Positions 1 through 64,000 of a stretch of 64,000 nucleotides of DNA are shown here, piece after piece. The position numbers were made by a program, and so were the translations under genes. The notes under the pieces were generated by a model that saw nothing but the letters and a program-made list of their open reading frames with translations, searched no databases and had not been told where the DNA came from. Location of the stretch: contig NZ_QJRC01000098.1 of the NCBI RefSeq assembly GCF_013393325.1, positions 1 to 64,000 on the forward strand. The letters are read 5' to 3'. Each line of letters begins with the position of its first letter. The stretch's first letter is position 1. This DNA comes from Pseudomonas hunanensis. GTDB lineage: Bacteria > Pseudomonadota > Gammaproteobacteria > Pseudomonadales > Pseudomonadaceae.

Positions 1-17
1 ACAGGGACCGCGCAGGC

Positions 18-917
18 TTAGAAGGGCAAGGTCAACTTCAACCAGTAGGCATCGCCTTGGGCGCGGTTGCGCACTTCGGTTTCCTTCGACCACTTGGCCG
101 TCACGAACCAGCCATCCTTGCCGCTGTACTTGATCGACGGCCCGATGGCAAAGCTGCGGCCTTTGTTGTCTTCGATGCGCTCGCCATCCAGGTTGTCGTC
201 AGTCGTCTGCCGGTAGTAGTACCCCCCTACCCCCAGCACCCAACCATTCCCAAGCCCCCACCCCACGGCATAATCCACATGAAATTCCTGCCCCGAGCGG
301 TAATCGGTGGCTGGGTTGCGCCGGTTGAAGTCGTACATCACCTTGGCATCCAGGTTGAGCCCCGCCGGGTCGACATAGCTCATCGCATACACCGGCTCGA
401 ACACCCAGTAGTTGCGCCCTGGGTTGGCCAGGTCGTTTTTGTCGTAGCGGCCGGTGGGGGCAATCATGTCGAAGGCCAGGATGCTGTGGAACTTGTCGCT
501 GTGGTGAAAGCCCAGTGCCGGGCCGAAGATCACGTCACCCAGGCCACTGTTGTGCTGTGACTGGCCATTGAGCGAGACCTTGACGTCCACCAGCGGCACG
601 ATGGCATGCAGCGCCAGGCTACCGCCCAGCAGGGTGTAGTCACTCACCCAGATCAGCCGGGGGACGATGGCGTTGGCCCGCACGCGAAAGTCCACCGGCA
701 GTTTGCGCCCGTCGTTGCCACGCAGGTTGTCTGCTTCATAGTGGTTGACGAAAAGCTGGCCATAGAAGCCCGGTGGCGGCATGGCGCCGGACATGTAGTT
801 CTCGGCCCCCAGTGGATACGAGGTGCCACCCCCTTCGGTGGCATGGGTCAAGTTGGCGGCGCCGAACAACGAGGCACACACGGCAAGGCGAAGCAGGTTC
901 GCTAGGGTCGGGTTCAT
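18..917 (-). CDS. Outer-membrane protein of the MetA-pathway phenol degradation / aromatic transport family
   Basis: A 299-residue protein. The ATG at 917 is chosen because it is followed at once by a signal peptide (charged start, hydrophobic LLRLAVCASLFGAANL, cleavage near THA-TEGG); the reading frame is open further upstream but without a leader. The body is rich in alternating hydrophobic and aromatic residues and ends in Phe (LKLTLPF), typical of an outer-membrane beta barrel. The family accompanies aromatic degradation clusters and is thought to act in passage of hydrophobic aromatics. It is the last gene downstream of dmpP in the same direction, so it is probably part of the phenol operon. 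The exact substrate is inferred from context only. Confidence 0.8.
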   Translation of the reverse strand: MNPTLANLLRLAVCASLFGAANLTHATEGGGTSYPLGAENYMSGAMPPPGFYGQLFVNHYEADNLRGNDGRKLPVDFRVRANAIVPRLIWVSDYTLLGGSLALHAIVPLVDVKVSLNGQSQHNSGLGDVIFGPALGFHHSDKFHSILAFDMIAPTGRYDKNDLANPGRNYWVFEPVYAMSYVDPAGLNLDAKVMYDFNRRNPATDYRSGQEFHVDYAVGWGLGNGWVLGVGGYYYRQTTDDNLDGERIEDNKGRSFAIGPSIKYSGKDGWFVTAKWSKETEVRNRAQGDAYWLKLTLPF

Positions 918-954
918 CGGGTCAACCTTTGTTGTTGTTATCGGTCGGGTGCAC

Positions 955-983
955 GCCGGCCCCCCGCGTTCGGGGCGCCGGGC
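955..983 (-). terminator. Imperfect GC-rich hairpin between dmpP and the outer-membrane protein gene
   Basis: The spacer contains a strong hairpin with a CCCCG stem, CGTT loop and CGGGG, extended by flanking CCGG/CCGG pairs. There is no run of T after it on the coding strand, so it may be an attenuator or an mRNA processing/stability element rather than a true terminator. Confidence 0.3.
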
Positions 984-993
984 TTGAAGGTGT

Positions 994-2055
994 TCAGATA
1001 CGTTTGAACAGGGCCGAACGCTGGCCTTCGGCAGCACCATCGGCAGCGCTGTAGAAGCGCTCCATGAAGATGTCGCGTTCGAACAGGCGGCCTTGCATCA
1101 GGCAGGTGATGGCCGCATCGATCATGGGTGGCGGGCCGCACAGGTAGGCCTTGTGACCGTTGAAGCGGCCATCGAAATGCTGCCTGGCCGCGTCGTGCAC
1201 ATAGCCGCGCACACCTTGCCACTGCTCGTCCTCAGCAGCCTGGCTAAGAGCAGGCACGTAGCTGAAGTTGGCATGGCGCTCGGCCAGCGCCTCGAACAGC
1301 TCGCGGTTGTACAGTTCAGCTCGAGTACGGGCGCCCTGGAACAGTGTGATGCGCCGGGTATCGCCACGCGCCAGCAAGTCAAGAATCATCGACTGCGGGC
1401 TGGAAAGCCCCGAGCCGCCAGCGATGAAAATCAGGTCACCCGGCTGTGAGCCGCGCACGAAGAACTGCCCGTAAGGGCCCGACAGCGCCAGCGCATCGCC
1501 CACCTTGAGCTGCTGGTGGATGTACCCGGTGGCCACGCCGCCTTCTACCAGACGCACGTGCAGTTCCACCTCGTCGGCCTGCTGGGGCGGGTTGGCCAGG
1601 GAAAACGCACGGGAGCCTTCGATACCTGGCAGCTGCAAGTTCACGTACTGCCCGGCCTGGAAGGCCATCGGCCGGTCGAGCTTGAGGTGCACGCCGCGAA
1701 TGGTCGGCGACAGTTCCACCAGCTGGGTGACCACCGCACGGTAGTCCTGCACCGGCAGGCCGGCGAAGTCCGGGTCGACATCGATGTCGGCCTCGATCAC
1801 CAGGTCACTCTGCGGGATGGCGCAGCAGGCCAGCACCTTGCCCTCGTCGCGTTCCATGTCCATCAGGGCGAAGGACGATGCAGCGCCGAGGTCGACTTCG
1901 CCTTCCAGCACCTGGCATTTGCAGGTGGCACAAGTGCCGTGGCCACAGGCAAACGGCAGCCAGACACCCTGGCGCAGGGCGGCTTCCAGGATGGTCTGGC
2001 CCTCCTCCACTTCGATCTGCTCACCGGTAGGTTCGATGGTGACTTGATAGCTCAT
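994..2055 (-). CDS. dmpP: Phenol hydroxylase reductase component (P5)
   Basis: A 353-residue NADH:acceptor reductase that passes electrons from NADH through FAD and a 2Fe-2S centre to the diiron hydroxylase. The N-terminal plant-type ferredoxin domain (about residues 1-90) shows CGHGTCATCKC plus a downstream Cys in LACCAIP. The FAD domain follows with the flavin motif RAFSLAN, and the NAD(P) domain has FIAGGSGLSSPQSM and the C-terminal YLCGPPPMID. Length matches DmpP/PhlF. It lies 11 bases downstream of dmpO within the operon. Confidence 0.95.
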   Translation of the reverse strand: MSYQVTIEPTGEQIEVEEGQTILEAALRQGVWLPFACGHGTCATCKCQVLEGEVDLGAASSFALMDMERDEGKVLACCAIPQSDLVIEADIDVDPDFAGLPVQDYRAVVTQLVELSPTIRGVHLKLDRPMAFQAGQYVNLQLPGIEGSRAFSLANPPQQADEVELHVRLVEGGVATGYIHQQLKVGDALALSGPYGQFFVRGSQPGDLIFIAGGSGLSSPQSMILDLLARGDTRRITLFQGARTRAELYNRELFEALAERHANFSYVPALSQAAEDEQWQGVRGYVHDAARQHFDGRFNGHKAYLCGPPPMIDAAITCLMQGRLFERDIFMERFYSAADGAAEGQRSALFKRI

Positions 2056-2066
2056 GGCGGCATTCC

Positions 2067-2426
2067 TCAGTTGTGGCTGCCGCCCAGGCCTTCGAGGCCG
2101 GGGGTGTGCAGGTGCAGCAGGCTTTTGTGGGCAACACCGTTGGCGGCCAGGCCACGGGCCAGGTCAGGCGTGAACGGCTGCTCGTCAAGGCGCCAGCGGG
2201 CGGCGGCAAAATCGACCTGTGCAGCATCCGGGTGCAGGGCAATGGCCGGCTTGACCACCTGCTCGATGAAAGCGGCAAAGGGCAGCGCCGGGTCTACCGG
2301 CAAGGTGAACGGTGCGCAGAACAGCAGGTGGTTTTCCCAGCACAGGTACACCAGCTGGGCGCCGTGGAAATTGGCCTGGCAGTCCAGGGGTTGGGCGGTG
2401 TAGCGGCCGATGGCGGTCACGGGCAT
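2067..2426 (-). CDS. dmpO: Phenol hydroxylase subunit P4
   Basis: A 119-residue subunit of the hydroxylase oligomer (the small gamma-type subunit of the alpha-beta-gamma dimer). The start at 2426 gives MPVTAIGRYTAQPLD, matching the family N-terminus; an in-frame ATG 42 bases upstream would add a lysine/asparagine-rich tail that is not expected. It lies between dmpN and dmpP in canonical K-L-M-N-O-P order. Confidence 0.9.
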   Translation of the reverse strand: MPVTAIGRYTAQPLDCQANFHGAQLVYLCWENHLLFCAPFTLPVDPALPFAAFIEQVVKPAIALHPDAAQVDFAAARWRLDEQPFTPDLARGLAANGVAHKSLLHLHTPGLEGLGGSHN

Positions 2427-2491
2427 GGCGTTGGTCCTCTTGTTCTTGTGAAAACCAGGGCGCAACAAGCGCGCCCTGGCAGATCGGCACT

Positions 2492-4006
2492 TCAGACAAC
2501 CTTGCGTTCGGCACCCTGCAGCGCCTGCCAGCGCTGCTGTTCGGGCGAGCCCTGGTACTCGAAGTTGTCCTGGCCGGGGGTGATGTTGTAGTAGTCGCGC
2601 ACCACCGACTCGACATCGCCGCCCCCGCAGTTGCCCTGCAGGATCTGGTGCACCGGCAACCAGGCCTGCACGTACTTGTCCGGCTCGAAGGCGAAGATGT
2701 CGCAGCAGCCATCGGAGCAGAAGTGGTAGCGCTCGCCCTCGTGCACCAGGCTACGGTGGCTCAATTGCGTCGGCGCATCCGGCTCGGTGAAGGCCAGCGG
2801 GATCTGGCAGATCTGGCACAGCATCGGCAGCGTCGGGTTGTAGAAGCGCTCACCGCGCGCCTGCAATTCGCGCCAATGCTCGTAGCGCGGGCGGTAGTAG
2901 CGGTCGAAGGTGTCCGGGTACTTGGCCGACAGCCAGTCCAGTTCTTCGTCGGTAGGGATCCAGGTGTGGAAGTTGGTGGCCTGGCTGTACTGGTAGAAGA
3001 TCGACCAGGCCTGGTGGCTGATGTGCTCTTTGCCGATGGTGGTCTGCTCGACGTATTTCGGCGGGCGAATGCCATAGCGTTCCAGGTCCTTGAACAGCGC
3101 GCCACCGGCCTCCTCGAAATACACCTCCCAGGCTTCGGCCCAGGACATCACTTTGTTTGGCAGCATGTAGTCCATCATCATGCCGACCAAGGTCAGCAGC
3201 CGGTAGCCGCGCCAGAACCACTTGTCGATCCAGCGTTGCACGATAGGCACGTTGTCCTCGTGCTGCTCCAGCAGGAACTTGATCACCTCCAGGCCCAGGG
3301 TCATGTGCCGGGCTTCATCGGACTGCGCCGAGAAACCGAAGGTGACCGTGGCCATGTCGCCGTTGAATGCCGCACCCGACATGAATGGCACGAACAGCAG
3401 GTTGGTCAGCACGTACTCGAACGAGAACGAAATGGCGGTAAGGAACTCGAACGGGCCCGCCGTGCGGGCATCCTCGAAGAACGACTTGGGCACCGACAGG
3501 AACCACACCCGGTCGTGCATGTGGGCAAAGTCATGCAGGCCGTTGAAGTGCTTGTTGTAGTGGCTCATGGCGTGCACCTGGGTCTGCACGTGGCGCAGCT
3601 CGTCGATGGCCTGCATCTGGCAGGCCACCCGTGCGCCGGCACCGCCAAAGTGCCGGCCAACCCGGGCAAAGCCCTGATAGGCCTGGTACTCCAGGGGTGT
3701 GACACCACTCAGGAACAACTTCAGGGCGTTGACATAACGGGCGTCGGAAATGTTCTGGTGGCCGTTGTTCTGGGCAAAGGCATCGAAGATGGCGTACAGC
3801 TTCTTTTCTTTTTCGGCCTGGTACTTCCAGTAGGCGTCCATGGTCAGGCGGAACGGGTCTTCCCACTTGTCCCAGTCGGTGATCTTGATGCCTTCGAACC
3901 GCTCGTAGGGGTAGATGTCTTCCTTGCTCTGGTAGCTCGGCTCCCAGCCCAGGTCACGGGTCAGACAGCGGTACTTGTCTTTCTGGTTGAGGCGCTTGGC
4001 GGCCAT
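2492..4006 (-). CDS. dmpN: Phenol hydroxylase large (catalytic, diiron) subunit P3
   Basis: A 504-residue alpha subunit of the soluble diiron multicomponent monooxygenase that hydroxylates phenol to catechol. The four-helix-bundle iron ligands are visible in two E/D-E-x-R-H motifs: AIDELRHVQ and AQSDEARHM, with EYQAYQ between TPLE and the first one. The C-terminal third has the Cys-rich segment PMLCQICQIPLAF and HFCSDGCCDIF seen in this subfamily. The start at 4006 (MAAKRLNQKDKY) is the family start. It is the third-last gene of the hydroxylase set in the leftward operon. Confidence 0.96.
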   Translation of the reverse strand: MAAKRLNQKDKYRCLTRDLGWEPSYQSKEDIYPYERFEGIKITDWDKWEDPFRLTMDAYWKYQAEKEKKLYAIFDAFAQNNGHQNISDARYVNALKLFLSGVTPLEYQAYQGFARVGRHFGGAGARVACQMQAIDELRHVQTQVHAMSHYNKHFNGLHDFAHMHDRVWFLSVPKSFFEDARTAGPFEFLTAISFSFEYVLTNLLFVPFMSGAAFNGDMATVTFGFSAQSDEARHMTLGLEVIKFLLEQHEDNVPIVQRWIDKWFWRGYRLLTLVGMMMDYMLPNKVMSWAEAWEVYFEEAGGALFKDLERYGIRPPKYVEQTTIGKEHISHQAWSIFYQYSQATNFHTWIPTDEELDWLSAKYPDTFDRYYRPRYEHWRELQARGERFYNPTLPMLCQICQIPLAFTEPDAPTQLSHRSLVHEGERYHFCSDGCCDIFAFEPDKYVQAWLPVHQILQGNCGGGDVESVVRDYYNITPGQDNFEYQGSPEQQRWQALQGAERKVV

Positions 4007-4038
4007 GGTGGTCTCCCTTGTTCTTGTCGTTGTGCGGA

Positions 4039-4308
4039 TCAGTTCCAGTGCAGGGCGAAGCAGTCTTCGTCTTCCTCGACGTTGCCGCCGAGGGTGATCA
4101 CGTCGATCAGCATTTCCTGCACGTCCCATTCACGGCCAAGCTTGTCTTCCACCGTGGCGCGGTGAATTTCCAGGCGCCCTTCGGCCTGCACGCGGATCAT
4201 CGCCGGCTGGTGCTGCACCTGGGCATGGGGGTTGTCCTGGGTGATGGCCTCGACGATGTAGCGGGCGCTGTCGTTGTCCTGGAAGGCGATATAAACGAGG
4301 GAAGTCAT
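4039..4308 (-). CDS. dmpM: Phenol hydroxylase activator (effector) protein P2
   Basis: An 89-residue cofactorless regulatory protein that docks on the hydroxylase and is needed for turnover. The start MTSLVYIAFQDNDSARY and the acidic C-terminus (NVEEDEDCFALHWN) match the MmoB/DmpM family. Its first codon overlaps the dmpL stop by four bases (ATGA type), showing translational coupling. Confidence 0.93.
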   Translation of the reverse strand: MTSLVYIAFQDNDSARYIVEAITQDNPHAQVQHQPAMIRVQAEGRLEIHRATVEDKLGREWDVQEMLIDVITLGGNVEEDEDCFALHWN

Positions 4309-5300
4309 GCGGCATCTCCACTGAGGCCGAGTTTTTTCAGGCGTGCGCCGAAGGCACTGTCACAGGCATCCAGCGCGTCGCGGCCGGGGCCGGCCTCGGC
4401 CAGTGGCAGCAGCGCTTGCACGGCGCGGCCGCGCCATTGGCTGACCCAGCCCTCGATCAACTGACGGTTGTGCGGGCTTTCGGCAACCACGGTCTTGACC
4501 AGGGCATCGACCCAGCGCTGGCTCTCGGCGAACCACAGGCGCATGAACTCGGTGAGCATGCCCAGCTGCCCTGCCCCGGCGGCCACCAATTGCGCGTCGA
4601 AGTGCTCGAACAACAGCGGGTACAGCAGGCCATCGCTGACCAGGTTCTGCGCCAGGCTCAGCTCGAACCAATCGCGCAGCACCAGGCTGTCCTCCACGTA
4701 ACGGCGCAGCCCTTGCCAGGCTGGCTCGTCCAGCCAGCGCTGCTTGGCTTCGGCCAGCAGTGCCAGGCCGTCGTCCTCCAGCAACAGCCCCATGCGCGAC
4801 AGATATTGGGCAATGGCCAGGCGGTCCATGGCGTGGAACATGTGCATCTGGGTGACGCTGGTGCCGAACGCGTCGGCGGCAATGCCACTGTTGTTCATGT
4901 TGGCGCCCAGTTCGGCATGGCGCAGCGGTAGCAACAGGCGCGCGATCAGGGCGCGGGTTTCGGCAGGCAGGCTGGCCAGCAGTTCGCGTTTTTCGCAGAA
5001 GGCAAAACTGTGCTCGGCGTTTTCCTGCATGCGGGCCCGGGCCTGCACGTAGGTGCCGTAGTAATACTGGCGCGGGTCGCTGACGGCGTACCAGTCGGCC
5101 ATTTGCACGGCAGTGCGGCTGGGGTCGTTGAGCAGCTTGTCGGGCTGCCACAGCGGGCGGTAGTGGAAGTTGCTGGCGGCTTCGATGTCGAAGCTGGCTT
5201 CCTGATAACGGCTGGCCGGCTTGTCACCGAAACGGCGGCGGGTGTGGCTGAAGGTCTGGCGGATCGGCTCGACCGTGGCCGTCTTGATCTCGATACTCAT
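4305..5300 (-). CDS. dmpL: Phenol hydroxylase beta subunit P1
   Basis: A 331-residue non-catalytic partner of DmpN with a diiron-like four-helix fold but no complete iron ligand set. The start at 5300 (MSIEIKTATVEPIRQTF) is selected because upstream in-frame residues are low-complexity read-through of dmpK in another frame. Characteristic segments include NFHYRPLWQPDKLLNDPSRT and YGTYVQARARMQENAEHSF. It lies between dmpK and dmpM. Confidence 0.94.
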   Translation of the reverse strand: MSIEIKTATVEPIRQTFSHTRRRFGDKPASRYQEASFDIEAASNFHYRPLWQPDKLLNDPSRTAVQMADWYAVSDPRQYYYGTYVQARARMQENAEHSFAFCEKRELLASLPAETRALIARLLLPLRHAELGANMNNSGIAADAFGTSVTQMHMFHAMDRLAIAQYLSRMGLLLEDDGLALLAEAKQRWLDEPAWQGLRRYVEDSLVLRDWFELSLAQNLVSDGLLYPLLFEHFDAQLVAAGAGQLGMLTEFMRLWFAESQRWVDALVKTVVAESPHNRQLIEGWVSQWRGRAVQALLPLAEAGPGRDALDACDSAFGARLKKLGLSGDAA

Positions 5301-5355
5301 GCAAGGCGTCCTGTACTTGTTGTTGTGGGGATGCAATGCGCCGGCAAGCGGCGCT

Positions 5356-5613
5356 TCACTCGTCCGCGTCGCGGCTTTCGCCATAGCGCCACTTCTGCAT
5401 GTCGGCATCGACGGCAGCGGCCATCGCGGCATCCATGTGGCGCACTCGGTTGCTGGCGCAGAAGCTGGCGAAGGCAGTGCGCGGCAGGACCAGTTCGACG
5501 AACAGGTCCGGGTAACCGATGGCGAAGTCGAACTCGACAAAGGCCGCATCCGGTTCGCTGCGTACGCGGACGTAGCGCGGCATCTGTTCGAAAGAAGGGG
5601 TGGCTGAGGTCAT
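5356..5613 (-). CDS. dmpK: Phenol hydroxylase assembly protein P0
   Basis: An 85-residue first gene of the operon. DmpK is known to assist formation of the active (iron-loaded) oxygenase rather than to be needed in catalysis. The sequence EPDAAFVEFDFAIGYPDLFV with the C-terminal CASNRVRHMD is typical. It is the first gene behind the sigma-54 promoter at 5648-5665, with a GGAG ribosome site about 10 bases before the ATG. Confidence 0.9.
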   Translation of the reverse strand: MTSATPSFEQMPRYVRVRSEPDAAFVEFDFAIGYPDLFVELVLPRTAFASFCASNRVRHMDAAMAAAVDADMQKWRYGESRDADE

Positions 5614-5647
5614 GCGCTGGTGCTCCGGCTGGACGTGCCAAGGGCTA

Positions 5648-5665
5648 GAGCAACGGCTGTGCCAG
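5648..5665 (-). promoter_or_regulatory. Sigma-54 promoter of the phenol hydroxylase operon (Po-type)
   Basis: Read on the minus strand the sequence is CTGGCACAGCCGTTGCTC. It has GG and GC separated by exactly ten bases and both consensus boxes (TGGCAC and TTGC). This strongly resembles the DmpR-dependent Po promoter of P. putida phenol operons. Transcription should begin about 12 bases past the GC, near 5638, ahead of dmpK. Confidence 0.9.
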
Positions 5666-5774
5666 GCACTTTCAAATCAAATAAAAATTCATTCAACTCA
5701 TTGTTTTTTATGAGTTTTAATTTCTACTGACGCTAACCGGACGTGGCCCTGCCCGCGCACAGAAGCCTGCCCGT

Positions 5775-5821
5775 TTGATCATTTGCTCAATCGGGCCAAG
5801 GCGGATGGAGCAAATGGCCAA
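5775..5821. promoter_or_regulatory. DmpR upstream activating sequences for the phenol operon
   Basis: Two 16-base imperfect palindromes lie three helical turns apart: TTGATCATTTGCTCAA (5775-5790) and TGGAGCAAATGGCCAA (5806-5821). They are about 137-183 bases upstream of the predicted start site, the placement expected for XylR/DmpR-class enhancers. The rest of the 375-base spacer 5614-5988 holds an AT-rich stretch near 5675-5730, suitable for DNA bending between enhancer and promoter, and no gene. Confidence 0.8.
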
Positions 5822-5988
5822 TGCGGCCAGCGATTGACTTTTGCGCGGCTTTCAGGCGGTTTAGAAAAGAGAGCGACCCGGGCCTTGCCTGCAACACCGA
5901 GGTCGTTTCGGCGTGACCGATAAACCCGCCCAGCCTGAGCGGGTGCACGCCAAATCCCCATACAACTACAAGCAAGGGGCGCAAGCGA

Positions 5989-7677
5989 ATGATTACCCAG
6001 TACAGGGCGCCTGAACCTGCACCGGCGCTGAAAGACCTGACCGAGCGGGTACGGTTCGAAGGCACCGAAGGCAAGATCTGGCTGGACGAACAACGCATGC
6101 TGCTGGTGCAAGCTGCGACCATGGCCAGCATGCGTCGCGAGCTGATCGAAATGCTCGGCGAAGAACGGGCCAAAGGCTTCTTCCTACGCCTGGGCTACCA
6201 GTCAGGCCTGAAGGACGCCGAGCTTGCCCGCAAGCTGCGGCCCAACGGCAACCCGGTGGAAATGTTCTTCATCGGCCCGCAACTGCACTCGCTCAAAGGC
6301 ATGGTCAAGGTGCGCCCGCAGCAACTGGAAATCGACCTGGACAACGGCCACTTCTACGCCGACATCGAGTGGCAGGATTCCTTCGAGGTGGAAAACTGCC
6401 AGTCAGAAGGCCTGCATTCCGAGCAGCCGGTGTGCTGGATGCTGCTCGGCTACGCCATCAGCTACAGCTCGTTCTTCCTTGGCCGTCAGGTGCTGTACAA
6501 GGAAGTCAGCTGCCGTGGCTGCGGTGGTAGCGAGTGCCGCATCATCGGCAAGCCGGTGGAGCAATGGGACGATGCCGAGACCTTCCTGCGCTACTTCCAG
6601 AGCGACCCGGTAATCGACGAGCTGCAATCGCTGCAGGTGCAGGTAGCCAACCTGCGCCAGCGCCTGCAATACGAGTCAGGGCAGTTCTACGGCATTGGCC
6701 AGTCGGCGGTTTACCGGCGCTGCTGCGCGCTCACCGACAAGGTCGCCCCAGGCAAGGCCTCGGTATTGCTGCTGGGTGAAACCGGGGTGGGCAAGGAAGT
6801 GATCGCCCGCAGCCTGCACCTGCGCAGTGAGCGTGCCGGCGCGGCATTCGTCGCGCTGAACTGCGCGACCATCCCGCCAGACCTGATCGAAGCCGAGCTG
6901 TTCGGCGTCGAGAAAGGCGCCTACACCGGCGCCCAGCAGGCTCGCATGGGGCGCTTCGAGCGGGCCAACGGCGGCACGCTGTTCCTGGACGAGATCGTCG
7001 AGTTAACCCCGCGAGCCCAGGCCAGCCTGCTGCGCGTGCTGCAGGAGGGCGAACTGGAGCGGGTGGGCGACAGCCGTACGCGGCCGGTGGACGTGCGGGT
7101 GATCGCTGCCACCCACGAGAACCTCGAACAAGCGGTCAAGGACGGGCGTTTCCGTGCCGACCTGTTCTACCGGCTTAACGTGTTCCCCGTGCACATTCCG
7201 GCGCTGCGTGAGCGCCGCGAAGACATCCCGCTGCTGATCGAGCACTTTCTCGGCCGCCTGCACCAAAGCTACGGCAAGAAAACCCGTGGCCTGAGCGACC
7301 GAGCGCTGCAGGTGTGCTTGCAATACGACTGGCCAGGCAACATCCGCGAGCTGGAAAACCTGATGGAGCGCGGCGTGATCATCACCGACGAGAACCAGAG
7401 CATCGGCCTGGACGCGCTGTTCCCGCATGAGCCGCCGGCTATCGACAGCATCGGCCTGGGTAGCGATGGCCGGCTGGTAGCGGCCAGTGACCAGGCTGCG
7501 CCTGGCTGGGTGGCGCAGATTCTCGACAGCGGTACTGGCCTGGATGCCGTCGAAGACGCGCTGATGCAGGAAGCCATGCAGCGCTGCGGGCAGAATGTTT
7601 CTGAAGCCGCGCGCCTGCTCGGCGTAACCCGCCCTGCCCTTGCCTATCGGCTGAAGAAAGCCCCCGACAAGCCTTGA
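5989..7677 (+). CDS. dmpR: Phenol-responsive sigma-54 transcriptional activator
   Basis: A 562-residue three-domain regulator of the XylR/DmpR group. The N-terminal aromatic sensing region (about 1-210) includes the V4R segment with Cys-rich [11 protein letters not shown] short linker ([18 protein letters not shown]) is followed by the AAA+ domain with Walker A GETGVGKE (about 263-270), the sigma-54-contacting loop GAYTGA (310-315), and GGTLFLDEI as Walker B. The C-terminus is a Fis-type helix-turn-helix ([20 protein letters not shown]). It binds phenols directly and activates the divergent dmp operon. The last three bases overlap a second operator pair serving catA. Confidence 0.95.
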
Positions 7678-7720
7678 GCATTTGCGCAATGACACTGGCG
7701 CAGGTTGATCAAATGATCGA
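7674..7720. promoter_or_regulatory. Second DmpR-type operator pair, upstream of catA
   Basis: Two palindromes, TTGAGCATTTGCGCAA (7674-7689) and TTGATCAAATGATCGA (7705-7720), have the same 31-base register as the pair upstream of dmpK and the same half-site sequence. The first overlaps the dmpR stop codon. They lie about 90-137 bases before the predicted start site of catA. Confidence 0.75.
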
Positions 7721-7784
7721 GCCTGCGCCCGCTTTCACCCCCGCCTGAACAACAAAACTGCCTGATTTCAGCGTGTTACCAACC

Positions 7785-7800
7785 TGGCATTGCATTTGCT
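7785..7800 (+). promoter_or_regulatory. Sigma-54 promoter of catA
   Basis: TGGCATTGCATTTGCT has GG (7786-7787) and GC (7798-7799) ten bases apart and both the TGGCA and TTGCT elements. Predicted transcription start is near 7811, 34 bases before the catA ATG. With the DmpR operator pair just upstream this makes a complete enhancer-dependent promoter. Confidence 0.8.
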
Positions 7801-7844
7801 CAAGCCTTTGCACCGCAATAACAACAACGACCGGTGAGGCAACC

Positions 7845-8750
7845 ATGACTGTAGCGATATCCCATTCCCCCGACGTGCAGGCCTTTTTCGCCAAGGCAGC
7901 AGGCATAGGCAACGACCAGGGCAACACACGCCTGAAGCAGGTCGTGCTGCGCATCCTGCAGGACAGCGCCAGGCTGATCGAAGACCTGGCGATCAGCGAC
8001 GACGAATTCTGGCTAGCGGTGGACTACCTCAATCGCCTAGGCGGGCGCAACGAAGCGGGCCTGCTGATGGCGGGGCTTGGCCTGGAGCACTTCCTCGACC
8101 TGCTCAGCGATGCCCGCGATCGCCAGGCCGGCTATGCCGGCGGTACACCGCGCACCATCGAAGGCCCGTTGTACGTGGCTGGCGCGCCGCTGTGCGAAGG
8201 CGAAGCTCGGCTGGACGATGGCCACGACCTGGGCCAGCCAATGCTGCTCGAAGGCCAGGTGCTGGACGTGCACGGCAAACCGCTGGCCGGGGCCATCGTC
8301 GATGTGTGGCACGCCAATACCCAGGGGCTGTACTCCTACTTCGACACCAGCCAGGCCGAGTACAACCTGCGCCGGCGTATCCGCACGGATGCCCAGGGCC
8401 GCTATCGCGCCCGCAGCATCGTACCCAGCGGCTATGGCTGCCCGGCCGACGGACCGACCCAAGCCTGCCTGGACCAGTTGGGCCGCCATGGCCAGCGGCC
8501 CGCGCATATCCACTTTTTCATCAGCGCACCGGGGTATCGGCACCTGACCACACAGATCAACCTGGCGGGGGACGAATATTTGTGGGATGACTTTGCCCAT
8601 GCCACCCGTGACGGGCTGGTGGGTGAGGTTGAACAGCTTGCGGACGGAGTGGCGCGGGTGGTGTTCGATTTTTGCCTGCAGGCGGCGGCCAGCGCCGATG
8701 ATGAACAGCGCAGCCAGCGGCCTCGGGCTTTGCAAACAAGTACCGATTGA
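7845..8750 (+). CDS. catA: Catechol 1,2-dioxygenase
   Basis: A 301-residue intradiol dioxygenase that opens catechol to cis,cis-muconate. The start at 7845 follows a GGTGAGG ribosome site. The non-heme Fe(III) ligands can be placed at Tyr163 (GLYSYFD), Tyr197 (PSGYGCP), His221 and His223 (RPAHIHFF), with spacing close to the family's 164/200/224/226. The N-terminal helical dimerisation region is intact. Its position beside dmpR and behind a sigma-54 promoter suggests it serves phenol degradation rather than the benzoate cat operon; the rest of the ortho pathway is not in the window. Confidence 0.94.
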   Translation: MTVAISHSPDVQAFFAKAAGIGNDQGNTRLKQVVLRILQDSARLIEDLAISDDEFWLAVDYLNRLGGRNEAGLLMAGLGLEHFLDLLSDARDRQAGYAGGTPRTIEGPLYVAGAPLCEGEARLDDGHDLGQPMLLEGQVLDVHGKPLAGAIVDVWHANTQGLYSYFDTSQAEYNLRRRIRTDAQGRYRARSIVPSGYGCPADGPTQACLDQLGRHGQRPAHIHFFISAPGYRHLTTQINLAGDEYLWDDFAHATRDGLVGEVEQLADGVARVVFDFCLQAAASADDEQRSQRPRALQTSTD

Positions 8751-8770
8751 TTTAGCAGGGGCAGTCCACT

Positions 8771-8857
8771 CTGTGGGAGCGGGTTTACCCGCGAACACCG
8801 GCACAGCCGGTGCCAGGCACCGCGTTGGATTCTTCGCGGGTAAACCCGCTCCCACAG
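8771..8857. repeat. REP inverted pair (GGAGCGGGTTTACCCGC type)
   Basis: A perfect 25-base inverted repeat, arms 8771-8795 and 8833-8857, flanks a short GC-rich centre. This is the P. putida REP palindrome type. It lies after catA and may act as a transcription or mRNA-end barrier before the next gene; the rest of the 249-base gap shows nothing more. Confidence 0.8.
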
Positions 8858-8999
8858 GGCACTAGGACTGGCTGCGAAATCAGTGTCGTGCCAACCCGGC
8901 TATCGCAAGGCAGCCTCCAATCATTGGCGCCATCGGCCACCCTGCACTAGCGTTGTGCTACCAGCCAGCCCCAACGTTCATGCGGAGCCTTCACCCATC

Positions 9000-11771
9000 A
9001 TGCCGGACCTGCGCCCGAACCCGACGCTGCGCCTGGAGTACCGTGCCGAGCAGCCGATTCATCAGGCTTTTCTCAAGCAAGCCAGCCGCTGCCCGGATGC
9101 CACTGCCATCATTGCCCAGCACACCACCTGCAGCTACACCCAACTGGAGCAGATCAGTCAGGGCATTGCCGCATTTTTGGTAGACAACGCTGCCAGCGGC
9201 GCCGATCGTGTGGTCATCGTCGCCAGCCGAAGCGCTGCGCTGGTGTACGCCATGCTCGGCTGCCTGCGCGCCGGCCTGGCCTTCACCGTGGCCGACGCCG
9301 CCTACCCCGCCGTGCGCATCAAGCAAATCGTCAGCACCCTGAAGCCTGCCGTGGTCCTGCGCTGCGGCGAGGCAACCGTGGACGCCGGCCAGTTCATTGT
9401 CGCTGCGGTGCCAGAAGCCCCCACTGCAGCACAGCAAGCCTTCCCTCGCCAACCTGTCGCGCTGCCCGCTGTCAGCCCCGAGCAACCGGCCTACATCACC
9501 TTCACCTCGGGCAGCACCGGCGAGCCCAAGGGCATCGTCACCCACCACGCGCCGTTGGTGCACTTCATCGACTGGCATGTGCAACAGCATGGCTTCACCC
9601 AAGCTGACACCTTCTCGCTGCTTTCCGGCCTGGGTCATGACCCGGTGTACCGCGACGTGTTCACGCCACTGTCGATCGGCGCGACCCTCGCCTGCCCGGC
9701 CCAGTCGACCTTGACCGACCCCTCACGGCTGGCCAGCTGGATTCACCAGCACGGCGTGAGCGTGATCCACCTCACCCCACCACTGGGCAAACTGATCGAA
9801 ACCGGCGCACACATGAATAGCCAGGTGCTCGGCCAACTGCACTACCTGTTCTGGGGCGGTGATGCGCTCAGCCCGGCGCAGTACCAGCAGGTGCGCGCCA
9901 TCGCACCGAATGCCGTCAATGTGAACTTCTACGGCACCACCGAAACCCCGCAAGCCATGGCTTTCCATACCCTCGAACCGGAGGCGGTCGATGCCCGCGT
10001 ACCCTTGGGCAAAGGCATTGCCGATGCGCAGTTGCTGGTGGTCAACCCGGCCAACCAGTTGGTCAGCGAAGGTGAAACCGGCGAAATCCTGATCCGCAGC
10101 CCGTACCTGTCGCTGGGCTACTGGAACGACCCGGCATTGACCGAGGCCAAGTTCATCGCCAACCCGTTCACCGGCAGTGCAAGCGACCGCTGTTATCGCA
10201 CCGGTGACCTGGGCACCTACCTGGCCGATGGCAGCGCCAGTTTTCTGGGGCGCGGTGACAGCCAGGTGAAAATCCGCGGCCATCGCATCGAGCTGGCGGA
10301 AATCGAGAACGCCATCACCCGTCAACCACACATCGGGCAATGCGTGCTGGTGGCCAACCAGGATGGCGGGGCGACCCGCCTGGTTGCCTATTGCGTCGCA
10401 CAGCAGGCTACCCGGGCTGACGAGCTGCGCCAGGCGCTCGCCGGCCAGTTGCCGGACTATATGGTGCCGGCGCTGTTCGTGTTCCTGGATGCCCTGCCGC
10501 TCACGCCCAACGGCAAGGTCGACAAACGCGCCCTGCCTGCCCCCTTCGACGACAGTGCCAACCAAGTGTTGTCCCCTCTGGCCGAAAAGCTCAGCACGGC
10601 CTGGGCACGCATTCTCCAGGTGCCGCGCCTGGACGCCAGGTTGAGCTTTGTCGAGCTGGGTGGCGACTCGATATCTTTCGTGCAGGCCTCGCGGGTGTTG
10701 GAAGCGCTGATCGGCCACCTGCCAGAGCGCTGGGAAACCCTGCCAGTGTGCCAACTGGCCGAGCTGAGTGCGCCGCCCAAGGGCGCGTGGCGGGTGATGG
10801 AAATGCCGGTGTTCGTGCGCATGCTCGCCATCATCCTGATTGTGGTTGGCCACCTGAGCGAATTCGACCACTGGCTGATCGTCGGTGAAACCTCGGTATT
10901 GTTCCTGGTTTCCGGCATCAGCCTGGCACGCTTTCAGCTCAAGGCCATCGAAGCACGTGGTGATGCACGCACGCTGCTCAGGTCGTTGGCAGCCATCGTG
11001 GTGCCGACGCTGTTGTACACAGCACTGATCCAGCTGGTGTTCGACCGGTTGCACTGGCAATCGCTGCTGCTGGTGTCCAACTGGTTCCCGGCCAGCGAGG
11101 TCAGCCTGTTCAACTACTGGTACATCGAAGTGCTGGTGCAGATGATCGTGATCATTGGCCTGCTGCTGTCGATCAGGCGCGTGCGCCGGGTCGTCGTGGC
11201 CGACCCGTTCCGCTGCCTGATCATCGCGGCCTGTGCGCTGGTGGCGCTGGATGTGCTCATCAACCAGTTCGTATTCGACGCCAGTGCCCTGCTCCACCGG
11301 GTACCGCAGCACTTCCTGGCGGTGATGGTGCTGGGCATGGCCGTGCACCACGCCGACACCACCGCACGTAAATGGGTGGCCAGCGCAGTAGCCGTGCTGG
11401 TGGTCGGCGAGCTGGACCTGATGGCGGTGGCCGGTGTTGGCTGGGAAGCGTTCACGCGCTATGTCGACATCGCCCTGCCGGCGATGCTGGCGCTGATCTG
11501 GTTTCGCTCGGTGCCGGTCCCGGCCCTGGTTGCCCGGGCAGGCGCCGTGATCGCCTCTTCAACCTTGTTTATCTACCTGACGCATTTCCAGTTCCAGTCC
11601 GTGGCGGACCATGTGTCCAGGCACCCGCTGTTCGAGGTGGCCCTGGCACTCGCTGGTGGGGTGCTGGTGGCCTATTGCTGGAATACCCTGATACGTCTGC
11701 TGTTTACCCGCAGAAACAAGCACAACCCGGCACGCGGAGCAGACCCTGCCGAGCGCGCCACCTCAGCCTGA
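9000..11771 (+). CDS. NRPS-like protein: adenylation domain - carrier domain - membrane acyltransferase-3 domain
   Basis: A 923-residue protein. The N-terminal adenylation domain (about 25-525) shows core motifs TFTSGSTGEPKG (from about 166), GYWNDPALTEAKF, CYRTGDLG, GRGDSQVKIRGHRIE and NGKVDKRALP. A carrier domain follows with the phosphopantetheine site FVELGGDSISF (Ser near 552). From about residue 600 there are roughly ten hydrophobic helices beginning LAIILIVVGHLSEFDHW, resembling the acyltransferase-3 (OafA-like) membrane family with its helix-borne His. No condensation or thioesterase domain is present. A reasonable inference is that an amino acid or similar acid is activated, loaded and then passed to an acceptor at the inner membrane. 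The substrate is unknown. The nearest purine-rich sequence (GGAG) is rather far from the ATG, so the start is not certain. Confidence 0.8.
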   Translation: MPDLRPNPTLRLEYRAEQPIHQAFLKQASRCPDATAIIAQHTTCSYTQLEQISQGIAAFLVDNAASGADRVVIVASRSAALVYAMLGCLRAGLAFTVADAAYPAVRIKQIVSTLKPAVVLRCGEATVDAGQFIVAAVPEAPTAAQQAFPRQPVALPAVSPEQPAYITFTSGSTGEPKGIVTHHAPLVHFIDWHVQQHGFTQADTFSLLSGLGHDPVYRDVFTPLSIGATLACPAQSTLTDPSRLASWIHQHGVSVIHLTPPLGKLIETGAHMNSQVLGQLHYLFWGGDALSPAQYQQVRAIAPNAVNVNFYGTTETPQAMAFHTLEPEAVDARVPLGKGIADAQLLVVNPANQLVSEGETGEILIRSPYLSLGYWNDPALTEAKFIANPFTGSASDRCYRTGDLGTYLADGSASFLGRGDSQVKIRGHRIELAEIENAITRQPHIGQCVLVANQDGGATRLVAYCVAQQATRADELRQALAGQLPDYMVPALFVFLDALPLTPNGKVDKRALPAPFDDSANQVLSPLAEKLSTAWARILQVPRLDARLSFVELGGDSISFVQASRVLEALIGHLPERWETLPVCQLAELSAPPKGAWRVMEMPVFVRMLAIILIVVGHLSEFDHWLIVGETSVLFLVSGISLARFQLKAIEARGDARTLLRSLAAIVVPTLLYTALIQLVFDRLHWQSLLLVSNWFPASEVSLFNYWYIEVLVQMIVIIGLLLSIRRVRRVVVADPFRCLIIAACALVALDVLINQFVFDASALLHRVPQHFLAVMVLGMAVHHADTTARKWVASAVAVLVVGELDLMAVAGVGWEAFTRYVDIALPAMLALIWFRSVPVPALVARAGAVIASSTLFIYLTHFQFQSVADHVSRHPLFEVALALAGGVLVAYCWNTLIRLLFTRRNKHNPARGADPAERATSA

Positions 11772-11822
11772 GCTGACTTGCCGGCACAGGAGCAGTGATT
11801 GCAAAGCCTGAAACACTCCGCC

Positions 11823-11841
11823 TAAAATGCGAACCATTAAC
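11823..11841. promoter_or_regulatory. Putative Fur box before the first ECF sigma gene
   Basis: TAAAATGCGAACCATTAAC matches the 19-base Fur consensus (GATAATGATAATCATTATC) at 13 positions when aligned by eye. It lies 28 bases before the ECF sigma start, where iron repression of a FecI-type gene is expected. Confidence 0.5.
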
Positions 11842-11868
11842 ATTTGCAAGCATTTTCAGGCGGCATGG

Positions 11869-12399
11869 ATGAGCACCCCGGACGCAGCGTTCACTTCTCA
11901 AGTCAGCCAGCTATACCGGGCCCAGAGCAAATGGCTGCATAACTGGCTTAAACCGCGAGTCAACTGCAGCCACCTGGCCGCAGACCTCGTTCAGGATGTG
12001 TTCGTGCGCGTCATGTCTGCCGCCGACGCTGCGGTAAAACTCGAAGCCGTGCGCGAACCCAAAGGTTACCTGGCAACCATCGCACGCCGTCTGATGATCG
12101 ACCACCTGCGCCGCGTGCACCTGGAACGGGCCTGGCTGCAGGTGCTCGCCGAGCAACCCGAAGCACTGGATATCTCCCCCGAGCAACGCCTGGCCCTGCT
12201 GCAAACCCTGTTCGAACTCGACGCCATGCTGGCCTCGCTCGGGCCCAAGGTGCGCGAGGCATTTCTGCTTTCGCAGATCGATGGCATGCCCTACAAGCAA
12301 ATCGCCGCGCAGCTGGGCATTTCCGAAGTCAGTGTGCGCCGTTACGTTGCCAAAGCGGCCGAGCACTGCATGATCTACAGCCTTGGCCTAGGCCTGTGA
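11869..12399 (+). CDS. FecI-type ECF sigma factor
   Basis: A 176-residue sigma-70 family factor with region 2 (DLVQDVFVRVMSAADA, PKGYLATIARRLMIDHLRR) and region 4 (REAFLLSQIDGMPYKQIA, ISEVSVRRYVAKA). The ATG at 11869 has an AGGCGG ribosome site; an upstream in-frame ATG at 11827 would fall inside the Fur box. It forms a cassette with the FecR-like gene (4-base overlap) and the TonB receptor that follows, so it should direct transcription of that receptor when the iron carrier binds outside. Confidence 0.92.
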   Translation: MSTPDAAFTSQVSQLYRAQSKWLHNWLKPRVNCSHLAADLVQDVFVRVMSAADAAVKLEAVREPKGYLATIARRLMIDHLRRVHLERAWLQVLAEQPEALDISPEQRLALLQTLFELDAMLASLGPKVREAFLLSQIDGMPYKQIAAQLGISEVSVRRYVAKAAEHCMIYSLGLGL

Positions 12400-13349
12400 G
12401 CGTGCACCTGGATGCCGAGCAGCGGGCTTCGTTGCGCCAGGCTGCGCACTGGTTCAGCCAGCTCAACAGCGGTGACGTGCAGGCCAGTGACTATTCAGCC
12501 TGGCAGCTGTGGCTGAATGCGACACCCGTCAATAGCTGGGCCTGGCAGCAGGCCGAGCGGCTGCAAACGCGCATGGCAGCAAGCGAAAACCCCGCTTCGG
12601 CACGCGTGCTGGCGCTGGCGGCACACGGCCGGCACGCCAGCCGGCGGCGGGTGGTCAAGGCCGGCTTGGTGCTTCTGGGCGGCGGTGCTCTGAGCCTGGG
12701 TGGCTACCGGGAGGTGAAGCAGTCTGCGTGGCTGGCAGACGTGCGTACCGGCGTAGGCGAACAGCGTTCGCTACTGCTGAACAATGGCACTGCGGTGGTC
12801 CTCAACACTGCCTCGGCAACGGATGTAGGTGACCTGCGCGAAGCGCCGTGGCTGCGCCTGCGCCAAGGTGAGTTGATGGTAACGGTGCCGGCACGCCAGA
12901 CCTGTAAAGTCGTTACCCGTAACGGCACCATCGAGGCCGGCGAAAGCCGCTTTGCCGTGCGGCTGTTCGAAGACAGCAGCAGCCTTGAGGTGTTCGCCCA
13001 GCAGGCACAGGTGAAGCTGGCTTCGGGCCAAACCCTTCAGCTAGCGAGCGGCCAGCGTTGCCAGTTCAACGAACAGGGCTTCTCCTCGGTGGAAGCTGTC
13101 GCGCTGGCAGCTGATGCCTGGGGCCAGGGTTTGCTGATTGCCAACGATCAGCGCCTGGACACGTTCATCGCCAACCTTTCACGCTACCGCCCGGGCTGGC
13201 TGCGCTGCGCGCAGTCGGTGGCAGGCCTACGCATCAGCGGCACCTACAAGCTGAGTGATACCGACCAGATTCTGCGGGCACTGGCCACGTCCCTGCCGGT
13301 GCAGGTGCAAGCGCGCACACGCTACTGGGTAACGGTCACGGCGGTGTAA
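12396..13349 (+). CDS. FecR-like anti-sigma / sigma regulator
   Basis: A 317-residue inner-membrane signal transducer. The N-terminal cytoplasmic DUF4880-type segment (AAHWFSQLNSGDVQASDYSAW) is followed by a transmembrane helix around KAGLVLLGGGALSLGGY and the periplasmic FecR domain (TGVGEQRSLLLNNGTAVVLNTAS). It ends in an STN-like domain (GLRISGTYKLSDTDQILRAL). Translation starts at GTG within the stop of the sigma gene, giving GTGA coupling. It relays receptor occupancy to the adjacent ECF factor. Confidence 0.9.
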   Translation: MSVHLDAEQRASLRQAAHWFSQLNSGDVQASDYSAWQLWLNATPVNSWAWQQAERLQTRMAASENPASARVLALAAHGRHASRRRVVKAGLVLLGGGALSLGGYREVKQSAWLADVRTGVGEQRSLLLNNGTAVVLNTASATDVGDLREAPWLRLRQGELMVTVPARQTCKVVTRNGTIEAGESRFAVRLFEDSSSLEVFAQQAQVKLASGQTLQLASGQRCQFNEQGFSSVEAVALAADAWGQGLLIANDQRLDTFIANLSRYRPGWLRCAQSVAGLRISGTYKLSDTDQILRALATSLPVQVQARTRYWVTVTAV

Positions 13350-13418
13350 ATAAACTCGCCCTACCTGATCACTTTGCTGCGGCTTATCCGACTCATAGGT
13401 AACCCGACACTTACCTAC

Positions 13419-15884
13419 ATGAGAAACGCAAACATGACCCGCCGCTTCAACCCCAGGCCTTTCACTGCGCCAGGCCTGCGCACCTGCCTGATGCTGGCTG
13501 CCCTGCTCGGTGGGCCCGGCGCCGCCTGTGCCAGCCAAGCCCATGATTACCACCTGCCGCAGGGTGACTTAGGCGAAACACTGACTCAGTTCGCTGCGCA
13601 GTCCGGCATCGTGCTGTCGTTCGACACGCACGTGACGCGCGGTAAACGTTCGCCGGCACTCGACGGGCGCTATGGCGTAGAGCAGGCCTTGCGAATGCTG
13701 CTGGGCGGTACCGGGTTGCAAGCCATACAGGAAAGTGACGGGCGCTATTCGCTGCTGTTGAACACCGGCGAGGGCGATGTGGTGGAGTTGGCACCCAGCC
13801 GCGTCGATGCCCTGGGGCTGGGTAACGTCACCGAGGGTACCGGTGCGTACACCACCGGTGGTTCTACCACTGCAACCAAGCTGCCACTGACCCTGCGTGA
13901 GACACCGCAGTCGGTCAGCGTGATCACTCGCCAGGTCATGGACGACCACGGCTCGCAAGACATCGGCGACGTGCTGCGCAACACGCCCGGGGTGTCAGTC
14001 CAGGCTTATGACAGCGAACGCATGGAGTACTCCGCACGCGGCTTTGCCATCACCAATTACCAGTACGATGGCATCAACACCATCTATGACGGGGTCTACG
14101 ACGAGGGCGTAACCCATGTCGACATGGCCGCCTATGACCGTATCGAAGTCATCAAGGGCGCGACCGGCCTGATGACCGGCTCTGGCGACCCATCTGCCAC
14201 GGTCAACCTGGTGCGCAAGAAGCCCACTCACGACTTCAAGGCGTCGATCACCGCCAGCGCCGGCTCCTGGGACAACTACCGCACCGAAGGTGACATTTCC
14301 GGTTCGCTCAACGACAGCGGTAGCGTGCGCGGCCGCCTGGTAGGTGCCTACCAGGACCGCAAGTCGTACCTGGACCACTACAAGCAGAAAAAGGACGTCT
14401 ACTACGGCATTGTCGAAGCCGACCTGACACCCGACACGCTGCTGACATTCGGCATCGACAACCAGGCCACTACCCCGCGCGGGTCGTCCTGGACCGGCAA
14501 CCCGACGTACTTCTCCGACGGCAGCCGCACCGGCTTTTCGCGCGCACACAACCCGGCAGCCGACTGGAGCCGTCGCGACTTCCAGTCCACCACCTACTTC
14601 AGCTCGCTGGAGCAGGCCCTGGTCAATGACTGGAAGGTCAAATTCAGCCTCAACCACATGATCAGCGATCACGACACACGCCTGGCTTCTGCCAGCGGCG
14701 GCAACCCGGACCCGGTCACCGGCGAAGGGATGTTCCTGTATTGGGGGCGCTGGGAAGGCCACCGCGTGCAAAACACCGCAGACTTGAATGTATCCGGGCC
14801 GTTCACCCTGTTCGGCCGCGAGCATGACCTGGTGGCAGGCTTCATGACCTCGCATTCGCGGCAGACCGGTGATACCTACGACGGCAGCGCATTCGAGAGG
14901 GTGCCCGGTTCCATCTTCGACTGGAACGGCAAACTGCCCGAGCAGCACTTCCCGAAAAACGGCGACTACACCACCACGCAAAGCCAGAACGGCGCCTATG
15001 TGGCCACCCGCCTGCGGCCGACCGACAAGCTTTCGGTCATCCTTGGCACCCGCGTCAGCACCTTCAAGTACAACGATGATGAAGACTATTACCCAACGTC
15101 TTCGCTGAGCGACACCCACGCGAGCTACAAGGAACACGGTGTGGTCACCCCCTACGCGGGCGTGGTCTACGACCTGGACGACACCTACTCGGCCTATGCC
15201 AGCTACACCTCCATTTACCAGCCGCAAGTGTACAAGGACATCAACGGCGCGACCTTGGCACCGGTGGAAGGCGATGGTTACGAAGCAGGTTTCAAGGCCG
15301 CCTGGTTCGATGGCCGGCTGAACGGCACCCTGGCGTTCTTCCGCATCGAGCAAGACAACGTCGCCTCCAACGTCGGCACCAACCCGGTAACCAATGAAGG
15401 CATCTACAAAGCTATCGACGGTGCAACCACCAAAGGTGTCGAACTGGAACTGGCCGGCGAACTGGCGCCCGGCTGGAACATCACCGCCGGCTATACCTAT
15501 GCCCGTACCCGCGATGCCGACGACCAGCGGATATTCGGCTTCCCGTTGGCAACCACCAAGCCTGAACACGTAGTGCGGCTGTTCAATACCTACCGCCTGC
15601 CTGGTGTACTCGATCCGGTGACCGTAGGCGGCGGGCTGAGGTGGCAAAGCGGTTTCTATGGCAACATCTACAGCCCGGTCGCCAATGACTACACCCGCAT
15701 CAAGCAAGGCGGCTACACCCTGGTCGACTTGATGGCCCGCTACCAGTACAACGAGCACCTGAGTTTTACGGTCAACGCCAACAACGTGTTCGACAAGGTC
15801 TACCTGACCGGGCTGGGCAACTTCGATACGACCTACTATGGCGAACCACGCAACCTGATGGTCACCACCCGCTGGGATTTCTGA
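13419..15884 (+). CDS. TonB-dependent siderophore receptor with signalling (STN) domain, FpvA/FhuE-like
   Basis: An 821-residue outer-membrane receptor. After a signal peptide (MLAALLGGPGAACASQA) comes an STN domain (QGDLGETLTQFAAQSGI) that contacts FecR, then the plug (LRETPQSVSVITRQVMDD; MTGSGDPSATVNLVRKKPT) and a 22-strand barrel ending in WDF. The ending TYYGEPRNLMVTTRWDF is typical of pyoverdine/coprogen-type receptors, so a hydroxamate or pyoverdine-like ligand is likely. An alternative start 15 bases downstream (13434) is possible. It contains 13 Met and 2 Cys, useful as a comparison with receptors of the sulfur island. Confidence 0.88.
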   Translation: MRNANMTRRFNPRPFTAPGLRTCLMLAALLGGPGAACASQAHDYHLPQGDLGETLTQFAAQSGIVLSFDTHVTRGKRSPALDGRYGVEQALRMLLGGTGLQAIQESDGRYSLLLNTGEGDVVELAPSRVDALGLGNVTEGTGAYTTGGSTTATKLPLTLRETPQSVSVITRQVMDDHGSQDIGDVLRNTPGVSVQAYDSERMEYSARGFAITNYQYDGINTIYDGVYDEGVTHVDMAAYDRIEVIKGATGLMTGSGDPSATVNLVRKKPTHDFKASITASAGSWDNYRTEGDISGSLNDSGSVRGRLVGAYQDRKSYLDHYKQKKDVYYGIVEADLTPDTLLTFGIDNQATTPRGSSWTGNPTYFSDGSRTGFSRAHNPAADWSRRDFQSTTYFSSLEQALVNDWKVKFSLNHMISDHDTRLASASGGNPDPVTGEGMFLYWGRWEGHRVQNTADLNVSGPFTLFGREHDLVAGFMTSHSRQTGDTYDGSAFERVPGSIFDWNGKLPEQHFPKNGDYTTTQSQNGAYVATRLRPTDKLSVILGTRVSTFKYNDDEDYYPTSSLSDTHASYKEHGVVTPYAGVVYDLDDTYSAYASYTSIYQPQVYKDINGATLAPVEGDGYEAGFKAAWFDGRLNGTLAFFRIEQDNVASNVGTNPVTNEGIYKAIDGATTKGVELELAGELAPGWNITAGYTYARTRDADDQRIFGFPLATTKPEHVVRLFNTYRLPGVLDPVTVGGGLRWQSGFYGNIYSPVANDYTRIKQGGYTLVDLMARYQYNEHLSFTVNANNVFDKVYLTGLGNFDTTYYGEPRNLMVTTRWDF

Positions 15885-15919
15885 CCGGTCTGCGACTCAG
15901 CGCCCAGCCCGCCGGGCAT

Positions 15920-16960
15920 CTACCAGTCCTGACACATTGGCTGCGGCCCCGGCAGGCTGGGGAATAGCGGTAGCACCTCTTGCGCCAGCTCCTGGAGGAT
16001 GTCTGCCACAGGCCGTTGCGCCTTGTGAATGCCCAGCGCGGCATGGTTGACCCCTGCCGCCTGCCACTCGCCTAGCAAGTCGATCAGCCCCTGACGCCCG
16101 GTTTTCAACACGTAGCCGCCCTGCACGGGTGTGCGTGGAAAATGCGGGTCATCGACCAGGTCAATCCACTCGTTGGTCATGTGCGGGCGGAAGCCGCCGC
16201 CAGGGATTGCGGCACGCCAGGCGCGGACCTTCTCGGCCAGGCGCGTGCGCCCCATGGCATCGTGGGTGGCGTCCGGGTAGCTCAGCCAGCCGTCGGCATA
16301 TTCGCCCAGCCACTCCAGGCTTTGTTGCGAACGGCCGGTAACCACCAACGGAATACGCCCACTCAGCGGCCTGGGCAACAGCTGGGCATCGCGCACCAAC
16401 CCCAGAGGCGAGTCGATCGACGTGTGCCCCGCCAGCAATCGGCGCACATAGTCCACCGCCAGGGCAAAACGCTCGCCGCGCGCTTCATGGGCCAGGCCAT
16501 AAGCGGGGAACTCAACGGCGCGGTCACCCGAGGCAATACCCAGCACCAGCCGCCCGCCCGACAGGCAGTCCAGTGTCGCCGCTGCTTTTGCCAGGTCGAT
16601 GGGGTGACGCAAGGTGAAAATGGCACTACCGGTGGCCAGTGCTACGCGTTGGGTCTGAGCGGCCAGGAAGGCCAGGTAGGCGAATGGGTCGAACACCTGC
16701 CCAGCATCACCGAACGATGGGTCGAACAATGGCACGTCGCGCACCCACACGGCAGCGAAGCCCAGCCGGTCAATGGCCCGCACCTGTTCAGCCTGGCCCA
16801 GCAATACACGCATGTCGCCCTGGTAGGCGCGCAATGGCAGGAACACGCCCAGCGTCAGCCGCTGGGGGGCGAACATACGGCAGTAACCGGGGTGGTTGGC
16901 AAACGCGTTGGCATCGGCGCCGCGAGTAACAGCCGACAACGTCGGATCGTAAACGGACAT
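15920..16960 (-). CDS. Luciferase-like (LLM) flavin-dependent oxidoreductase
   Basis: A 346-residue TIM-barrel flavin enzyme of the bacterial luciferase group. Recognisable segments are TLGVFLPLRAYQGDM, FAAVWVRDVPLFDP, LRHPIDLAKAAATLDCLSGG and RLVLGIASGD. Its composition (6 Met, 3 Cys) is ordinary, unlike the sulfur-island enzymes of the same fold. It is divergent from a LysR gene 129 bases away, which probably controls it. The substrate cannot be told from sequence. Confidence 0.8.
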   Translation of the reverse strand: MSVYDPTLSAVTRGADANAFANHPGYCRMFAPQRLTLGVFLPLRAYQGDMRVLLGQAEQVRAIDRLGFAAVWVRDVPLFDPSFGDAGQVFDPFAYLAFLAAQTQRVALATGSAIFTLRHPIDLAKAAATLDCLSGGRLVLGIASGDRAVEFPAYGLAHEARGERFALAVDYVRRLLAGHTSIDSPLGLVRDAQLLPRPLSGRIPLVVTGRSQQSLEWLGEYADGWLSYPDATHDAMGRTRLAEKVRAWRAAIPGGGFRPHMTNEWIDLVDDPHFPRTPVQGGYVLKTGRQGLIDLLGEWQAAGVNHAALGIHKAQRPVADILQELAQEVLPLFPSLPGPQPMCQDW

Positions 16961-17089
16961 TCTATCAATCCCTCAGAAAAACTAATGTTTGGCAGTTGAT
17001 CCGAGCGTTATCCTATTCATCACTGGTTGGAATAAGAAACGATATGTTCTGCCATATAACTTTAGATTTTCTAAACACAGGAGCAGCCC

Positions 17090-17980
17090 ATGGGCGCCGT
17101 CTTGCCCTTGCTTGCCTTGCGCGCGTTCACCGAAACAGCACGTCTTGGCACCTTGAAAGCCGCCGCCGAGCATATGGGGGTGACGCCGGGCGCGATTAGC
17201 CAGCAGATACGCCTGCTCGAGGAGCGCCTGGGCGTCACGCTGCTGGTACGCACCCGACAGGGCGTGCAACTGACCGACGCCGGCACCACGCTGTATCCGG
17301 GCTTGTCACGCGGCTTCGGGCAGATCGAAAGCGCCTTGGCCGAACTGCAAACCGTGGCCCGCACGCCCACCCTGACCGTCAGCACCGTGCCTGCCTTCGC
17401 CGCGACCTGGCTGGTACCGCGCCTGGGCGATTTCAATGCCCGCCACCCGGACATCGAGGTGCGGGTAGAGGCGTCAGCGAAGCTGGTGGACTTGCAACGC
17501 GACCGCGTCGATGTGGCGCTGCGTCATGGCCTGGGGCATTACCCTGGGCTGCAGAGCATCGCCCTGATGGCACCTGTGCTGTTGCCGGTGGCAAGCCCTG
17601 CGCTGCTGGCCAGCGGGCCAGCGATCGAAGCCCCCGCGGACTGCCTGTATTATCCGTTGCTGCAAGATGGCGAACGTGCCGACTGGCCCTTGTGGCTGCA
17701 GGCGCATGGTTGCACCGTGGATGGCCGCTGCAGCCGCGGCCCGAGCTTCGATGAAGACCTGCTGCTGTTGCGTGCGGCGCTGGCTGGGCAAGGTATTGCG
17801 CTGGTGCAGGACCACCACGCGCAAGAAGACCTGCGCAGCGGCAGGCTGGTGGTAGCGGTGGACAGGCCATGGCCGGCGCGGTTCGCCTACTATGCCGTGG
17901 CCCACCAGCAAGCACTGAAACGCCCGCAGGTGCGGGCGTTCATAGACTGGGTCACAGACCAGGCACTGGGCAAATGGTGA
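17090..17980 (+). CDS. LysR family transcriptional regulator, GcvA-like
   Basis: A 296-residue regulator. The N-terminal winged helix-turn-helix is LKAAAEHMGVTPGAISQQIR and the substrate-binding domain starts near residue 90 (PTLTVSTVPAFAATWLVPRL, RHPDIEVRVEAS, VDVALRHGLG). The ATG at 17090 has an AGGAG ribosome site. It is divergent from the LLM oxidoreductase gene at 15920-16960 and converges with the transglutaminase-like gene 22 bases away. Confidence 0.9.
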   Translation: MGAVLPLLALRAFTETARLGTLKAAAEHMGVTPGAISQQIRLLEERLGVTLLVRTRQGVQLTDAGTTLYPGLSRGFGQIESALAELQTVARTPTLTVSTVPAFAATWLVPRLGDFNARHPDIEVRVEASAKLVDLQRDRVDVALRHGLGHYPGLQSIALMAPVLLPVASPALLASGPAIEAPADCLYYPLLQDGERADWPLWLQAHGCTVDGRCSRGPSFDEDLLLLRAALAGQGIALVQDHHAQEDLRSGRLVVAVDRPWPARFAYYAVAHQQALKRPQVRAFIDWVTDQALGKW

Positions 17981-18002
17981 GGGCGAATTGCACCTCTTCC
18001 AT

Positions 18003-19853
18003 TTACCCCGCCTGCACGATGATCTGGCTCTGCAGGTCGCGAATCATCGCCTCCAGGGCCGGTTTCATGGCCGTGAAGTCTTCTGGCGTGCAAACCACAT
18101 CCGGTCGGCTGAACTTGAAATGCCGCTCCACCACCACCGCATTGCCATCCTGGGTGTAACGCGCGCTGTAGTCGACATTGCCATCGTGCACCTTCACAGG
18201 CTTGGGGATCGCCAGCACGTTGACCTGGGCCGGGAACTCGAAGCGCGACGTTTCCACCGTGTCGTTGGAAATGCACACAAAGCTCTGGCTGCGGTCCTTT
18301 TCCAGGGTGAAGCTGTACACATTCTGCGAGATACCGCCCGCCAGGCTGGTCAGGGTCGCCACGCCCACCGGCCCTGGCAGGTTGACCAGGTTTTCCGTGC
18401 GCCCGTCGACAGTGCTGACAAAATCGCCATTGCCCACGGGCGGCGCGACCTTGAACGAACCACTGCCGCGCTGGCCGTAGGCAGCCAGCACTTTTTCCAC
18501 CAGCATGTCGCGGTCTGCCGGTTTCATCAGTTGCAAGCCAAAGCGGCTCATCTCGCTGGCCCAGCCCTTCACCGTGGAAACGTTGGTGAAGTCGGCGGCA
18601 CCATCGGCCTTGACCTTGAACAGCAAATCACTGGAAACCTGGTTCAGCTGCATGGCCGGGGTTTTGCCGAACTCGCCGGTGGCCGTCAGCAGCACGCGCT
18701 TGTTCAGCACGGTCAACGGCAGGTAACCCGCCGCGATCGACGGGTCGGTCGAGTCCAGGTACAAGTCCAGGCTCGGCACATAGGTGATCACATGGTTCAG
18801 TACACCCAAGGTCGGCACTTTGGGGAACACATAGGCGTTGCCCTGGTTCACCAGCGCCGGTGTGCTCCTGATACCTGCCGCGCTCAGCAGCGCCTCCAGC
18901 AGCGCAACATGGTCCTTGCAGTCGCCGTAGCGGTTGTCCAGCACGGTTTGCGCGGCATGCGGCACCACCCCGCCAGCACCGACATACACCGCCACATAGC
19001 GGATATTCTGGCGCACCCAATCACTGAGGGTCAGGGCCTTTTCCCGGGCTGTGGGCACACCGGCGGTCAGGCGCTTCGCCAGCTCGCTGATCTGAGGGGT
19101 GACCTCGACCGTGGCCCTGGTCTGATAGGCCTGGGCGAAGTCCTTGAACCCTAAGAACGTCGACACTGCCAGGTAGTGGCCGTAATCCAGGTACGACACC
19201 GCCCCCGTCTCGATCCGCGCCCGCGCCCCCGGTACATAGTCCCAGCGATACACTGTACGGCCATCACTCGTGGCAGGCGGCGACGCCTTGAAACCACGGG
19301 CATCGGCCTGCAGCGGCATGCCCTGGGGCATCTCGTAGGTCAGCGAAAACTGCCCGACCGGGTAGAACTGCGGCACGGTGATGTCTTCGAACTGCCCAGG
19401 GAACAATGGCGTAGAGCGGTTACGTTGATAACGCAGCACCAGCCGGTCACCCACCGCAACCTCGGGGAAGATGACCACCTTGTTGACCGAGTCCTGGAAC
19501 ATCGGTGCCTGGGCAGACGCCTGCTCTTGCTGCTCCTTGATGTGCGCGGCATCCACCTGCACTTTGCGCCCGTCGGGCTTTTGCGTATAGGCCTCGACCA
19601 CTTCCAGCGTTTCCAGTGACCGGTTGTAGCTCAACGGGTGCTGGGCATTGGTCTTGATGGCGCGGTCTTCGTTGATCAGCATGACGCTGTCGACATCCAG
19701 ACGGAAGCTGCCGTCTTTCTGTACCACGAACGTCTGCGCGATCTTCTCCAGGGTGACGGAACGGTCGGTGCCGTCGGTGAAGGCGTGGGCATGGCTACAC
19801 CAGGCCAGGGTTACAGGCAGCAGAACAGCTGCCAGACGGAGCATTTTCAGCAT
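18003..19853 (-). CDS. Periplasmic DUF3857 / transglutaminase-like protein
   Basis: A 616-residue protein with a signal peptide (MLRLAAVLLPVTLAWCSHAHA). The DUF3857 region spans about 50-240 (LRYQRNRSTPLFPGQFEDI). A transglutaminase core around residues 270-340 carries NRYGDCKDHVALLEALLSAA, where the Cys would be the nucleophile, and a following SLDLYLDSTDP may supply the Asp. The remaining C-terminal domain is beta-rich. The function is not known. It is exported, so it may cross-link or hydrolyse peptides in the periplasm. A strong Fur box sits just upstream. Confidence 0.85.
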   Translation of the reverse strand: MLKMLRLAAVLLPVTLAWCSHAHAFTDGTDRSVTLEKIAQTFVVQKDGSFRLDVDSVMLINEDRAIKTNAQHPLSYNRSLETLEVVEAYTQKPDGRKVQVDAAHIKEQQEQASAQAPMFQDSVNKVVIFPEVAVGDRLVLRYQRNRSTPLFPGQFEDITVPQFYPVGQFSLTYEMPQGMPLQADARGFKASPPATSDGRTVYRWDYVPGARARIETGAVSYLDYGHYLAVSTFLGFKDFAQAYQTRATVEVTPQISELAKRLTAGVPTAREKALTLSDWVRQNIRYVAVYVGAGGVVPHAAQTVLDNRYGDCKDHVALLEALLSAAGIRSTPALVNQGNAYVFPKVPTLGVLNHVITYVPSLDLYLDSTDPSIAAGYLPLTVLNKRVLLTATGEFGKTPAMQLNQVSSDLLFKVKADGAADFTNVSTVKGWASEMSRFGLQLMKPADRDMLVEKVLAAYGQRGSGSFKVAPPVGNGDFVSTVDGRTENLVNLPGPVGVATLTSLAGGISQNVYSFTLEKDRSQSFVCISNDTVETSRFEFPAQVNVLAIPKPVKVHDGNVDYSARYTQDGNAVVVERHFKFSRPDVVCTPEDFTAMKPALEAMIRDLQSQIIVQAG

Positions 19854-19884
19854 GGAGATCCTTCTCGATCAGCGGTTTACAATC

Positions 19885-19903
19885 GACAATGATACGCATT
19901 GTC
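19885..19903. promoter_or_regulatory. Strong Fur box upstream of the DUF3857/transglutaminase gene
   Basis: GACAATGATACGCATTGTC is a near-perfect 19-base palindrome that matches 15 of 19 consensus Fur positions when counted by eye. It lies 31 bases before the ATG on the minus strand, where a promoter would be. Confidence 0.7.
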
Positions 19904-19932
19904 ACCGCATGATGGCAAAGTGACTGCATGCA

Positions 19933-20418
19933 CTACCCTTGCATGGCCAGTTCGGCCAGTACTTCGGATGAGGTGGTGACCTGCCGAAAATGGTGCTTCC
20001 ACAGGTCGATACCGAGCTTGCCCGAGCGGTCCAGCGAAGACCCTACCGTCATGTCTGTCACCAGCGTTGGCATCAACCCTGCGTCGAACAGGGCGAAGCC
20101 TGCGGCCAGCACACAGGTTTCGGTCTGCAACCCACACACCAGCACCCGTTCCACACCCAATTGCCGAATGTACTCAATCGCCTCGGCACGTTGCCCGTAG
20201 CCATGCTTGACGAATACCTGGTCGGCCTCGACCAGGCTTTCGTCCTCGGCGGCCGGGTGCCAGCCGAGCTGGCGCTCGAACGGCGTGACCTGTTCATCAT
20301 GCAACTCGACCGAGGCAATGGTGGGGATGTTGGCCGACAAACGCCGCAGGCCATCGACCAGCCACTCGGGTGGGCTGAAGGTGGATTGGACATCGACGAT
20401 GAGCAAAACCTGGCGCAT
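19933..20418 (-). CDS. Isochorismatase-family cysteine hydrolase
   Basis: A 161-residue single-domain hydrolase. The catalytic Asp9 (LLIVDVQ), Lys71 (VFVKHGYGQ) and Cys102 (TETCVLA) are all present with the expected cis-peptide region before Cys. The size fits nicotinamidase/ycaC-like members rather than siderophore isochorismatases, so a role in siderophore synthesis is not implied by the family alone. It is followed by the Fur-boxed transglutaminase gene on the same strand. Confidence 0.85.
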   Translation of the reverse strand: MRQVLLIVDVQSTFSPPEWLVDGLRRLSANIPTIASVELHDEQVTPFERQLGWHPAAEDESLVEADQVFVKHGYGQRAEAIEYIRQLGVERVLVCGLQTETCVLAAGFALFDAGLMPTLVTDMTVGSSLDRSGKLGIDLWKHHFRQVTTSSEVLAELAMQG

Positions 20419-20476
20419 AGCGTACTCCGGCCATAGGCAAATGGCGCGGAGTATAACGCGTGGCGCCGGGGCTTGA

Positions 20477-22963
20477 TCACCAGTCGTAGGTCATCTCTAC
20501 CGACGCTACCCGCTCCTGCCCGTAGTAGCAGCCAAATGCGTAGTTGCAGTCCGATACGTACTCGCGGTCGAAGATGTTCTGCACATTCACGCTGGCCTGC
20601 AGGCCACGCAGGCTTGGGTCGAGTTTGCCCAGGTCGTAGCTGACGGTAGCGTCATACACGGCATAAGCCGGCACATCGAAGGTATTGGCCGAGTTGCCCG
20701 GCTTGCGGCCGGTGTAACGGGCACCGGCGCCAAAGGTCAGGCCATTGAGCATGGCCTGGGTGAAGTGATAGTCCACCCACAGCGAGGCAGACACCGGGGC
20801 CTGCGACTCGTTGCGGTTGCCCTGGTCGCCATAGGTACTCTTGGTATAGAACGAGTCGATGTAGGTGGCAGCGGCCAGGACATCAACGTTCTCGATGCTG
20901 GATTTGAGCTCCAGCTCCACCCCACGCGAACGCACCTCGCCATTTTGCGACTCGTACTGCGGGTACTCGGTATCGCCGGTCAGCACGTTTTTCTGCTTCA
21001 CCTGAAACACCGAGGCCGTGAACAAGGTGCCCTCGAACGGCTGATACTTCAGCCCCACTTCGTATTGCTCGCCCTCAGTGGGCTCGAACGCCTTGCCGCC
21101 ACGCTCTGGGGCCGCCGTGCCCAAGGTTGGCAAGAACGACTGGGAATAGCTGACATAGGGTGCCAGGCCAAACTCGGTGACATAGGTGAGGCCGATGCGC
21201 CCGGTGAACTTGCTGTCACGCTGGGAAGCAATGCTGTGCGCCAACAAGTCTTTGTTGTCGATTTCGGCCCAGTCCTGGCGCCCGCCTACGGTCAGGATCC
21301 AGTTGTCCAGCTTGATCTGGTCCTGCAGGTAAACCCCGGTCTGGCGCACGGTATTGTCCCAACGGGTATCCAGTACCGGGGTGATGCTGCTGGTGTCGAA
21401 GTTGTTCTTGCCATAGAGATCGACGGGCAGCACGTTGTAGGCGTTATAGCCATCGTACTTGCGCGTGAAGTGACGGTAGTCCACGCCTGCCAGCGCGGTG
21501 TGCTGCAAGGCCCCTGTATTGAACTTGTATTCCAGGTTGTTATCGACGGTGTACGAAATATTGTGCTGGCGCCAGTCGAGCTTCACCCGGTTGGCGCGGG
21601 TGTAGTCCACCCCATCGCCCTCTGTCACGAAACTGCGCAGGTAAAAGCCTTTGTAGCGGTCACGGACATCGGTGTAGCGCGCGGTAGAGCGAAATGCCAG
21701 CTCGTCACTGAAACGGTGGTTGAAGTCGTAGCCGAAAATGTACTGGTTGCGTTTGTAATCGTTGTAATGCGAGTCGCCCGAGAAGAAGTCCCGGTCGATA
21801 TGCTGGCCTGTCGGGCCACGCTTGAGCGAACCGATCATCGGCAGCGTCTGGTAGTCGGGCAAGCCATCGTCACGCTGAACCTGAGCGAGCAACGTCAGCG
21901 AGGTGTCTTCATTCGGCGCCCAGGTTAGGCTGGGTGCCAGTAGCAAGCGCTCGCTGTGGGCATGGGCGACCATTTCGTTGCCTTTGTCGGCAACGCCGAC
22001 CAGGCGATAGGTGAAGACCTTCTGCTCGTCCAGCGGGCCGCTGGTATCGAAGGCACCGTTGACCCGGTTGTAGCTACCGGCGCCCAGCTTTACCTGGCTA
22101 CGTTGCTCGCGGGTCGGGCGCTTGGAGACCATGTTGATCAGCCCGCCCGGCTGGTTTTGCCCGTACAGCACCGACGATGGGCCTTTGAGCACCTCGATAC
22201 GCTCCAGCGTGTAGGGGTCGATCTGGGGGGCACCGCCCAGGCTGCCGGCGTACGGCAAGTAGGCGCCGTCCAGATACAACGGGGTCGGGGCAAAGCCACG
22301 GCTGGTGATTTCGTCGGCAATGCTGTTGCGGTCGGTGAAGCCGCCGGTGGCCAGGCCCGGGGTATAGCGCAGCGCCTGGGTCAGGTTGCGCGCCCCTTGC
22401 GCCTGCACCTGGTCGGCGGTGATCACGTTGATGGCCTGGGGGATTTCCAGAATCGGCGTGTCGGTCTTGGTGCCGGTCGCGCTGCGGCTGGCGACGTAGC
22501 CGCTTACCGGCCCATAGGCGGACTCAACGGCCGTGCCGGTAACGCTGGTGGTATCGAGCTGCAAGGTGGAATCATCACCCACCATGGGCAGCAGCGAGTA
22601 GCTGCCACTGCCCTGCTTCAGCACCTGCAATCGGCTGCCGGCCAGCAACTGGCGCAGGCCCGCATCGGCGCTGTAACGGCCGTGCAGCCCAGGCGAATGC
22701 AGCGCCTGCACCGATGACGGCTCGAACGACAGCGTCACAGCGGCGGCCGAGGCAAATTGCGTGAGTGCCGTGCCAAGCGTGCCAGCGGGTATGTCGAAGC
22801 GCATTTCAGCCTGGGTCTGGGCAACGGCAGGTTGAGCGATCATCGCCGTTGCCAGCGGGGTCGCCAACGCCACGCTGAACAGCGCGCGATGCACGGCCCG
22901 CGCCAGGCTGGCTTTGGTCGGGTTGATCGGGAGAGTACGGTTGCATTCGTTGACAGCGAGCAT
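20477..22963 (-). CDS. TonB-dependent ferric-siderophore receptor with STN domain, FhuA/FoxA-like
   Basis: An 828-residue receptor. A long leader (start KASLARAVHRALFSVALATP, cleavage after AVAQT) is followed by the STN domain (PAGTLGTALTQFASAAAVTL), the plug (LEIPQAINVITADQVQAQG; YGQNQPGGLINMVSKRPT) and barrel. The C-terminal Cys pair in SDCNYAFGCYYGQERV is a mark of ferrichrome/ferrioxamine-type receptors. It is downstream of its own FecR and ECF sigma genes. It has 9 Met and 3 Cys. Confidence 0.9.
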   Translation of the reverse strand: MLAVNECNRTLPINPTKASLARAVHRALFSVALATPLATAMIAQPAVAQTQAEMRFDIPAGTLGTALTQFASAAAVTLSFEPSSVQALHSPGLHGRYSADAGLRQLLAGSRLQVLKQGSGSYSLLPMVGDDSTLQLDTTSVTGTAVESAYGPVSGYVASRSATGTKTDTPILEIPQAINVITADQVQAQGARNLTQALRYTPGLATGGFTDRNSIADEITSRGFAPTPLYLDGAYLPYAGSLGGAPQIDPYTLERIEVLKGPSSVLYGQNQPGGLINMVSKRPTREQRSQVKLGAGSYNRVNGAFDTSGPLDEQKVFTYRLVGVADKGNEMVAHAHSERLLLAPSLTWAPNEDTSLTLLAQVQRDDGLPDYQTLPMIGSLKRGPTGQHIDRDFFSGDSHYNDYKRNQYIFGYDFNHRFSDELAFRSTARYTDVRDRYKGFYLRSFVTEGDGVDYTRANRVKLDWRQHNISYTVDNNLEYKFNTGALQHTALAGVDYRHFTRKYDGYNAYNVLPVDLYGKNNFDTSSITPVLDTRWDNTVRQTGVYLQDQIKLDNWILTVGGRQDWAEIDNKDLLAHSIASQRDSKFTGRIGLTYVTEFGLAPYVSYSQSFLPTLGTAAPERGGKAFEPTEGEQYEVGLKYQPFEGTLFTASVFQVKQKNVLTGDTEYPQYESQNGEVRSRGVELELKSSIENVDVLAAATYIDSFYTKSTYGDQGNRNESQAPVSASLWVDYHFTQAMLNGLTFGAGARYTGRKPGNSANTFDVPAYAVYDATVSYDLGKLDPSLRGLQASVNVQNIFDREYVSDCNYAFGCYYGQERVASVEMTYDW

Positions 22964-23077
22964 GCGGTTTCCTTTCGCCCTGCGGCAGTTTTTTCAGTGC
23001 GCTTGGTGCGCGTCTACCTACAAGTCGAACGAGAACGAAAATCGATAACCCCTCTGACAAAAAAACAAGGACAGGTT

Positions 23078-24025
23078 TCAGGCCGCCTCGACACGCGTCC
23101 AGTAGCGGCTGAAGCGACGAATACGCACAGGTAACGTGGTGGTGAGGTTTTCCAGGACACTGTCGATGTCGCTCAAATGAAACGCCCCGGACAACCGCAA
23201 ATCACTGACGGCCGCATCACAGCCCAGGTACCCAGGGCGATACCGCTGCAGCTCGCTGACAACATCGGCAAGGCGCCAGTCATCCACGACCAACATTTCA
23301 CGGGCCCAGGCGTCTGCCATGGCCGCAGCCGGTGTCAGGGCACCGATCTCTTCCAGGCGAAATGCCAATTGCTGGCCTGCGCCTACCCGCACCACCGCCG
23401 CGCCACGTGCGCTGCGAACTTCCACGGCATGTTCCAGCACGCAAACCCGGCTGGTCTCGCTGTCGCAGCGCACCGTAAAGCGTGTTCCTAGCGCGCGGAC
23501 ACTGCCCTGCCTGGTGTGCACGATGAACGGGCGAGACAATGCATCCGGCACGGTTTGCACCAGGATTTCACCCTTGAGCAATTCAAGTGCGCGAATGTCG
23601 GCGGTATAGCGAACGTTGACAGCCGTGTCGGTGTTCAACTGCAGTTGGCTGCCGTCGTCCAGTTGCAATGAACGGCGCTTGCCAACGCCAGTGCTCAAGT
23701 CAGCCATCAAGCTGGCAACGCCACCTTCGCGCAATGCCAGCCCACCTGCCGCGCCCGCCATCAGCAGCACCGACAGTACTTTGAGCACCTCACGCCGTTT
23801 GGCCCTGGCACTGTTCAACATGGGCCGCGCGATACCCGGCGCAACCTGCTGCAGCGTGCCCTGCAAACGCCCCAGGCGCTCCCAGGCCTGCTGGTGCCGC
23901 GGGTCACTCAGCAGCCAGCGCCGATGTGCCGCTCGCGTGGCCTCGTCAGCCTCGCAGCGCAGCTCGACGTACCAGCGTGCGGCAGCCTCCAGCGTGTTGC
24001 GATCCAAGGGGTCTGCACCTGTCAC
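23078..24025 (-). CDS. FecR-like sigma regulator
   Basis: A 315-residue anti-sigma/transducer. It has an N-terminal DUF4880-type segment (AARWYVELRCEADEATRAAH), a transmembrane stretch (VLSVLLMAGAAGGLAL), a periplasmic FecR domain (TGVGKRRSLQLDDGSQLQLN) and an STN-like end (DLRLSGAFHLSDIDSVLENL). It starts three bases after the stop of the ECF sigma gene and precedes the FhuA/FoxA-like receptor. Confidence 0.9.
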   Translation of the reverse strand: MTGADPLDRNTLEAAARWYVELRCEADEATRAAHRRWLLSDPRHQQAWERLGRLQGTLQQVAPGIARPMLNSARAKRREVLKVLSVLLMAGAAGGLALREGGVASLMADLSTGVGKRRSLQLDDGSQLQLNTDTAVNVRYTADIRALELLKGEILVQTVPDALSRPFIVHTRQGSVRALGTRFTVRCDSETSRVCVLEHAVEVRSARGAAVVRVGAGQQLAFRLEEIGALTPAAAMADAWAREMLVVDDWRLADVVSELQRYRPGYLGCDAAVSDLRLSGAFHLSDIDSVLENLTTTLPVRIRRFSRYWTRVEAA

Positions 24026-24028
24026 CGG

Positions 24029-24538
24029 TCACGCCTCAGCCAGCAGCAGGCAATGAGTCAGCGCCCGCACTGCATGCTTTTTGACGGTGGTAAGCGACAC
24101 ATTCAGGCGCCTTGCGATTTCCACATAGCTCAAGCCATCGAGCTGGGCCATCAGGAAGATTTCGCGAGTGCGTGTGCCCAGGCCGTCGAGCAGGCGATCG
24201 ATCTCCATCAAGGTCTCGATGATCAGCAGGCGCGCCTCGGGCGAAACCTCTACCAGCTCGGGCCGTGTCGCCAGGGTTTCCAGGTAAGCCTGCTCCAGTG
24301 CCCGTCGCCGGAACATGTCAATCATCAGGCTGCGGGCCACGCTGCTCAAATAGGCCCGTGGCTGTCGCAGCTCAGCGGCCTTGCGCAGGGTCAGCACCCG
24401 GATGAAAGTGTCCTGGGCCAGGTCGGCGGCATGCTCCACACAACCGAGCTTGCCGCGCAGCCACCCGCACAGCCAGGAATGATGGTCCTCGTAAAGTGTG
24501 TGCACGGCTTTTTGCAGGGAAGGGTCAGCGCAGGGCAT
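24029..24538 (-). CDS. FecI-type ECF sigma factor
   Basis: A 169-residue sigma factor with region 2 (AADLAQDTFIRVLTLRKAAE, RAYLSSVARSLMIDMFRRR) and region 4 (REIFLMAQLDGLSYVEIARR, VSLTTVKKHAVRALTHCL). It is the first gene of a leftward sigma-FecR-receptor cassette and lies 171 bases from a second, divergent sigma gene. A Fur box is in front of it. Confidence 0.92.
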   Translation of the reverse strand: MPCADPSLQKAVHTLYEDHHSWLCGWLRGKLGCVEHAADLAQDTFIRVLTLRKAAELRQPRAYLSSVARSLMIDMFRRRALEQAYLETLATRPELVEVSPEARLLIIETLMEIDRLLDGLGTRTREIFLMAQLDGLSYVEIARRLNVSLTTVKKHAVRALTHCLLLAEA

Positions 24539-24563
24539 GGGTTGAACCGATCAGAACGTCTTT

Positions 24564-24582
24564 AATAATGACTCTCATTTAA
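24564..24582. promoter_or_regulatory. Fur box before the leftward ECF sigma gene
   Basis: AATAATGACTCTCATTTAA keeps the core ATAATGA...TCATT of the Fur consensus (12 of 19 by eye) and sits 26 bases before the sigma ATG on the minus strand. On the other side, GCGAAAAATTCTCATATGA near 24661 is a weaker candidate for the divergent sigma gene. Confidence 0.55.
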
Positions 24583-24709
24583 CCCGAGTCTTGCAGGGCT
24601 TAGCAATCGTATCTCGCCATCAGATAGTGTTGCCGTGTTCATCAGCCCTGGCCTACCATTGCGAAAAATTCTCATATGAGACCTTGTCGCATAGCGTAAG
24701 GATGCCCCG

Positions 24710-25228
24710 ATGTCGCGTCTCGACCCCGCTTACAGCCAGCAGATTCACACCTATTACACCAACCACCACGGCTGGATACGCGGCTGGCTGCACAAGCGCC
24801 TGGGCAATGCCAGTGATGCCGCCGACCTGGCCCATGACGTGTTCGTGCGCCTGCTGAGCAAGCCGCAGCAATTCCAGACCGAGCAGCACGCGCGCGCCTA
24901 CCTGAGCACCGTCACCCGCCATCTGTGCATCGATTTCTGGCGCCGTCAGCACCTGCAGCAGGCTTGGCTGGAGGCCTTGGCCGCCCTGCCCGAACCCTTG
25001 GCACCCAGCGAGGAAGAGCGTGCACTGGTGTTCGAGGCACTCGAGCAGGTGCAGCGAATGCTCGCGCGATTGCCGGACAAGGTCTGCCAGGCCTTTCTGC
25101 TGGCCCACGTACAGGGCCTGGGCTACCGGGAAATCGCCAGGCAGCTGCAGGTTTCCGAACGCAGCGTGACCAAGTACATGGCCCAGGCGATGTACCAGTG
25201 CCTGCTGCTGGAACTGGACCTGCCATGA
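24710..25228 (+). CDS. FecI-type ECF sigma factor
   Basis: A 172-residue sigma factor with region 2 (AADLAHDVFVRLLSKPQQF, RAYLSTVTRHLCIDFWRRQH) and region 4 (CQAFLLAHVQGLGYREIARQ, VSERSVTKYMAQAMYQC). The ATG at 24710 follows AAGGA. Its stop overlaps the start of the FecR-like gene, and a matching receptor follows, forming a rightward cassette. Confidence 0.92.
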   Translation: MSRLDPAYSQQIHTYYTNHHGWIRGWLHKRLGNASDAADLAHDVFVRLLSKPQQFQTEQHARAYLSTVTRHLCIDFWRRQHLQQAWLEALAALPEPLAPSEEERALVFEALEQVQRMLARLPDKVCQAFLLAHVQGLGYREIARQLQVSERSVTKYMAQAMYQCLLLELDLP

Positions 25229-26196
25229 ACGCCAGCGAGCGCCCGGACCACGCCACCTTGCAGGCAGCCGCCAACTGGTATGCGCAGTTGCTTGCCGCCC
25301 CGCAAGACCTGCAATTGCAGTTGCGCTGGCAGAAATGGCTCGGGACTGCACACGCCAACCAGGTGGCATGGGACCATGTGCAACGCATCAGTCAGCGTTT
25401 CTCACCGCTGAAACTACAGGCCGACGCCTCACTGCAGGCACTGGGCAGCGTGCGCCGCACCGACCTCGACCGCCGTCGCGCGGTTGGACTGCTCGGTTTG
25501 CTGTGCGGCGGCAGCCTGCTGGCCTTGGCCGGCTGGCGCCTACCTGCCGCCAGGCGACAGCTGCAGGCACTCAGCGCCGACCAGCGCACCGGCACCGGCG
25601 AAGTGCGCAGCCTGCGCCTGCCGGACGGCGGCCAACTGTGGCTGAACAGTGCCACCGCATTGAACATCGACTACCGCGCCAACCTGCGCCGCCTGGAGCT
25701 GCTGGCCGGTGAAGCACTGGTAGAAACCGCCCATGACAGCCGGCCATTCGTGATCGACACCCGTCACGGCCGCCTGCAAGCGTTGGGCACCCGCTTCAGC
25801 GTCTGGCAACGCGACCAGGCCGCACGCCTGAGCGTGTTCGACGGTGCCGTGCGCCTTCACCCCGCAGATGGCGCAGGCAGCCTGGTGGTTGCGGCAGGAT
25901 GGCAAGCGGATTTCGACCGCCATGGCGCACAACCGCCCCGTGCGGTGGACGAGTCGCGCCAGGCCTGGCGCGATGGCCGTCTGTTGGCCAACGACATCAG
26001 CCTTAGCGAGTTCAGCGAACAACTGCGTGCCTACCTGCCCGGTCATCTCGGTGTTGCTCCACAAGTGCAGGCGCTGCGGGTGATGGGCAACTTCCCAGCC
26101 AATGACCCGGAACGCACCCTGGCCATGCTCGAAAGCGCCCTGCCGATCAAGGTGCGCAAGACCTTGCCTTGGTGGTACAGCATCGAGCCACGCTGA
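25225..26196 (+). CDS. FecR-like sigma regulator
   Basis: A 323-residue transducer whose ATG overlaps the sigma stop (ATGA). It has an N-terminal DUF4880-type segment (AANWYAQLLAAPQDLQLQLR), a transmembrane helix (AVGLLGLLCGGSLLALAGW), the FecR domain (TGTGEVRSLRLPDGGQLWLN) and a C-terminal STN-like segment (ALRVMGNFPANDPERTLAML). The frame is open about 300 bases upstream, but that part lies antiparallel in register within the sigma gene and is not expected to be translated. Confidence 0.9.
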   Translation: MNASERPDHATLQAAANWYAQLLAAPQDLQLQLRWQKWLGTAHANQVAWDHVQRISQRFSPLKLQADASLQALGSVRRTDLDRRRAVGLLGLLCGGSLLALAGWRLPAARRQLQALSADQRTGTGEVRSLRLPDGGQLWLNSATALNIDYRANLRRLELLAGEALVETAHDSRPFVIDTRHGRLQALGTRFSVWQRDQAARLSVFDGAVRLHPADGAGSLVVAAGWQADFDRHGAQPPRAVDESRQAWRDGRLLANDISLSEFSEQLRAYLPGHLGVAPQVQALRVMGNFPANDPERTLAMLESALPIKVRKTLPWWYSIEPR

Positions 26197-26294
26197 ACCC
26201 ACCGTTTTTTTGCGCAGGGGTGTTCCGGTTTTACCCGGCTCGTTCGGATTAGCAGATGAACACCCAGCTTCATCTGCCCCCACAAGGAACACCC

Positions 26295-28685
26295 ATGCCC
26301 CTGCTCCCGTTTACCTTGCGCCCTCTGCTGCTGGCTCTGCCGTTGCTGATCGCCACCCCGGTGATGGCCGACGACAGCCCGCGCCGCTACGACCTGCCAT
26401 CCGGCCCGCTGGCCCAGCAGCTCAACCGCCTGGCCAGTGCGGCCGGTATCTACATTGTCGGCGATGGCGTGCTCAGCCAAGGCAAGGCCAGCGCCCCGCT
26501 GCAAGGCGAATTCACCCCCGAACAGGCCCTGGAACGCATGTTGCTGGGCAGTGGCCTGATCGCCGTGCCCAGCGGCGAACGCCAGTATCGGCTGCAACCT
26601 GCGGCACAAGGTGCGGGCCTGCAACTGGCACCCACCAGCGTCGATGCCTATCGCGACAGCGCCTACGGTGCCGTGAACGGCTACCTGGCCACCCGCGCCA
26701 GCAGCGCCAGCAAGACCGACAGCGCGCTGCTGGAAACCCCCGCCTCGGTGTCGGTGGTGACCCGTGACCGGATCAAGGCCCAAGGTGCACAGACCGTTAC
26801 CGAAGCCTTGAGCTACACCGCTGGCGTGCACGCCAACGTCGCTGGCAACAACCCCACCGACAACACCTTGATGGTGCGTGGTTTCCAGCAGATCAACAGC
26901 GATGCCTACACCGACGGCCTGCGCAACAACAACATTGGCTATTACGCGCCGGAGCCGTTTGGCCTGGAGCGCATCGAGGTACTCAAAGGGCCGGCGTCGG
27001 TTATCTACGGCCAGGGCGAGCCTGGCGGCATGATCAACCTGGTCTCGAAAAAACCATTGTTTGCAGCCCACCGTGAAGTCGGTCTGTCGCTCGGCAATCA
27101 CGACCGCCAGCAACTGAGCCTGGATGTCGGCGACCTGCTCGACAGCCAGGGCACCCTGGCCTACCGCCTGGTGATGCTCGGCCGTGATGCCGACAACGAG
27201 ATCGACGGTATCAAGGACGACCGCCAGTACGTCGCGCCCAGCCTGACCTGGGCACCGAATGAAGACACCAGCCTGACCCTGCTGGCGTCGTACCAGAAAA
27301 ACACCAACCTGTTCACCTCGAACATGGCCTACTCCCTGTTCGACGGCTCCAACCCCAACGGCCGCGTACCCCGCCACCGCTCGCTGAACGAGCCGGGCTT
27401 CGACCGCGAGCAGTCAGAGATGAACAACCTGGGCTATGAGCTGAGCCATCGCATCAACGACACCTTCAGCTTCCGCCAGAACTTACGCTACAGCCACATG
27501 CACGGCTATCAGGATCAACTGTTTCGCAACAGCGGTGTGATCAATGGCAACACCCTGGCCCGCTATTACGAGCTGCGCGATTACAACAGCGACAACTACA
27601 CCCTGGACAACCAACTGCTGGCCAATTTCAACACCGGCCCATTGCGCCAGGACCTGTTGCTGGGTGCCGACTACCTGCGCGGCCACCGCAGCCAGGACGT
27701 GCAGCACGGCGACGCGCCATCGATCAACATCTACAACCCGGTGCGCGGTGTAACGATCGACACTTCCCGCTACACCTCACTGCTGTCCACCGCCCGCGAC
27801 GACCGTCAGGTCGGGCTGTACCTGCAGGATCAATTGCACCTCGACAACTGGGTCGCCACCCTTGGCGTGCGTCACGACTGGGCGCGCCAGGACAGCACCA
27901 ATCGCATCAATGGCAGCCACCAGGTGATCACCGACGAGGCCACCACTGCCCGCGCGTCGTTCGGCTACAGCTTCGACATGGGCCTGTTCCCCTACGTGAG
28001 CTACAGCGAGTCGTTCAAACTGGCCAGTGGCAACAGTTTCGACGGTTCCCCGTTCGAACCGGAAACAGCCAAGCAATACGAAGTGGGCATCAAGTACCAA
28101 CCGCCAGGCAGCGAAAACTACATCACCGTGGCAGCCTTCGACCTGCGCCGGCAGAACGTGGCCACGACCGATGTCGAGCACCCGGGCTTCAGCGTGCAGC
28201 AGGGTGAAGTGACCTCGCGCGGGGTGGAGCTGGAAGGCGTAGCCAAACCGCTGCCGGGGCTGAACCTGATCACCGCGTATACCTACAACGATGTCGAGGT
28301 AACCAAGGACAACCCGAACGCGCTGGGCGTCAGCAACAAGGGAAATGCACCGGTGCGGGTCCCACGTCATCTGGCCTCGCTGTGGGTCGACTACACCCTG
28401 CAGGGCGGGCCATTGGCCGGGCTTAGCGGCGGCCTTGGCGTGCGCTACACCGGCGCCACCTCTGGCGATGCGCAGAACACTTTCGAAGTGCCTGGCTACA
28501 CCTTGGTCGATGCCATGCTGTCTTACGACTTCGGCAAGGCCAACAACGGCCTGCAGGGCTTGTCGGCGCAGCTCAATGTGAAAAACCTGACCGACAAGTA
28601 CTACGTGGCCGGCTGCTTCGCCACCGTAGCCTGCCTGTTGGGAACGGGGCGCACCGTAACCGCCGACCTGACCTATCGCTGGTAG
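26295..28685 (+). CDS. TonB-dependent ferric-siderophore receptor with STN domain, FhuA/FoxA-like
   Basis: A 796-residue receptor. The ATG at 26295 follows AAGGA and opens a clear signal peptide (MPLLPFTLRPLLLALPLL, cleavage after VMA). The STN domain (SGPLAQQLNRLASAAGIYIV), plug (LLETPASVSVVTRDRIKAQG; YGQGEPGGMINLVSKKP) and barrel end in TYRW. The Cys pair in GCFATVACLLG near the end points to hydroxamate-type ligands. It is the third member of the rightward sigma-FecR cassette. It has 11 Met and 2 Cys. Confidence 0.9.
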   Translation: MPLLPFTLRPLLLALPLLIATPVMADDSPRRYDLPSGPLAQQLNRLASAAGIYIVGDGVLSQGKASAPLQGEFTPEQALERMLLGSGLIAVPSGERQYRLQPAAQGAGLQLAPTSVDAYRDSAYGAVNGYLATRASSASKTDSALLETPASVSVVTRDRIKAQGAQTVTEALSYTAGVHANVAGNNPTDNTLMVRGFQQINSDAYTDGLRNNNIGYYAPEPFGLERIEVLKGPASVIYGQGEPGGMINLVSKKPLFAAHREVGLSLGNHDRQQLSLDVGDLLDSQGTLAYRLVMLGRDADNEIDGIKDDRQYVAPSLTWAPNEDTSLTLLASYQKNTNLFTSNMAYSLFDGSNPNGRVPRHRSLNEPGFDREQSEMNNLGYELSHRINDTFSFRQNLRYSHMHGYQDQLFRNSGVINGNTLARYYELRDYNSDNYTLDNQLLANFNTGPLRQDLLLGADYLRGHRSQDVQHGDAPSINIYNPVRGVTIDTSRYTSLLSTARDDRQVGLYLQDQLHLDNWVATLGVRHDWARQDSTNRINGSHQVITDEATTARASFGYSFDMGLFPYVSYSESFKLASGNSFDGSPFEPETAKQYEVGIKYQPPGSENYITVAAFDLRRQNVATTDVEHPGFSVQQGEVTSRGVELEGVAKPLPGLNLITAYTYNDVEVTKDNPNALGVSNKGNAPVRVPRHLASLWVDYTLQGGPLAGLSGGLGVRYTGATSGDAQNTFEVPGYTLVDAMLSYDFGKANNGLQGLSAQLNVKNLTDKYYVAGCFATVACLLGTGRTVTADLTYRW

Positions 28686-28703
28686 CTGGGTACGCCGCCG
28701 AAC

Positions 28704-28730
28704 TTGCGGGAGCGGGCTTGCCCGCGATAA
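28704..28730. repeat. Single REP palindrome
   Basis: GCGGGAGCGGGCTTGCCCGC is a compact palindrome of the P. putida REP type. It lies in the 72-base gap between the convergent receptor and sigma-54 activator genes and may separate their transcripts. Confidence 0.65.
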
Positions 28731-28757
28731 GTGCGCGGCAGCCCCAACACAGGCACC

Positions 28758-29816
28758 TCATGCCTTCGACAGTTCGCCAATCTTTTCCAGCCGCGCCCGC
28801 ACAATGTTACGGCTGATGTTCAGCAAGCGCCCCGTCTGCAACTGGTTGCCGTGACAGTATCGATACGCCGCCCTGAACACTGTCTCCTCGATATGCTCAT
28901 ACAGGTTCGGCACATTCTGCTCGAACAACGCCAGCAACGCACTTTCCAGGTCAGGTGGTGCCGCGCTGGCTGTCGGCAAGTAGGCATGTGCAACCGGCGC
29001 CGCTACCTGTGGCCGCATATCGACCAGGTGCAGGTCCGCCGGTGCCACCACCTGATACCGGCACACCAGCAACGCATGGTGAATGGCGTTTTCCAGCTCG
29101 CGGATGTTGCCCGGCCAGCTATGCGCCAGCAATTTGCGTTCGGCATCCGGGCTCAACGAGGCACGCTCGTAACCCAGGCGTCGGCAATGCTCCTCGATGA
29201 AGAATTCCGCGAGCGGCAGGATGTCCCCCGGTCGCTCTCGCAGCGGCGGCAAGCGAATCGTGGCGACATGCAGGCGGTAGAACAGGTCTTCACGAAAATG
29301 CCCCGCCACCACTGCATCAGCCAGGTTCACGTTGGTCGCTGCCACCAGCCGCACGTTGATCGGGATCGGCGTGCGTGAGCCCAGGCGCACCACTTCACGC
29401 TCCTGCAGCACCCGCAACAACTTCACCTGCATGTTCAGCGGCAAGTCGCCAATTTCATCGAGGAACAGCGTGCCGCCGTTGGCTGCTTCGAACCAGCCGG
29501 CCTTGTTGCTGGTGGCGCCGGTGAACGCGCCTTTTTCGTGGCCGAACAGCTCGCTTTCCACCAGGGTTTCGGCAAAGGCACCGCAGTTAACCGCCACGAA
29601 TGGCTCACGCCCGCGGCGGCTTAGGTGGTGGATGTGACGGGCGACCAGCTCTTTGCCGGTGCCGGTTTCGCCGATGATCAGGGTGTTGGCCTCGCTGGGC
29701 GCCAGGCGCTCGATGCGGCTGAGCAGCTCCTGGGAGCGCGGGTCCTTGAACACGAGCACGGTGGCACGTACCGACTTGGTCAGCTCGCGGGCATTGGGGT
29801 GGGTGATCAGCGACAT
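28758..29816 (-). CDS. sfnR: SfnR-like sigma-54-dependent activator lacking a sensor domain
   Basis: A 352-residue enhancer-binding protein. The start at 29816 ([20 protein letters not shown]) leaves only a short N-terminal tail before the AAA+ domain, so there is no receiver or ligand domain. Walker A is GETGTGKE, the sigma-54 loop is GAFTGA, and Walker B is [14 protein letters not shown]. The C-terminal Fis-type helix-turn-helix is [20 protein letters not shown]. This architecture is that of SfnR, which in P. putida activates dimethyl sulfone genes and is itself made under sulfate limitation through CysB. Its place at the head of a sulfur island with repeated palindromes before GG-N10-GC promoters supports the assignment. 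Activity would be set by protein level. Confidence 0.8.
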
Positions 29817-29934
29817 AGGGGCATTCCTGGCAGTTGACGCGCAGGCCAATAGTGCATGAAACAAATTAGATCAAAAAATTATTAATTAATATTTATATAT
29901 TCGAATTGGAAATATTCGATTTTTCAGCAGCCCA

Positions 29935-29952
29935 TTGCTGCCACAGCAGCAA
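29935..29952. promoter_or_regulatory. Putative SfnR enhancer site in front of the sulfonate-binding protein gene
   Basis: TTGCTGCCACAGCAGCAA is a perfect 7-4-7 palindrome, 111 bases before the GG of the sigma-54 promoter. Its core TGCTGCCACAGCA is repeated exactly at 52973-52985. The spacer 29817-30110 also has a very AT-rich stretch (about 29855-29925) next to the activator gene, with an IHF-like GATCAAAAAATTA at 29869, where the activator's own promoter could lie. No other gene is seen there. Confidence 0.7.
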
Positions 29953-30061
29953 CCCGCCAGCACTCGCCTGCCCGCCGGCCAGCAGGCCCGGCCCGCCGCA
30001 CGCAGCCTAACCCTGGCTGAAAGCCCCACCACGCATGGTCTGCAGCCAATTTTCGAAGGGC

Positions 30062-30077
30062 TGGCATGCATTTCGCT
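30062..30077 (+). promoter_or_regulatory. Sigma-54 promoter of the 30.1-35.2 kb sulfur operon
   Basis: TGGCATGCATTTCGCT has GG (30063-30064) and GC (30075-30076) ten bases apart. It lies 34 bases before the ATG of the binding-protein gene, downstream of the SfnR-type palindrome. Confidence 0.7.
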
Positions 30078-30110
30078 CCTGGCCTGTAGAACCTTTGCCT
30101 GGAGCTGCAC

Positions 30111-31184
30111 ATGAACAATCCCTGGCGTCATGCCCTTGCTCTGTTGGGCGGCCTGTTCCTCAGCCTGGCTGCGCTGGCAGCCGAGCCACCGGCGGCGGTG
30201 CGCATTGCCATCGTCGCCTTCACCCAGGGCGGGGCGCCGGTGTTCGGCGGCATCCCCGGCCGGGTGATCGAGGAAGGCTGGCTGGAACAGCAACTGGCCG
30301 CCCGCGGCGTGAAACTGCAATGGACCGCCCTGCCCCATGCCGGCGCCGGGCCACAGATCAACGAAGGCTTCAGCAACGACAGCCTGGACTTTGCCGTGCG
30401 TGGCGACCTGCCTTCGGTCATCGCCGGGGCTGGCCAGGTGCCGGGCAAGCTGGTGGTGCCGGGCGGTAGCGGCAACAACATCTACCTGGTGGTGCCGAGC
30501 AATTCCACTGTGCGCAGCATCCAGGACCTCAAGGGCAAACGCCTGGCCCTGCACCGTGGTCGCCCGTGGGAGTTCGCCTTCAGCAACTTCCTCGAAAGCC
30601 AAGGCCTGAAACTGAGTGATTTCAAGATCGCCAACCTCAACCCGCAAGTGGGCGCCGCTGCGGTTTCCGCCGGCAAGGTCGATGCCGCCGTGTTGCTCAA
30701 CGAAGCCTATGCCCTGGAAGACAAAGGCGTGGCGCGCATTCTCTGGTCGACCAAGCAAGGCGCCAATGATTGGCGGCTGGTCTCGGACCTGTGGGGCACC
30801 GACCGCTTCGTGCAGCAGCACGCCGACCTGACGCAACTGGTGGCCACCGCCTGGGTGCGCGCGGCCTGGTGGATTTCCCAGGAACAGAACCGCGACGCCT
30901 ACTACGCGCTGTCATCGCGCGCGGGGGTCAGTGAAAGCGTGCTACGCCGTGACGACCAGGACGACCCCGTGGCCTGGCAAGCGCGCTGGGCGCCAAAAAG
31001 CGATGCGCAGCTTAAAACCCATTACGACGCCCTGGGCCAGTACGCACTGGCCAACCGGCTGATTCGCACGCCCTACGACATTACCAGCGACCTGGCCACG
31101 GGCTTTACCCGCCAGGCCTTGATCGACTTGCAAATGACCCATTACTGGCCGTCCCTCGACGCCCAGATCAGCCAACAACCTTGA
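30111..31184 (+). CDS. Periplasmic aliphatic-sulfonate-type ABC substrate-binding protein (SsuA-like)
   Basis: A 357-residue protein with a Sec signal peptide (HALALLGGLFLSLAALAAEP). The mature part is a two-lobed binding fold with the SsuA/NMT1 pattern (VPSNSTVRSIQDLKGKRLAL; GKVDAAVLLNEAY). The whole protein has 2 Met and no Cys, an extreme for its length and a sign of expression during sulfur starvation. It is the first gene of a rightward operon, but no SsuB/SsuC genes are nearby; the only such set is at 61600-63915. Confidence 0.88.
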   Translation: MNNPWRHALALLGGLFLSLAALAAEPPAAVRIAIVAFTQGGAPVFGGIPGRVIEEGWLEQQLAARGVKLQWTALPHAGAGPQINEGFSNDSLDFAVRGDLPSVIAGAGQVPGKLVVPGGSGNNIYLVVPSNSTVRSIQDLKGKRLALHRGRPWEFAFSNFLESQGLKLSDFKIANLNPQVGAAAVSAGKVDAAVLLNEAYALEDKGVARILWSTKQGANDWRLVSDLWGTDRFVQQHADLTQLVATAWVRAAWWISQEQNRDAYYALSSRAGVSESVLRRDDQDDPVAWQARWAPKSDAQLKTHYDALGQYALANRLIRTPYDITSDLATGFTRQALIDLQMTHYWPSLDAQISQQP

Positions 31185-31195
31185 GAGCCTTTCCC

Positions 31196-32419
31196 ATGAA
31201 ACTGCCTGCTTCGCTCGTCTTCGGCCTCAGCGCCCTGGCCCTGTCCATCGGCGCCATGGCCGCCGAAACCTACGCGCCAAAACCTGACCCGCAACAGGGC
31301 GATGGCCGCGTGTCGGCCTTCTACACCTGGACCAAGGCCATCCCCGCCACGCCCGGCAAACTGCTGCGCAGCGAACCGCTCGAGCAGGCGCTGAGCCTGC
31401 CCAATGCGGCCAGCGCACAACGCATCCTGTACACCTCGCTGGACGGTATCGACGGCAAGACGCCAATCGTGGTTTCTGGTGCGCTGTTCATCCCCAAAGG
31501 CAAGGCACCCGCGGGCGGTTGGCCGGTCGCCAGCTGGGGCCATGGCACCGTCGGCGTGGCGGATATCTGCGCGCCGTCCTGGGCCGGGCGCAGCTACCGC
31601 GACGTGCAATACCTCAACCGCTGGCTGGATGAAGGCTATGCCATCGTCGCCACCGACTACCAGGGCCTGGGTGTACCGGGCGGCCACCCACTGCTGAACA
31701 ACCGCATGGCCGCTTACGGCATTCTCGATGCGGCCAAGGCCGTGGTCGCCGGCGTACCGGGGCTGGCCGACAAGGTGTTGATCATTGGCCAGTCGCAAGG
31801 GGGGGCCGGGGCCTTTGCCGCCGGGGCCTATGCGGCAACCTATGCGCCCAAGCTGGGCGTCAAGGGCAGTATCGGCACAGGGGTGATCTACACCGTGGGT
31901 TCGAAAAATGTCGGCGAACAGGACCAGAACAAGGTCGACCCGGCCCTGGCCTACGGCTTCTACACGCTGCTTGCCGCGCAGCAGTATGACCCGAGCATCG
32001 ACCCGCGCGACTTCTACACCGACAAGGCCCTGCCACTGTTCGAGCAGGCGCGCACCAGTTGCCTGTCAGCACTGGTCAGCGACGTGGTCGGCACCGGCCT
32101 GACCCCGGCCAATGCCAAGAAGGACTACCAGGGCGACAAGCTCAAGCCCTGGCTGGCGCAGGTGTCGTACCCGACCTTGAAGCTGGCCCAGCCGATCTTC
32201 ATCGGCACCGGCGCCGAGGACAAGACCCCCGCCGCCGCCACCCAGGTAGCGCTGATGCAGGACGCCTGCAAGGCAGGCTCGGTGGTGCAGGGCCACCTGT
32301 ACAAAGGCCTGGGCCACAGTGAAACGGTAAATGCCTCGTTGAAGGACTCCATCCCCTTCGCCCGCCAGGTCATCAGCGGCCAACCGGTCACCCCTAATTG
32401 CAGCCCAAGCGTCCAGTAA
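31196..32419 (+). CDS. Secreted alpha/beta hydrolase of the secretory lipase type
   Basis: A 407-residue exported hydrolase. The ATG at 31196 opens a signal peptide (MKLPASLVFGLSALALSIGA). The nucleophile elbow is GQSQGG with Ser200, and a late GLGHSETVN holds the likely catalytic His. Four Cys (DICAPS, TSCLSA, DACKAG, PNCSPS) could form disulfides. It sits between a sulfonate-binding protein and a flavin monooxygenase, suggesting that an ester or thioester of an organosulfur compound is cut in the periplasm or outside. The substrate is not known. Confidence 0.78.
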   Translation: MKLPASLVFGLSALALSIGAMAAETYAPKPDPQQGDGRVSAFYTWTKAIPATPGKLLRSEPLEQALSLPNAASAQRILYTSLDGIDGKTPIVVSGALFIPKGKAPAGGWPVASWGHGTVGVADICAPSWAGRSYRDVQYLNRWLDEGYAIVATDYQGLGVPGGHPLLNNRMAAYGILDAAKAVVAGVPGLADKVLIIGQSQGGAGAFAAGAYAATYAPKLGVKGSIGTGVIYTVGSKNVGEQDQNKVDPALAYGFYTLLAAQQYDPSIDPRDFYTDKALPLFEQARTSCLSALVSDVVGTGLTPANAKKDYQGDKLKPWLAQVSYPTLKLAQPIFIGTGAEDKTPAAATQVALMQDACKAGSVVQGHLYKGLGHSETVNASLKDSIPFARQVISGQPVTPNCSPSVQ

Positions 32420-32431
32420 GGAGGCCAGCCC

Positions 32432-33631
32432 ATGAGCATCGAATTCTTCACCCGCCTGCCCCTGCATGGCGAAACCCAGTTCCTTCCCGGCGACCCGCGC
32501 AACCGCGGCGACTGGCATGCGGGCGGGCCCAGCACCGGTGCGGTGTCGGGGTTTGCCGTGGGTGATCACTTCACCTACATCGACTACCTCGGCCAAATCG
32601 CCCGCGCCGCTGAAATAAACGGTTTTGGCGGCGCGCTGATGGTCAATGCCCCCACCGGCGAAGAGCCGTGGACGGTGTGCTCGCTGCTGGCCCGTGAAAC
32701 CCGCACGCTGAAATTCGTCACCGCCTTCCAGCCCTATCACTACACCCCATGGGTGGCCGTGCAGCAGGCCGCGACCTACCAACGCGCCACTGGCAATCGC
32801 CTGGTTTGGAACATCATCAATGGCGGTTCGGATGCCATCCAGCGCCAGGTCGGTGACTTCGAAGACCATGACCAGCGCTACGCCCGCGCCACCGAGTTCA
32901 TGGACGTGGTGCGCGGCTATTGGCACAACGAGCAGTTCCACTACCAAGGCACCTACTACCGCGCCGAGGGCGGTGGCCTGCGCGGCCCGCTGAAAAAAGC
33001 CGAGCTGCCGCTGATCTGCACGGCAGGTTCGTCGGTGGCAGCGCGCGAATTCGCGGCCAAGCACGCCGACTTCTACCTGATGCGCGCCGAGCACCCGGAC
33101 GAGATTGCCGCGCTGATCGCCGATATCCGCGCCCGCGCGCTGAAGTGGGGCCGCACCGATATTCGCTTTGGCCTGTCCATCGACGTGATCGCTCGCGATA
33201 CCGAAGAGGCGGCACTGGCCGAGGCCAAGCGCTTCTTCGACGAAGGCGTGGCCAAGGGCACGGTCAAGGCTCGCGCTGCCCATGCGGGCCTGCGCACGGC
33301 ACGCAAACTGAGCTATGAGCACGACTACAACGACAAGGACGAGCAACAGGCCTTCGACGACTTCTTCATCCACCCCAATGTGTGGACCGGCTTCGGCTAC
33401 ATCGGCATCCCGCCCGGCTGCGCGCTGGTAGGCAGCTACGCCAACGTAGTGGCGCGCATCCGCGAGTACCACGGCATAGGCATCGATCTTTTCTTCCTGG
33501 CCGGCTACCCGCACCTGGAAGAAGCCTACCGCATCGGCGAGCACATCCTGCCGCACTTTCGTGACCAGCGCGCAGCCCTTGCCCGCCCTGTAGCCGAACC
33601 CGTGCAACTGCACGCCAGCAACGGAGCCTGA
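32432..33631 (+). CDS. SsuD-like FMNH2-dependent monooxygenase
   Basis: A 399-residue luciferase-fold enzyme. SsuD-family features are MSIEFFTRLPLHGE, FTYIDYLGQIARAAEINGFG, LKFVTAFQPYHYTPWVAVQQ and RLVWNIINGG. The late PHLEEAYRIGEHILP is the usual C-terminal helix. SsuD enzymes split sulfonates to an aldehyde and sulfite using reduced FMN from a separate reductase, which is not in this window. It starts 12 bases after the hydrolase gene and 4 bases before the next gene, so it is in one operon. It has 4 Met and 3 Cys. Confidence 0.88.
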   Translation: MSIEFFTRLPLHGETQFLPGDPRNRGDWHAGGPSTGAVSGFAVGDHFTYIDYLGQIARAAEINGFGGALMVNAPTGEEPWTVCSLLARETRTLKFVTAFQPYHYTPWVAVQQAATYQRATGNRLVWNIINGGSDAIQRQVGDFEDHDQRYARATEFMDVVRGYWHNEQFHYQGTYYRAEGGGLRGPLKKAELPLICTAGSSVAAREFAAKHADFYLMRAEHPDEIAALIADIRARALKWGRTDIRFGLSIDVIARDTEEAALAEAKRFFDEGVAKGTVKARAAHAGLRTARKLSYEHDYNDKDEQQAFDDFFIHPNVWTGFGYIGIPPGCALVGSYANVVARIREYHGIGIDLFFLAGYPHLEEAYRIGEHILPHFRDQRAALARPVAEPVQLHASNGA

Positions 33632-33635
33632 CGCC

Positions 33636-35189
33636 ATGGCCAGGGACGGTTACCCACTGAGCCGGCGCAGTTTCCTTGGCCACGCCGGCGTGCTGGCCGG
33701 CGGGTTGCTGGCCGGCTGCGGCCCCGCCGACGGCCCAACCTATGCCGTGGCCGACCAGCCACGCCATGGCGGGCGCCTGCGCCTGGGCATCATCGACGGC
33801 AACCAGAGCGGCAACCTCGACGCCCACAAGCCCATCGGCAGCGGCATCGTGCGTGGCTTTGCCCTGTACAGCAAGCTGTGGGAATGGGACGAGCAGATGC
33901 AGCCGCGCCTGGCCCTGGCCGAGTTCGCCGAGCCCAATGCCGATGCCAGCAGCTGGACCTTGCGCCTGAAGCCGGGGCTGGAGTTCCACCACGGCAAGAC
34001 CATCGACGCCGACGACCTGATCTTCTCCATCCGCCGCCTCACCGACCCGCAGCTGGCCTCGCCCTACGCGGCGCTGCTGCACTGGGTGGACCGCGACAAC
34101 CTGGTCAAGCTGGACGACCGTACCGTGCGCCTGGGCTTTCGCGAAGGGCGCAGCTACCTGCCGCTGCCGGAGACCTGGGTCAACTTCGGCGGCATCGTGC
34201 CGGTGGACTACCACCCAGTCACCAACCCGGTCGGCGCCGGGCCTTACAAACTGAAAAGCTTCACCCCAGGTCAGCGCTCACTGTTCACCCGCTTCGACAA
34301 CTACTACAAACCCGGCAAGCCTTATGCCGATGAACTGGAGATCATCGACTTCAAGGACCAAACCGGCCGCCTGGCGGCATTGCGGGCCGGGCAGATCGAC
34401 ATGGCCAACGTCATGTCCACCGAACACCTGCAGGTGCTGCAAGCCGACCCACGGCTGCGCCTGCTGAAGTCGGTGAGCGGCAACTGGCTGTCGTTCGACA
34501 TGAACACCGCCAAGGCGCCGTTCGACGACCCGCGCGTGCGCGAGGCATTCCGCCTGCTGGCCGACCGTGACGAGCTGGTGCGCCGTGCGCTCAATGGCCA
34601 AGGCCGGGTGGCCAACGACCTGTATGCACCGTTCGACCCCACCTTCGACCACAGCATCGGCCCACGCCCTCATGACCCGCAGCGCGCAGCCCAGTTGCTG
34701 CGCGAAGCCGGCCATGAACAGTTGCAGGTGGAGTTGGTGACCACGCCAGGGCCGGGGCTGGCTTCGGCCCTGGTGCTGGCCGAGCAGGCCCGGCGTATCG
34801 GTGTGACCCTCAATGTGCGCCAGGTCGACCTGGCCACCTTCCAAGGGCCGCAGCGCGATGACTGGACCTTGAGTACCGGTGGCAGCATCGGTGCGCCGTT
34901 CCTGGCCAGCGCGATTCACACCGATGCGCCATTCGCCGTGGCCAACAAGACCCACTTCAACGACCCCGAATTCAGTCAGGCCTTTCTCGCCGCCATGGCC
35001 CAGCCAGACCTGGAGAAGCGCAAGAACCTGGTGCACCAGGCGCAACGCATTCAATACGAACGCGGCGGCATGTTGATCTGGGGCTTTGCCGACCTGCTCG
35101 ACAGTGTCAGCACCCGCGTGGGTGGCGCGCAGGCAGAGCAGTCGCTGTTCAGTACCTGGCGGTTCGAGAGCCTGTGGCTGAAAACCTGA
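33636..35189 (+). CDS. ABC substrate-binding lipoprotein, peptide/nickel (family 5) type
   Basis: A 517-residue binding protein. The N-terminus has a twin-arginine motif (LSRRSFLG) followed by a lipobox (LLAGC), so it is probably Tat-exported and lipidated. The family-5 body is clear (WTLRLKPGLEFHHGKTI, VGAGPYKLKSFTPGQRSLFT). It is closely similar along its length to the binding protein at 42912-44486, yet no permease or ATPase follows it here. Both may feed the single dipeptide-type transporter at 39242-42919. Confidence 0.88.
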   Translation: MARDGYPLSRRSFLGHAGVLAGGLLAGCGPADGPTYAVADQPRHGGRLRLGIIDGNQSGNLDAHKPIGSGIVRGFALYSKLWEWDEQMQPRLALAEFAEPNADASSWTLRLKPGLEFHHGKTIDADDLIFSIRRLTDPQLASPYAALLHWVDRDNLVKLDDRTVRLGFREGRSYLPLPETWVNFGGIVPVDYHPVTNPVGAGPYKLKSFTPGQRSLFTRFDNYYKPGKPYADELEIIDFKDQTGRLAALRAGQIDMANVMSTEHLQVLQADPRLRLLKSVSGNWLSFDMNTAKAPFDDPRVREAFRLLADRDELVRRALNGQGRVANDLYAPFDPTFDHSIGPRPHDPQRAAQLLREAGHEQLQVELVTTPGPGLASALVLAEQARRIGVTLNVRQVDLATFQGPQRDDWTLSTGGSIGAPFLASAIHTDAPFAVANKTHFNDPEFSQAFLAAMAQPDLEKRKNLVHQAQRIQYERGGMLIWGFADLLDSVSTRVGGAQAEQSLFSTWRFESLWLKT

Positions 35190-35215
35190 CCCTGTTACTA
35201 CGCGGTCTGCCTTTT

Positions 35216-35330
35216 GTAAGAGCGGCCTTGTGTCGCGATAGGGCCGCAAGGCGGCCCCAGGATTTCAGCGTCGATACATAGATTGCCGGGGCCGCTTTGC
35301 GGCCCTATCGCGACACAAGGCCGCTCCTAC
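35216..35330. repeat. REP inverted pair (AGCGGCCTTGTGTCGCGAT type)
   Basis: Two long, nearly perfect inverted arms (GAGCGGCCTTGTGTCGCGAT and its complement, extended by GGGCCGC/GCGGCCC) flank a short centre. The same unit recurs at 45705, 49107, 52810 and 58881. It lies between the binding-protein gene and the TonB receptor and may weaken transcript read-through. Confidence 0.8.
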
Positions 35331-35416
35331 AGGGACCGCGTGTACCCAATACCAACCGCAGGCGCGGCTGCGCCCTCGTTTCTCCCACATTCCTACTCTT
35401 GAACGAGGCCCAGCCA

Positions 35417-37993
35417 ATGCCCCGCGTTACCTTGCTGCACCCAAAATTCCAGCCTAGCGCCCTGGCGCTGGCCATCCTGGCCACCAGCACACCCATGGCC
35501 TTCGCCGAAGACACCCAACTGCAAACCGTCACCGTGCAGGCCGAACAAACCGACGACGACGCCCTGCCCACCCGTCCGCCCGCTTCGATCTATGGCGGCC
35601 TGGAAGCCAAGGTGCTGGACACCCCGCGCTCAGTCACCCAGATCAACGCCGAACAACTGGCCAACGACCCGATCCGCAGCTCCGACGACCTGGTCAAATA
35701 CGCCCCCGGCATCACCCGCGGCGGTGGCCAGAACGCCGGTATCGCCCCGCAGATGCGCGGGCAGAACACCGAGGTGTTCCAGGACGGCCAGCGCGCCTAC
35801 GGTGTACGTCACCCGGCCAATTTCAACGCCTACGAAGGCGCCGACATCGTCGCCGGCCCATCGTCGGTCACCTACGGCTCGGTCAGCGGCAGTGGCGGCT
35901 ACGTCAATTACCTGAGCAAGAAGCCCGATTTCAACCGCTTTCGTACCAAGCTCAGCGGTGAGATCGGCAGCTGGATCCCCGATGGCGAGTCCCGCGATGC
36001 CACCAAGTTCAGCATCGACAACACCGGCCCGCTGAGCGACAACCTGGCCTACCGGGTAAGCATTACCCGCCAGCGTCAGGAAGACTTCTACGACAACGTC
36101 GAGAACAACTTCGACGCTTTCTACGGCGCCCTCGCCTGGCGCAATGACAACCTGCGGGTGGACTGGAACGCCGCCTACGACGACTACTACGACTACAACA
36201 TCACCCACGGCTGGAACCGCGCCAGCCAGGGCCTGGTCGACCACGGCAAGTACTACGCCGGCCGCGCCACGCCGATCATTCAGAATGGCAATACCTTGTG
36301 GTCGCCGGTGCTGTCCTCTGGCGCCGCCGATGCCCAAGTCCTCGGTTGGGTACAACGCCAGCGCAATGCCCAGGGCCAGTACGCGGTGGTCAACGGCAGT
36401 TTCCAGGGCGCCTCGCCCAACACCCAGGCCAACCCCGGCAGCCTGCGTGGTTGGGTCTACGACCCCTCGCTTGCAGGTAACGGCCTGACTTCGCTGTCAT
36501 CGCAGACCGGCCAGCGCGCGCAAGACGAAAACCGCTCGCGGCGCTTCACCACGCAACTGCGCGTCGAAGGCGACCTGACCTCGTCGATCACCCTGGCCAA
36601 CAGCACCTTCTACCAACACTCCACCGACACCACCGACGCCGTGGGCGCGTTCCAGGTGCAGGGCAAGGACGACATCTTCGACAACCGCTTCGAGTTCCGC
36701 GCGCGCGGCCAGTGGCAGTTGGGCGACCTGACCCTGATCGACGACAGCAACACCGGGCTGATCTATCGGCGCGAGCGCAACGAGTCAATCGCCGCCAACA
36801 ACAGCTTCGGCAGTACCATCAACGCGTATGACCTGACCCTCGACCCGACCTTGAAGAACCCCGGCGACCTGCTCGGCCTGAGCGGCCGCAACCCAGCTGG
36901 CGGCAACGCTGCCTGGATCGGCCAACCCGGTGTGCCGCAATTCTCCAGCTATTACGGCTGGCTCAACCTGCCCGCCATGTACCCGGCAGGGCACGGCCTG
37001 TATGCCGAATCGGTAGCGCCGTACACCGCAGACAGCACCTGGACCACCAAGACCCTGTTCAGCCAGCACAACCTGCGCCTGGGCGAGCGTGTAGGCCTGA
37101 ACGTCGGCGCCAGCCGCAGCTGGATAGACGCACGCATCGAAAACCCATTCGTGCTGCCCGGCGGCAACCCGCGCAAGGACGCGAACAACTACCGGTTGTT
37201 TTCGGTGCAGGTCAGCCCCTACTTCAAACCCACGGACAACAGCACACTGTATTACACCTTCGATCGCTCGCTGGCGGTGAACACCGGCTTCTTCACCAAC
37301 GGCCTGGGCTGGGGCAGTGGCAGCGGGGCCAACCAGCTCAACCCGCTGGCCTTCGAGAGCCTGAGCGTGTTGCATGAGGTGGGCTTGAAGGTGGAGGCAG
37401 TGCCCGACCAGCTGTTCCTGACCCTGGCGGCCTACCGGCAAGCCCGCGACCAGTCGCCGGACAGCAACAACAACATTGCCCGGCTGATCGTCAAAGGCTG
37501 GGAAGCAACCCTGCGCTACCAGGACCAGCACCTGCGCGGCGGCCTCAACCTCAGCCGCATCAGTGCCTACAACGAGTTCACCAGCCAAGCGGGGTTTGCC
37601 TCGGCGGGGTTCATCCCCGACAACGGCACCGTATTCGGCGACAACAACAGCCTCAACCAGCGCCCGTCCGGCAAGTTCGATGCCGTGCAGATCCCCGAAT
37701 ACAACGCCGGCGGCTATGTCGACTACCGCTTCGATTCGGGGTTTGGCGTCGAGCTTTCCGGCTGGTGGACCAGCAGTTGGTACCTGAACCTGAGCAAGAC
37801 GGTGAAAGTGCCGGACGAATACAACCTCGACCTTGCCGTGTACTACCGCCAGCCCCAGTGGGGCGTAACGGTGCGCATGCTCAACGTCACCGACGAGCTG
37901 AATTTCGTCAGTGGCCTGGCAGGTTCCACCAACACTTTCCTGCAACCGATGCCGGGCCGCACGCTGCTGGCCCAGGTCGATTACCAGTTCTGA
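35417..37993 (+). CDS. TonB-dependent receptor in the sulfur island
   Basis: An 858-residue outer-membrane receptor without an STN domain. The ATG at 35417 starts a signal peptide (ALALAILATSTPMAFAED). The plug has DTPRSVTQINAEQLANDPI and VAGPSSVTYGSVSGSGGYVN, and the barrel ends VDYQF. It resembles siderophore-type receptors but contains just 6 Met and no Cys, against 9-13 Met in the iron receptors of this window. Placed between sulfur-scavenging genes and 27 bases before an LLM monooxygenase, it more likely takes up a bulky sulfur compound than iron. Confidence 0.85.
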   Translation: MPRVTLLHPKFQPSALALAILATSTPMAFAEDTQLQTVTVQAEQTDDDALPTRPPASIYGGLEAKVLDTPRSVTQINAEQLANDPIRSSDDLVKYAPGITRGGGQNAGIAPQMRGQNTEVFQDGQRAYGVRHPANFNAYEGADIVAGPSSVTYGSVSGSGGYVNYLSKKPDFNRFRTKLSGEIGSWIPDGESRDATKFSIDNTGPLSDNLAYRVSITRQRQEDFYDNVENNFDAFYGALAWRNDNLRVDWNAAYDDYYDYNITHGWNRASQGLVDHGKYYAGRATPIIQNGNTLWSPVLSSGAADAQVLGWVQRQRNAQGQYAVVNGSFQGASPNTQANPGSLRGWVYDPSLAGNGLTSLSSQTGQRAQDENRSRRFTTQLRVEGDLTSSITLANSTFYQHSTDTTDAVGAFQVQGKDDIFDNRFEFRARGQWQLGDLTLIDDSNTGLIYRRERNESIAANNSFGSTINAYDLTLDPTLKNPGDLLGLSGRNPAGGNAAWIGQPGVPQFSSYYGWLNLPAMYPAGHGLYAESVAPYTADSTWTTKTLFSQHNLRLGERVGLNVGASRSWIDARIENPFVLPGGNPRKDANNYRLFSVQVSPYFKPTDNSTLYYTFDRSLAVNTGFFTNGLGWGSGSGANQLNPLAFESLSVLHEVGLKVEAVPDQLFLTLAAYRQARDQSPDSNNNIARLIVKGWEATLRYQDQHLRGGLNLSRISAYNEFTSQAGFASAGFIPDNGTVFGDNNSLNQRPSGKFDAVQIPEYNAGGYVDYRFDSGFGVELSGWWTSSWYLNLSKTVKVPDEYNLDLAVYYRQPQWGVTVRMLNVTDELNFVSGLAGSTNTFLQPMPGRTLLAQVDYQF

Positions 37994-38020
37994 TCACCCT
38001 CAACCTGAAAGGCCTCAGCC

Positions 38021-39109
38021 ATGTCCATTGAATTCGTCGGCATGATCTTCCCCCGCCAGTGGTCCGAGACCCGTGGCGTGCGCACAGCGGACTTCGACCT
38101 GCCGTTCATTCGTCACCACGCCCGCGCCCATGAGCATGCCGGGTTCGACCGGGTGCTGATCGCCAGCGGCCCAGGCAGCGCCGACAGCCTGCAGATTGCC
38201 GCCTATGCGGCCGCGCACACCGAACGCCTGGGTTTCATGATCGCCCACCGCCCGGCCCTGACAGCGCCAACGGTGGCCGCACGGGCATTCGCCACCCTCG
38301 ACCATACCACCGGCGGCGGGCGCATCCGCCTGCACGCAATTACCGGTATTACCGCCGAGCCGCAAGAAGGTGACACCCTGCTGGACAAGACCGAGCGCTA
38401 CCGGCGTGCCGACGAGTACCTCGAGATTGTCCGCCGCACCTGGACCGCCGAGGAACCGTTCGACTTCGAGGGCCGCTACTTCAACATCAAAGGTGCTTTT
38501 TCACCGGTCAAACCGTTGCAGCAGCCGCATATCCCGATTTCCTTCGGTGGCTCGTCCGATATCGCCTACCAGATCGCCGTCAAGCATGCGGATTTGTATG
38601 CCCTGTGGGGTGAGCCGCTGAGCGGTGTTGCCGAGCAGATCGGCAAACTCAAGGCGGCCGCGGCCGCCGCAGGCGTAGCCGCACCCAGGGTTAGTCTGTC
38701 GGTGCGGCTGATTTTGGCTGCCACCGAAGAACAGGCCTGGCAGCGCGCCGAACAGATCCTCGCGCAGATCAAAGCCAACCCGCAGTTTGCGGCAGACAGC
38801 CCGTGGCAGAAGCGCATCAAAGGCACCGGTTCCGAGCGCCTGCTCGCTGCCGCCGCCCGCGCCGACCGGCATGATCGGGCGTTGTGGATGCCGACGGCGA
38901 CCGCAGTGGGTGCCTATGGCGATACCACTGCGCTGGTGGGCACGCCGGAAACGGTGGCCCAGGCGTTGCTCGATTATGTCGACCTAGGGGTGACCACTTT
39001 TCTCAACCGCGGTTATGACCCGCTGTATGACACGGTGGATTACGGGCGCTGGGTGATTCCGGCGGTGCGCGAGGAAGTGCGGCGGCGGCAGGCGCGGTTT
39101 GTGGGGTGA
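38021..39109 (+). CDS. SsuD/LLM-class flavin monooxygenase
   Basis: A 362-residue luciferase-fold enzyme (MSIEFVGMIFPRQWSETRG, HAGFDRVLIASGPGSADSLQ, GGGRIRLHAITGITAEPQEG, PHIPISFGGSSDIAYQ). It has the LLM TIM-barrel core and a C-terminal helix region. It is not SfnG: the SfnG N-terminus is not matched. It contains 4 Met and no Cys. It follows the receptor gene in the same direction and ends at a strong inverted repeat shared with the convergent ABC operon. Confidence 0.85.
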   Translation: MSIEFVGMIFPRQWSETRGVRTADFDLPFIRHHARAHEHAGFDRVLIASGPGSADSLQIAAYAAAHTERLGFMIAHRPALTAPTVAARAFATLDHTTGGGRIRLHAITGITAEPQEGDTLLDKTERYRRADEYLEIVRRTWTAEEPFDFEGRYFNIKGAFSPVKPLQQPHIPISFGGSSDIAYQIAVKHADLYALWGEPLSGVAEQIGKLKAAAAAAGVAAPRVSLSVRLILAATEEQAWQRAEQILAQIKANPQFAADSPWQKRIKGTGSERLLAAAARADRHDRALWMPTATAVGAYGDTTALVGTPETVAQALLDYVDLGVTTFLNRGYDPLYDTVDYGRWVIPAVREEVRRRQARFVG

Positions 39110-39129
39110 GGATGGGGTGTATGGGTTGG

Positions 39130-39261
39130 GGTTGCGTGTTGGCTTCTGGGTTCATGGCTTGGGGTATGCAGCACCTGTGAGATCGAGCGCCGCCCGCGCG
39201 GCGCTCGATCTCACAGGCACCAAACACCCCAAGCCATGAACCTAGAAGCCAACACGCAACC
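39130..39261. terminator. Long two-level inverted repeat between convergent operons
   Basis: The inner stem is a perfect 20-base pair of arms (39174-39193 and 39198-39217) around GATCGAGCGCCGC. The outer arms (39130-39164 and 39227-39261, 35 bases) match with one mismatch. The right outer arm encodes the last residues and stop of the leftward ATPase gene. It probably acts as a bidirectional terminator, and the left outer arm is an inverted copy of the ATPase gene end. Confidence 0.75.
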
Positions 39262-41026
39262 GAGGCGAATGCTCCACCAGCGTCCGGGTATACGCATCAA
39301 CCGGCCTCCCAAGCACCTGCTCGGCACTCCCCTGCTCCACCACCCGCCCCTGTCGCAACACCAGCACCCGGTCGGCAATCGCCCGCACCACCCCAAGGTC
39401 ATGTGTGACGAACAACAAGGTCAGCCCCTCCCCCTGCAAACGCTGTAGCAAGGCCAGAATCGACGCCTGCACCGACACATCCAGCGCCGAGGTAATCTCG
39501 TCACAAACCAGCAGCCTTGGCTCGCAGATCAACGCTCGGGCAATCGCCACACGTTGCCGTTCACCACCAGACAAGCTATGCGGGTACAAATCCGCCACCC
39601 GAGCCGGCAACGACACCCGTTCCAACACCGCCTCGACCCGACGCCGCGCCTCACCACCACGCACACCGAAAAAGTGCGCCAACGGCGCGCTGAGCGTTTG
39701 CCCGACCGTCTGCCTTGGGTTCAAGGCCCGATAAGGATTCTGGAACACATACTGAATCTGGTGACGCAAACGGGCATCACGCTCGCGTGCGGCAAACGCC
39801 AAAGGCTCGCCGGCGTAACGCATTTGCCCCTGAACGTTCTCGCCCAGCCCGGCAATGGCCCTGGCCAGGCTGGTCTTGCCCGAACCCGATTCGCCCACCA
39901 GCGCCAGGCACTCCCCTTGCCCCACACGCAATGAAACATCGAACAGCACCTGGCGATCGTAAGCGACATCCAGCTCCCGAACCTCTAGCAACACGGCTTC
40001 GTTCGGCACCGATTCAACCTCGACAGCCGCCCCCGCAAGGGGCAGCGGTTCTTGGTGCGGCACCAGGCAGGCGACCTGATGCTTGCCGTCGAGCGTCAGC
40101 AACGACGGTTCGATCACCGAACACTCGGCACGATGCCGGTCGCAGCGCGGCGCAAACGCACAGCCATGCGGGCGCTGCCCGGGTGCCGGCGCATGCCCGG
40201 CAATCGCCTGCAGCGGCTGACGCCGGGCAACGTCGGGGATAGCCGCGAGCAAGGCACGGGTGTAAGGGTGCGCAGGGTTGCAGAACAGCGCCTCGCGCCC
40301 GGCCACCTCCACCAGCCTCCCGGCGTACATCACCATGACCCGGTCCACCAGCTCACGCACCACGGCCAGGTCGTGGGTGACGTAAAGCGCCGCCACACCG
40401 TGTTCACGGCACAGGCGCTTGAGGGTCTGCAACACATGGGCCTGGGTGGTGACGTCCAGTGCGGTAGTAGGCTCGTCGAGCACGATCAACCGGGGCCGCA
40501 GGACGAACGCCAGCGCCAGCATCACCCGCTGTTGCTGCCCGCCAGACAGTTGGTGCGGGAAGCGCCGCAGGAAGGCGTCGTCATCGGGCAGGCCCACCTC
40601 CACCAGGGTTTCTCCGATGCGCTGACGCACAGCGTCGCGCGACAGCTTGGGCTGGTGCGCCAGCAGCGTTTCACGCAGCAAGGCCCCCAGGCGCAACGCC
40701 GGGTTCAGCGCCGTGGCTGGGTCCTGGGCCACGTAGCCGACCAGCCCGCCACGGGCCAGGCGCAAGGCTTCGCCTTCGAGTGCCAGCACCGACTGCCCTG
40801 CCACCACCACCTGCCCGCCAACAATGCGCGCGCCCTGCCGGGCATGCTGCAACAATGCCGTGGCCAAGGTGGTCTTGCCTGAGCCGGACTCGCCGACCAG
40901 GCCGACAATCTCCCCTGCCGCCAGGCTGAAGGAAACCTCGGCCAACACCTCGACCTGCCCAGCCAGTTCCACCCGCAGCTCGCTGACTTGCAACACGTCG
41001 CTGTCGACCTTCAAAGGCGCATTCAT
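39242..41026 (-). CDS. Tandem ABC ATPase (DppD-DppF fusion) of a dipeptide-type importer
   Basis: A 594-residue protein with two full nucleotide-binding domains. The first has Walker A GESGSGKTT, signature LSGGQQQRVMLAL and Walker B LIVLDEPTTALD. The second has GESGSGKTS, LSGGERQRVAIAR and LLVCDEITSALD. Each is followed by an oligopeptide-type region, and the first has the Cys/His-containing CAFAPRCDRHRAEC. Such fusions are seen in GsiA/YejF-type importers. It overlaps the permease gene by four bases. Confidence 0.93.
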   Translation of the reverse strand: MNAPLKVDSDVLQVSELRVELAGQVEVLAEVSFSLAAGEIVGLVGESGSGKTTLATALLQHARQGARIVGGQVVVAGQSVLALEGEALRLARGGLVGYVAQDPATALNPALRLGALLRETLLAHQPKLSRDAVRQRIGETLVEVGLPDDDAFLRRFPHQLSGGQQQRVMLALAFVLRPRLIVLDEPTTALDVTTQAHVLQTLKRLCREHGVAALYVTHDLAVVRELVDRVMVMYAGRLVEVAGREALFCNPAHPYTRALLAAIPDVARRQPLQAIAGHAPAPGQRPHGCAFAPRCDRHRAECSVIEPSLLTLDGKHQVACLVPHQEPLPLAGAAVEVESVPNEAVLLEVRELDVAYDRQVLFDVSLRVGQGECLALVGESGSGKTSLARAIAGLGENVQGQMRYAGEPLAFAARERDARLRHQIQYVFQNPYRALNPRQTVGQTLSAPLAHFFGVRGGEARRRVEAVLERVSLPARVADLYPHSLSGGERQRVAIARALICEPRLLVCDEITSALDVSVQASILALLQRLQGEGLTLLFVTHDLGVVRAIADRVLVLRQGRVVEQGSAEQVLGRPVDAYTRTLVEHSPRLRVGF

Positions 41027-41850
41027 GACTGTTTCTCCCCGACCCGTGCGCTGACCCGGCCAATGCCCTCGGCGAGGATATTGGTGCCATAGGCAAACAC
41101 GCCGATCAGTAACGCCGGAGCCAGCACGGCCCACGGCTGCACCAGCAAGCCGGCCTGGTTTTCATTGATCATCAGCCCCCAGTCGGCAGCAGGCGGTGCC
41201 ACCCCGTAGCCCAGAAAACTCAAGCCCGACAGCATGCCCACCGCCCAGGTCAGCATGTTGCCGAAGTGCACCAGCAGGGGCGTAAGAATATTCGGCAGGA
41301 TTTCCAGAAAGAGGATGCGCCAACGCGGGTAACCCATCATCTGCGCAGCCTCGACAAACTCCTGCCCGGCTACCGCCACCGCGCTGCCGCGCGCCAGGCG
41401 GATGACGCCTGGGGTGAAGGCAATGGCTACGGTCAACACGATCAGCCACGGCGCCCTGCCGAGCATGGACACGATCAGCAGCACCAGGATCAGGTCGGGA
41501 AACGCCAGCGACACATCCGCCGCCCAACTGATCGCCTGGTCCAGGCGCCGGCGCGAGAACCCGGCCAGCAAGCCCAGGCTGCCACCGACCAGCAATGCCA
41601 AGGTGGCTGCGGCAACCGACATCCACAGTACCGATAACCCGCCACTGAGCAGCCTCGATAACAGGTCATGGCCAAGAAAATCATGCCCCAGCGGCGCTCC
41701 GGCGGCCGGCGGGCCGTACACCGGCCCCACCATCGCCGTGGGAGCATGCGGCGCCAGCCAGGGGCCGAACGCGGCCAACAGCGCCACCAACAAGGTGATC
41801 ACGGCGCCACGCCGTACCTGCGGGTCGGCCAGCCAACGGGATTCAGTCAT
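41023..41850 (-). CDS. ABC permease, DppC/GsiD type
   Basis: A 275-residue inner-membrane permease with about six membrane helices. The N-terminal cytoplasmic start (MTESRWLADPQVRRGAVI), the extracytoplasmic HDFLGHDLLSRLLSGG and the EAA loop EFVEAAQMMGYPRWRILFLE fit the DppC side. It overlaps both neighbours and pairs with the permease encoded at 41843-42919. Confidence 0.92.
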   Translation of the reverse strand: MTESRWLADPQVRRGAVITLLVALLAAFGPWLAPHAPTAMVGPVYGPPAAGAPLGHDFLGHDLLSRLLSGGLSVLWMSVAAATLALLVGGSLGLLAGFSRRRLDQAISWAADVSLAFPDLILVLLIVSMLGRAPWLIVLTVAIAFTPGVIRLARGSAVAVAGQEFVEAAQMMGYPRWRILFLEILPNILTPLLVHFGNMLTWAVGMLSGLSFLGYGVAPPAADWGLMINENQAGLLVQPWAVLAPALLIGVFAYGTNILAEGIGRVSARVGEKQS

Positions 41851-42919
41851 GGGTCGCCTCCTGGGCAGGGGTGCTGCGCGCGCGTCGCCACCACGGGCGG
41901 ATACCGCGGCGGATACGGCGGATCATCCGCACCCGGCGCGCGGTACGCAGCTTGGGGGTAAGCAATACGGTCAACAGATCGGCCAGCAGGTTGATCAGCA
42001 CCACCGCCAGGGTGATGACCAGCACCACGCCCTGGATCATCGGCAGGTCGCGCATCTGGATCGCTGCGTTCAACGCCGTACCTATACCTGGGTAACTGAA
42101 GATCACCTCTGCCAGCAGGGCGCCGCCGACCAGCGTGCGCAGGGTCAGCGCCACGCCCTGGATCGCCGGGGTCAGGGCATTGGGCAACGTGTGCCGCCAG
42201 ACGATGCGCCGCTCGGGGATGCCGCGCAGACGGGCGGCGATCACGTACTCGGACTCCAGCGCCTCGATCATCGAGGCACGCACCATGCGCGTCAGGTACG
42301 GCAGTGCCGACAAGCTCAGGGCCACTACCGGCAGCACCAACGATTGCCATTGCCGCCACAACGGCAACTGCGGGTCAAGGATCGACACCGCCGGCAGCCA
42401 GCCCATGCCCGGCATGGAAAACACCAGCACCAGGCCGATGGCCAGCAAAAAGCCCGGCGTGGCCTTGAGCAGAATCAACGCCGACAACCCCCAGCGGTCC
42501 AGCCGGCTATCGCGGCGCAGGGCCAGGCTCACGCCCAGCAGCAGCGCCATCGGCACCACCAGCGCCAGCACCCCGGCCAACAAGGCCAGGGTATGGCCCA
42601 ACCGGCCAAACAGCAGCTGCGCCACGGGTACCTGGGAGTCCAGCGAAATGCCCAGATCGCCGCCCAATGCGGCGCCCAGCCAGCGCAGGTACTGCACCAG
42701 GATCGGCTGGTCGAGGCCCAGTTGGCGTTGCAGGGTGAGGATACTGTCCAGCGGCGCATCCGGGCCAAGAATCACCCGCGCCGGGTCCGAGGGCAGCGCC
42801 TGGGTGGCGACGAACACCACCAGGGTGATCACCCACGCGGTGAGCAGGCCATAGCCCAGTCGGCCGATGAACCAGGCCAGCCATGCCGGTGTGCGGGGCG
42901 TGTGTCGTGTATCAGGCAT
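41843..42919 (-). CDS. ABC permease, DppB/GsiC type
   Basis: A 358-residue permease. The first helix (GYGLLTAWVITLVVFVATQA) is followed by the DppB pattern DPARVILG and LGLDQPILVQYLRWLGAAL; the EAA loop is SEYVIAARLRGIPERRIVWR. It overlaps the next gene by eight bases and the binding-protein gene by eight bases, so all four transporter genes form one unit. Confidence 0.92.
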   Translation of the reverse strand: MPDTRHTPRTPAWLAWFIGRLGYGLLTAWVITLVVFVATQALPSDPARVILGPDAPLDSILTLQRQLGLDQPILVQYLRWLGAALGGDLGISLDSQVPVAQLLFGRLGHTLALLAGVLALVVPMALLLGVSLALRRDSRLDRWGLSALILLKATPGFLLAIGLVLVFSMPGMGWLPAVSILDPQLPLWRQWQSLVLPVVALSLSALPYLTRMVRASMIEALESEYVIAARLRGIPERRIVWRHTLPNALTPAIQGVALTLRTLVGGALLAEVIFSYPGIGTALNAAIQMRDLPMIQGVVLVITLAVVLINLLADLLTVLLTPKLRTARRVRMIRRIRRGIRPWWRRARSTPAQEATHD

Positions 42920-44486
42920 TGGGGTTCAACCAGAGCTCGTCAAAACGCCAGGAGGCGAAGGTGGTCTGTTCCGGGGTGAGCCCGCCCACCTTGGCCGACG
43001 CGGCATCGAGCACGTCGGAAAAGCCCCAGACCAGCAACCCACCACGTTCGTGCTGGATGGTTTGGGCTTCATGCACCAAGGCCTTGCGCAATGCCAAGTC
43101 AGGCTGGGCAAGGGCTTGCTGGAACAGGTCGGTAAAGCGCGGGTCGTGGAAATTGCTGCGGTTGTAGATGGCCTGCGGTGCATCGTTGTGCAACGCCGAG
43201 GCGAGAAAGCCGCGCGCCGGAGTCGAGCCCGGCGACAGCTGCCATTGCTCACGCTGCGGGCCATTGAAGACGGACCCATCCACCTGATTGACCTTCACCT
43301 GCACCCCGGCTTTCAAAGCCTGCTGAGCGAACACCAGCGCGGCGTTGACACCGGCCCCCGGCGTGGTTGTCAGTTCGACACGCAAATCGCTCTGCCCGGC
43401 CTGACGCAGCAGCGAACGGGCCTGGTCCAGGTCGTAGGGGCGCTGGGCGATGGCATGGTTGAAGGTGGGGTCATGGGGCGAATACAGGTCATTGGCCACC
43501 CGCCCAAAACCATTCAGGCCACGCGCCACCAACTCCTGGCGGTCGGCCAGCAGGCGGAACGCCTGGCGCACCCGCACATCCTGAAACGGCGCCTTGGCCA
43601 TGTTCAGGTTGAAGCCGGTGAACGAGGTGGTCGGCGAGGCATACAGCCGCAGCCGTGGGTCGGCCTTGAGCAACGCACTGTGCTCGGCCTGTACACCACT
43701 GGCCACGTCGATCTGCCCGGCACGCAGCGCTGCGGCCCGCGAGACCTGGTCCTTGAATTCGATGATTTCCAGCTCATCCGCATAGGGACGGTTGGGCTTG
43801 TAGTAGTTTTCGAAGCGGGTGTAGAGCGAGCGTTGGCCGGGGATGAAGCTTTTCAGCCGGTACGGGCCGGCACCGACCGGGTTGGTCACCGGGTGGTAGT
43901 CAGTGGGCACGATGCCGCCGAAGCTGATCAAGGTTTCGTCCAGGGGGTAGAAGCTTTGCCCCTGCTTGAAGCGAATTTCGAGGGTGCGCGCGTCCAGCTT
44001 GCGCAAGGCCTGCCGATCGATGGCGCCGACCAGCCCGGCAAATGGCGAGGCCAGTTGCGGGTCGGTCAGGCGCAGGATCGAGAACAGCATGTCATCGGCG
44101 GTGATACTTTTGCCGTGGTGAAATTCCAGCCCAGGCTTCAGCCGGATGGTCCAGGCACTGGCATCGGCGTTCGGCTCGGCGAACTCGGCCAGTGCCAGGC
44201 GCGTGCTGACATCGGCATTCCATTCCCAGCACTTGGCGTACAACGCCCAGCCGCGGATGATGCCGCCACCCACCGGTTTGTGCGCATCGAGGTTACCGGC
44301 CTGGTCACCGTCGATAATGCCCACCCGCAGTCGCCCGCCACGCACCGGCGTGCCCGTCGGCACCGCGCTGGCGGTTGCTGGCGCGCCGCTGTCGCAGCCG
44401 CTGAGCAACCCGCCGCCAAGCAGCAGGCTGCCGCCAACGGCCAGGCTGTTGCCGAGAAACACCCGGCGCGAAAACAGCTCGCTCAT
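42912..44486 (-). CDS. ABC substrate-binding lipoprotein, peptide/nickel (family 5) type
   Basis: A 524-residue binding protein. It starts at 44486 with a twin-arginine motif (FSRRVFLG) and lipobox (LLSGC), so it is probably a Tat-exported lipoprotein. The family-5 body (WTIRLKPGLEFHHGKSI, VGAGPYRLKSFIPGQRSLYT) is closely similar to that of the protein at 33636-35189. It lies at the head of the dipeptide-type transporter genes and ten bases after an SsuD-like gene, which argues that its ligand is an organosulfur compound rather than a peptide. Confidence 0.9.
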   Translation of the reverse strand: MSELFSRRVFLGNSLAVGGSLLLGGGLLSGCDSGAPATASAVPTGTPVRGGRLRVGIIDGDQAGNLDAHKPVGGGIIRGWALYAKCWEWNADVSTRLALAEFAEPNADASAWTIRLKPGLEFHHGKSITADDMLFSILRLTDPQLASPFAGLVGAIDRQALRKLDARTLEIRFKQGQSFYPLDETLISFGGIVPTDYHPVTNPVGAGPYRLKSFIPGQRSLYTRFENYYKPNRPYADELEIIEFKDQVSRAAALRAGQIDVASGVQAEHSALLKADPRLRLYASPTTSFTGFNLNMAKAPFQDVRVRQAFRLLADRQELVARGLNGFGRVANDLYSPHDPTFNHAIAQRPYDLDQARSLLRQAGQSDLRVELTTTPGAGVNAALVFAQQALKAGVQVKVNQVDGSVFNGPQREQWQLSPGSTPARGFLASALHNDAPQAIYNRSNFHDPRFTDLFQQALAQPDLALRKALVHEAQTIQHERGGLLVWGFSDVLDAASAKVGGLTPEQTTFASWRFDELWLNPNA

Positions 44487-44496
44487 CACCCTCTCC

Positions 44497-45684
44497 TTAC
44501 GCCGTTTGTGCCACGGGCGGCTTGCCGGCCGCAGCCAGGCGCGGCACCTCGAAGCCATGGTCCAGGTCCAGCAGCGGGAACAGCAGGTCAGCCACCCGGT
44601 GCGCTTCATCGATCAGCGGGAAACCCGAGAGGATGAATGCCGACGTGCCCTGGGCCTCGTACTCACGAATGCGCTCGGCGACCTGCTCGGCGCTGCCAAC
44701 CAGGTAGGTGCCGGCAGCCGGGCCGAGGATGTTGAAGCCAAACAGGCTGGGGCCTAGCCAGACATTGGGGTAGATCTCCAGTTCGCGGGCCGTGGGCAGG
44801 CGCCCGGCGCGGATGCTGTCGAGGTTGCGCTGAATGCGCGGGTCGTCGCTGACGTAGCTGTCGAAGGTTTGCCCCGGCGGCAGCTGGCGCTCGATGGCAG
44901 CACGCGCGGTGGCCAGCGAGGTGCGCTGCAACAGGCGCTCGGCGTGGGCCCAGGCTTCTTCTTCGGTCTCGCGCACGATCACCTGCAGGCGGGTGCCGTA
45001 GGTCAGCTCACGGCCGATCTTCGCCGCCTCGGCCGCCACCCGGCGAAACTTGTCGCCGAGCTTTTGCGGGGTGTCGGCGAAGCTCAGGTAGACATCGAGC
45101 AGTTGCACCGAATGGGCCACGCCCGGCACCGACGTACCAGCGCCCCACAGCGGGATGCCAGGCGTTTGCTTCGGTGGGTGCCAGCCGCCCAGCGGGTGAT
45201 GGGCGGCAGCTGGCGAACGGGGTGAAAGCTTGACGTAACGGCCGTCGTAACCCGCGGTGTCTCCGGCGTAGAAACGTTGGAAGGCGCGCCAATACTCCAG
45301 ACTGAAGTCGTAGCGCTCATCGTGCGGATAATGCACGCCCAAGGTGGCCAGGCCAGCGTCGTTGCCGTTGACCACGTTGAACAGCAGACGGCCGTTGGAA
45401 AACTGGTCGAAGGTGAGTGCCCATTTGGCCAACACTGCTGGCGACAGCTCGCCGGGGTGCTGGGCGACCAGGAAGCGCAGGCGATGGGTGGCGTCGATCA
45501 GCGCTGCCGACACAGCCAGGCTTTCGTTGGGGCTGGAGCCGAGCAGCGAGCCATAGTAGCCCAGGCGGTCAGCGGCGATGGCCAACTGCTTGAGGTGCTC
45601 GAAATCGGTGTGCCAGCGGCCTTCGGGCTCCCAGGGATAGGGGCCGTCGGGGGTGGTGAGGTACCAGAGGATCTTTACTGCCAT
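44497..45684 (-). CDS. SsuD-like FMNH2-dependent monooxygenase
   Basis: A 395-residue luciferase-fold enzyme (MAVKILWYLTTPDGPYPWEP, RLRFLVAQHPGELSPAVLAK, GRLLFNVVNGNDAG, ILSGFPLIDEAHRVADLLFP). It contains only the initiator Met and no Cys. The upstream in-frame extension would run through a REP sequence, so the ATG at 45684 is used. It is between the class II aldolase-like gene and the transporter genes in the leftward operon. Confidence 0.9.
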   Translation of the reverse strand: MAVKILWYLTTPDGPYPWEPEGRWHTDFEHLKQLAIAADRLGYYGSLLGSSPNESLAVSAALIDATHRLRFLVAQHPGELSPAVLAKWALTFDQFSNGRLLFNVVNGNDAGLATLGVHYPHDERYDFSLEYWRAFQRFYAGDTAGYDGRYVKLSPRSPAAAHHPLGGWHPPKQTPGIPLWGAGTSVPGVAHSVQLLDVYLSFADTPQKLGDKFRRVAAEAAKIGRELTYGTRLQVIVRETEEEAWAHAERLLQRTSLATARAAIERQLPPGQTFDSYVSDDPRIQRNLDSIRAGRLPTARELEIYPNVWLGPSLFGFNILGPAAGTYLVGSAEQVAERIREYEAQGTSAFILSGFPLIDEAHRVADLLFPLLDLDHGFEVPRLAAAGKPPVAQTA

Positions 45685-45704
45685 GGGGTGAGTCCTTGTT
45701 TCAG

Positions 45705-45747
45705 GTAAGAGCGGCCTTGTGTCGCGACAGGGGCGCGCAGCGCCCCC
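45705..45747. repeat. Single REP unit inside the leftward sulfur operon
   Basis: One half of the AGCGGCCTTGTGTCGCGA unit followed by a GGGGCGCGCAGCGCCCC hairpin. It lies in the 73-base gap between the monooxygenase and aldolase-like genes and could differentially stabilise the mRNA segments. Confidence 0.65.
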
Positions 45748-45757
45748 AGCGATCTGC

Positions 45758-46489
45758 TCAGCTACGTCGATCGATGCCAGGCACCAAGCCCAGCTCGGTA
45801 GCGCGCTCATACAACCCGCTCATCTTCCACTGCTGGGTCAGCACCCCCGGCCCATAAGGCCGCGACCCACCCAAGGCGTCCGCCAACAGCTGAATCTGCG
45901 CGCCCTCCTCCAGCAACAGGATGAACTCCGCCGTGGCCCGCAACCCCTGCTTGCCCCACACCGTGGCGCCGCCGTTGGCTTCCAGGATCGCCAGGTTGAA
46001 CGGGTTCTCGACGATCTTGTCGAGAATGAAGTCCACCTCGGCCTGGCGCCGGTCGATGTACACCGGCAGCTCGCGGGCCAGTTGGTAGCGCTGCACCGGC
46101 ACATAGTGGAACGGCAAGGTACGGTGGGTCTGGGCCCAGGCGCCGAGGTACGGGCTGTGCACGTGTGACACGGTGGTGATGTCGGCGTGGGTCTGGAACA
46201 GCTTGGTGTAACGGCCCAGGCCACCTTTGCCCTTGCCGACGATGACGTTGCCGGAAAAGTCGGTCACCGTGGCCTGCAGTGGCTTGTGGTGGTTCCACGG
46301 GCCGCCGTAGTTGACCGCTACCAGCAGTTCTTCACCGGGCACCCGCTCGATAAAGCCGACCGTGCCATTGGCTGTGATGGTGTTGGTTTCGCGAAAGACG
46401 CTGAAGGCCGCTTGCGCTTCGGCCACCACCTGGTCGATGAAGGTTTGCAGTTCGGCAGTGATGGGGCGTTCGTTGATCAGTACGGTCAT
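45758..46489 (-). CDS. Class II aldolase/adducin-family protein
   Basis: A 243-residue metal-dependent aldolase-fold protein. The ATG at 46489 has GGAG seven bases upstream; a TTG two codons earlier is less likely. The metal-binding HVHSPYLG is present with a second His-containing stretch (TLPFHYVPVQRY). The protein has 2 Met and no Cys. In a sulfur operon it may cleave or isomerise the carbon skeleton left after sulfur removal, or a thio-sugar-like substrate. This is inference from position only. Confidence 0.8.
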   Translation of the reverse strand: MTVLINERPITAELQTFIDQVVAEAQAAFSVFRETNTITANGTVGFIERVPGEELLVAVNYGGPWNHHKPLQATVTDFSGNVIVGKGKGGLGRYTKLFQTHADITTVSHVHSPYLGAWAQTHRTLPFHYVPVQRYQLARELPVYIDRRQAEVDFILDKIVENPFNLAILEANGGATVWGKQGLRATAEFILLLEEGAQIQLLADALGGSRPYGPGVLTQQWKMSGLYERATELGLVPGIDRRS

Positions 46490-46507
46490 GTTCAATCTCC
46501 GGTCAGG

Positions 46508-47569
46508 TCAGGCGCGGCGCTGGGCCAGCAGTTCATGGGCAGCTTGCAGGGGCCGCGGGTCGACCCAGTCGGCGATGGCGAAGTCGGCTTCGAGGAAGCC
46601 GTGCAGGTAGAGGAAATCTTTTTGTGTGCCAAGGAAGGCCAGGCGCTGCTCGGACAGGTCTGGCGCCAGGGTGGTGTGGAAATCGCCACGGTAGGCGTCA
46701 GCCACGCCTTGGCTGCCAGCGCGGGTTTCTTCTTCGAGGATGCGATTGAGCGCGGCACGGTTGCCGGCTGCCCATTCGGCAGCACGCAAGGTCTGAGCAA
46801 GGAAGCGCACCACCAGGTCAAAATGGTTGTCGAGCAGGCGCTGGTGCACGGTGATCGGGCGCGGTGTGCCGTTGTTGATGCGGTGGCGTGAGTCGGGCAG
46901 CAGGTCGAGGTCGACGCCGACCACCAGGCCCAACCGGCGTGCCGCATCAGCCGCTGCCGCGCCCTTCACGTACACCGCATCGACGTCACCGCGCGCCAGG
47001 TACTCCAGCCCCGACCACAGCCGTTGCAGGCCCAACTGCGGGGTGGCGGCGTCGGCCTGGTCAAGCAGAGCCACTTCCACCAACTGCACGTCATCCAGGT
47101 GCAGGCCAGCCGAAGCCAGGGCGCCTTTGTAGCCGTGCAGGCTCATGGCCCGAGCGATGCTGCCGGGGCGGCTGTCGCCCCAGGCCGGCAGGGCCAGGCG
47201 TTTGCCGCGCAGGTCGGCGGCGCTGCGAATACCGGAGTCTGGGCGGACCAGAATGGTTTGCCATTCCTCGATCCAGGTCAGGCCGATCAGCCGGCTGGGC
47301 GAGCCTGCAGCGCGCGCCGCCAACGCCGGTACGTTGCCGCCTTCGCGCAGCAGCCCAGGCAGCTGGTGATCGTAATGGTGATGGCCCAGCTGGCGGGCCT
47401 CCTGCAAGGTCGAGACCGGCAGGCCGTCGGGGGCGAACTCTTGTTCCAGCCAGCCGAGCTTGTAGGCGATGCCAGAGGCGGTAGGCACGGGGCAGCGGGT
47501 GAACCAGATGCGCTCCAGGGCGGACGGGTCGTCCGCCAGGCGTTTTGCGGTGGGGGTTGCGAGGGTCAT
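46508..47569 (-). CDS. DszB-type sulfinate desulfinase (cytoplasmic)
   Basis: A 353-residue protein with the binding-protein fold but no signal peptide. The N-terminal FTRCPVPTASG matches the active-site motif of DszB (YSNCPVPN, Cys27). Here Cys26 is followed by His65 (HHHYDH) and Arg75 (LLREGGNVP), with the same ten-residue His-to-Arg spacing as His60 and Arg70 of DszB. DszB releases sulfite from aryl sulfinates. Cys26 is the only Cys, and Met occurs twice. It is the first gene of the leftward operon behind the sigma-54 promoter at 47603. It could be misread as a sulfonate-binding protein. Confidence 0.82.
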   Translation of the reverse strand: MTLATPTAKRLADDPSALERIWFTRCPVPTASGIAYKLGWLEQEFAPDGLPVSTLQEARQLGHHHYDHQLPGLLREGGNVPALAARAAGSPSRLIGLTWIEEWQTILVRPDSGIRSAADLRGKRLALPAWGDSRPGSIARAMSLHGYKGALASAGLHLDDVQLVEVALLDQADAATPQLGLQRLWSGLEYLARGDVDAVYVKGAAAADAARRLGLVVGVDLDLLPDSRHRINNGTPRPITVHQRLLDNHFDLVVRFLAQTLRAAEWAAGNRAALNRILEEETRAGSQGVADAYRGDFHTTLAPDLSEQRLAFLGTQKDFLYLHGFLEADFAIADWVDPRPLQAAHELLAQRRA

Positions 47570-47602
47570 GGGGAGGCTCCTTGGGCGTCGTGCAAGCACC
47601 AT

Positions 47603-47618
47603 TGCAGTGTGCGTGCCA
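47603..47618 (-). promoter_or_regulatory. Sigma-54 promoter of the leftward sulfur operon
   Basis: On the minus strand TGGCACGCACACTGCA has GG and GC ten bases apart. It lies about 34 bases before the DszB-type gene start, 86-112 bases from the shared palindrome pair at 47703-47741. Confidence 0.65.
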
Positions 47619-47702
47619 ACCGCTAGAAGCCTTGATTTACGCGGGGCTGGCTGTTGTGACAGGGCGCATGGTGCTGGATTGGGAGCAAGATTGCGGGTGG
47701 GG

Positions 47703-47741
47703 TGCTGCCAGATCAGCAAGGCGGCTGCTGCTGGGGCAGCA
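47703..47741. promoter_or_regulatory. Shared SfnR-type palindrome pair between divergent sulfur operons
   Basis: TGCTGCCAGATCAGCA (47703-47718) and TGCTGGGGCAGCA (47729-47741) lie between two oppositely facing GG-N10-GC promoters. The second, read on the minus strand, is TGCTGCCCCAGCA, identical to the site at 56434-56446. No other gene is seen in the 290-base spacer. Confidence 0.7.
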
Positions 47742-47783
47742 AAAAGTTGTAGAGACCGCGCAGGATGGGGCTTGAAGAGGGGG

Positions 47784-47799
47784 TGGCAAAGATATTGCT
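47784..47799 (+). promoter_or_regulatory. Sigma-54 promoter of the DszC/SfnB-like gene
   Basis: TGGCAAAGATATTGCT has GG (47785-47786) and GC (47797-47798) ten bases apart with a good TTGCT element. It is 44 bases downstream of the shared palindromes and about 62 bases before the ATG. Confidence 0.7.
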
Positions 47800-47859
47800 C
47801 AAGGGCTTGGGACCGCGCCAAGGCGCACTGGCCCCTTCAGACCTACCCGAGACCTCTTC

Positions 47860-49092
47860 ATGAGCGCCATAGAACCCTCCCCCGCCCGCCGCCTCACCAG
47901 CGAAGCTCAAGCCATCGAAGCCGCCCGCCAGGTTGCTGCACAAATCGCCGAGCTGGCCGCCGACCCGCGCAACAACGGCCAGCTCCCCCACCGCCAAGCC
48001 GAGCTGTTATCCAGCAGCGGCCTGACCGCCATCGCCGTGCCGGCCGAATTCGGCGGCCTGGGTGCCTCGGTGCAGACCGTGGTCGAAACCGTGCGCCTGG
48101 TTTCCACCGCCGACGGCGGCGTCGGCCAACTGCTGCAGATTCACAACGTGATGCTGCGTGGCATCTTCACCGGCTACCCGGATGAAGTACGCGACCGGCT
48201 GATTGCCGACGTGCTGGCTGGCAAGCGCTTCGGCAATGCCCTGGCCGAAATCGGCGGCAAGAACAAGTTCGCCCTCAAGACCCGCGTCGAGCGCCGCGCC
48301 GACGGCCAGTGGGTACTCAACGGCAGCAAGTTCTACTCCACCGGCTCCTACCTGGCCGAGTGGATCTCGCTGACTGCCGCCAGCGAAGACGGCGGCGTCG
48401 GTGTGCTGCTGCACCGCGACACCCCCGGCTTGACCCTGGTCGATGACTGGCAGGCCTTCGGGCAGCAAAACTCGGTGAGCGGCACGGTGAAGTTCGACGA
48501 TATCGTGCTCGACGAACGCTACCTGACCCGCCGCAGCGGGCCGATGAAACGCACCGGTCTGACCTTCCCGCAGATCCTCCACGCGGCCATCGACACCGGC
48601 ATCGCCGCAGGCGCATTGCAGGCGGCGGTCGAGTACCTGCGCGAACATGCCCGCGCCTGGGTGGAAAGCGGCGTCGAGCGCGCCAGTGACGAGCCGCATG
48701 TGATTCGCCAGGTCGGCGAGTATGCCGTGGCGCTACGCGGCGCCGAGTCGGTGCTGCGCGAAGCGGCGCGGGTGTTCGACGAACACGAGCGCGATCCGCA
48801 GAACAAGGCGTTGCAGGATGAGCTGATCTTGTCGGTGGCTACCGCCCGTGCGCATTCCGATGCGGCGTCGCTGAAAATTTCCAGCGACCTGTTCTCGCTG
48901 CTGGGGGCCAGCGCTTCGCTCAGCAAGTGGAACCTCGACCGCTTCTGGCGCAATGCCCGGGTGCACACCACCCACGACCCGATCCGCTGGCGCCTGCACA
49001 ACGTCGGCAACTACTACCTGAACGGGGCGGATCCCGGGGAGTACACGGCTGTGCTCAATGCCAAGGAGAACCAGGGCGCTACACGCCGCTGA
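47860..49092 (+). CDS. Acyl-CoA-dehydrogenase-fold flavoprotein monooxygenase (SfnB/DszC-like)
   Basis: A 410-residue flavoprotein. It has the acyl-CoA dehydrogenase fold (AVPAEFGGLGASVQTVVETV; GNALAEIGGKNKF; VLNGSKFYSTGS) with a C-terminal helical domain (NLDRFWRNARVHTTHDPIRW). This motif is the DszC/SfnB group that uses reduced flavin and oxygen on sulfur compounds; the glutamate base of true dehydrogenases is not evident. It contains 3 Met and no Cys. It is divergent from a DszB-type gene with shared control, the natural partner in a sulfoxidation-desulfination route. Confidence 0.85.
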   Translation: MSAIEPSPARRLTSEAQAIEAARQVAAQIAELAADPRNNGQLPHRQAELLSSSGLTAIAVPAEFGGLGASVQTVVETVRLVSTADGGVGQLLQIHNVMLRGIFTGYPDEVRDRLIADVLAGKRFGNALAEIGGKNKFALKTRVERRADGQWVLNGSKFYSTGSYLAEWISLTAASEDGGVGVLLHRDTPGLTLVDDWQAFGQQNSVSGTVKFDDIVLDERYLTRRSGPMKRTGLTFPQILHAAIDTGIAAGALQAAVEYLREHARAWVESGVERASDEPHVIRQVGEYAVALRGAESVLREAARVFDEHERDPQNKALQDELILSVATARAHSDAASLKISSDLFSLLGASASLSKWNLDRFWRNARVHTTHDPIRWRLHNVGNYYLNGADPGEYTAVLNAKENQGATRR

Positions 49093-49106
49093 AATGGGGT
49101 TTGGGC

Positions 49107-49154
49107 GGGGGGCGCTTTGCGCCCCTATCGCGACACAAGGCCGCTCCTACAAGG
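49107..49154. repeat. Single REP unit before the exporter genes
   Basis: GGGGCGCTTTGCGCCCC followed by TATCGCGACACAAGGCCGCT is one half of the REP type seen as pairs at 35216 and 52810. It fills most of the gap between the flavoprotein and exporter genes and could reduce read-through. Confidence 0.65.
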
Positions 49155-49184
49155 GGCGGCGTCGCATTCTGATCGAGCATTTAC

Positions 49185-50960
49185 ATGAACCACCCTCTTC
49201 TTCGGGCCTTGGCCATCTATCGCGAAATGCCTTGGCGCTTCGCCCTGGTCACAGCCTTGTACATTGCCGGCAACCTCGGCTTGGCCTGGCAACAGTGGCT
49301 GATCGGCCACGCGGTCGACGATGTCAGCAGCGGCCGCGCCGTACAGCGCCTGGCCGATGGCAGCCTGGACGCCAGCATAGCCTGGCACTGGCTGTGGCTG
49401 CTGCTGGCCATTGCCCTGGGGCGCGGCCTGTTGCAATACGCCGCCGCCGTGTTGTCACTGGTACTCAGCCAGGCCCTGCTCACGCGCCTGCGTGAGCGCA
49501 TCCTCAGCCAGGTGCAGTACCTGCACCTGGGCTACCACTGGCGCCACGGCATGGGTGAACTGGTTACCCGCACCACCCGCGATGCCGACAAGGTGCGCGA
49601 CGCGCTGATCACCTTCTGGCGGCAGATCATCGAAACGCCGCTGGTGGTGATCGCTGCCGTTGGCCTGTTGAGCTGGTACGACCCGCTGTTGGGCCTGGTG
49701 CCCTTGTTGCTGACCGGTGCCGGGCTGTGGCTGTTCGTGGTACAGACCGACCGCCTGGTCACCCTCGACCGTGCCGTGGGCGCCGCCTACGACCAGGTCA
49801 GCCAGGACCTGGCCGAAGGCATTGGTGGGGTGCGGGTAATCAAGGCCTTCGGCCTGGAAAAGCAGCGCATCGCCCGTTTTGCCAGCCAGGTCGAGGTGTT
49901 CACCGGCCATGCTCGCACCGCCCTCGCCTACGCCAGCTCGCGCATTCCGCTGCCGCAGGCGGTGGTGGCGCTGGGGCATGTGTGGATCCTGGTCTATGGT
50001 GCCCAGCGCGTGGCAGCCGGCACGCTGGGCATCGGCGAGCTGGTCACCTCGCTGCTGGTGGCGACCACGCTGGTGTTCCGTATCGAAGGCATTGGCCGGG
50101 TGATGCAGACGTTTGCCGATGCCCGCGCCAGCGCCGAACGCATCTGGCAGTTGCTGGACGAGCGCCCGGCCATCATTGGCGGCCATGCCGCCCTGCCCGC
50201 CGGGCCGTTGGGGCTGAAGCTCAACCAGGTACACGTCAATGCTGCAGAAGCGGGCCGGCACATCCTGCACGACTGCTCGCTGACCCTGCGACCCGGCGAA
50301 GTGGTGGCGCTGGTCGGCGCCACCGGCACCGGCAAAAGCCTGCTGGCCAGCCTGCTGCCACGCCTGGCCGATGTGCAAAGCGGTAGCGTGCAGGTCGGTA
50401 GTGACAGTACCGGTTGGCATGACCTGCGCGACCTCGACCTGGCCGACCTGCGCCACCGCGTGCAGGTACTGCCGCAGGAGAGCTTTCTGTTCTCTGACAG
50501 CCTGGCCGCCAACTTGCGCATGGCCGCACCGCAGGCCAGCGACGCGCAGTTGCGTGAAGCCTTGCGCCTGGCCGCCGCCGAGGATGTGCTGGAGCGCCTG
50601 CCACACGGCCTGGACACCCCGCTGGGCGACCGTGGCGTGACCCTGTCCGGCGGCCAGCGCCAACGCCTGTGCCTGGCCCGCGCGCTGCTTGGGGCACCCG
50701 ATATCCTCTGCCTGGACGACGCCACCAGCGCCTTGGATGCACTGGGCGAACGCCAGGTACTGCACAACATCCGCCGCCTGCACAGCACAAGTGGCCAAGG
50801 CCCGACCTTGCTGCTGATCACCAGCCGCCTGTCCACCCTGCTGCTGGCCGACCGCGTGCTGATGCTGGAAAACGGCCGCATCGGTGCCTCCGGTAGCCAT
50901 GCCGAACTGAGCACGCACAACGCCCATTACCGCGACCTGCTGGGGATCGACCATGACTGA
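49185..50960 (+). CDS. ABC exporter half-transporter, degenerate-site subunit
   Basis: A 591-residue membrane-ATPase fusion with six helices (about 15-300) and one nucleotide-binding domain. Walker A GATGTGKS (near 378) and LSGGQRQRLCLAR are canonical. Walker B is ILCLDDATSALD, with Asp where the catalytic Glu should be, and the H-loop reads LLITSRLST with no His. This NBD cannot be catalytic at its own site and should pair with the canonical Walker B of the next gene's product. It overlaps that gene by eight bases. Composition is ordinary (several Met and Cys), unlike the sulfur enzymes. Confidence 0.9.
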   Translation: MNHPLLRALAIYREMPWRFALVTALYIAGNLGLAWQQWLIGHAVDDVSSGRAVQRLADGSLDASIAWHWLWLLLAIALGRGLLQYAAAVLSLVLSQALLTRLRERILSQVQYLHLGYHWRHGMGELVTRTTRDADKVRDALITFWRQIIETPLVVIAAVGLLSWYDPLLGLVPLLLTGAGLWLFVVQTDRLVTLDRAVGAAYDQVSQDLAEGIGGVRVIKAFGLEKQRIARFASQVEVFTGHARTALAYASSRIPLPQAVVALGHVWILVYGAQRVAAGTLGIGELVTSLLVATTLVFRIEGIGRVMQTFADARASAERIWQLLDERPAIIGGHAALPAGPLGLKLNQVHVNAAEAGRHILHDCSLTLRPGEVVALVGATGTGKSLLASLLPRLADVQSGSVQVGSDSTGWHDLRDLDLADLRHRVQVLPQESFLFSDSLAANLRMAAPQASDAQLREALRLAAAEDVLERLPHGLDTPLGDRGVTLSGGQRQRLCLARALLGAPDILCLDDATSALDALGERQVLHNIRRLHSTSGQGPTLLLITSRLSTLLLADRVLMLENGRIGASGSHAELSTHNAHYRDLLGIDHD

Positions 50961-52800
50961 TGTGCAGCACACCCCTGCCAGCGATATCGACACCGAGCAA
51001 CGCCTGGCCCGGCAGGCGCTGGACCGTGGCATGTTCCACCGCCTGCTGCCGCTGCTACGGCCTGTTCGCGGGCAGATCCTGGCAGTGATCGGCATCGAAC
51101 TGCTGCTGGTGTTCACCGTGTTCCTGCGCCCGTGGTTCGTGCGCGAACTGCTGGACAATGGCCTGGTGCCCAGCGCCGACCACTGGCTGCTGGATGAGCG
51201 CCTGGTGCTGTGGCTGGGCCTGGGGCTGGCGGCGAGCTGGCTGGGGCGTTTTCTGCTGGCCGGGGTGTCGCAGTTCGTTGCCGGACGCGCTGCCATCGGC
51301 GTGCTGAACGCGCTGCGGGTGAAGGTGTTTGCCCATGTGCAGGCGCTGTCGGTGAGCTATTTCGACCAGACCCGCGCCGGGCGCATCATTTCCCGCGCCG
51401 ACCGTGACGTGGATGCGCTGGAGCCGCTGCTGGTGCAAGGCCCGCCGGAGCTGCTGGGTGCCTTGCTGCGCTGCGGCCTGGCGGCGGTGATGCTGTGGCG
51501 CATCGAGCCCAGTTTCTTCTACAGCCTGGCCGCCACAGTGCCGCTGCTGGCCGTGGCCACCTGGCGTTTCAAGCGCGTGTCGCAACGCAACTGGGCCAAG
51601 GTGGCCGAACAACGCAGCCGCTTCACCGCGCACCTGGTAGAAAGCGTCAGCGGGGTGCGGCTGATCCAGCAGTGCGGGCAAGAGCAGCGCAACCAGGCGC
51701 GTTACCGGCGCCTGCTGGAGGACTTCAACCAAGCGCTGATTCGCGGCAGCCTGCGCGCCGGCTGGTTCGCCCCGTTCACCGCATTGCTGAGCACCACCGG
51801 CATGGCGGTACTGCTGCTGGTCGGCGCCCATGGCCTGGCCGAGGGCAAGGTGAGTGTGGGCCAGGTGGCCGAAAGCCTGTTCTACGTGTTCCTGTTCCTT
51901 GGGCCATTGCAGGAGCTGTCGGACCTGTTCGAGCGCTATGCCACCGGCAGTGCCTCGGCCCAGCGCATCTTCCTGCTGCTCGACACCCGCCCGCAGGTGC
52001 TCGACCCTCCGGTACCGCAGGCGCTGGCCCGTGCGCGCGGCCAGGTGGACTTCGACAGCGTCGGTTTTGCTTACGCACCCAACAGTCCCCGGCCTGTGAT
52101 CGATGGGCTCGACCTGCATATCCGCGCCGGTGAGGTGCTGGCCATCGTCGGCCCCTCCGGGCATGGCAAGAGCACGCTGGTGCAGCTGCTGACGCGCTTC
52201 TACGAAGTGCAGCAAGGCGCCATCAGGCTCGATGGCATCGACCTGCGCGCACTGGCCCAGCACGATCTGCGGCGCAACGTGGGCGTGGTGTTGCAGGACA
52301 ACGTGCTGTTCAGTGGCAGCATCCTCGACAACCTGCGCCTGGCCGCGCCCGACGCCGACGACGCGCAGTTGGTGGCCGCCGCCCGCGAGCTGGGTGCCGA
52401 CGAAGTGCTGGAACGCCTGCCGCAGCGCTACCACACCGAAGTCGGCCCACTGGGCGCGCACCTGAGCCATGGCCAGCGGCAGTTGGTGTGCCTGGTGCGG
52501 GCGTACTTGGCCGACCCGGCGGTGCTGGTGCTCGACGAAGCCACCTCGGCGGTGGACGTGCACACCGAGCGGCGTATCCAGCGCGCCCTGCGCCGACTGT
52601 GCCAAGGGCGTACCGCAATCATCATCGCCCATCGCCTGGCGACCATCCGCGATGCCGACCGGATTGCCGTGGTGAAGCATGGGCGGGTGGTGGAGCAAGG
52701 GGCGCATGCCGATCTGATCGGGCGTAGCGGTGCTTATGCAGCGCTGTACGAAGCCTATCTGCGCAGCGCCGGGGAGGTTGCAACCGAAGCTGCGCATTAA
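50953..52800 (+). CDS. ABC exporter half-transporter, catalytic subunit
   Basis: A 615-residue partner subunit with six helices and one NBD. Walker A is GPSGHGKST, Walker B VLVLDEATSAVD with the catalytic Glu, and the H-loop IIIAHRLAT is intact. The signature is LSHGQRQLVCLVR, altered from LSGGQ. Paired with the preceding protein this gives one normal and one degenerate ATP site, as in heterodimeric exporters such as TM287/288. The cargo is not known; its location suggests efflux of a desulfurised end product or a toxic intermediate. Confidence 0.9.
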   Translation: MTDVQHTPASDIDTEQRLARQALDRGMFHRLLPLLRPVRGQILAVIGIELLLVFTVFLRPWFVRELLDNGLVPSADHWLLDERLVLWLGLGLAASWLGRFLLAGVSQFVAGRAAIGVLNALRVKVFAHVQALSVSYFDQTRAGRIISRADRDVDALEPLLVQGPPELLGALLRCGLAAVMLWRIEPSFFYSLAATVPLLAVATWRFKRVSQRNWAKVAEQRSRFTAHLVESVSGVRLIQQCGQEQRNQARYRRLLEDFNQALIRGSLRAGWFAPFTALLSTTGMAVLLLVGAHGLAEGKVSVGQVAESLFYVFLFLGPLQELSDLFERYATGSASAQRIFLLLDTRPQVLDPPVPQALARARGQVDFDSVGFAYAPNSPRPVIDGLDLHIRAGEVLAIVGPSGHGKSTLVQLLTRFYEVQQGAIRLDGIDLRALAQHDLRRNVGVVLQDNVLFSGSILDNLRLAAPDADDAQLVAAARELGADEVLERLPQRYHTEVGPLGAHLSHGQRQLVCLVRAYLADPAVLVLDEATSAVDVHTERRIQRALRRLCQGRTAIIIAHRLATIRDADRIAVVKHGRVVEQGAHADLIGRSGAYAALYEAYLRSAGEVATEAAH

Positions 52801-52809
52801 CGCTATCCC

Positions 52810-52924
52810 TGTAGGAGCGGCCTTGTGTCGCGATGGGCCGCAAAGCGGCCCCGGCAATCTTCGCGGCAAAGCTGGAGATCTGGGGCCGCTGCGCGCCCCA
52901 TCGCGACACAAGGCCGCTCCTACA
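52810..52924. repeat. REP inverted pair
   Basis: Perfect 28-base inverted arms (52810-52837 and 52897-52924; GTAGGAGCGGCCTTGTGTCG type) flank GGCCGC/GCGGCC hairpins. It follows the exporter genes and precedes an SfnR-type control region. Confidence 0.8.
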
Positions 52925-52940
52925 GGTTGATTTGCACTCG

Positions 52941-52985
52941 TGCTGCTACCCCAGCATCCATTGCTGGCGCACTGCTGCCACAGCA
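52941..52985. promoter_or_regulatory. SfnR-type palindrome pair before the monooxygenase-desulfinase operon
   Basis: TGCTGCTACCCCAGCA (52941-52956) and TGCTGCCACAGCA (52973-52985). The second is identical to the core of the site at 29936-29948. They are 59-103 bases upstream of the GG of the sigma-54 promoter. With the REP pair they account for the 300-base spacer. Confidence 0.7.
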
Positions 52986-53042
52986 ACACCCCTCTCCCCG
53001 CTAGCGCCTCAACCCCCCGCCCCACAGGCCATGCGCCACGCA

Positions 53043-53058
53043 TGGCACAGCCGTTGCA
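53043..53058 (+). promoter_or_regulatory. Sigma-54 promoter of the monooxygenase-desulfinase operon
   Basis: TGGCACAGCCGTTGCA has GG (53044-53045) and GC (53056-53057) ten bases apart, the same boxes as the phenol-operon promoter. It is 43 bases before the ATG of the LLM gene. Confidence 0.82.
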
Positions 53059-53100
53059 CCACCCTCTCCATCCGTACACTCTCCCCCTTCAGGAGCCCCC

Positions 53101-54249
53101 ATGACCACCGAATTCTTCTGGCGCCTGCCCTTGGGCACCGACGGCCCGCAGTTGTCCACCGACCGCCACAACCGCGGCAACCCCCGGCACCGCGCCGGCA
53201 ACATCGCCCCCGGTCGCCTGCCCGATGGCCAGGCCGACGGCTTTACCTACATCGACTACATCGCCCAGGTGGCCAAGGCCGCCGAGCTGGCCGGCTTCGA
53301 GGGTGCGCTGCTGCCCACCGGCCCGGAGCCGTGGATTGCCGCCGCCGCGCTGGCCCGCGAAACCCGCCGTATCCGCTTTTTGATCGCCTTTCAGGCCACC
53401 TGGACCCTGCCCGCCTATGCCGCCCAGCAGGCGGCCATTCTGCAAAACCTCAGCGGAGGGCGGCTGGACTGGAACATCATCACCGGTGGCAACCCGGCCA
53501 GCCAACGCGCCAATGGCGACTTCCTCGAACACGACCTGCGCTACAAGCGCACGGGCGAATTTCTCGACGTGATCCAAGGCCTGTGGACGCAAGACTCGTT
53601 CTCCTACGATGGCGACATCTACCGCCTGGAAAACGGCAGCCTGCCGCCAGGCCTGCAACACGAACGCAAACCAGGCGTGTACTTCTCCGGCTTTTCCGAT
53701 GCCGCGTTGAACGTGGCCGCGCGCCATGCCGACGTGTACCTGAACTGGGCTGAACCGATCGACAAGCTCAAGCCGCATATCGATCGGGTACGCGAGCTGG
53801 CCGACAAACAGGGTCGCACGGTGCGCTTCGGCCTGCGCGTCGACCTGTTCGCCCGCGAAACCGAAGAGCAGGCCTGGCGCGAGCTGCGCCAGCAGTTCGA
53901 GCGCCTGGAAGGCAAGGCCAGCAGCACGGCGAAAAACTTCATCACCGGCTCCGACTCGGTCGGCGGCGCGCGCCAGGCCGCGTATCACCAGGGCTTGCAG
54001 GGCTTCGACGAACTAATCCTGGCACGCAACCTGTGGGCCGGCTTCGCCAAGGCCAAGCCTGGCCCAACCGTGGGCCTGGTGGGCAGCCACCAGAACATCG
54101 CCGAGCGCCTGGCCGAATACCGCGATGCCGGTTTCAGCACCTTCATCCTCGCCGCCAACCCGCACCTGGAAGAAGCCCTGCGCATCGGCCAGGAAGTGCT
54201 GCCGCTGGTGCAACAGGCCACCCCTACCCTTTTGCAGGCCAGCGCCTGA
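53101..54249 (+). CDS. SsuD-like FMNH2-dependent monooxygenase
   Basis: A 382-residue luciferase-fold enzyme related to that at 32432-33631 (FTYIDYIAQVAKAAELAGFE, RFLIAFQATWTLPAYAAQQA, GRLDWNIITGG, PHLEEALRIGQEVLP). Only the initiator Met and no Cys occur in 382 residues. It follows GGAG by a few bases, and is the first gene of an operon with two DszB-type genes, so its product is expected to be a sulfinate. Confidence 0.9.
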   Translation: MTTEFFWRLPLGTDGPQLSTDRHNRGNPRHRAGNIAPGRLPDGQADGFTYIDYIAQVAKAAELAGFEGALLPTGPEPWIAAAALARETRRIRFLIAFQATWTLPAYAAQQAAILQNLSGGRLDWNIITGGNPASQRANGDFLEHDLRYKRTGEFLDVIQGLWTQDSFSYDGDIYRLENGSLPPGLQHERKPGVYFSGFSDAALNVAARHADVYLNWAEPIDKLKPHIDRVRELADKQGRTVRFGLRVDLFARETEEQAWRELRQQFERLEGKASSTAKNFITGSDSVGGARQAAYHQGLQGFDELILARNLWAGFAKAKPGPTVGLVGSHQNIAERLAEYRDAGFSTFILAANPHLEEALRIGQEVLPLVQQATPTLLQASA

Positions 54250-54268
54250 CCCCGACCGGAGCCCGAAC

Positions 54269-55333
54269 ATGAGCCAACCCCTCGATACCTTGTGGTACAC
54301 CCGTTGTCCGGTGCCCACGGGCCTTGGCATTGCCGTGCAGCAAGGCTGGCTGCAGGAGGACCTGGCCAGCCTTGGCACCCAGGTGCAGTCGCTGCGCGAA
54401 GCCGAGCAGCAGGCCGTGCGTGAATCGCACTTTGACCACAGCCTGCTGAACTCGGTACGTCATGGCGGCAGCATCCCGGCCATCTGGGCCCGCGCCCAGG
54501 GCCGCGATACCCGCGTGATCGGCCTGTCGTGGGCCGATGAGGCGCAGTTGATCCTGACCCGACCAGACAGCGGCATCCACACCGTCAAAGACCTCAAGGG
54601 CAGGCGCTTCGGCCTGCCCGACTGGGCTGCGGCGCAAATCGACTTCACCCGTGCCCAGGTCCTGCGCGGCCTGGAAAACGCCTTGAAACTCGAAGGGCTG
54701 CAAGTGGGCGATGTAGCGTTGGTCAACTACCGCTACGACGGCACCTTCAGCGACCGACCAGTGCGCAACGTGGCCGGCACTCCGGTATCCAGCACCCAGA
54801 GCGAAGGCCGTAACCTGGAACTGGCCGGCCTGCTGCGCGGCGAGGTGGACGCGATCTTCCTCAAAGGTGCCAGCGCCGTGCAACTGGCCCACGCCTTTGC
54901 CCTGCGCACGGTGATCGACACCGGCAGCCACCCCGACCCGCTGATCCGCAGCAACAATGGCACACCGCGCACCCTGGCGGTGGACAGCCACCTGCTGGCG
55001 CAGCACCCGCAGGTGGTGCACACGCTTCTTGGCTCGGTGCTGCGCGCCGAGCGCTGGGCCCATCAGCACCCGGATGAAACCCGCCGCTACCTGGCGCGGG
55101 AAACCAACAGCAGCGAGTACTGGGTGCAAGTGGCCTACGGCACTGACGCCCACCTGCGCCTGAGCACCCGCCTGGACGATCAGGCCATTACCGCCTTGCA
55201 GGACTTTGTCGAGTTCCTCGAACGCTGGCGCTTCATCCCGGCGCGCTTCGAGGTGCGCGACTGGATCGCCCAGCAACCACTGGACCAGCTGCTGGCCCCC
55301 ACCTCCATGGAAAGGAAACCCGTTACCCCATGA
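54269..55333 (+). CDS. DszB-type sulfinate desulfinase, Cys form
   Basis: A 354-residue cytoplasmic protein (no signal peptide) with YTRCPVPTGLG at the N-terminus. Cys13, His54 (ESHFDH) and Arg64 (SVRHGGSIP) correspond to Cys27, His60 and Arg70 of DszB. The only Cys in the protein is the predicted nucleophile, and it has 2 Met. It is predicted to release sulfite from a sulfinate made by the upstream monooxygenase. The GTCPVP-type fold is that of periplasmic binding proteins, so automated annotation may call it a transporter component. Confidence 0.82.
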   Translation: MSQPLDTLWYTRCPVPTGLGIAVQQGWLQEDLASLGTQVQSLREAEQQAVRESHFDHSLLNSVRHGGSIPAIWARAQGRDTRVIGLSWADEAQLILTRPDSGIHTVKDLKGRRFGLPDWAAAQIDFTRAQVLRGLENALKLEGLQVGDVALVNYRYDGTFSDRPVRNVAGTPVSSTQSEGRNLELAGLLRGEVDAIFLKGASAVQLAHAFALRTVIDTGSHPDPLIRSNNGTPRTLAVDSHLLAQHPQVVHTLLGSVLRAERWAHQHPDETRRYLARETNSSEYWVQVAYGTDAHLRLSTRLDDQAITALQDFVEFLERWRFIPARFEVRDWIAQQPLDQLLAPTSMERKPVTP

Positions 55334-56388
55334 CCAAGCCCCTGGAAACCCTCTGGTACACCCACAGCCCGGTGCCCACCGGCCTCGGCATTGCCGTGCA
55401 GTCGGGGCGCCTGGCTGAGGCCTTTGCGCCGTTCGGCACCAACATCCAGTCGCTGCGCGAATCCAGCGAACGCGAGGTGCGCGAGGCCCATTACGACCAC
55501 CACCTGCAGAACTCGGTGCGCCACGGCGGCAACATCCCGGCGATCTGGGCCTATGCCAGCGGCGTCGATACCCGCGTGCTGGGGCTGTCGTGGAGTGATG
55601 AGGTGCAGCTGATCCTCACCACCGAAGAAAGCGGCGTACGCAGCATCCGCGACCTGAAAAACCGTCGCTTCGGCATACCCAAGTGGGCCAACGTGCAGAT
55701 CGATTTCACCCGTGCCCAGGCCCTGCGCGGGCTGGAAAACGCCCTGAAGCTCGAAGGCCTGGCCGTGGCCGATGTCGAATTGGTCGACTACCCCTACGGT
55801 GGCACCTACAGCGACGACGCCAAGCAGCACCTGTATGGCGCCGAAGTGAGCCTTGACACCAGCCGCTTCAGCCGCCGCAACAACGAGCTGATCGGCCTGC
55901 TACGGGGCGATATCGACGCCATCTTCCTCAAGGGCGCGCATGCCGTGCACCTGGCCCATGAGTTTGGGCTGCGCGTGGTGGTGGATACCGGCAGCCACCC
56001 CGACCCGCTGATCCGCAGCAACAACGGCACCCCGCGTACACTGACCGTGGACCGGCACTTGCTGGAGAACCACTTCGATGCCAGCCGCACGCTGGTCGAC
56101 ACGGTGCTGCGCACCGAGCAATGGGCCTGGGCCAACCCGGAGGAGACCCGGCGCTTTCTGGCGCGTGAGCTGAACACCAGCGAGTACTGGGTGGCGGCGG
56201 CCTATGGCGACGATGCGCATCGGCGCTTGCGCACAACGCTGGACAGCCGCTCGATCGGGGCGTTGCAGGACTTTACCGAGTTTCTGTTCAGGTGGGGGTT
56301 CATACCCCGGCGCTTCGATGTGCGGGAGTGGATTGATTTTCGCGTGCTGGAGAGTGTGATCGGTTCGACGTCGCGGTTGGCAGTTTGA
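55330..56388 (+). CDS. DszB-like paralogue with Ser in place of the catalytic Cys
   Basis: A 352-residue protein translationally coupled to the preceding gene (4-base overlap) and strongly similar to it. The N-terminal motif is YTHSPVPTGLG, so residue 13 is Ser, while His54 (EAHYDH) and Arg64 (SVRHGGNIP) are kept. The initiator is the only Met and there is no Cys at all. In DszB, a Cys-to-Ser change at this position abolishes activity but permits ligand binding, so this may be a regulatory or carrier partner, or act on a different chemistry. A heterodimer with the Cys form is possible. Confidence 0.78.
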   Translation: MTKPLETLWYTHSPVPTGLGIAVQSGRLAEAFAPFGTNIQSLRESSEREVREAHYDHHLQNSVRHGGNIPAIWAYASGVDTRVLGLSWSDEVQLILTTEESGVRSIRDLKNRRFGIPKWANVQIDFTRAQALRGLENALKLEGLAVADVELVDYPYGGTYSDDAKQHLYGAEVSLDTSRFSRRNNELIGLLRGDIDAIFLKGAHAVHLAHEFGLRVVVDTGSHPDPLIRSNNGTPRTLTVDRHLLENHFDASRTLVDTVLRTEQWAWANPEETRRFLARELNTSEYWVAAAYGDDAHRRLRTTLDSRSIGALQDFTEFLFRWGFIPRRFDVREWIDFRVLESVIGSTSRLAV

Positions 56389-56433
56389 GATTTTGGGGCC
56401 GCTAAGCGGCCCCGACAATCTGAGCCCCACCAC

Positions 56434-56482
56434 TGCTGCCCCAGCAGCACTCGCCCAGCACCCCACTGCTGCCCAATCTGCA
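56434..56482. promoter_or_regulatory. SfnR-type sites before the TonB receptor gene
   Basis: TGCTGCCCCAGCA (56434-56446, extended to TGCTGCCCCAGCAGCA) and a half-matching TGCTGCCCAATCTGCA (56467-56482). The first is identical, on the opposite strand, to the site at 47729-47741. They are 55-91 bases before the GG of the sigma-54 promoter. Confidence 0.65.
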
Positions 56483-56516
56483 ACACAGCCCAATAATTCA
56501 AAACAAAATCTTTATT

Positions 56517-56529
56517 TTTCAATAACTTA
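56517..56529. promoter_or_regulatory. IHF-like site between enhancer and sigma-54 promoter
   Basis: TTTCAATAACTTA fits the IHF consensus WATCAANNNNTTR with one mismatch and lies in a markedly AT-rich stretch (about 56490-56530). IHF-assisted looping is usual for sigma-54 promoters. Confidence 0.4.
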
Positions 56530-56535
56530 ACAACA

Positions 56536-56551
56536 TGGCACAGTCCCTGCT
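56536..56551 (+). promoter_or_regulatory. Sigma-54 promoter of the TonB receptor gene
   Basis: TGGCACAGTCCCTGCT has GG (56537-56538) and GC (56549-56550) ten bases apart. It lies 42 bases before the receptor ATG. Sigma-54 control of a TonB receptor is unusual. Confidence 0.75.
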
Positions 56552-56593
56552 CTAGCTCTCCCCAACAACGCTTTACATACGGGGAGATTCACC

Positions 56594-58837
56594 ATGCACC
56601 AACGTCATCCACTGGCCCGCCAGATCAGCCTCGCGCTGCTGTTGGCCGGCACCGGCAGCCAAGCTATCGCCGCCGACGAAAACAATAAAAACGAACCAGC
56701 CCTGGAAACTGTCACCGTCACCGCCCAGCATCGCGAACAGACCTTGCAGGAAGTCCCGGTCGCCGTATCGGCCATCAAAGGCACCAGCATCACTGCCGAC
56801 GGTGTGCGCTCGATGGGCGACATCACCACCTTCGTGCCCAACGCCTCGGCCAAGAACCCCGACGGCGACGGCCGCCCGCGCTGGTACATCCGTGGCCTGG
56901 GCACCGGCGACACCGGTGCGGCAACGGTCTACCCAGTGGGCATCTACGCCGATGACGTGTACCTCAACGCCCCCATCGCCGGTGGCGGGCCGTTGTTCGA
57001 CCTGGAACGCATCGAGATCCTGCGTGGGCCGCAAGGCACCCTGTATGGCAAGAACACCACTGCCGGTGCAGTGAACGTGATCTCGAAAAAGCCGACGTTC
57101 GACACCGATGGCTATGGCACGGTCGGCTTTGGCAGCAAGAGCGAGCGCATCGTCACCGGTGCCATTGGTGGTGCGCTGGTGGATGAAAAACTGGCCGGGC
57201 GAGTAGCGCTGTATTCCGAAGAACGCGACGGTTTCCAGAACAACGACTTCGACGGCAACACTTATGGCGACGTGAACAAAAAGGCCATCCGCCTGCAGTT
57301 CCTGGCCCAGCTCAACCCCGACCTGGACGCCCTGCTCAAGCTGCACAGCCGCCAGTTCAAAGGCGACGGCAGCAATGGTTCGCTGCCGGTGGGCCGCTAC
57401 TACAACGTCGGTTACGAACGCCCGCAGGGTCGCGACATTTCGCTGAACGTCAACGAAGACTACCGCCTGGACCACGACGGCGCCTCGCTGACCTTCAACT
57501 GGTACCTGGGCGACTACACGCTGACCTCGATCAGCGCCTACGACTACATCCGCAACCGCTCCACCAGCGATGCCGACTACACCCCCTACGAGGTCAACGG
57601 CGCGGCCATCACCGACAACAGCTACCGCCAGTGGTCGCAGGAGCTGCGCCTGGCCTCGCCGGAAGACCGCCCACTGCACTGGTTGGTGGGCGCCCACTAC
57701 TTCCATGAAGACCTGGACAGTTCTGCCCAGCGCATCGTCACCCCCGGCCCCACGCCCAACGGTACCGGCTCGAACCAGGTGGGCACTACCGCGTTCCGCG
57801 ACCTGGGCTACGATCACCGCACCGACAGCTACGCGCTGTTCGGCAACTTGACCTATGACTTCACCGATGACTTCAGCGTGACCGGCGGCCTGCGCTGGAC
57901 CCAGGAGAAAAAGGACATCGACCTGGACCTGGTGCAGTTGACCCGCGCCACGGCCAACGGCCCGCTGATTCCACTGGGCGGCGTAGGCACCAACGGCAAC
58001 CGTCAGGAAGACAAGACCTGGGAAGCCTGGACCTACGACCTGACCCCCGAGTACCGCATCAACGACAACCTGCGGGTGTTCTTCCGCTACGCCCACGGCT
58101 TCCGTTCGGGTGGCTTCAACACCGGGCTGTCGACCAGCCTGGCGCAATTGACCACGGTCGACCCGGAAGAACTGGATGCCTACGAACTGGGGCTGAAGTC
58201 GGAGTGGTTCGACCGTCGCCTGACCGTCAACGCCAACCTCTTCTACTACGACTACTCCGACATCCAGGTGAACCTGCTGACAGTGAACAGCGGCGTACTC
58301 ACCACCGCATTGACCAACGGCGCCAAAGGCAAGGTCAAGGGCGCGGAGCTGGAGGTCGAGGGCCAGCCGACCGAGCGCCTGCACCTGCGCGCGGCGGTTT
58401 CGTTCCTGGACACCGAGTACACCGATTTCAAGAACACCAACCCCACCACCGGCGCGGTAACCGGCGACTACAGCGGCAACAGCTTCGTGCGCTCGCCACG
58501 CAACGTGGTGTCGCTGGGTGCCGACTACACCATCCCGCTGGAGGTCGGCGGCAAGCTGGTGGCCGGTGGCGACGTGAGTTTCCGCGACAAAGAGTATTTC
58601 CTGGCCGACCGCCAGAGCAGCGCCGACGAAACCCTCAGCCAGCCCCACTACACCCTGGCCAACGCGCGGCTGAGCTGGTTCAGCCATGACGACAAGCTGA
58701 GCGTGACGGGCTTCGTCAACAACCTCACCGACCGCCGCTACCAGGTGCATGGCCGGCCCAACGGCACTGCCGGGCAGTACGTGATCACCTACGGCGACCC
58801 ACGCACCGTCGGGCTCAGCGTTACCAGCCGCTTCTGA
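56594..58837 (+). CDS. TonB-dependent receptor for a sulfur compound (predicted)
   Basis: A 747-residue receptor. Signal peptide (LARQISLALLLAGTGSQAIA), then a plug (LQEVPVAVSAIKGTSITADG; LRGPQGTLYGKNTTAGAVN) of the vitamin/complex-substrate type, not the siderophore type, and a barrel ending TSRF. No STN domain. It has 2 Met and no Cys in 747 residues. Sulfur-starvation-induced TonB receptors such as SftP are known in P. putida for sulfate esters, which this could resemble. Confidence 0.85.
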   Translation: MHQRHPLARQISLALLLAGTGSQAIAADENNKNEPALETVTVTAQHREQTLQEVPVAVSAIKGTSITADGVRSMGDITTFVPNASAKNPDGDGRPRWYIRGLGTGDTGAATVYPVGIYADDVYLNAPIAGGGPLFDLERIEILRGPQGTLYGKNTTAGAVNVISKKPTFDTDGYGTVGFGSKSERIVTGAIGGALVDEKLAGRVALYSEERDGFQNNDFDGNTYGDVNKKAIRLQFLAQLNPDLDALLKLHSRQFKGDGSNGSLPVGRYYNVGYERPQGRDISLNVNEDYRLDHDGASLTFNWYLGDYTLTSISAYDYIRNRSTSDADYTPYEVNGAAITDNSYRQWSQELRLASPEDRPLHWLVGAHYFHEDLDSSAQRIVTPGPTPNGTGSNQVGTTAFRDLGYDHRTDSYALFGNLTYDFTDDFSVTGGLRWTQEKKDIDLDLVQLTRATANGPLIPLGGVGTNGNRQEDKTWEAWTYDLTPEYRINDNLRVFFRYAHGFRSGGFNTGLSTSLAQLTTVDPEELDAYELGLKSEWFDRRLTVNANLFYYDYSDIQVNLLTVNSGVLTTALTNGAKGKVKGAELEVEGQPTERLHLRAAVSFLDTEYTDFKNTNPTTGAVTGDYSGNSFVRSPRNVVSLGADYTIPLEVGGKLVAGGDVSFRDKEYFLADRQSSADETLSQPHYTLANARLSWFSHDDKLSVTGFVNNLTDRRYQVHGRPNGTAGQYVITYGDPRTVGLSVTSRF

Positions 58838-58880
58838 TTGAAAACCATTGGGCTGCTGCCACAAGGAGCCCGCGCTCCCT

Positions 58881-58924
58881 CTGTAGGAGCGGCCTCGCGT
58901 CGCGATGGGCTGCGCAGCAGCCCC
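58881..58924. repeat. Single REP unit between the two TonB receptor genes
   Basis: CTGTAGGAGCGGCCTCGCGT followed by GGGCTGCGCAGCAGCCCC. It is a variant of the REP type elsewhere in the window, in the 117-base gap. Confidence 0.6.
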
Positions 58925-58954
58925 AAGGCATCACGCCGTATAGAAGGATTACCC

Positions 58955-61402
58955 ATGCCCCACCACACCCCCCTGGCCAGCGCCATCGCCCTGGCCATCG
59001 CCGGCCTCGCCATGCCCGCATTCGCCGCCGAACCCAACGACCGCCTCGACACCGTGGTCGTGGTCGGCACCCATCGCAGCGACGTCACCGCCCTGCAAAG
59101 CGCCGCGCCAGTCGATGTGCTGAGCGGTGAAAAACTTCAGGAAACCGGCGCCAGCGACCTGTCCGCAGCGCTTACCGCGCTGTCACCCTCGTTCAGTTTC
59201 CCGCAGTCGCCCCAAGGCGCCTTTGCTGGTTCCATTGCCCAAGGCGCCTCGCTGCGCGGCCTGGCCTCGGACCAGGTACTGGTACTGGTCAACGGCAAGC
59301 GCCGCCATACCAGCGCCAACGTCACCCGCCAGGGCCTGGTCAACGCCCGTGGTGCGGCAGCAGTGGACCTCAGCCTGATCCCGCTGTCGGCCATCGAACG
59401 GGTGGAAATCCTGCGCGACGGCGCCGCTGCGCAATACGGTTCGGACGCCATCGCCGGGGTGATCAACATCGTGCTCAAGGAGCGCGACGAAGGCGGCAAC
59501 GCCGGCTACCGCTTCGGTGGCTACAAGAAAGGCGACGGTCTGCAGCGCAAACTCAGCGGCTGGAAGGGCTTTGCCCTGCCCAACGACGGTTTCCTGACCC
59601 TGGCATTCGACGCGGGCAGCCAGGACCCGGCCAGCGACACCCGCGACGACAACCGCCTGTTCTACCCAGGCTCCACCAGCATCGACACCCCGCGCGAGCA
59701 GAACAACCGCTACCGCAACTGGCGCTGGGGCTCGGGCAATGTCTCGGACCAGTACAACTTTACCGCCAACGCTGAAATGGGTTTGAGCGAAGGCTTGAGT
59801 GCCTATGGCTTCGCCACCTATGCGCACAAGAACACCGACGCCGAGAACTTCTTCGACCCGCCGACCACGTTGCGCAACAACTACGGCAGCGTAGCCCTGG
59901 CGCGCTACCCGGACGGCCGCCTGCCAGTCACCCGCTACGGCCTGGAAGACTTTGCCGTCACCGGCGGCCTGCGTTTTGAAAACGAAACCCTGGGCAACTT
60001 CGACCTGGCGCTGAACTACGGCGACAACCGCGTCGACTCCACCGACCACGACGCCATCAACCCCAGCTGGGGCACCGCCAGCCCGTCGACCATCTACACC
60101 GGCCGCCGCGAAGCCGACCAGACCAACCTGACCCTGGACTGGACCCGCGACTTCGCCAACGCCTGGCTGTTCAAGCCGCTGACCGTGTCCGCCGGGCTGG
60201 CCTGGCGCCAGGAAAACTACGACCTCAGCGAGGGCGACGCCGCCGGCTGGTCCAATGGGCCATTGTTCAACACGATCGACCCTGTCACCGGCCGGCGTAT
60301 CCCCGGCTACTACTCGGGCATCACCCAGGTCGATGCGGTGTCGCTGGACCGCCGGGTGATCGGCGCCTACTTCGATGTCGAAGCCCAGGTCACCGAGAAA
60401 TTCCAGGCCGGTGTGGCGGTGCGCAGCGAGCACTATTCGGACTTTGGCGACACCACCAACGGCAAGTTGTCGCTGCGCTACGACTTCACCCCGCAGATTG
60501 CCGCGCGGGCCAGCGCCAGCACCGGCTACCGCGCGCCTTCACTGGTGCAAAGCGGGCTGTCGTCGTTCAGCGTGCAGGTGGTGGAACAACCGCCGGGCAG
60601 CGGCAACTGGGTCGAGGTGCAGCAACGCACCCTGCGCGCCGACAGCCCCGAGGCCGCCTTGCTTGGCGGCAAGGCGCTGAAGCCGGAAGAGTCGACCAAC
60701 TTCTCCGTGGGCCTGGTCTGGCGGCCACTGCCAAACGCGTCGGTCACACTCGATGCCTACCGCATCGACATCGACAACCGCATTACCTTGTCCGACCAGT
60801 TGCCGGCTTCGGTGGTCGGCCCGATCTTCGCCGGTACGCCCTACGCAAACATCCAGAGCGCGGCGTTCTACAGCAACATCGCCGACACCCGCACCGATGG
60901 CTTCGAGCTGGCCGGCCACTACCAACTGGACCTGACCGGCTGGGGCCGGTTGGACTTAAACGGCGGCTACGCGCGCAACAATACCCGCATCACCGGCCTG
61001 GACGACGTGGGCGGCATCCCCGGCAACCAGATCATCGGCCGCAACACCCAGGGCCTGATCGAGGACGGTACGCCCAAGGACAAGCTGACCCTCAGCGCCA
61101 ACTGGCTGTATGACGGTTGGAGCGTCACCGTGGCCCAGCGCCGCTATGGCGAGTGGAAAAACCGCAACGCTGCCAACCCGACGCTGGACCAGACCTTCAG
61201 CCCGCAGTGGGTGACCGACCTTGACGTGTCATACCGTTTCGACCTGGGCCTGACCTTGTCGGCGGGTGCGATCAACCTGTTCGACAGCCACCCGGACAAG
61301 CTCAAGGGCGCACAGCTGTATGGCGTACCGAAATACTCCATCACCAGCCCGGAGGGGGCGCAGGGGGCGTTCTACTACACCAGTGTGAGTTACGATTTCT
61401 GA
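58955..61402 (+). CDS. TonB-dependent receptor for a sulfur compound (predicted)
   Basis: An 815-residue receptor. The ATG at 58955 has AAGGA upstream and opens a signal peptide (AIALAIAGLAMPAFAAEP). The plug (LSAALTALSPSFSFPQSP, LRGLASDQVLVLVNGKRRHT, VEILRDGAAAQYGSDAIAGV) and barrel end in SYDF. The pattern is of the cobalamin/saccharide-type subgroup. It has 3 Met, one in the predicted mature protein, and no Cys. It follows another receptor and is followed by a terminator hairpin. Confidence 0.85.
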   Translation: MPHHTPLASAIALAIAGLAMPAFAAEPNDRLDTVVVVGTHRSDVTALQSAAPVDVLSGEKLQETGASDLSAALTALSPSFSFPQSPQGAFAGSIAQGASLRGLASDQVLVLVNGKRRHTSANVTRQGLVNARGAAAVDLSLIPLSAIERVEILRDGAAAQYGSDAIAGVINIVLKERDEGGNAGYRFGGYKKGDGLQRKLSGWKGFALPNDGFLTLAFDAGSQDPASDTRDDNRLFYPGSTSIDTPREQNNRYRNWRWGSGNVSDQYNFTANAEMGLSEGLSAYGFATYAHKNTDAENFFDPPTTLRNNYGSVALARYPDGRLPVTRYGLEDFAVTGGLRFENETLGNFDLALNYGDNRVDSTDHDAINPSWGTASPSTIYTGRREADQTNLTLDWTRDFANAWLFKPLTVSAGLAWRQENYDLSEGDAAGWSNGPLFNTIDPVTGRRIPGYYSGITQVDAVSLDRRVIGAYFDVEAQVTEKFQAGVAVRSEHYSDFGDTTNGKLSLRYDFTPQIAARASASTGYRAPSLVQSGLSSFSVQVVEQPPGSGNWVEVQQRTLRADSPEAALLGGKALKPEESTNFSVGLVWRPLPNASVTLDAYRIDIDNRITLSDQLPASVVGPIFAGTPYANIQSAAFYSNIADTRTDGFELAGHYQLDLTGWGRLDLNGGYARNNTRITGLDDVGGIPGNQIIGRNTQGLIEDGTPKDKLTLSANWLYDGWSVTVAQRRYGEWKNRNAANPTLDQTFSPQWVTDLDVSYRFDLGLTLSAGAINLFDSHPDKLKGAQLYGVPKYSITSPEGAQGAFYYTSVSYDF

Positions 61403-61414
61403 TCTGATACCGCG

Positions 61415-61450
61415 CTGGCTTCTTCGCCGGCAAGCCCGCGAAGAAGCCAG
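61415..61450. terminator. Hairpin after the second receptor gene
   Basis: CTGGCTTCTTCGC and GCGAAGAAGCCAG form a perfect 13-base stem with a ten-base loop, 12 bases past the stop. There is no T-run, so it may be a REP-like end rather than a classical intrinsic terminator. Confidence 0.5.
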
Positions 61451-61470
61451 CACCGATACTGCTGAATGAC

Positions 61471-61505
61471 TGCTGCTCAAGCAGCATATCGCTGCTGCTC
61501 AAGCA
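61471..61505. promoter_or_regulatory. SfnR-type site pair before the sulfonate-type ABC genes
   Basis: TGCTGCTCAAGCA occurs twice (61471-61483 and 61493-61505), 22 bases apart or about two helical turns; the first extends to TGCTGCTCAAGCAGCA. They are 45-67 bases before the GG of the sigma-54 promoter. Confidence 0.65.
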
Positions 61506-61548
61506 CCACACTCGACCTTCAGCCTCGCAATCCGGGGCTTTCTCCGCC

Positions 61549-61564
61549 TGGCACAGCTCTTGCG
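61549..61564 (+). promoter_or_regulatory. Sigma-54 promoter of the sulfonate-type ABC operon
   Basis: TGGCACAGCTCTTGCG has GG (61550-61551) and GC (61562-61563) ten bases apart. It lies 36 bases before the first permease gene. Confidence 0.78.
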
Positions 61565-61599
61565 ATACCCCGGTATCCTCTGTTTATCCAAGGCCAGCC

Positions 61600-62352
61600 A
61601 TGCGCGTGCTCTCGTCCCTTTCCTGGTTCATCTCACCCCTGGCCCTGCTCACCCTCTGGGCGGCGGTGGCCAACGCCGGGCTGTTTCCGGCCAACCTGCT
61701 GATCCCGCCACTGGAGGTATGGCACAGCCTCACCGACCTGCTGGCCACCGGCGAGCTTCAGGAACACCTGGCCGGCAGCCTGTCGCGGCTGGCCCTGGGC
61801 TTTACCGGTGGTGCCCTGGCAGGCCTTGCCTTTGGCGCGGCGCTGGCCCTGTCGAAAACCGTGGAGGCCTACTGCGCCCCACTGTTCCATACCTTGCGCC
61901 AGGTGCCCAGCATCGCGCTGATCCCGATGTTCGTGCTGCTGTTCGGCGTCGACGAAACCTTCAAGGTGGTCATCGTCGCCAAGACTGCGTTCTTCCCTGT
62001 GGCACTGGCCACCTGCGAAGGCATCCGCGCGATCCCGCGCAGTCATTTCGAAGTGGCAGCGGTGTACCGCTTGCGCTGGCCCACGCTGGTAGGTCGGATT
62101 GCCCTGCCCGCTGCTGTGCCGGCCATCGTCACCGGTATTCGCGTGGCCCTGACCCGCGCCTGGGTGGTGCTGGTGGCCTGCGAACTGCTGGCGGCCGACA
62201 GCGGCCTGGGGCAGATGATCGAGATGGGCCGGCAGATGCTACGCATCGATGTGGTGATGGTCGGCGTGGTACTGACCGGGCTGATCGGCTTTGCCCTGGA
62301 TTTCACCTTGCGCCGTGTGGAACGGCGCCTTTCTGCCTGGCAAAACCGCTGA
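61600..62352 (+). CDS. Sulfonate/taurine-type ABC permease (SsuC-like) 1
   Basis: A 250-residue inner-membrane permease with about six helices. The EAA loop is VAAVYRLRWPTLVGRIALPA, and VPSIALIPMFVLLFG is the SsuC-type helix-loop. It lies 10 bases before a second, different permease gene and is predicted to form a heterodimer with it. Confidence 0.9.
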   Translation: MRVLSSLSWFISPLALLTLWAAVANAGLFPANLLIPPLEVWHSLTDLLATGELQEHLAGSLSRLALGFTGGALAGLAFGAALALSKTVEAYCAPLFHTLRQVPSIALIPMFVLLFGVDETFKVVIVAKTAFFPVALATCEGIRAIPRSHFEVAAVYRLRWPTLVGRIALPAAVPAIVTGIRVALTRAWVVLVACELLAADSGLGQMIEMGRQMLRIDVVMVGVVLTGLIGFALDFTLRRVERRLSAWQNR

Positions 62353-62362
62353 GGAGGATGAG

Positions 62363-63118
62363 ATGAAACTGCAGAACATACGTGGCCTGGTGTTACCGCT
62401 GTTGCTGCTCGGTGCATGGGAATATGCCTCGCGCCAGGGGGCGGCTGGTGCCTATGCCTTCGTGCCACTGGCCCAAGTGGGCACGGCACTGACCGAGCTG
62501 CTGGGCAGCGGTGAATTGCTGGTCAACCTGTGGGCGAGCCTGCTGCGCACCTGCAGCGGCCTGGCCATCGGCATTGTCGGCGGTGTCGGCCTGGGGGCAC
62601 TGATGGCCCTGTCCGCACCGGCCAACCGCCTGATCGCGCCGCTGTTCCATGCCCTGCGCCAGGTACCGATGCTGGGCTGGATCCCGCTGATTGCCTTGTG
62701 GCTCGGTAATGGAGAAGGCGCCAAGCTGTTGATCGTCAGCCTGGCGGCGTTGTACCCCATGGTGCTGAACACCTTCGAAAGCCTGCGCCAGGTCACTGCC
62801 CAGCACCGTGAAGCCGCGCAGGTACTGATGCTCAGCCGTTGGCAGCAACTGTGGTTGATCCTGCTGCCGGCGGCTCTGCCTGGCATTGCCGCCGGGGTGC
62901 TGCAGGCCTTGGCCTTCGCCTGGGTAACTTCGGTGGGCAGCGAACTGTTCCTGTCCGCTGGCGCCGGCCTTGGCAGCCTGATGATGAATGCCGAAGCCAC
63001 CGCACGCATGGAGATCATCGTGGTCTGCGTGCTGTGCATCGGCCTGAGTGGCTACCTGATGTCCTGGCTGTGCACCCTGCTCACCCGCCGCCTGCTGCGC
63101 TGGCGCACCAACCATTGA
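62363..63118 (+). CDS. Sulfonate/taurine-type ABC permease (SsuC-like) 2
   Basis: A 251-residue permease. The start at 62363 has a strong GAGGAGG ribosome site. The SsuC features are VPMLGWIPLIALWLGNGEG and the EAA loop EAAQVLMLSRWQQLWLILLP. It is the partner of the permease at 61600-62352. Typical Ssu systems use one permease as a homodimer, so two different genes are notable. Confidence 0.9.
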   Translation: MKLQNIRGLVLPLLLLGAWEYASRQGAAGAYAFVPLAQVGTALTELLGSGELLVNLWASLLRTCSGLAIGIVGGVGLGALMALSAPANRLIAPLFHALRQVPMLGWIPLIALWLGNGEGAKLLIVSLAALYPMVLNTFESLRQVTAQHREAAQVLMLSRWQQLWLILLPAALPGIAAGVLQALAFAWVTSVGSELFLSAGAGLGSLMMNAEATARMEIIVVCVLCIGLSGYLMSWLCTLLTRRLLRWRTNH

Positions 63119-63129
63119 AAGGCCCAACC

Positions 63130-63915
63130 ATGAACGCCATCGCCCACGCTTTACCCACCACCGCCAGCACTGGCGCGCTGACCATTCGCGGCCTGAACAA
63201 GGCGTACCCGCTCAAAGGCAAGCCGGTACCGGTGCTCGAAGGCATCGACCTGGCCATTCGCCCTGGCGAATTCGTCAGCATCCTCGGCGCCAGTGGCTGT
63301 GGCAAATCCACCCTGCTGCGGCTGATTGTCGGGCTCGATCAGGACTACCAGGGGCAGATCCTGCTGGACCAGCAACCCGTGCGCGGGCCAGGCCTGGAGC
63401 GCGGCATCGTGTTCCAGGACCACCGCCTGTTCCCTTGGATGACCCTGCAGCAAAACATTGCCCTGGCCTTGAAAAACCATGCGCTACCGGCGCTGGAGAA
63501 GAACCGCCTGGTGGCCGAGCACATCGACCTGGTGGGCCTGAGTGGTTACGAGCAGGCCTACCCGCACCAGTTGTCCGGCGGCATGGCCCAACGCGCGGCG
63601 ATTGCCCGTGCCTTGGTGAACAAGCCCAAGGTGCTGTTGCTGGACGAACCGCTTGGCGCCCTGGATGCACTGACCCGAGTGCGCTTGCAACAGGAGTTGC
63701 AGCGCATTTGGGTACAGGAGCGCTGCACGGTGATCATGGTGACCCACGACATCGAAGAAGCGTTGTACCTGGGCGACCGGGTGATCGTCATGGATGCACA
63801 CCCAGGGCGCATTCGCGAGGACCTGCGTATCGACCTGCCGCACCCGCGCCAGCGCGATAGCCAGGTGTTGCAGGGGTACAAGCAGCGGTTGCTGGGAGAA
63901 CTGGTGGGGCAATGA
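63130..63915 (+). CDS. Sulfonate/nitrate-type ABC ATPase (SsuB-like)
   Basis: A 261-residue ATPase. Walker A GASGCGKST, Q-loop FQDHRLFPW, signature LSGGMAQRAAIAR, Walker B LLLDEPLGALD and H-loop MVTHDIEEAL are all complete. The start at 63130 is used because the upstream open frame is antisense-like read-through of the permease gene. No binding protein is present between here and the end of the window; the SsuA-like one at 30111 is a candidate partner. Confidence 0.93.
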   Translation: MNAIAHALPTTASTGALTIRGLNKAYPLKGKPVPVLEGIDLAIRPGEFVSILGASGCGKSTLLRLIVGLDQDYQGQILLDQQPVRGPGLERGIVFQDHRLFPWMTLQQNIALALKNHALPALEKNRLVAEHIDLVGLSGYEQAYPHQLSGGMAQRAAIARALVNKPKVLLLDEPLGALDALTRVRLQQELQRIWVQERCTVIMVTHDIEEALYLGDRVIVMDAHPGRIREDLRIDLPHPRQRDSQVLQGYKQRLLGELVGQ

Positions 63916-63942
63916 GCCGGGGGCCGCTGTGCGGCCCCCGGC
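63916..63942. terminator. Strong GC hairpin at the end of the transporter operon
   Basis: GCCGGGGGCCGC and GCGGCCCCCGGC form a perfect 12-base stem with a TGT loop directly after the ATPase stop, followed by ATTTGAC. It probably ends the operon and separates it from a convergent gene. Confidence 0.65.
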
Positions 63943-63973
63943 ATTTGACACCAACAGCTTTGCCTTCAGGCCC

Positions 63974-64000
63974 TCAACCCGCCAGGATGAAGTCCGCAGC
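63974..64000 (-). CDS. Possible 3' end of a convergent gene (partial)
   Basis: On the minus strand the last 27 bases read AADFILAG followed by a stop codon, with the hairpin at 63916-63942 just beyond. This looks like the end of a convergent gene running into the window, but it is too short to identify and could be chance. Confidence 0.25.
   Translation of the reverse strand, partial: AADFILAG

Follow-up and report, generated by a model that had tools for sequence, protein, structure and literature searches.

What does a protein related to the desulfinase DszB do when serine stands in the place of its catalytic cysteine, and why is it encoded side by side with a copy that has kept the cysteine? 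This question is raised by a gene (S) in the contig NZ_QJRC01000098.1 of Pseudomonas hunanensis, of which we analysed a stretch of 64,000 nucleotides, hereafter the window.

The Ser form and its gene cluster

The initial annotation of the window had described S as a DszB-like gene with Ser at residue 13 and with His54 and Arg64 retained, overlapping the Cys-form gene by four bases and specifying a protein with a single Met and no Cys. All of this was borne out. Translation of the open reading frame and alignment with DszB give the motif YTHSPVP, with Ser as residue 13 and with both His54 and Arg64 in place; the start codon of S and the stop codon of the Cys form share the bases ATGA; and the S protein of the window contains no Cys and no Met besides the initiator. 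The overlap itself is found in only 23 of the 127 readable pairs, the other pairs lying on the same strand with a gap of at most 139 bases. The features of the cluster are collected in Table 1.

Table 1. Features of the window discussed in the text (positions are those of the window)
Feature	Position	Strand	Remarks
S form, DszB-fold protein (predicted)	55330-56388	+	352 aa, ATG start
C form, tandem Cys twin	54269-55333	+	YTRCPVP; 64% identical to S
T form, third, more distant Cys paralogue	46508-47545	-	FTRCPVP; 39% identical to S; true start codon uncertain
LLM, luciferase-like flavin monooxygenase	53101-54249	+	nearest to alkanesulfonate monooxygenase models, scores below their cut-offs
SfnB/DszC-like acyl-CoA dehydrogenase-type oxidoreductase	47860-49092	+	
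Class II aldolase-like protein	45758-46495	-	
Two adjacent ABC exporter-type subunits	49185-52800	+	presumed, named from sequence and general knowledge
Two TonB-dependent receptors	56594-61402	+	
ABC importer: two SsuC/SaoP-like permeases and one ATPase	61600-63915	+	all below curated cut-offs
SsuA-like protein	30111-31181		hydrophobic N terminus
Sigma-54-type activator	28761-29816	-	presumably SfnR-like; upstream of the island; resembles the start of the protein adjoining the L083 cluster

LLM lies directly upstream of C, or of S in loci that lack C. The matches of the cluster to SfnB/DszC-like, SsuD-like and SsuC/SaoP-like models mostly score below the curated cut-offs. A link to the selenoprotein Sao system (PMC13188914), as the model names SaoA and SaoP might suggest, was considered and dropped: only general transporter families match, below their cut-offs. 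No binding-protein gene directly adjoins the ABC importer module, and in the loci L083 and L089 this module comes almost directly after S. We considered whether S itself could be the exported binding protein of the importer, which is ruled out by the lack of room for a signal peptide. Judged by the length of open frame upstream of residue 1, four of the 145 copies have one residue available and 10% have no more than four. S is cytoplasmic and without a signal peptide, several copies leaving no room for one.

Soluble proteins almost free of Cys and Met are the expected look of a sulfur-starvation island. Between positions 45758 and 61402 of the window, no soluble enzyme or receptor has more than one Cys or more than two Met besides the initiator, and LLM has no Cys and no Met beyond its start; no such thrift was seen in the membrane transporter subunits of the cluster. 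Cys is absent from 81 of the 100 distinct S proteins that we compared. Nonetheless, thrift alone does not explain the swap of Cys for Ser, since C and T are equally thrifty (on average 1.08 and 1.04 Cys) and have kept their one catalytic Cys. At the level of codons the change is small: Ser13 is encoded by AGC or AGT in 104 distinct S genes, which differ in a single base from the twins' TGC or TGT.

Among solved structures, searches by sequence and by fold both returned 2DE3 (DszB C27S) first and 2DE2 (wild-type DszB) second. The AlphaFold2 model of S (mean pLDDT 89.7) matches 2DE3 with a Z score of 32.8 over 316 aligned residues, 2DE2 with 31.2 and then SsuA with 25.9; by this model, S has the DszB fold. 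Ser13, Thr11, His54, Arg64 and Gly67 align with Cys27, Ser25, His60, Arg70 and Gly73 of DszB. The two proteins share the fold over nearly the whole chain, the His60/Arg70 pair and the RXGG motif, the absence of a signal peptide and a sulfur-acquisition setting with flavin oxygenases. They differ in that Cys27 of DszB is Ser and Asn26 is His in S, at an overall identity of 25%; moreover, S stands in tandem with a Cys form, and its LLM is nearer to alkanesulfonate than to DszA-type NCBIfam models. In DszB the hydroxyl of Ser25 bonds His60, which steadies the Cys27 thiolate, and the C27S variant is inactive, with a DFT barrier raised from 31.4 to 37.4 kcal/mol (PMC6100217, partial text). The same variant holds substrate in structure 2DE3.

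More distant similarities were also found. The SsuA/TauA sulfonate-binding proteins of ABC importers (2X26, 3KSX, 6SSY) belong to the same fold family (Z 20-26), and the best NCBIfam model for S is SsuA_fam, yet at 85.6 bits against a cut-off of 163.5. Unlike these proteins, several S copies leave no space for a signal peptide, and S carries the His/Arg/RXGG set of DszB. Thi5, MqnD and 4,5-dihydroxyphthalate decarboxylase share the general fold (Z about 15-17.5) at 10-17% identity and act on other substrates; they illustrate that this fold can host chemistry besides desulfination.

Conservation and distribution of the Ser form

In the fetched loci, YTHSPVP is present in all 145 copies of S with a readable motif, which, because the collections overlap, reduce to 100 distinct proteins. 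The one remaining copy of the 146 lacks the motif (L090, genome G359); there the S gene and the adjoining TonB1 receptor gene are both broken, for which either decay or a sequencing error may be responsible. The initial annotation had allowed for Ser being a sporadic change in one strain. This is not the case, as Ser13 is found in every readable copy and the copies form one clade.

Every one of the 100 distinct S proteins has His12, Ser13, Arg27, Ala53 and His58, together with Thr11, His54, Arg64, Gly66 and Gly67, while all 154 distinct Cys forms of the first set (C, T and others) have Arg12-Cys13. The invariance of Ser13 alone is not unusual, considering that 187 of the 352 columns of the S group are at least 97% conserved. 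Only eight of the 352 columns are fixed (at 95% or more) to different letters in S and C, namely 12, 13, 27, 53, 194, 195, 216 and 283, with the catalytic column and its neighbour among them. When a wider set is considered, Arg27, Ala53 and His58 each also occur in some Cys form, and His12 plus Ser13 is confined to the Pseudomonas S group; outside this group DszB has Asn, and one Paracoccus protein has Gln, at residue 12. At the level of sequence, the S group appears to have been re-tooled beyond the loss of one residue.

S forms a single clade (SH-aLRT 100) of single origin, with or without the wider relatives; the C forms are one clade in one tree (97) and are not resolved as one in the other. 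Across the 93 loci that have a single S and a single C, the median dN/dS is 0.175 for S vs 0.264 for C, and S is lower in 3594 of the 3893 usable pairs, by a simple counting method and over pairs that share ancestry and are not independent. At the protein level S is the more conserved of the two in 3565 of 4278 pairs, and the comparison of S with T (1154 pairs) gives medians of 0.097 vs 0.124. Both S and C are under purifying selection, S more strongly.

The tandem seen in the window is conserved elsewhere, as the initial annotation had thought worth surveying. A match to S at E 1e-40 was obtained in 60 of 398 Pseudomonas genomes; 57 of these carry an S-type copy of at least 69% identity (one of them broken), and 49 of the 57 have the C twin in tandem. 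The harmless rhizosphere strain P. capeferrum WCS358 (L107) is among the carriers of the C-S pair. No C twin without S was found in the 398 genomes (0 in the 341 lacking S). The reverse situation, S without its twin, occurs in eight of the 57 genomes (G127, G226, G009, G319, G332, G130, G302 and G359, the last being the one with the broken S gene). Named records of twin-less loci are those of P. entomophila COR5, P. palmensis, P. japonica, P. huaxiensis, P. haemolytica, P. sichuanensis, P. putida GM4FR and the strains Irchel 3E13, SDI, KBW05 and CBZ-4, several of which are the same assemblies as the genomes just listed. In 12 twin-less loci checked, the LLM gene ends no more than about 80 bases from S, and no other C twin was found. 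The trees put twin-less S at three or more separate positions, each in a starred clade: one beside the S of the window, one beside P. wadenswilerensis (in which the twin is present) and one as a clade of four rows. We read the absence of the twin as loss of C, gain elsewhere being the formal alternative.

Of the 57 S genomes, 46 also encode the third paralogue, T, at an identity of at least 64%. All 11 genomes without T have the C twin and all eight twin-less genomes have T, which is also present in three further twin-less genomes (five searched, two of them repeats). None of the 60 S genomes tested (57 of the genus sample and three more) is without any Cys form; each has C or T. If the losses were independent, the eight and 11 absences would lead us to expect about 1.5 double absences among the 57 genomes, against none found, which is a weak point. 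Still, a Cys-type relative kept in every S genome tested suggests that S probably does not replace desulfination.

The same C-S pair was also found outside Pseudomonas, in three genomes from a sister genus of the same family and, among named records, in Stutzerimonas kirkiae (L171). At E 1e-50, the class sample gave one match in 369 genomes, which is the genome of the window itself, and the phylum sample gave seven in 398, a number repeated by a profile search (7/398). In one genome, G229, the complete Cys-Ser tandem is present twice, on separate contigs (L065, L066).

Other losses of the catalytic cysteine

A search of a plasmid collection returned relatives in rhizobia, Burkholderia, Variovorax, Paracoccus and Sphingobium. 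Burkholderia has a Ser form of its own, with the motif YARSPVP (L188:2156-3208 (-), L206:13234-14286 (-), L209-L212 and L237-L253), which is present in 21 of the 65 genomes of the Burkholderia genus group; 20 of these have three matches and one (G1342) has two. The siblings whose motif was read are Cys forms, and a relative of the LLM monooxygenase lies nearby. Like S, the YARSPVP form is a natural Cys-to-Ser paralogue of DszB clustered with Cys forms and a related monooxygenase, and it is constrained, with a median dN/dS of 0.101 (246 pairs, 23 genes). It differs from S in its separate origin and in its signature, which over 23 distinct rows combines Ser13 with Ala instead of Thr at residue 11 and Ile instead of His at residue 54, with Arg12, Trp27 and Arg64 kept. 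Having dropped Thr11 (DszB Ser25) and His54 (DszB His60) along with the Cys, the Burkholderia Ser form looks like a pure binder.

In a tree of 99 rows, calculated without the active-site columns by a quick method and with some long branches, the starred branches require three origins of Ser and four departures from Cys. Contig C71 of G1184, a genome of a Burkholderiales family, encodes six DszB-like paralogues at E 1e-60 (L213/L259, L234/L262 and L236 among them). Three of the G1184 paralogues are without the catalytic Cys and have the motifs YARSPVP, YSRSPVV and VRPPVP, with Ser, Ser and Pro at the site, respectively. A reverse loss is seen on the Sphingobium plasmid pTomTYG65a, in which the relative at L187:9216-10268 (+) has kept the catalytic Cys (VTRCPVP) and has Asp at the position of His54. 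It is a single Cys relative, flanked by a monooxygenase and two ABC exporter genes. On the tree, this protein and one Cys form of G1184 fall outside both the C and the S clades, from which it follows that a Cys enzyme was duplicated to give the C-S pair.

Possible roles of the Ser form

S is old and strictly kept and sometimes outlives its twin; therefore, a separate function of S is probable. The reading that we prefer, with a confidence that stays just short of even, is that S is an old duplicate of the DszB-like Cys enzyme of the operon that performs its own sulfinate- or sulfonate-binding Ser/His step beside LLM, before desulfination by C or T. S would bind the sulfinate or sulfonate-type product of LLM in a DszB-type pocket, presumably held by Arg64 and Gly67. 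Lacking the Cys as proton donor, it would desulfinate at no useful rate. Instead, a different Ser/His step would most likely be carried out by Ser13, which occupies the position of DszB Cys27, with His54 (DszB His60), Thr11 (DszB Ser25) and the newly acquired His12. Such a step might, for example, open or hydrolyse the compound in a cyclic or ester form, after which a Cys form (C or T) would release sulfite. The presence of C or T in every S genome is what would be expected if S does not replace the Cys forms. Survival without the twin and a constraint stronger than that of the twin speak against an inactive partner and favour an independent, re-tooled protein that may still be an enzyme.

Alternatively, S might be a non-catalytic carrier whose part is limited to binding the sulfinate or sulfonate that LLM makes, protecting it or passing it on to C or T, and we take this to be a real, if clearly lesser, possibility. 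S is the natural equivalent of DszB C27S, which binds substrate (2DE3) and is nevertheless inactive (PMC6100217, partial text). The Burkholderia form, which lost its Cys, keeps Arg64, has dropped Thr11 and His54 and is still constrained, suggests that a binder is useful in this family, and a Cys form to which a ligand could be passed is present in 60 of 60 S genomes tested. The His and Arg of DszB contact the ligand too, so pure binding explains their retention in S equally well. Set against this, the Pseudomonas S, unlike the Burkholderia form, has kept the whole catalytic neighbourhood except the Cys in 100 of 100 distinct proteins, and this contrast suggests that chemistry was kept as well. 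A Thr-His pair with Ser in the place of the Cys could constitute a Ser-His relay. Taken to its full extent, our preferred reading would make S a new enzyme, one swap away from a Cys desulfinase, in which a Ser13-His54-Thr11 relay with His12 catalyses a C-S or S-O step of its own on the LLM product before a Cys form releases sulfite; cysteine-less helpers of this kind would have arisen repeatedly (at least three origins of Ser), splitting one desulfurization between two proteins. In so specific a form we consider the proposal rather unlikely.

The initial annotation had left the choice between an active enzyme with a pseudoenzyme partner and a Ser form that uses another reaction. Of these, the latter is the better fit. 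An obligate complex of S with its Cys twin, or a role of S as its regulator, would agree with the tandem on one strand at 139 bases or less in all 127 readable pairs and with the fact that C never occurs without S in the 398 genomes. Nonetheless, we regard it as improbable, considering that S persists without the twin in eight of 57 genomes, belonging to at least three lineages, and that S is the more constrained of the two. A complex with T is conceivable instead, yet 11 of the 57 genomes are without a T ortholog. Equally improbable is that S is a full desulfinase whose serine performs the same reaction. S does take the place of its twin beside LLM in the twin-less loci and has kept the rest of the active site, but the corresponding change abolishes the activity of DszB (PMC6100217, partial text), and none of the 57 S genomes is without both C and T, although this last argument is a weak one given the 1.5 expected. 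Finally, a decaying or accidental copy with no function, for which the single broken locus L090 could be cited, has a negligible chance of being correct: sporadic change and decay are ruled out by the conservation of S and by its dN/dS, well below 1.

Open-access literature listings contained no account of a naturally occurring Cys-to-Ser DszB or a C-S tandem, and the accessible portion of a P. donghuensis paper contains no description of the S cluster. To our knowledge, a natural C27S-type state of DszB, fixed in dozens of species, has not been reported before. The mutation with which crystallographers trapped the substrate of DszB has become fixed in nature in two or more well-populated lineages. 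The natural pairs make the disputed role of the DszB cysteine testable. Furthermore, stable natural proteins that may hold their substrate uncleaved provide a way to find the sulfur source of the Pseudomonas island. Nor does the loss of a catalytic residue have to imply an inactive partner: in this family it is the "dead" copy that has been retained.
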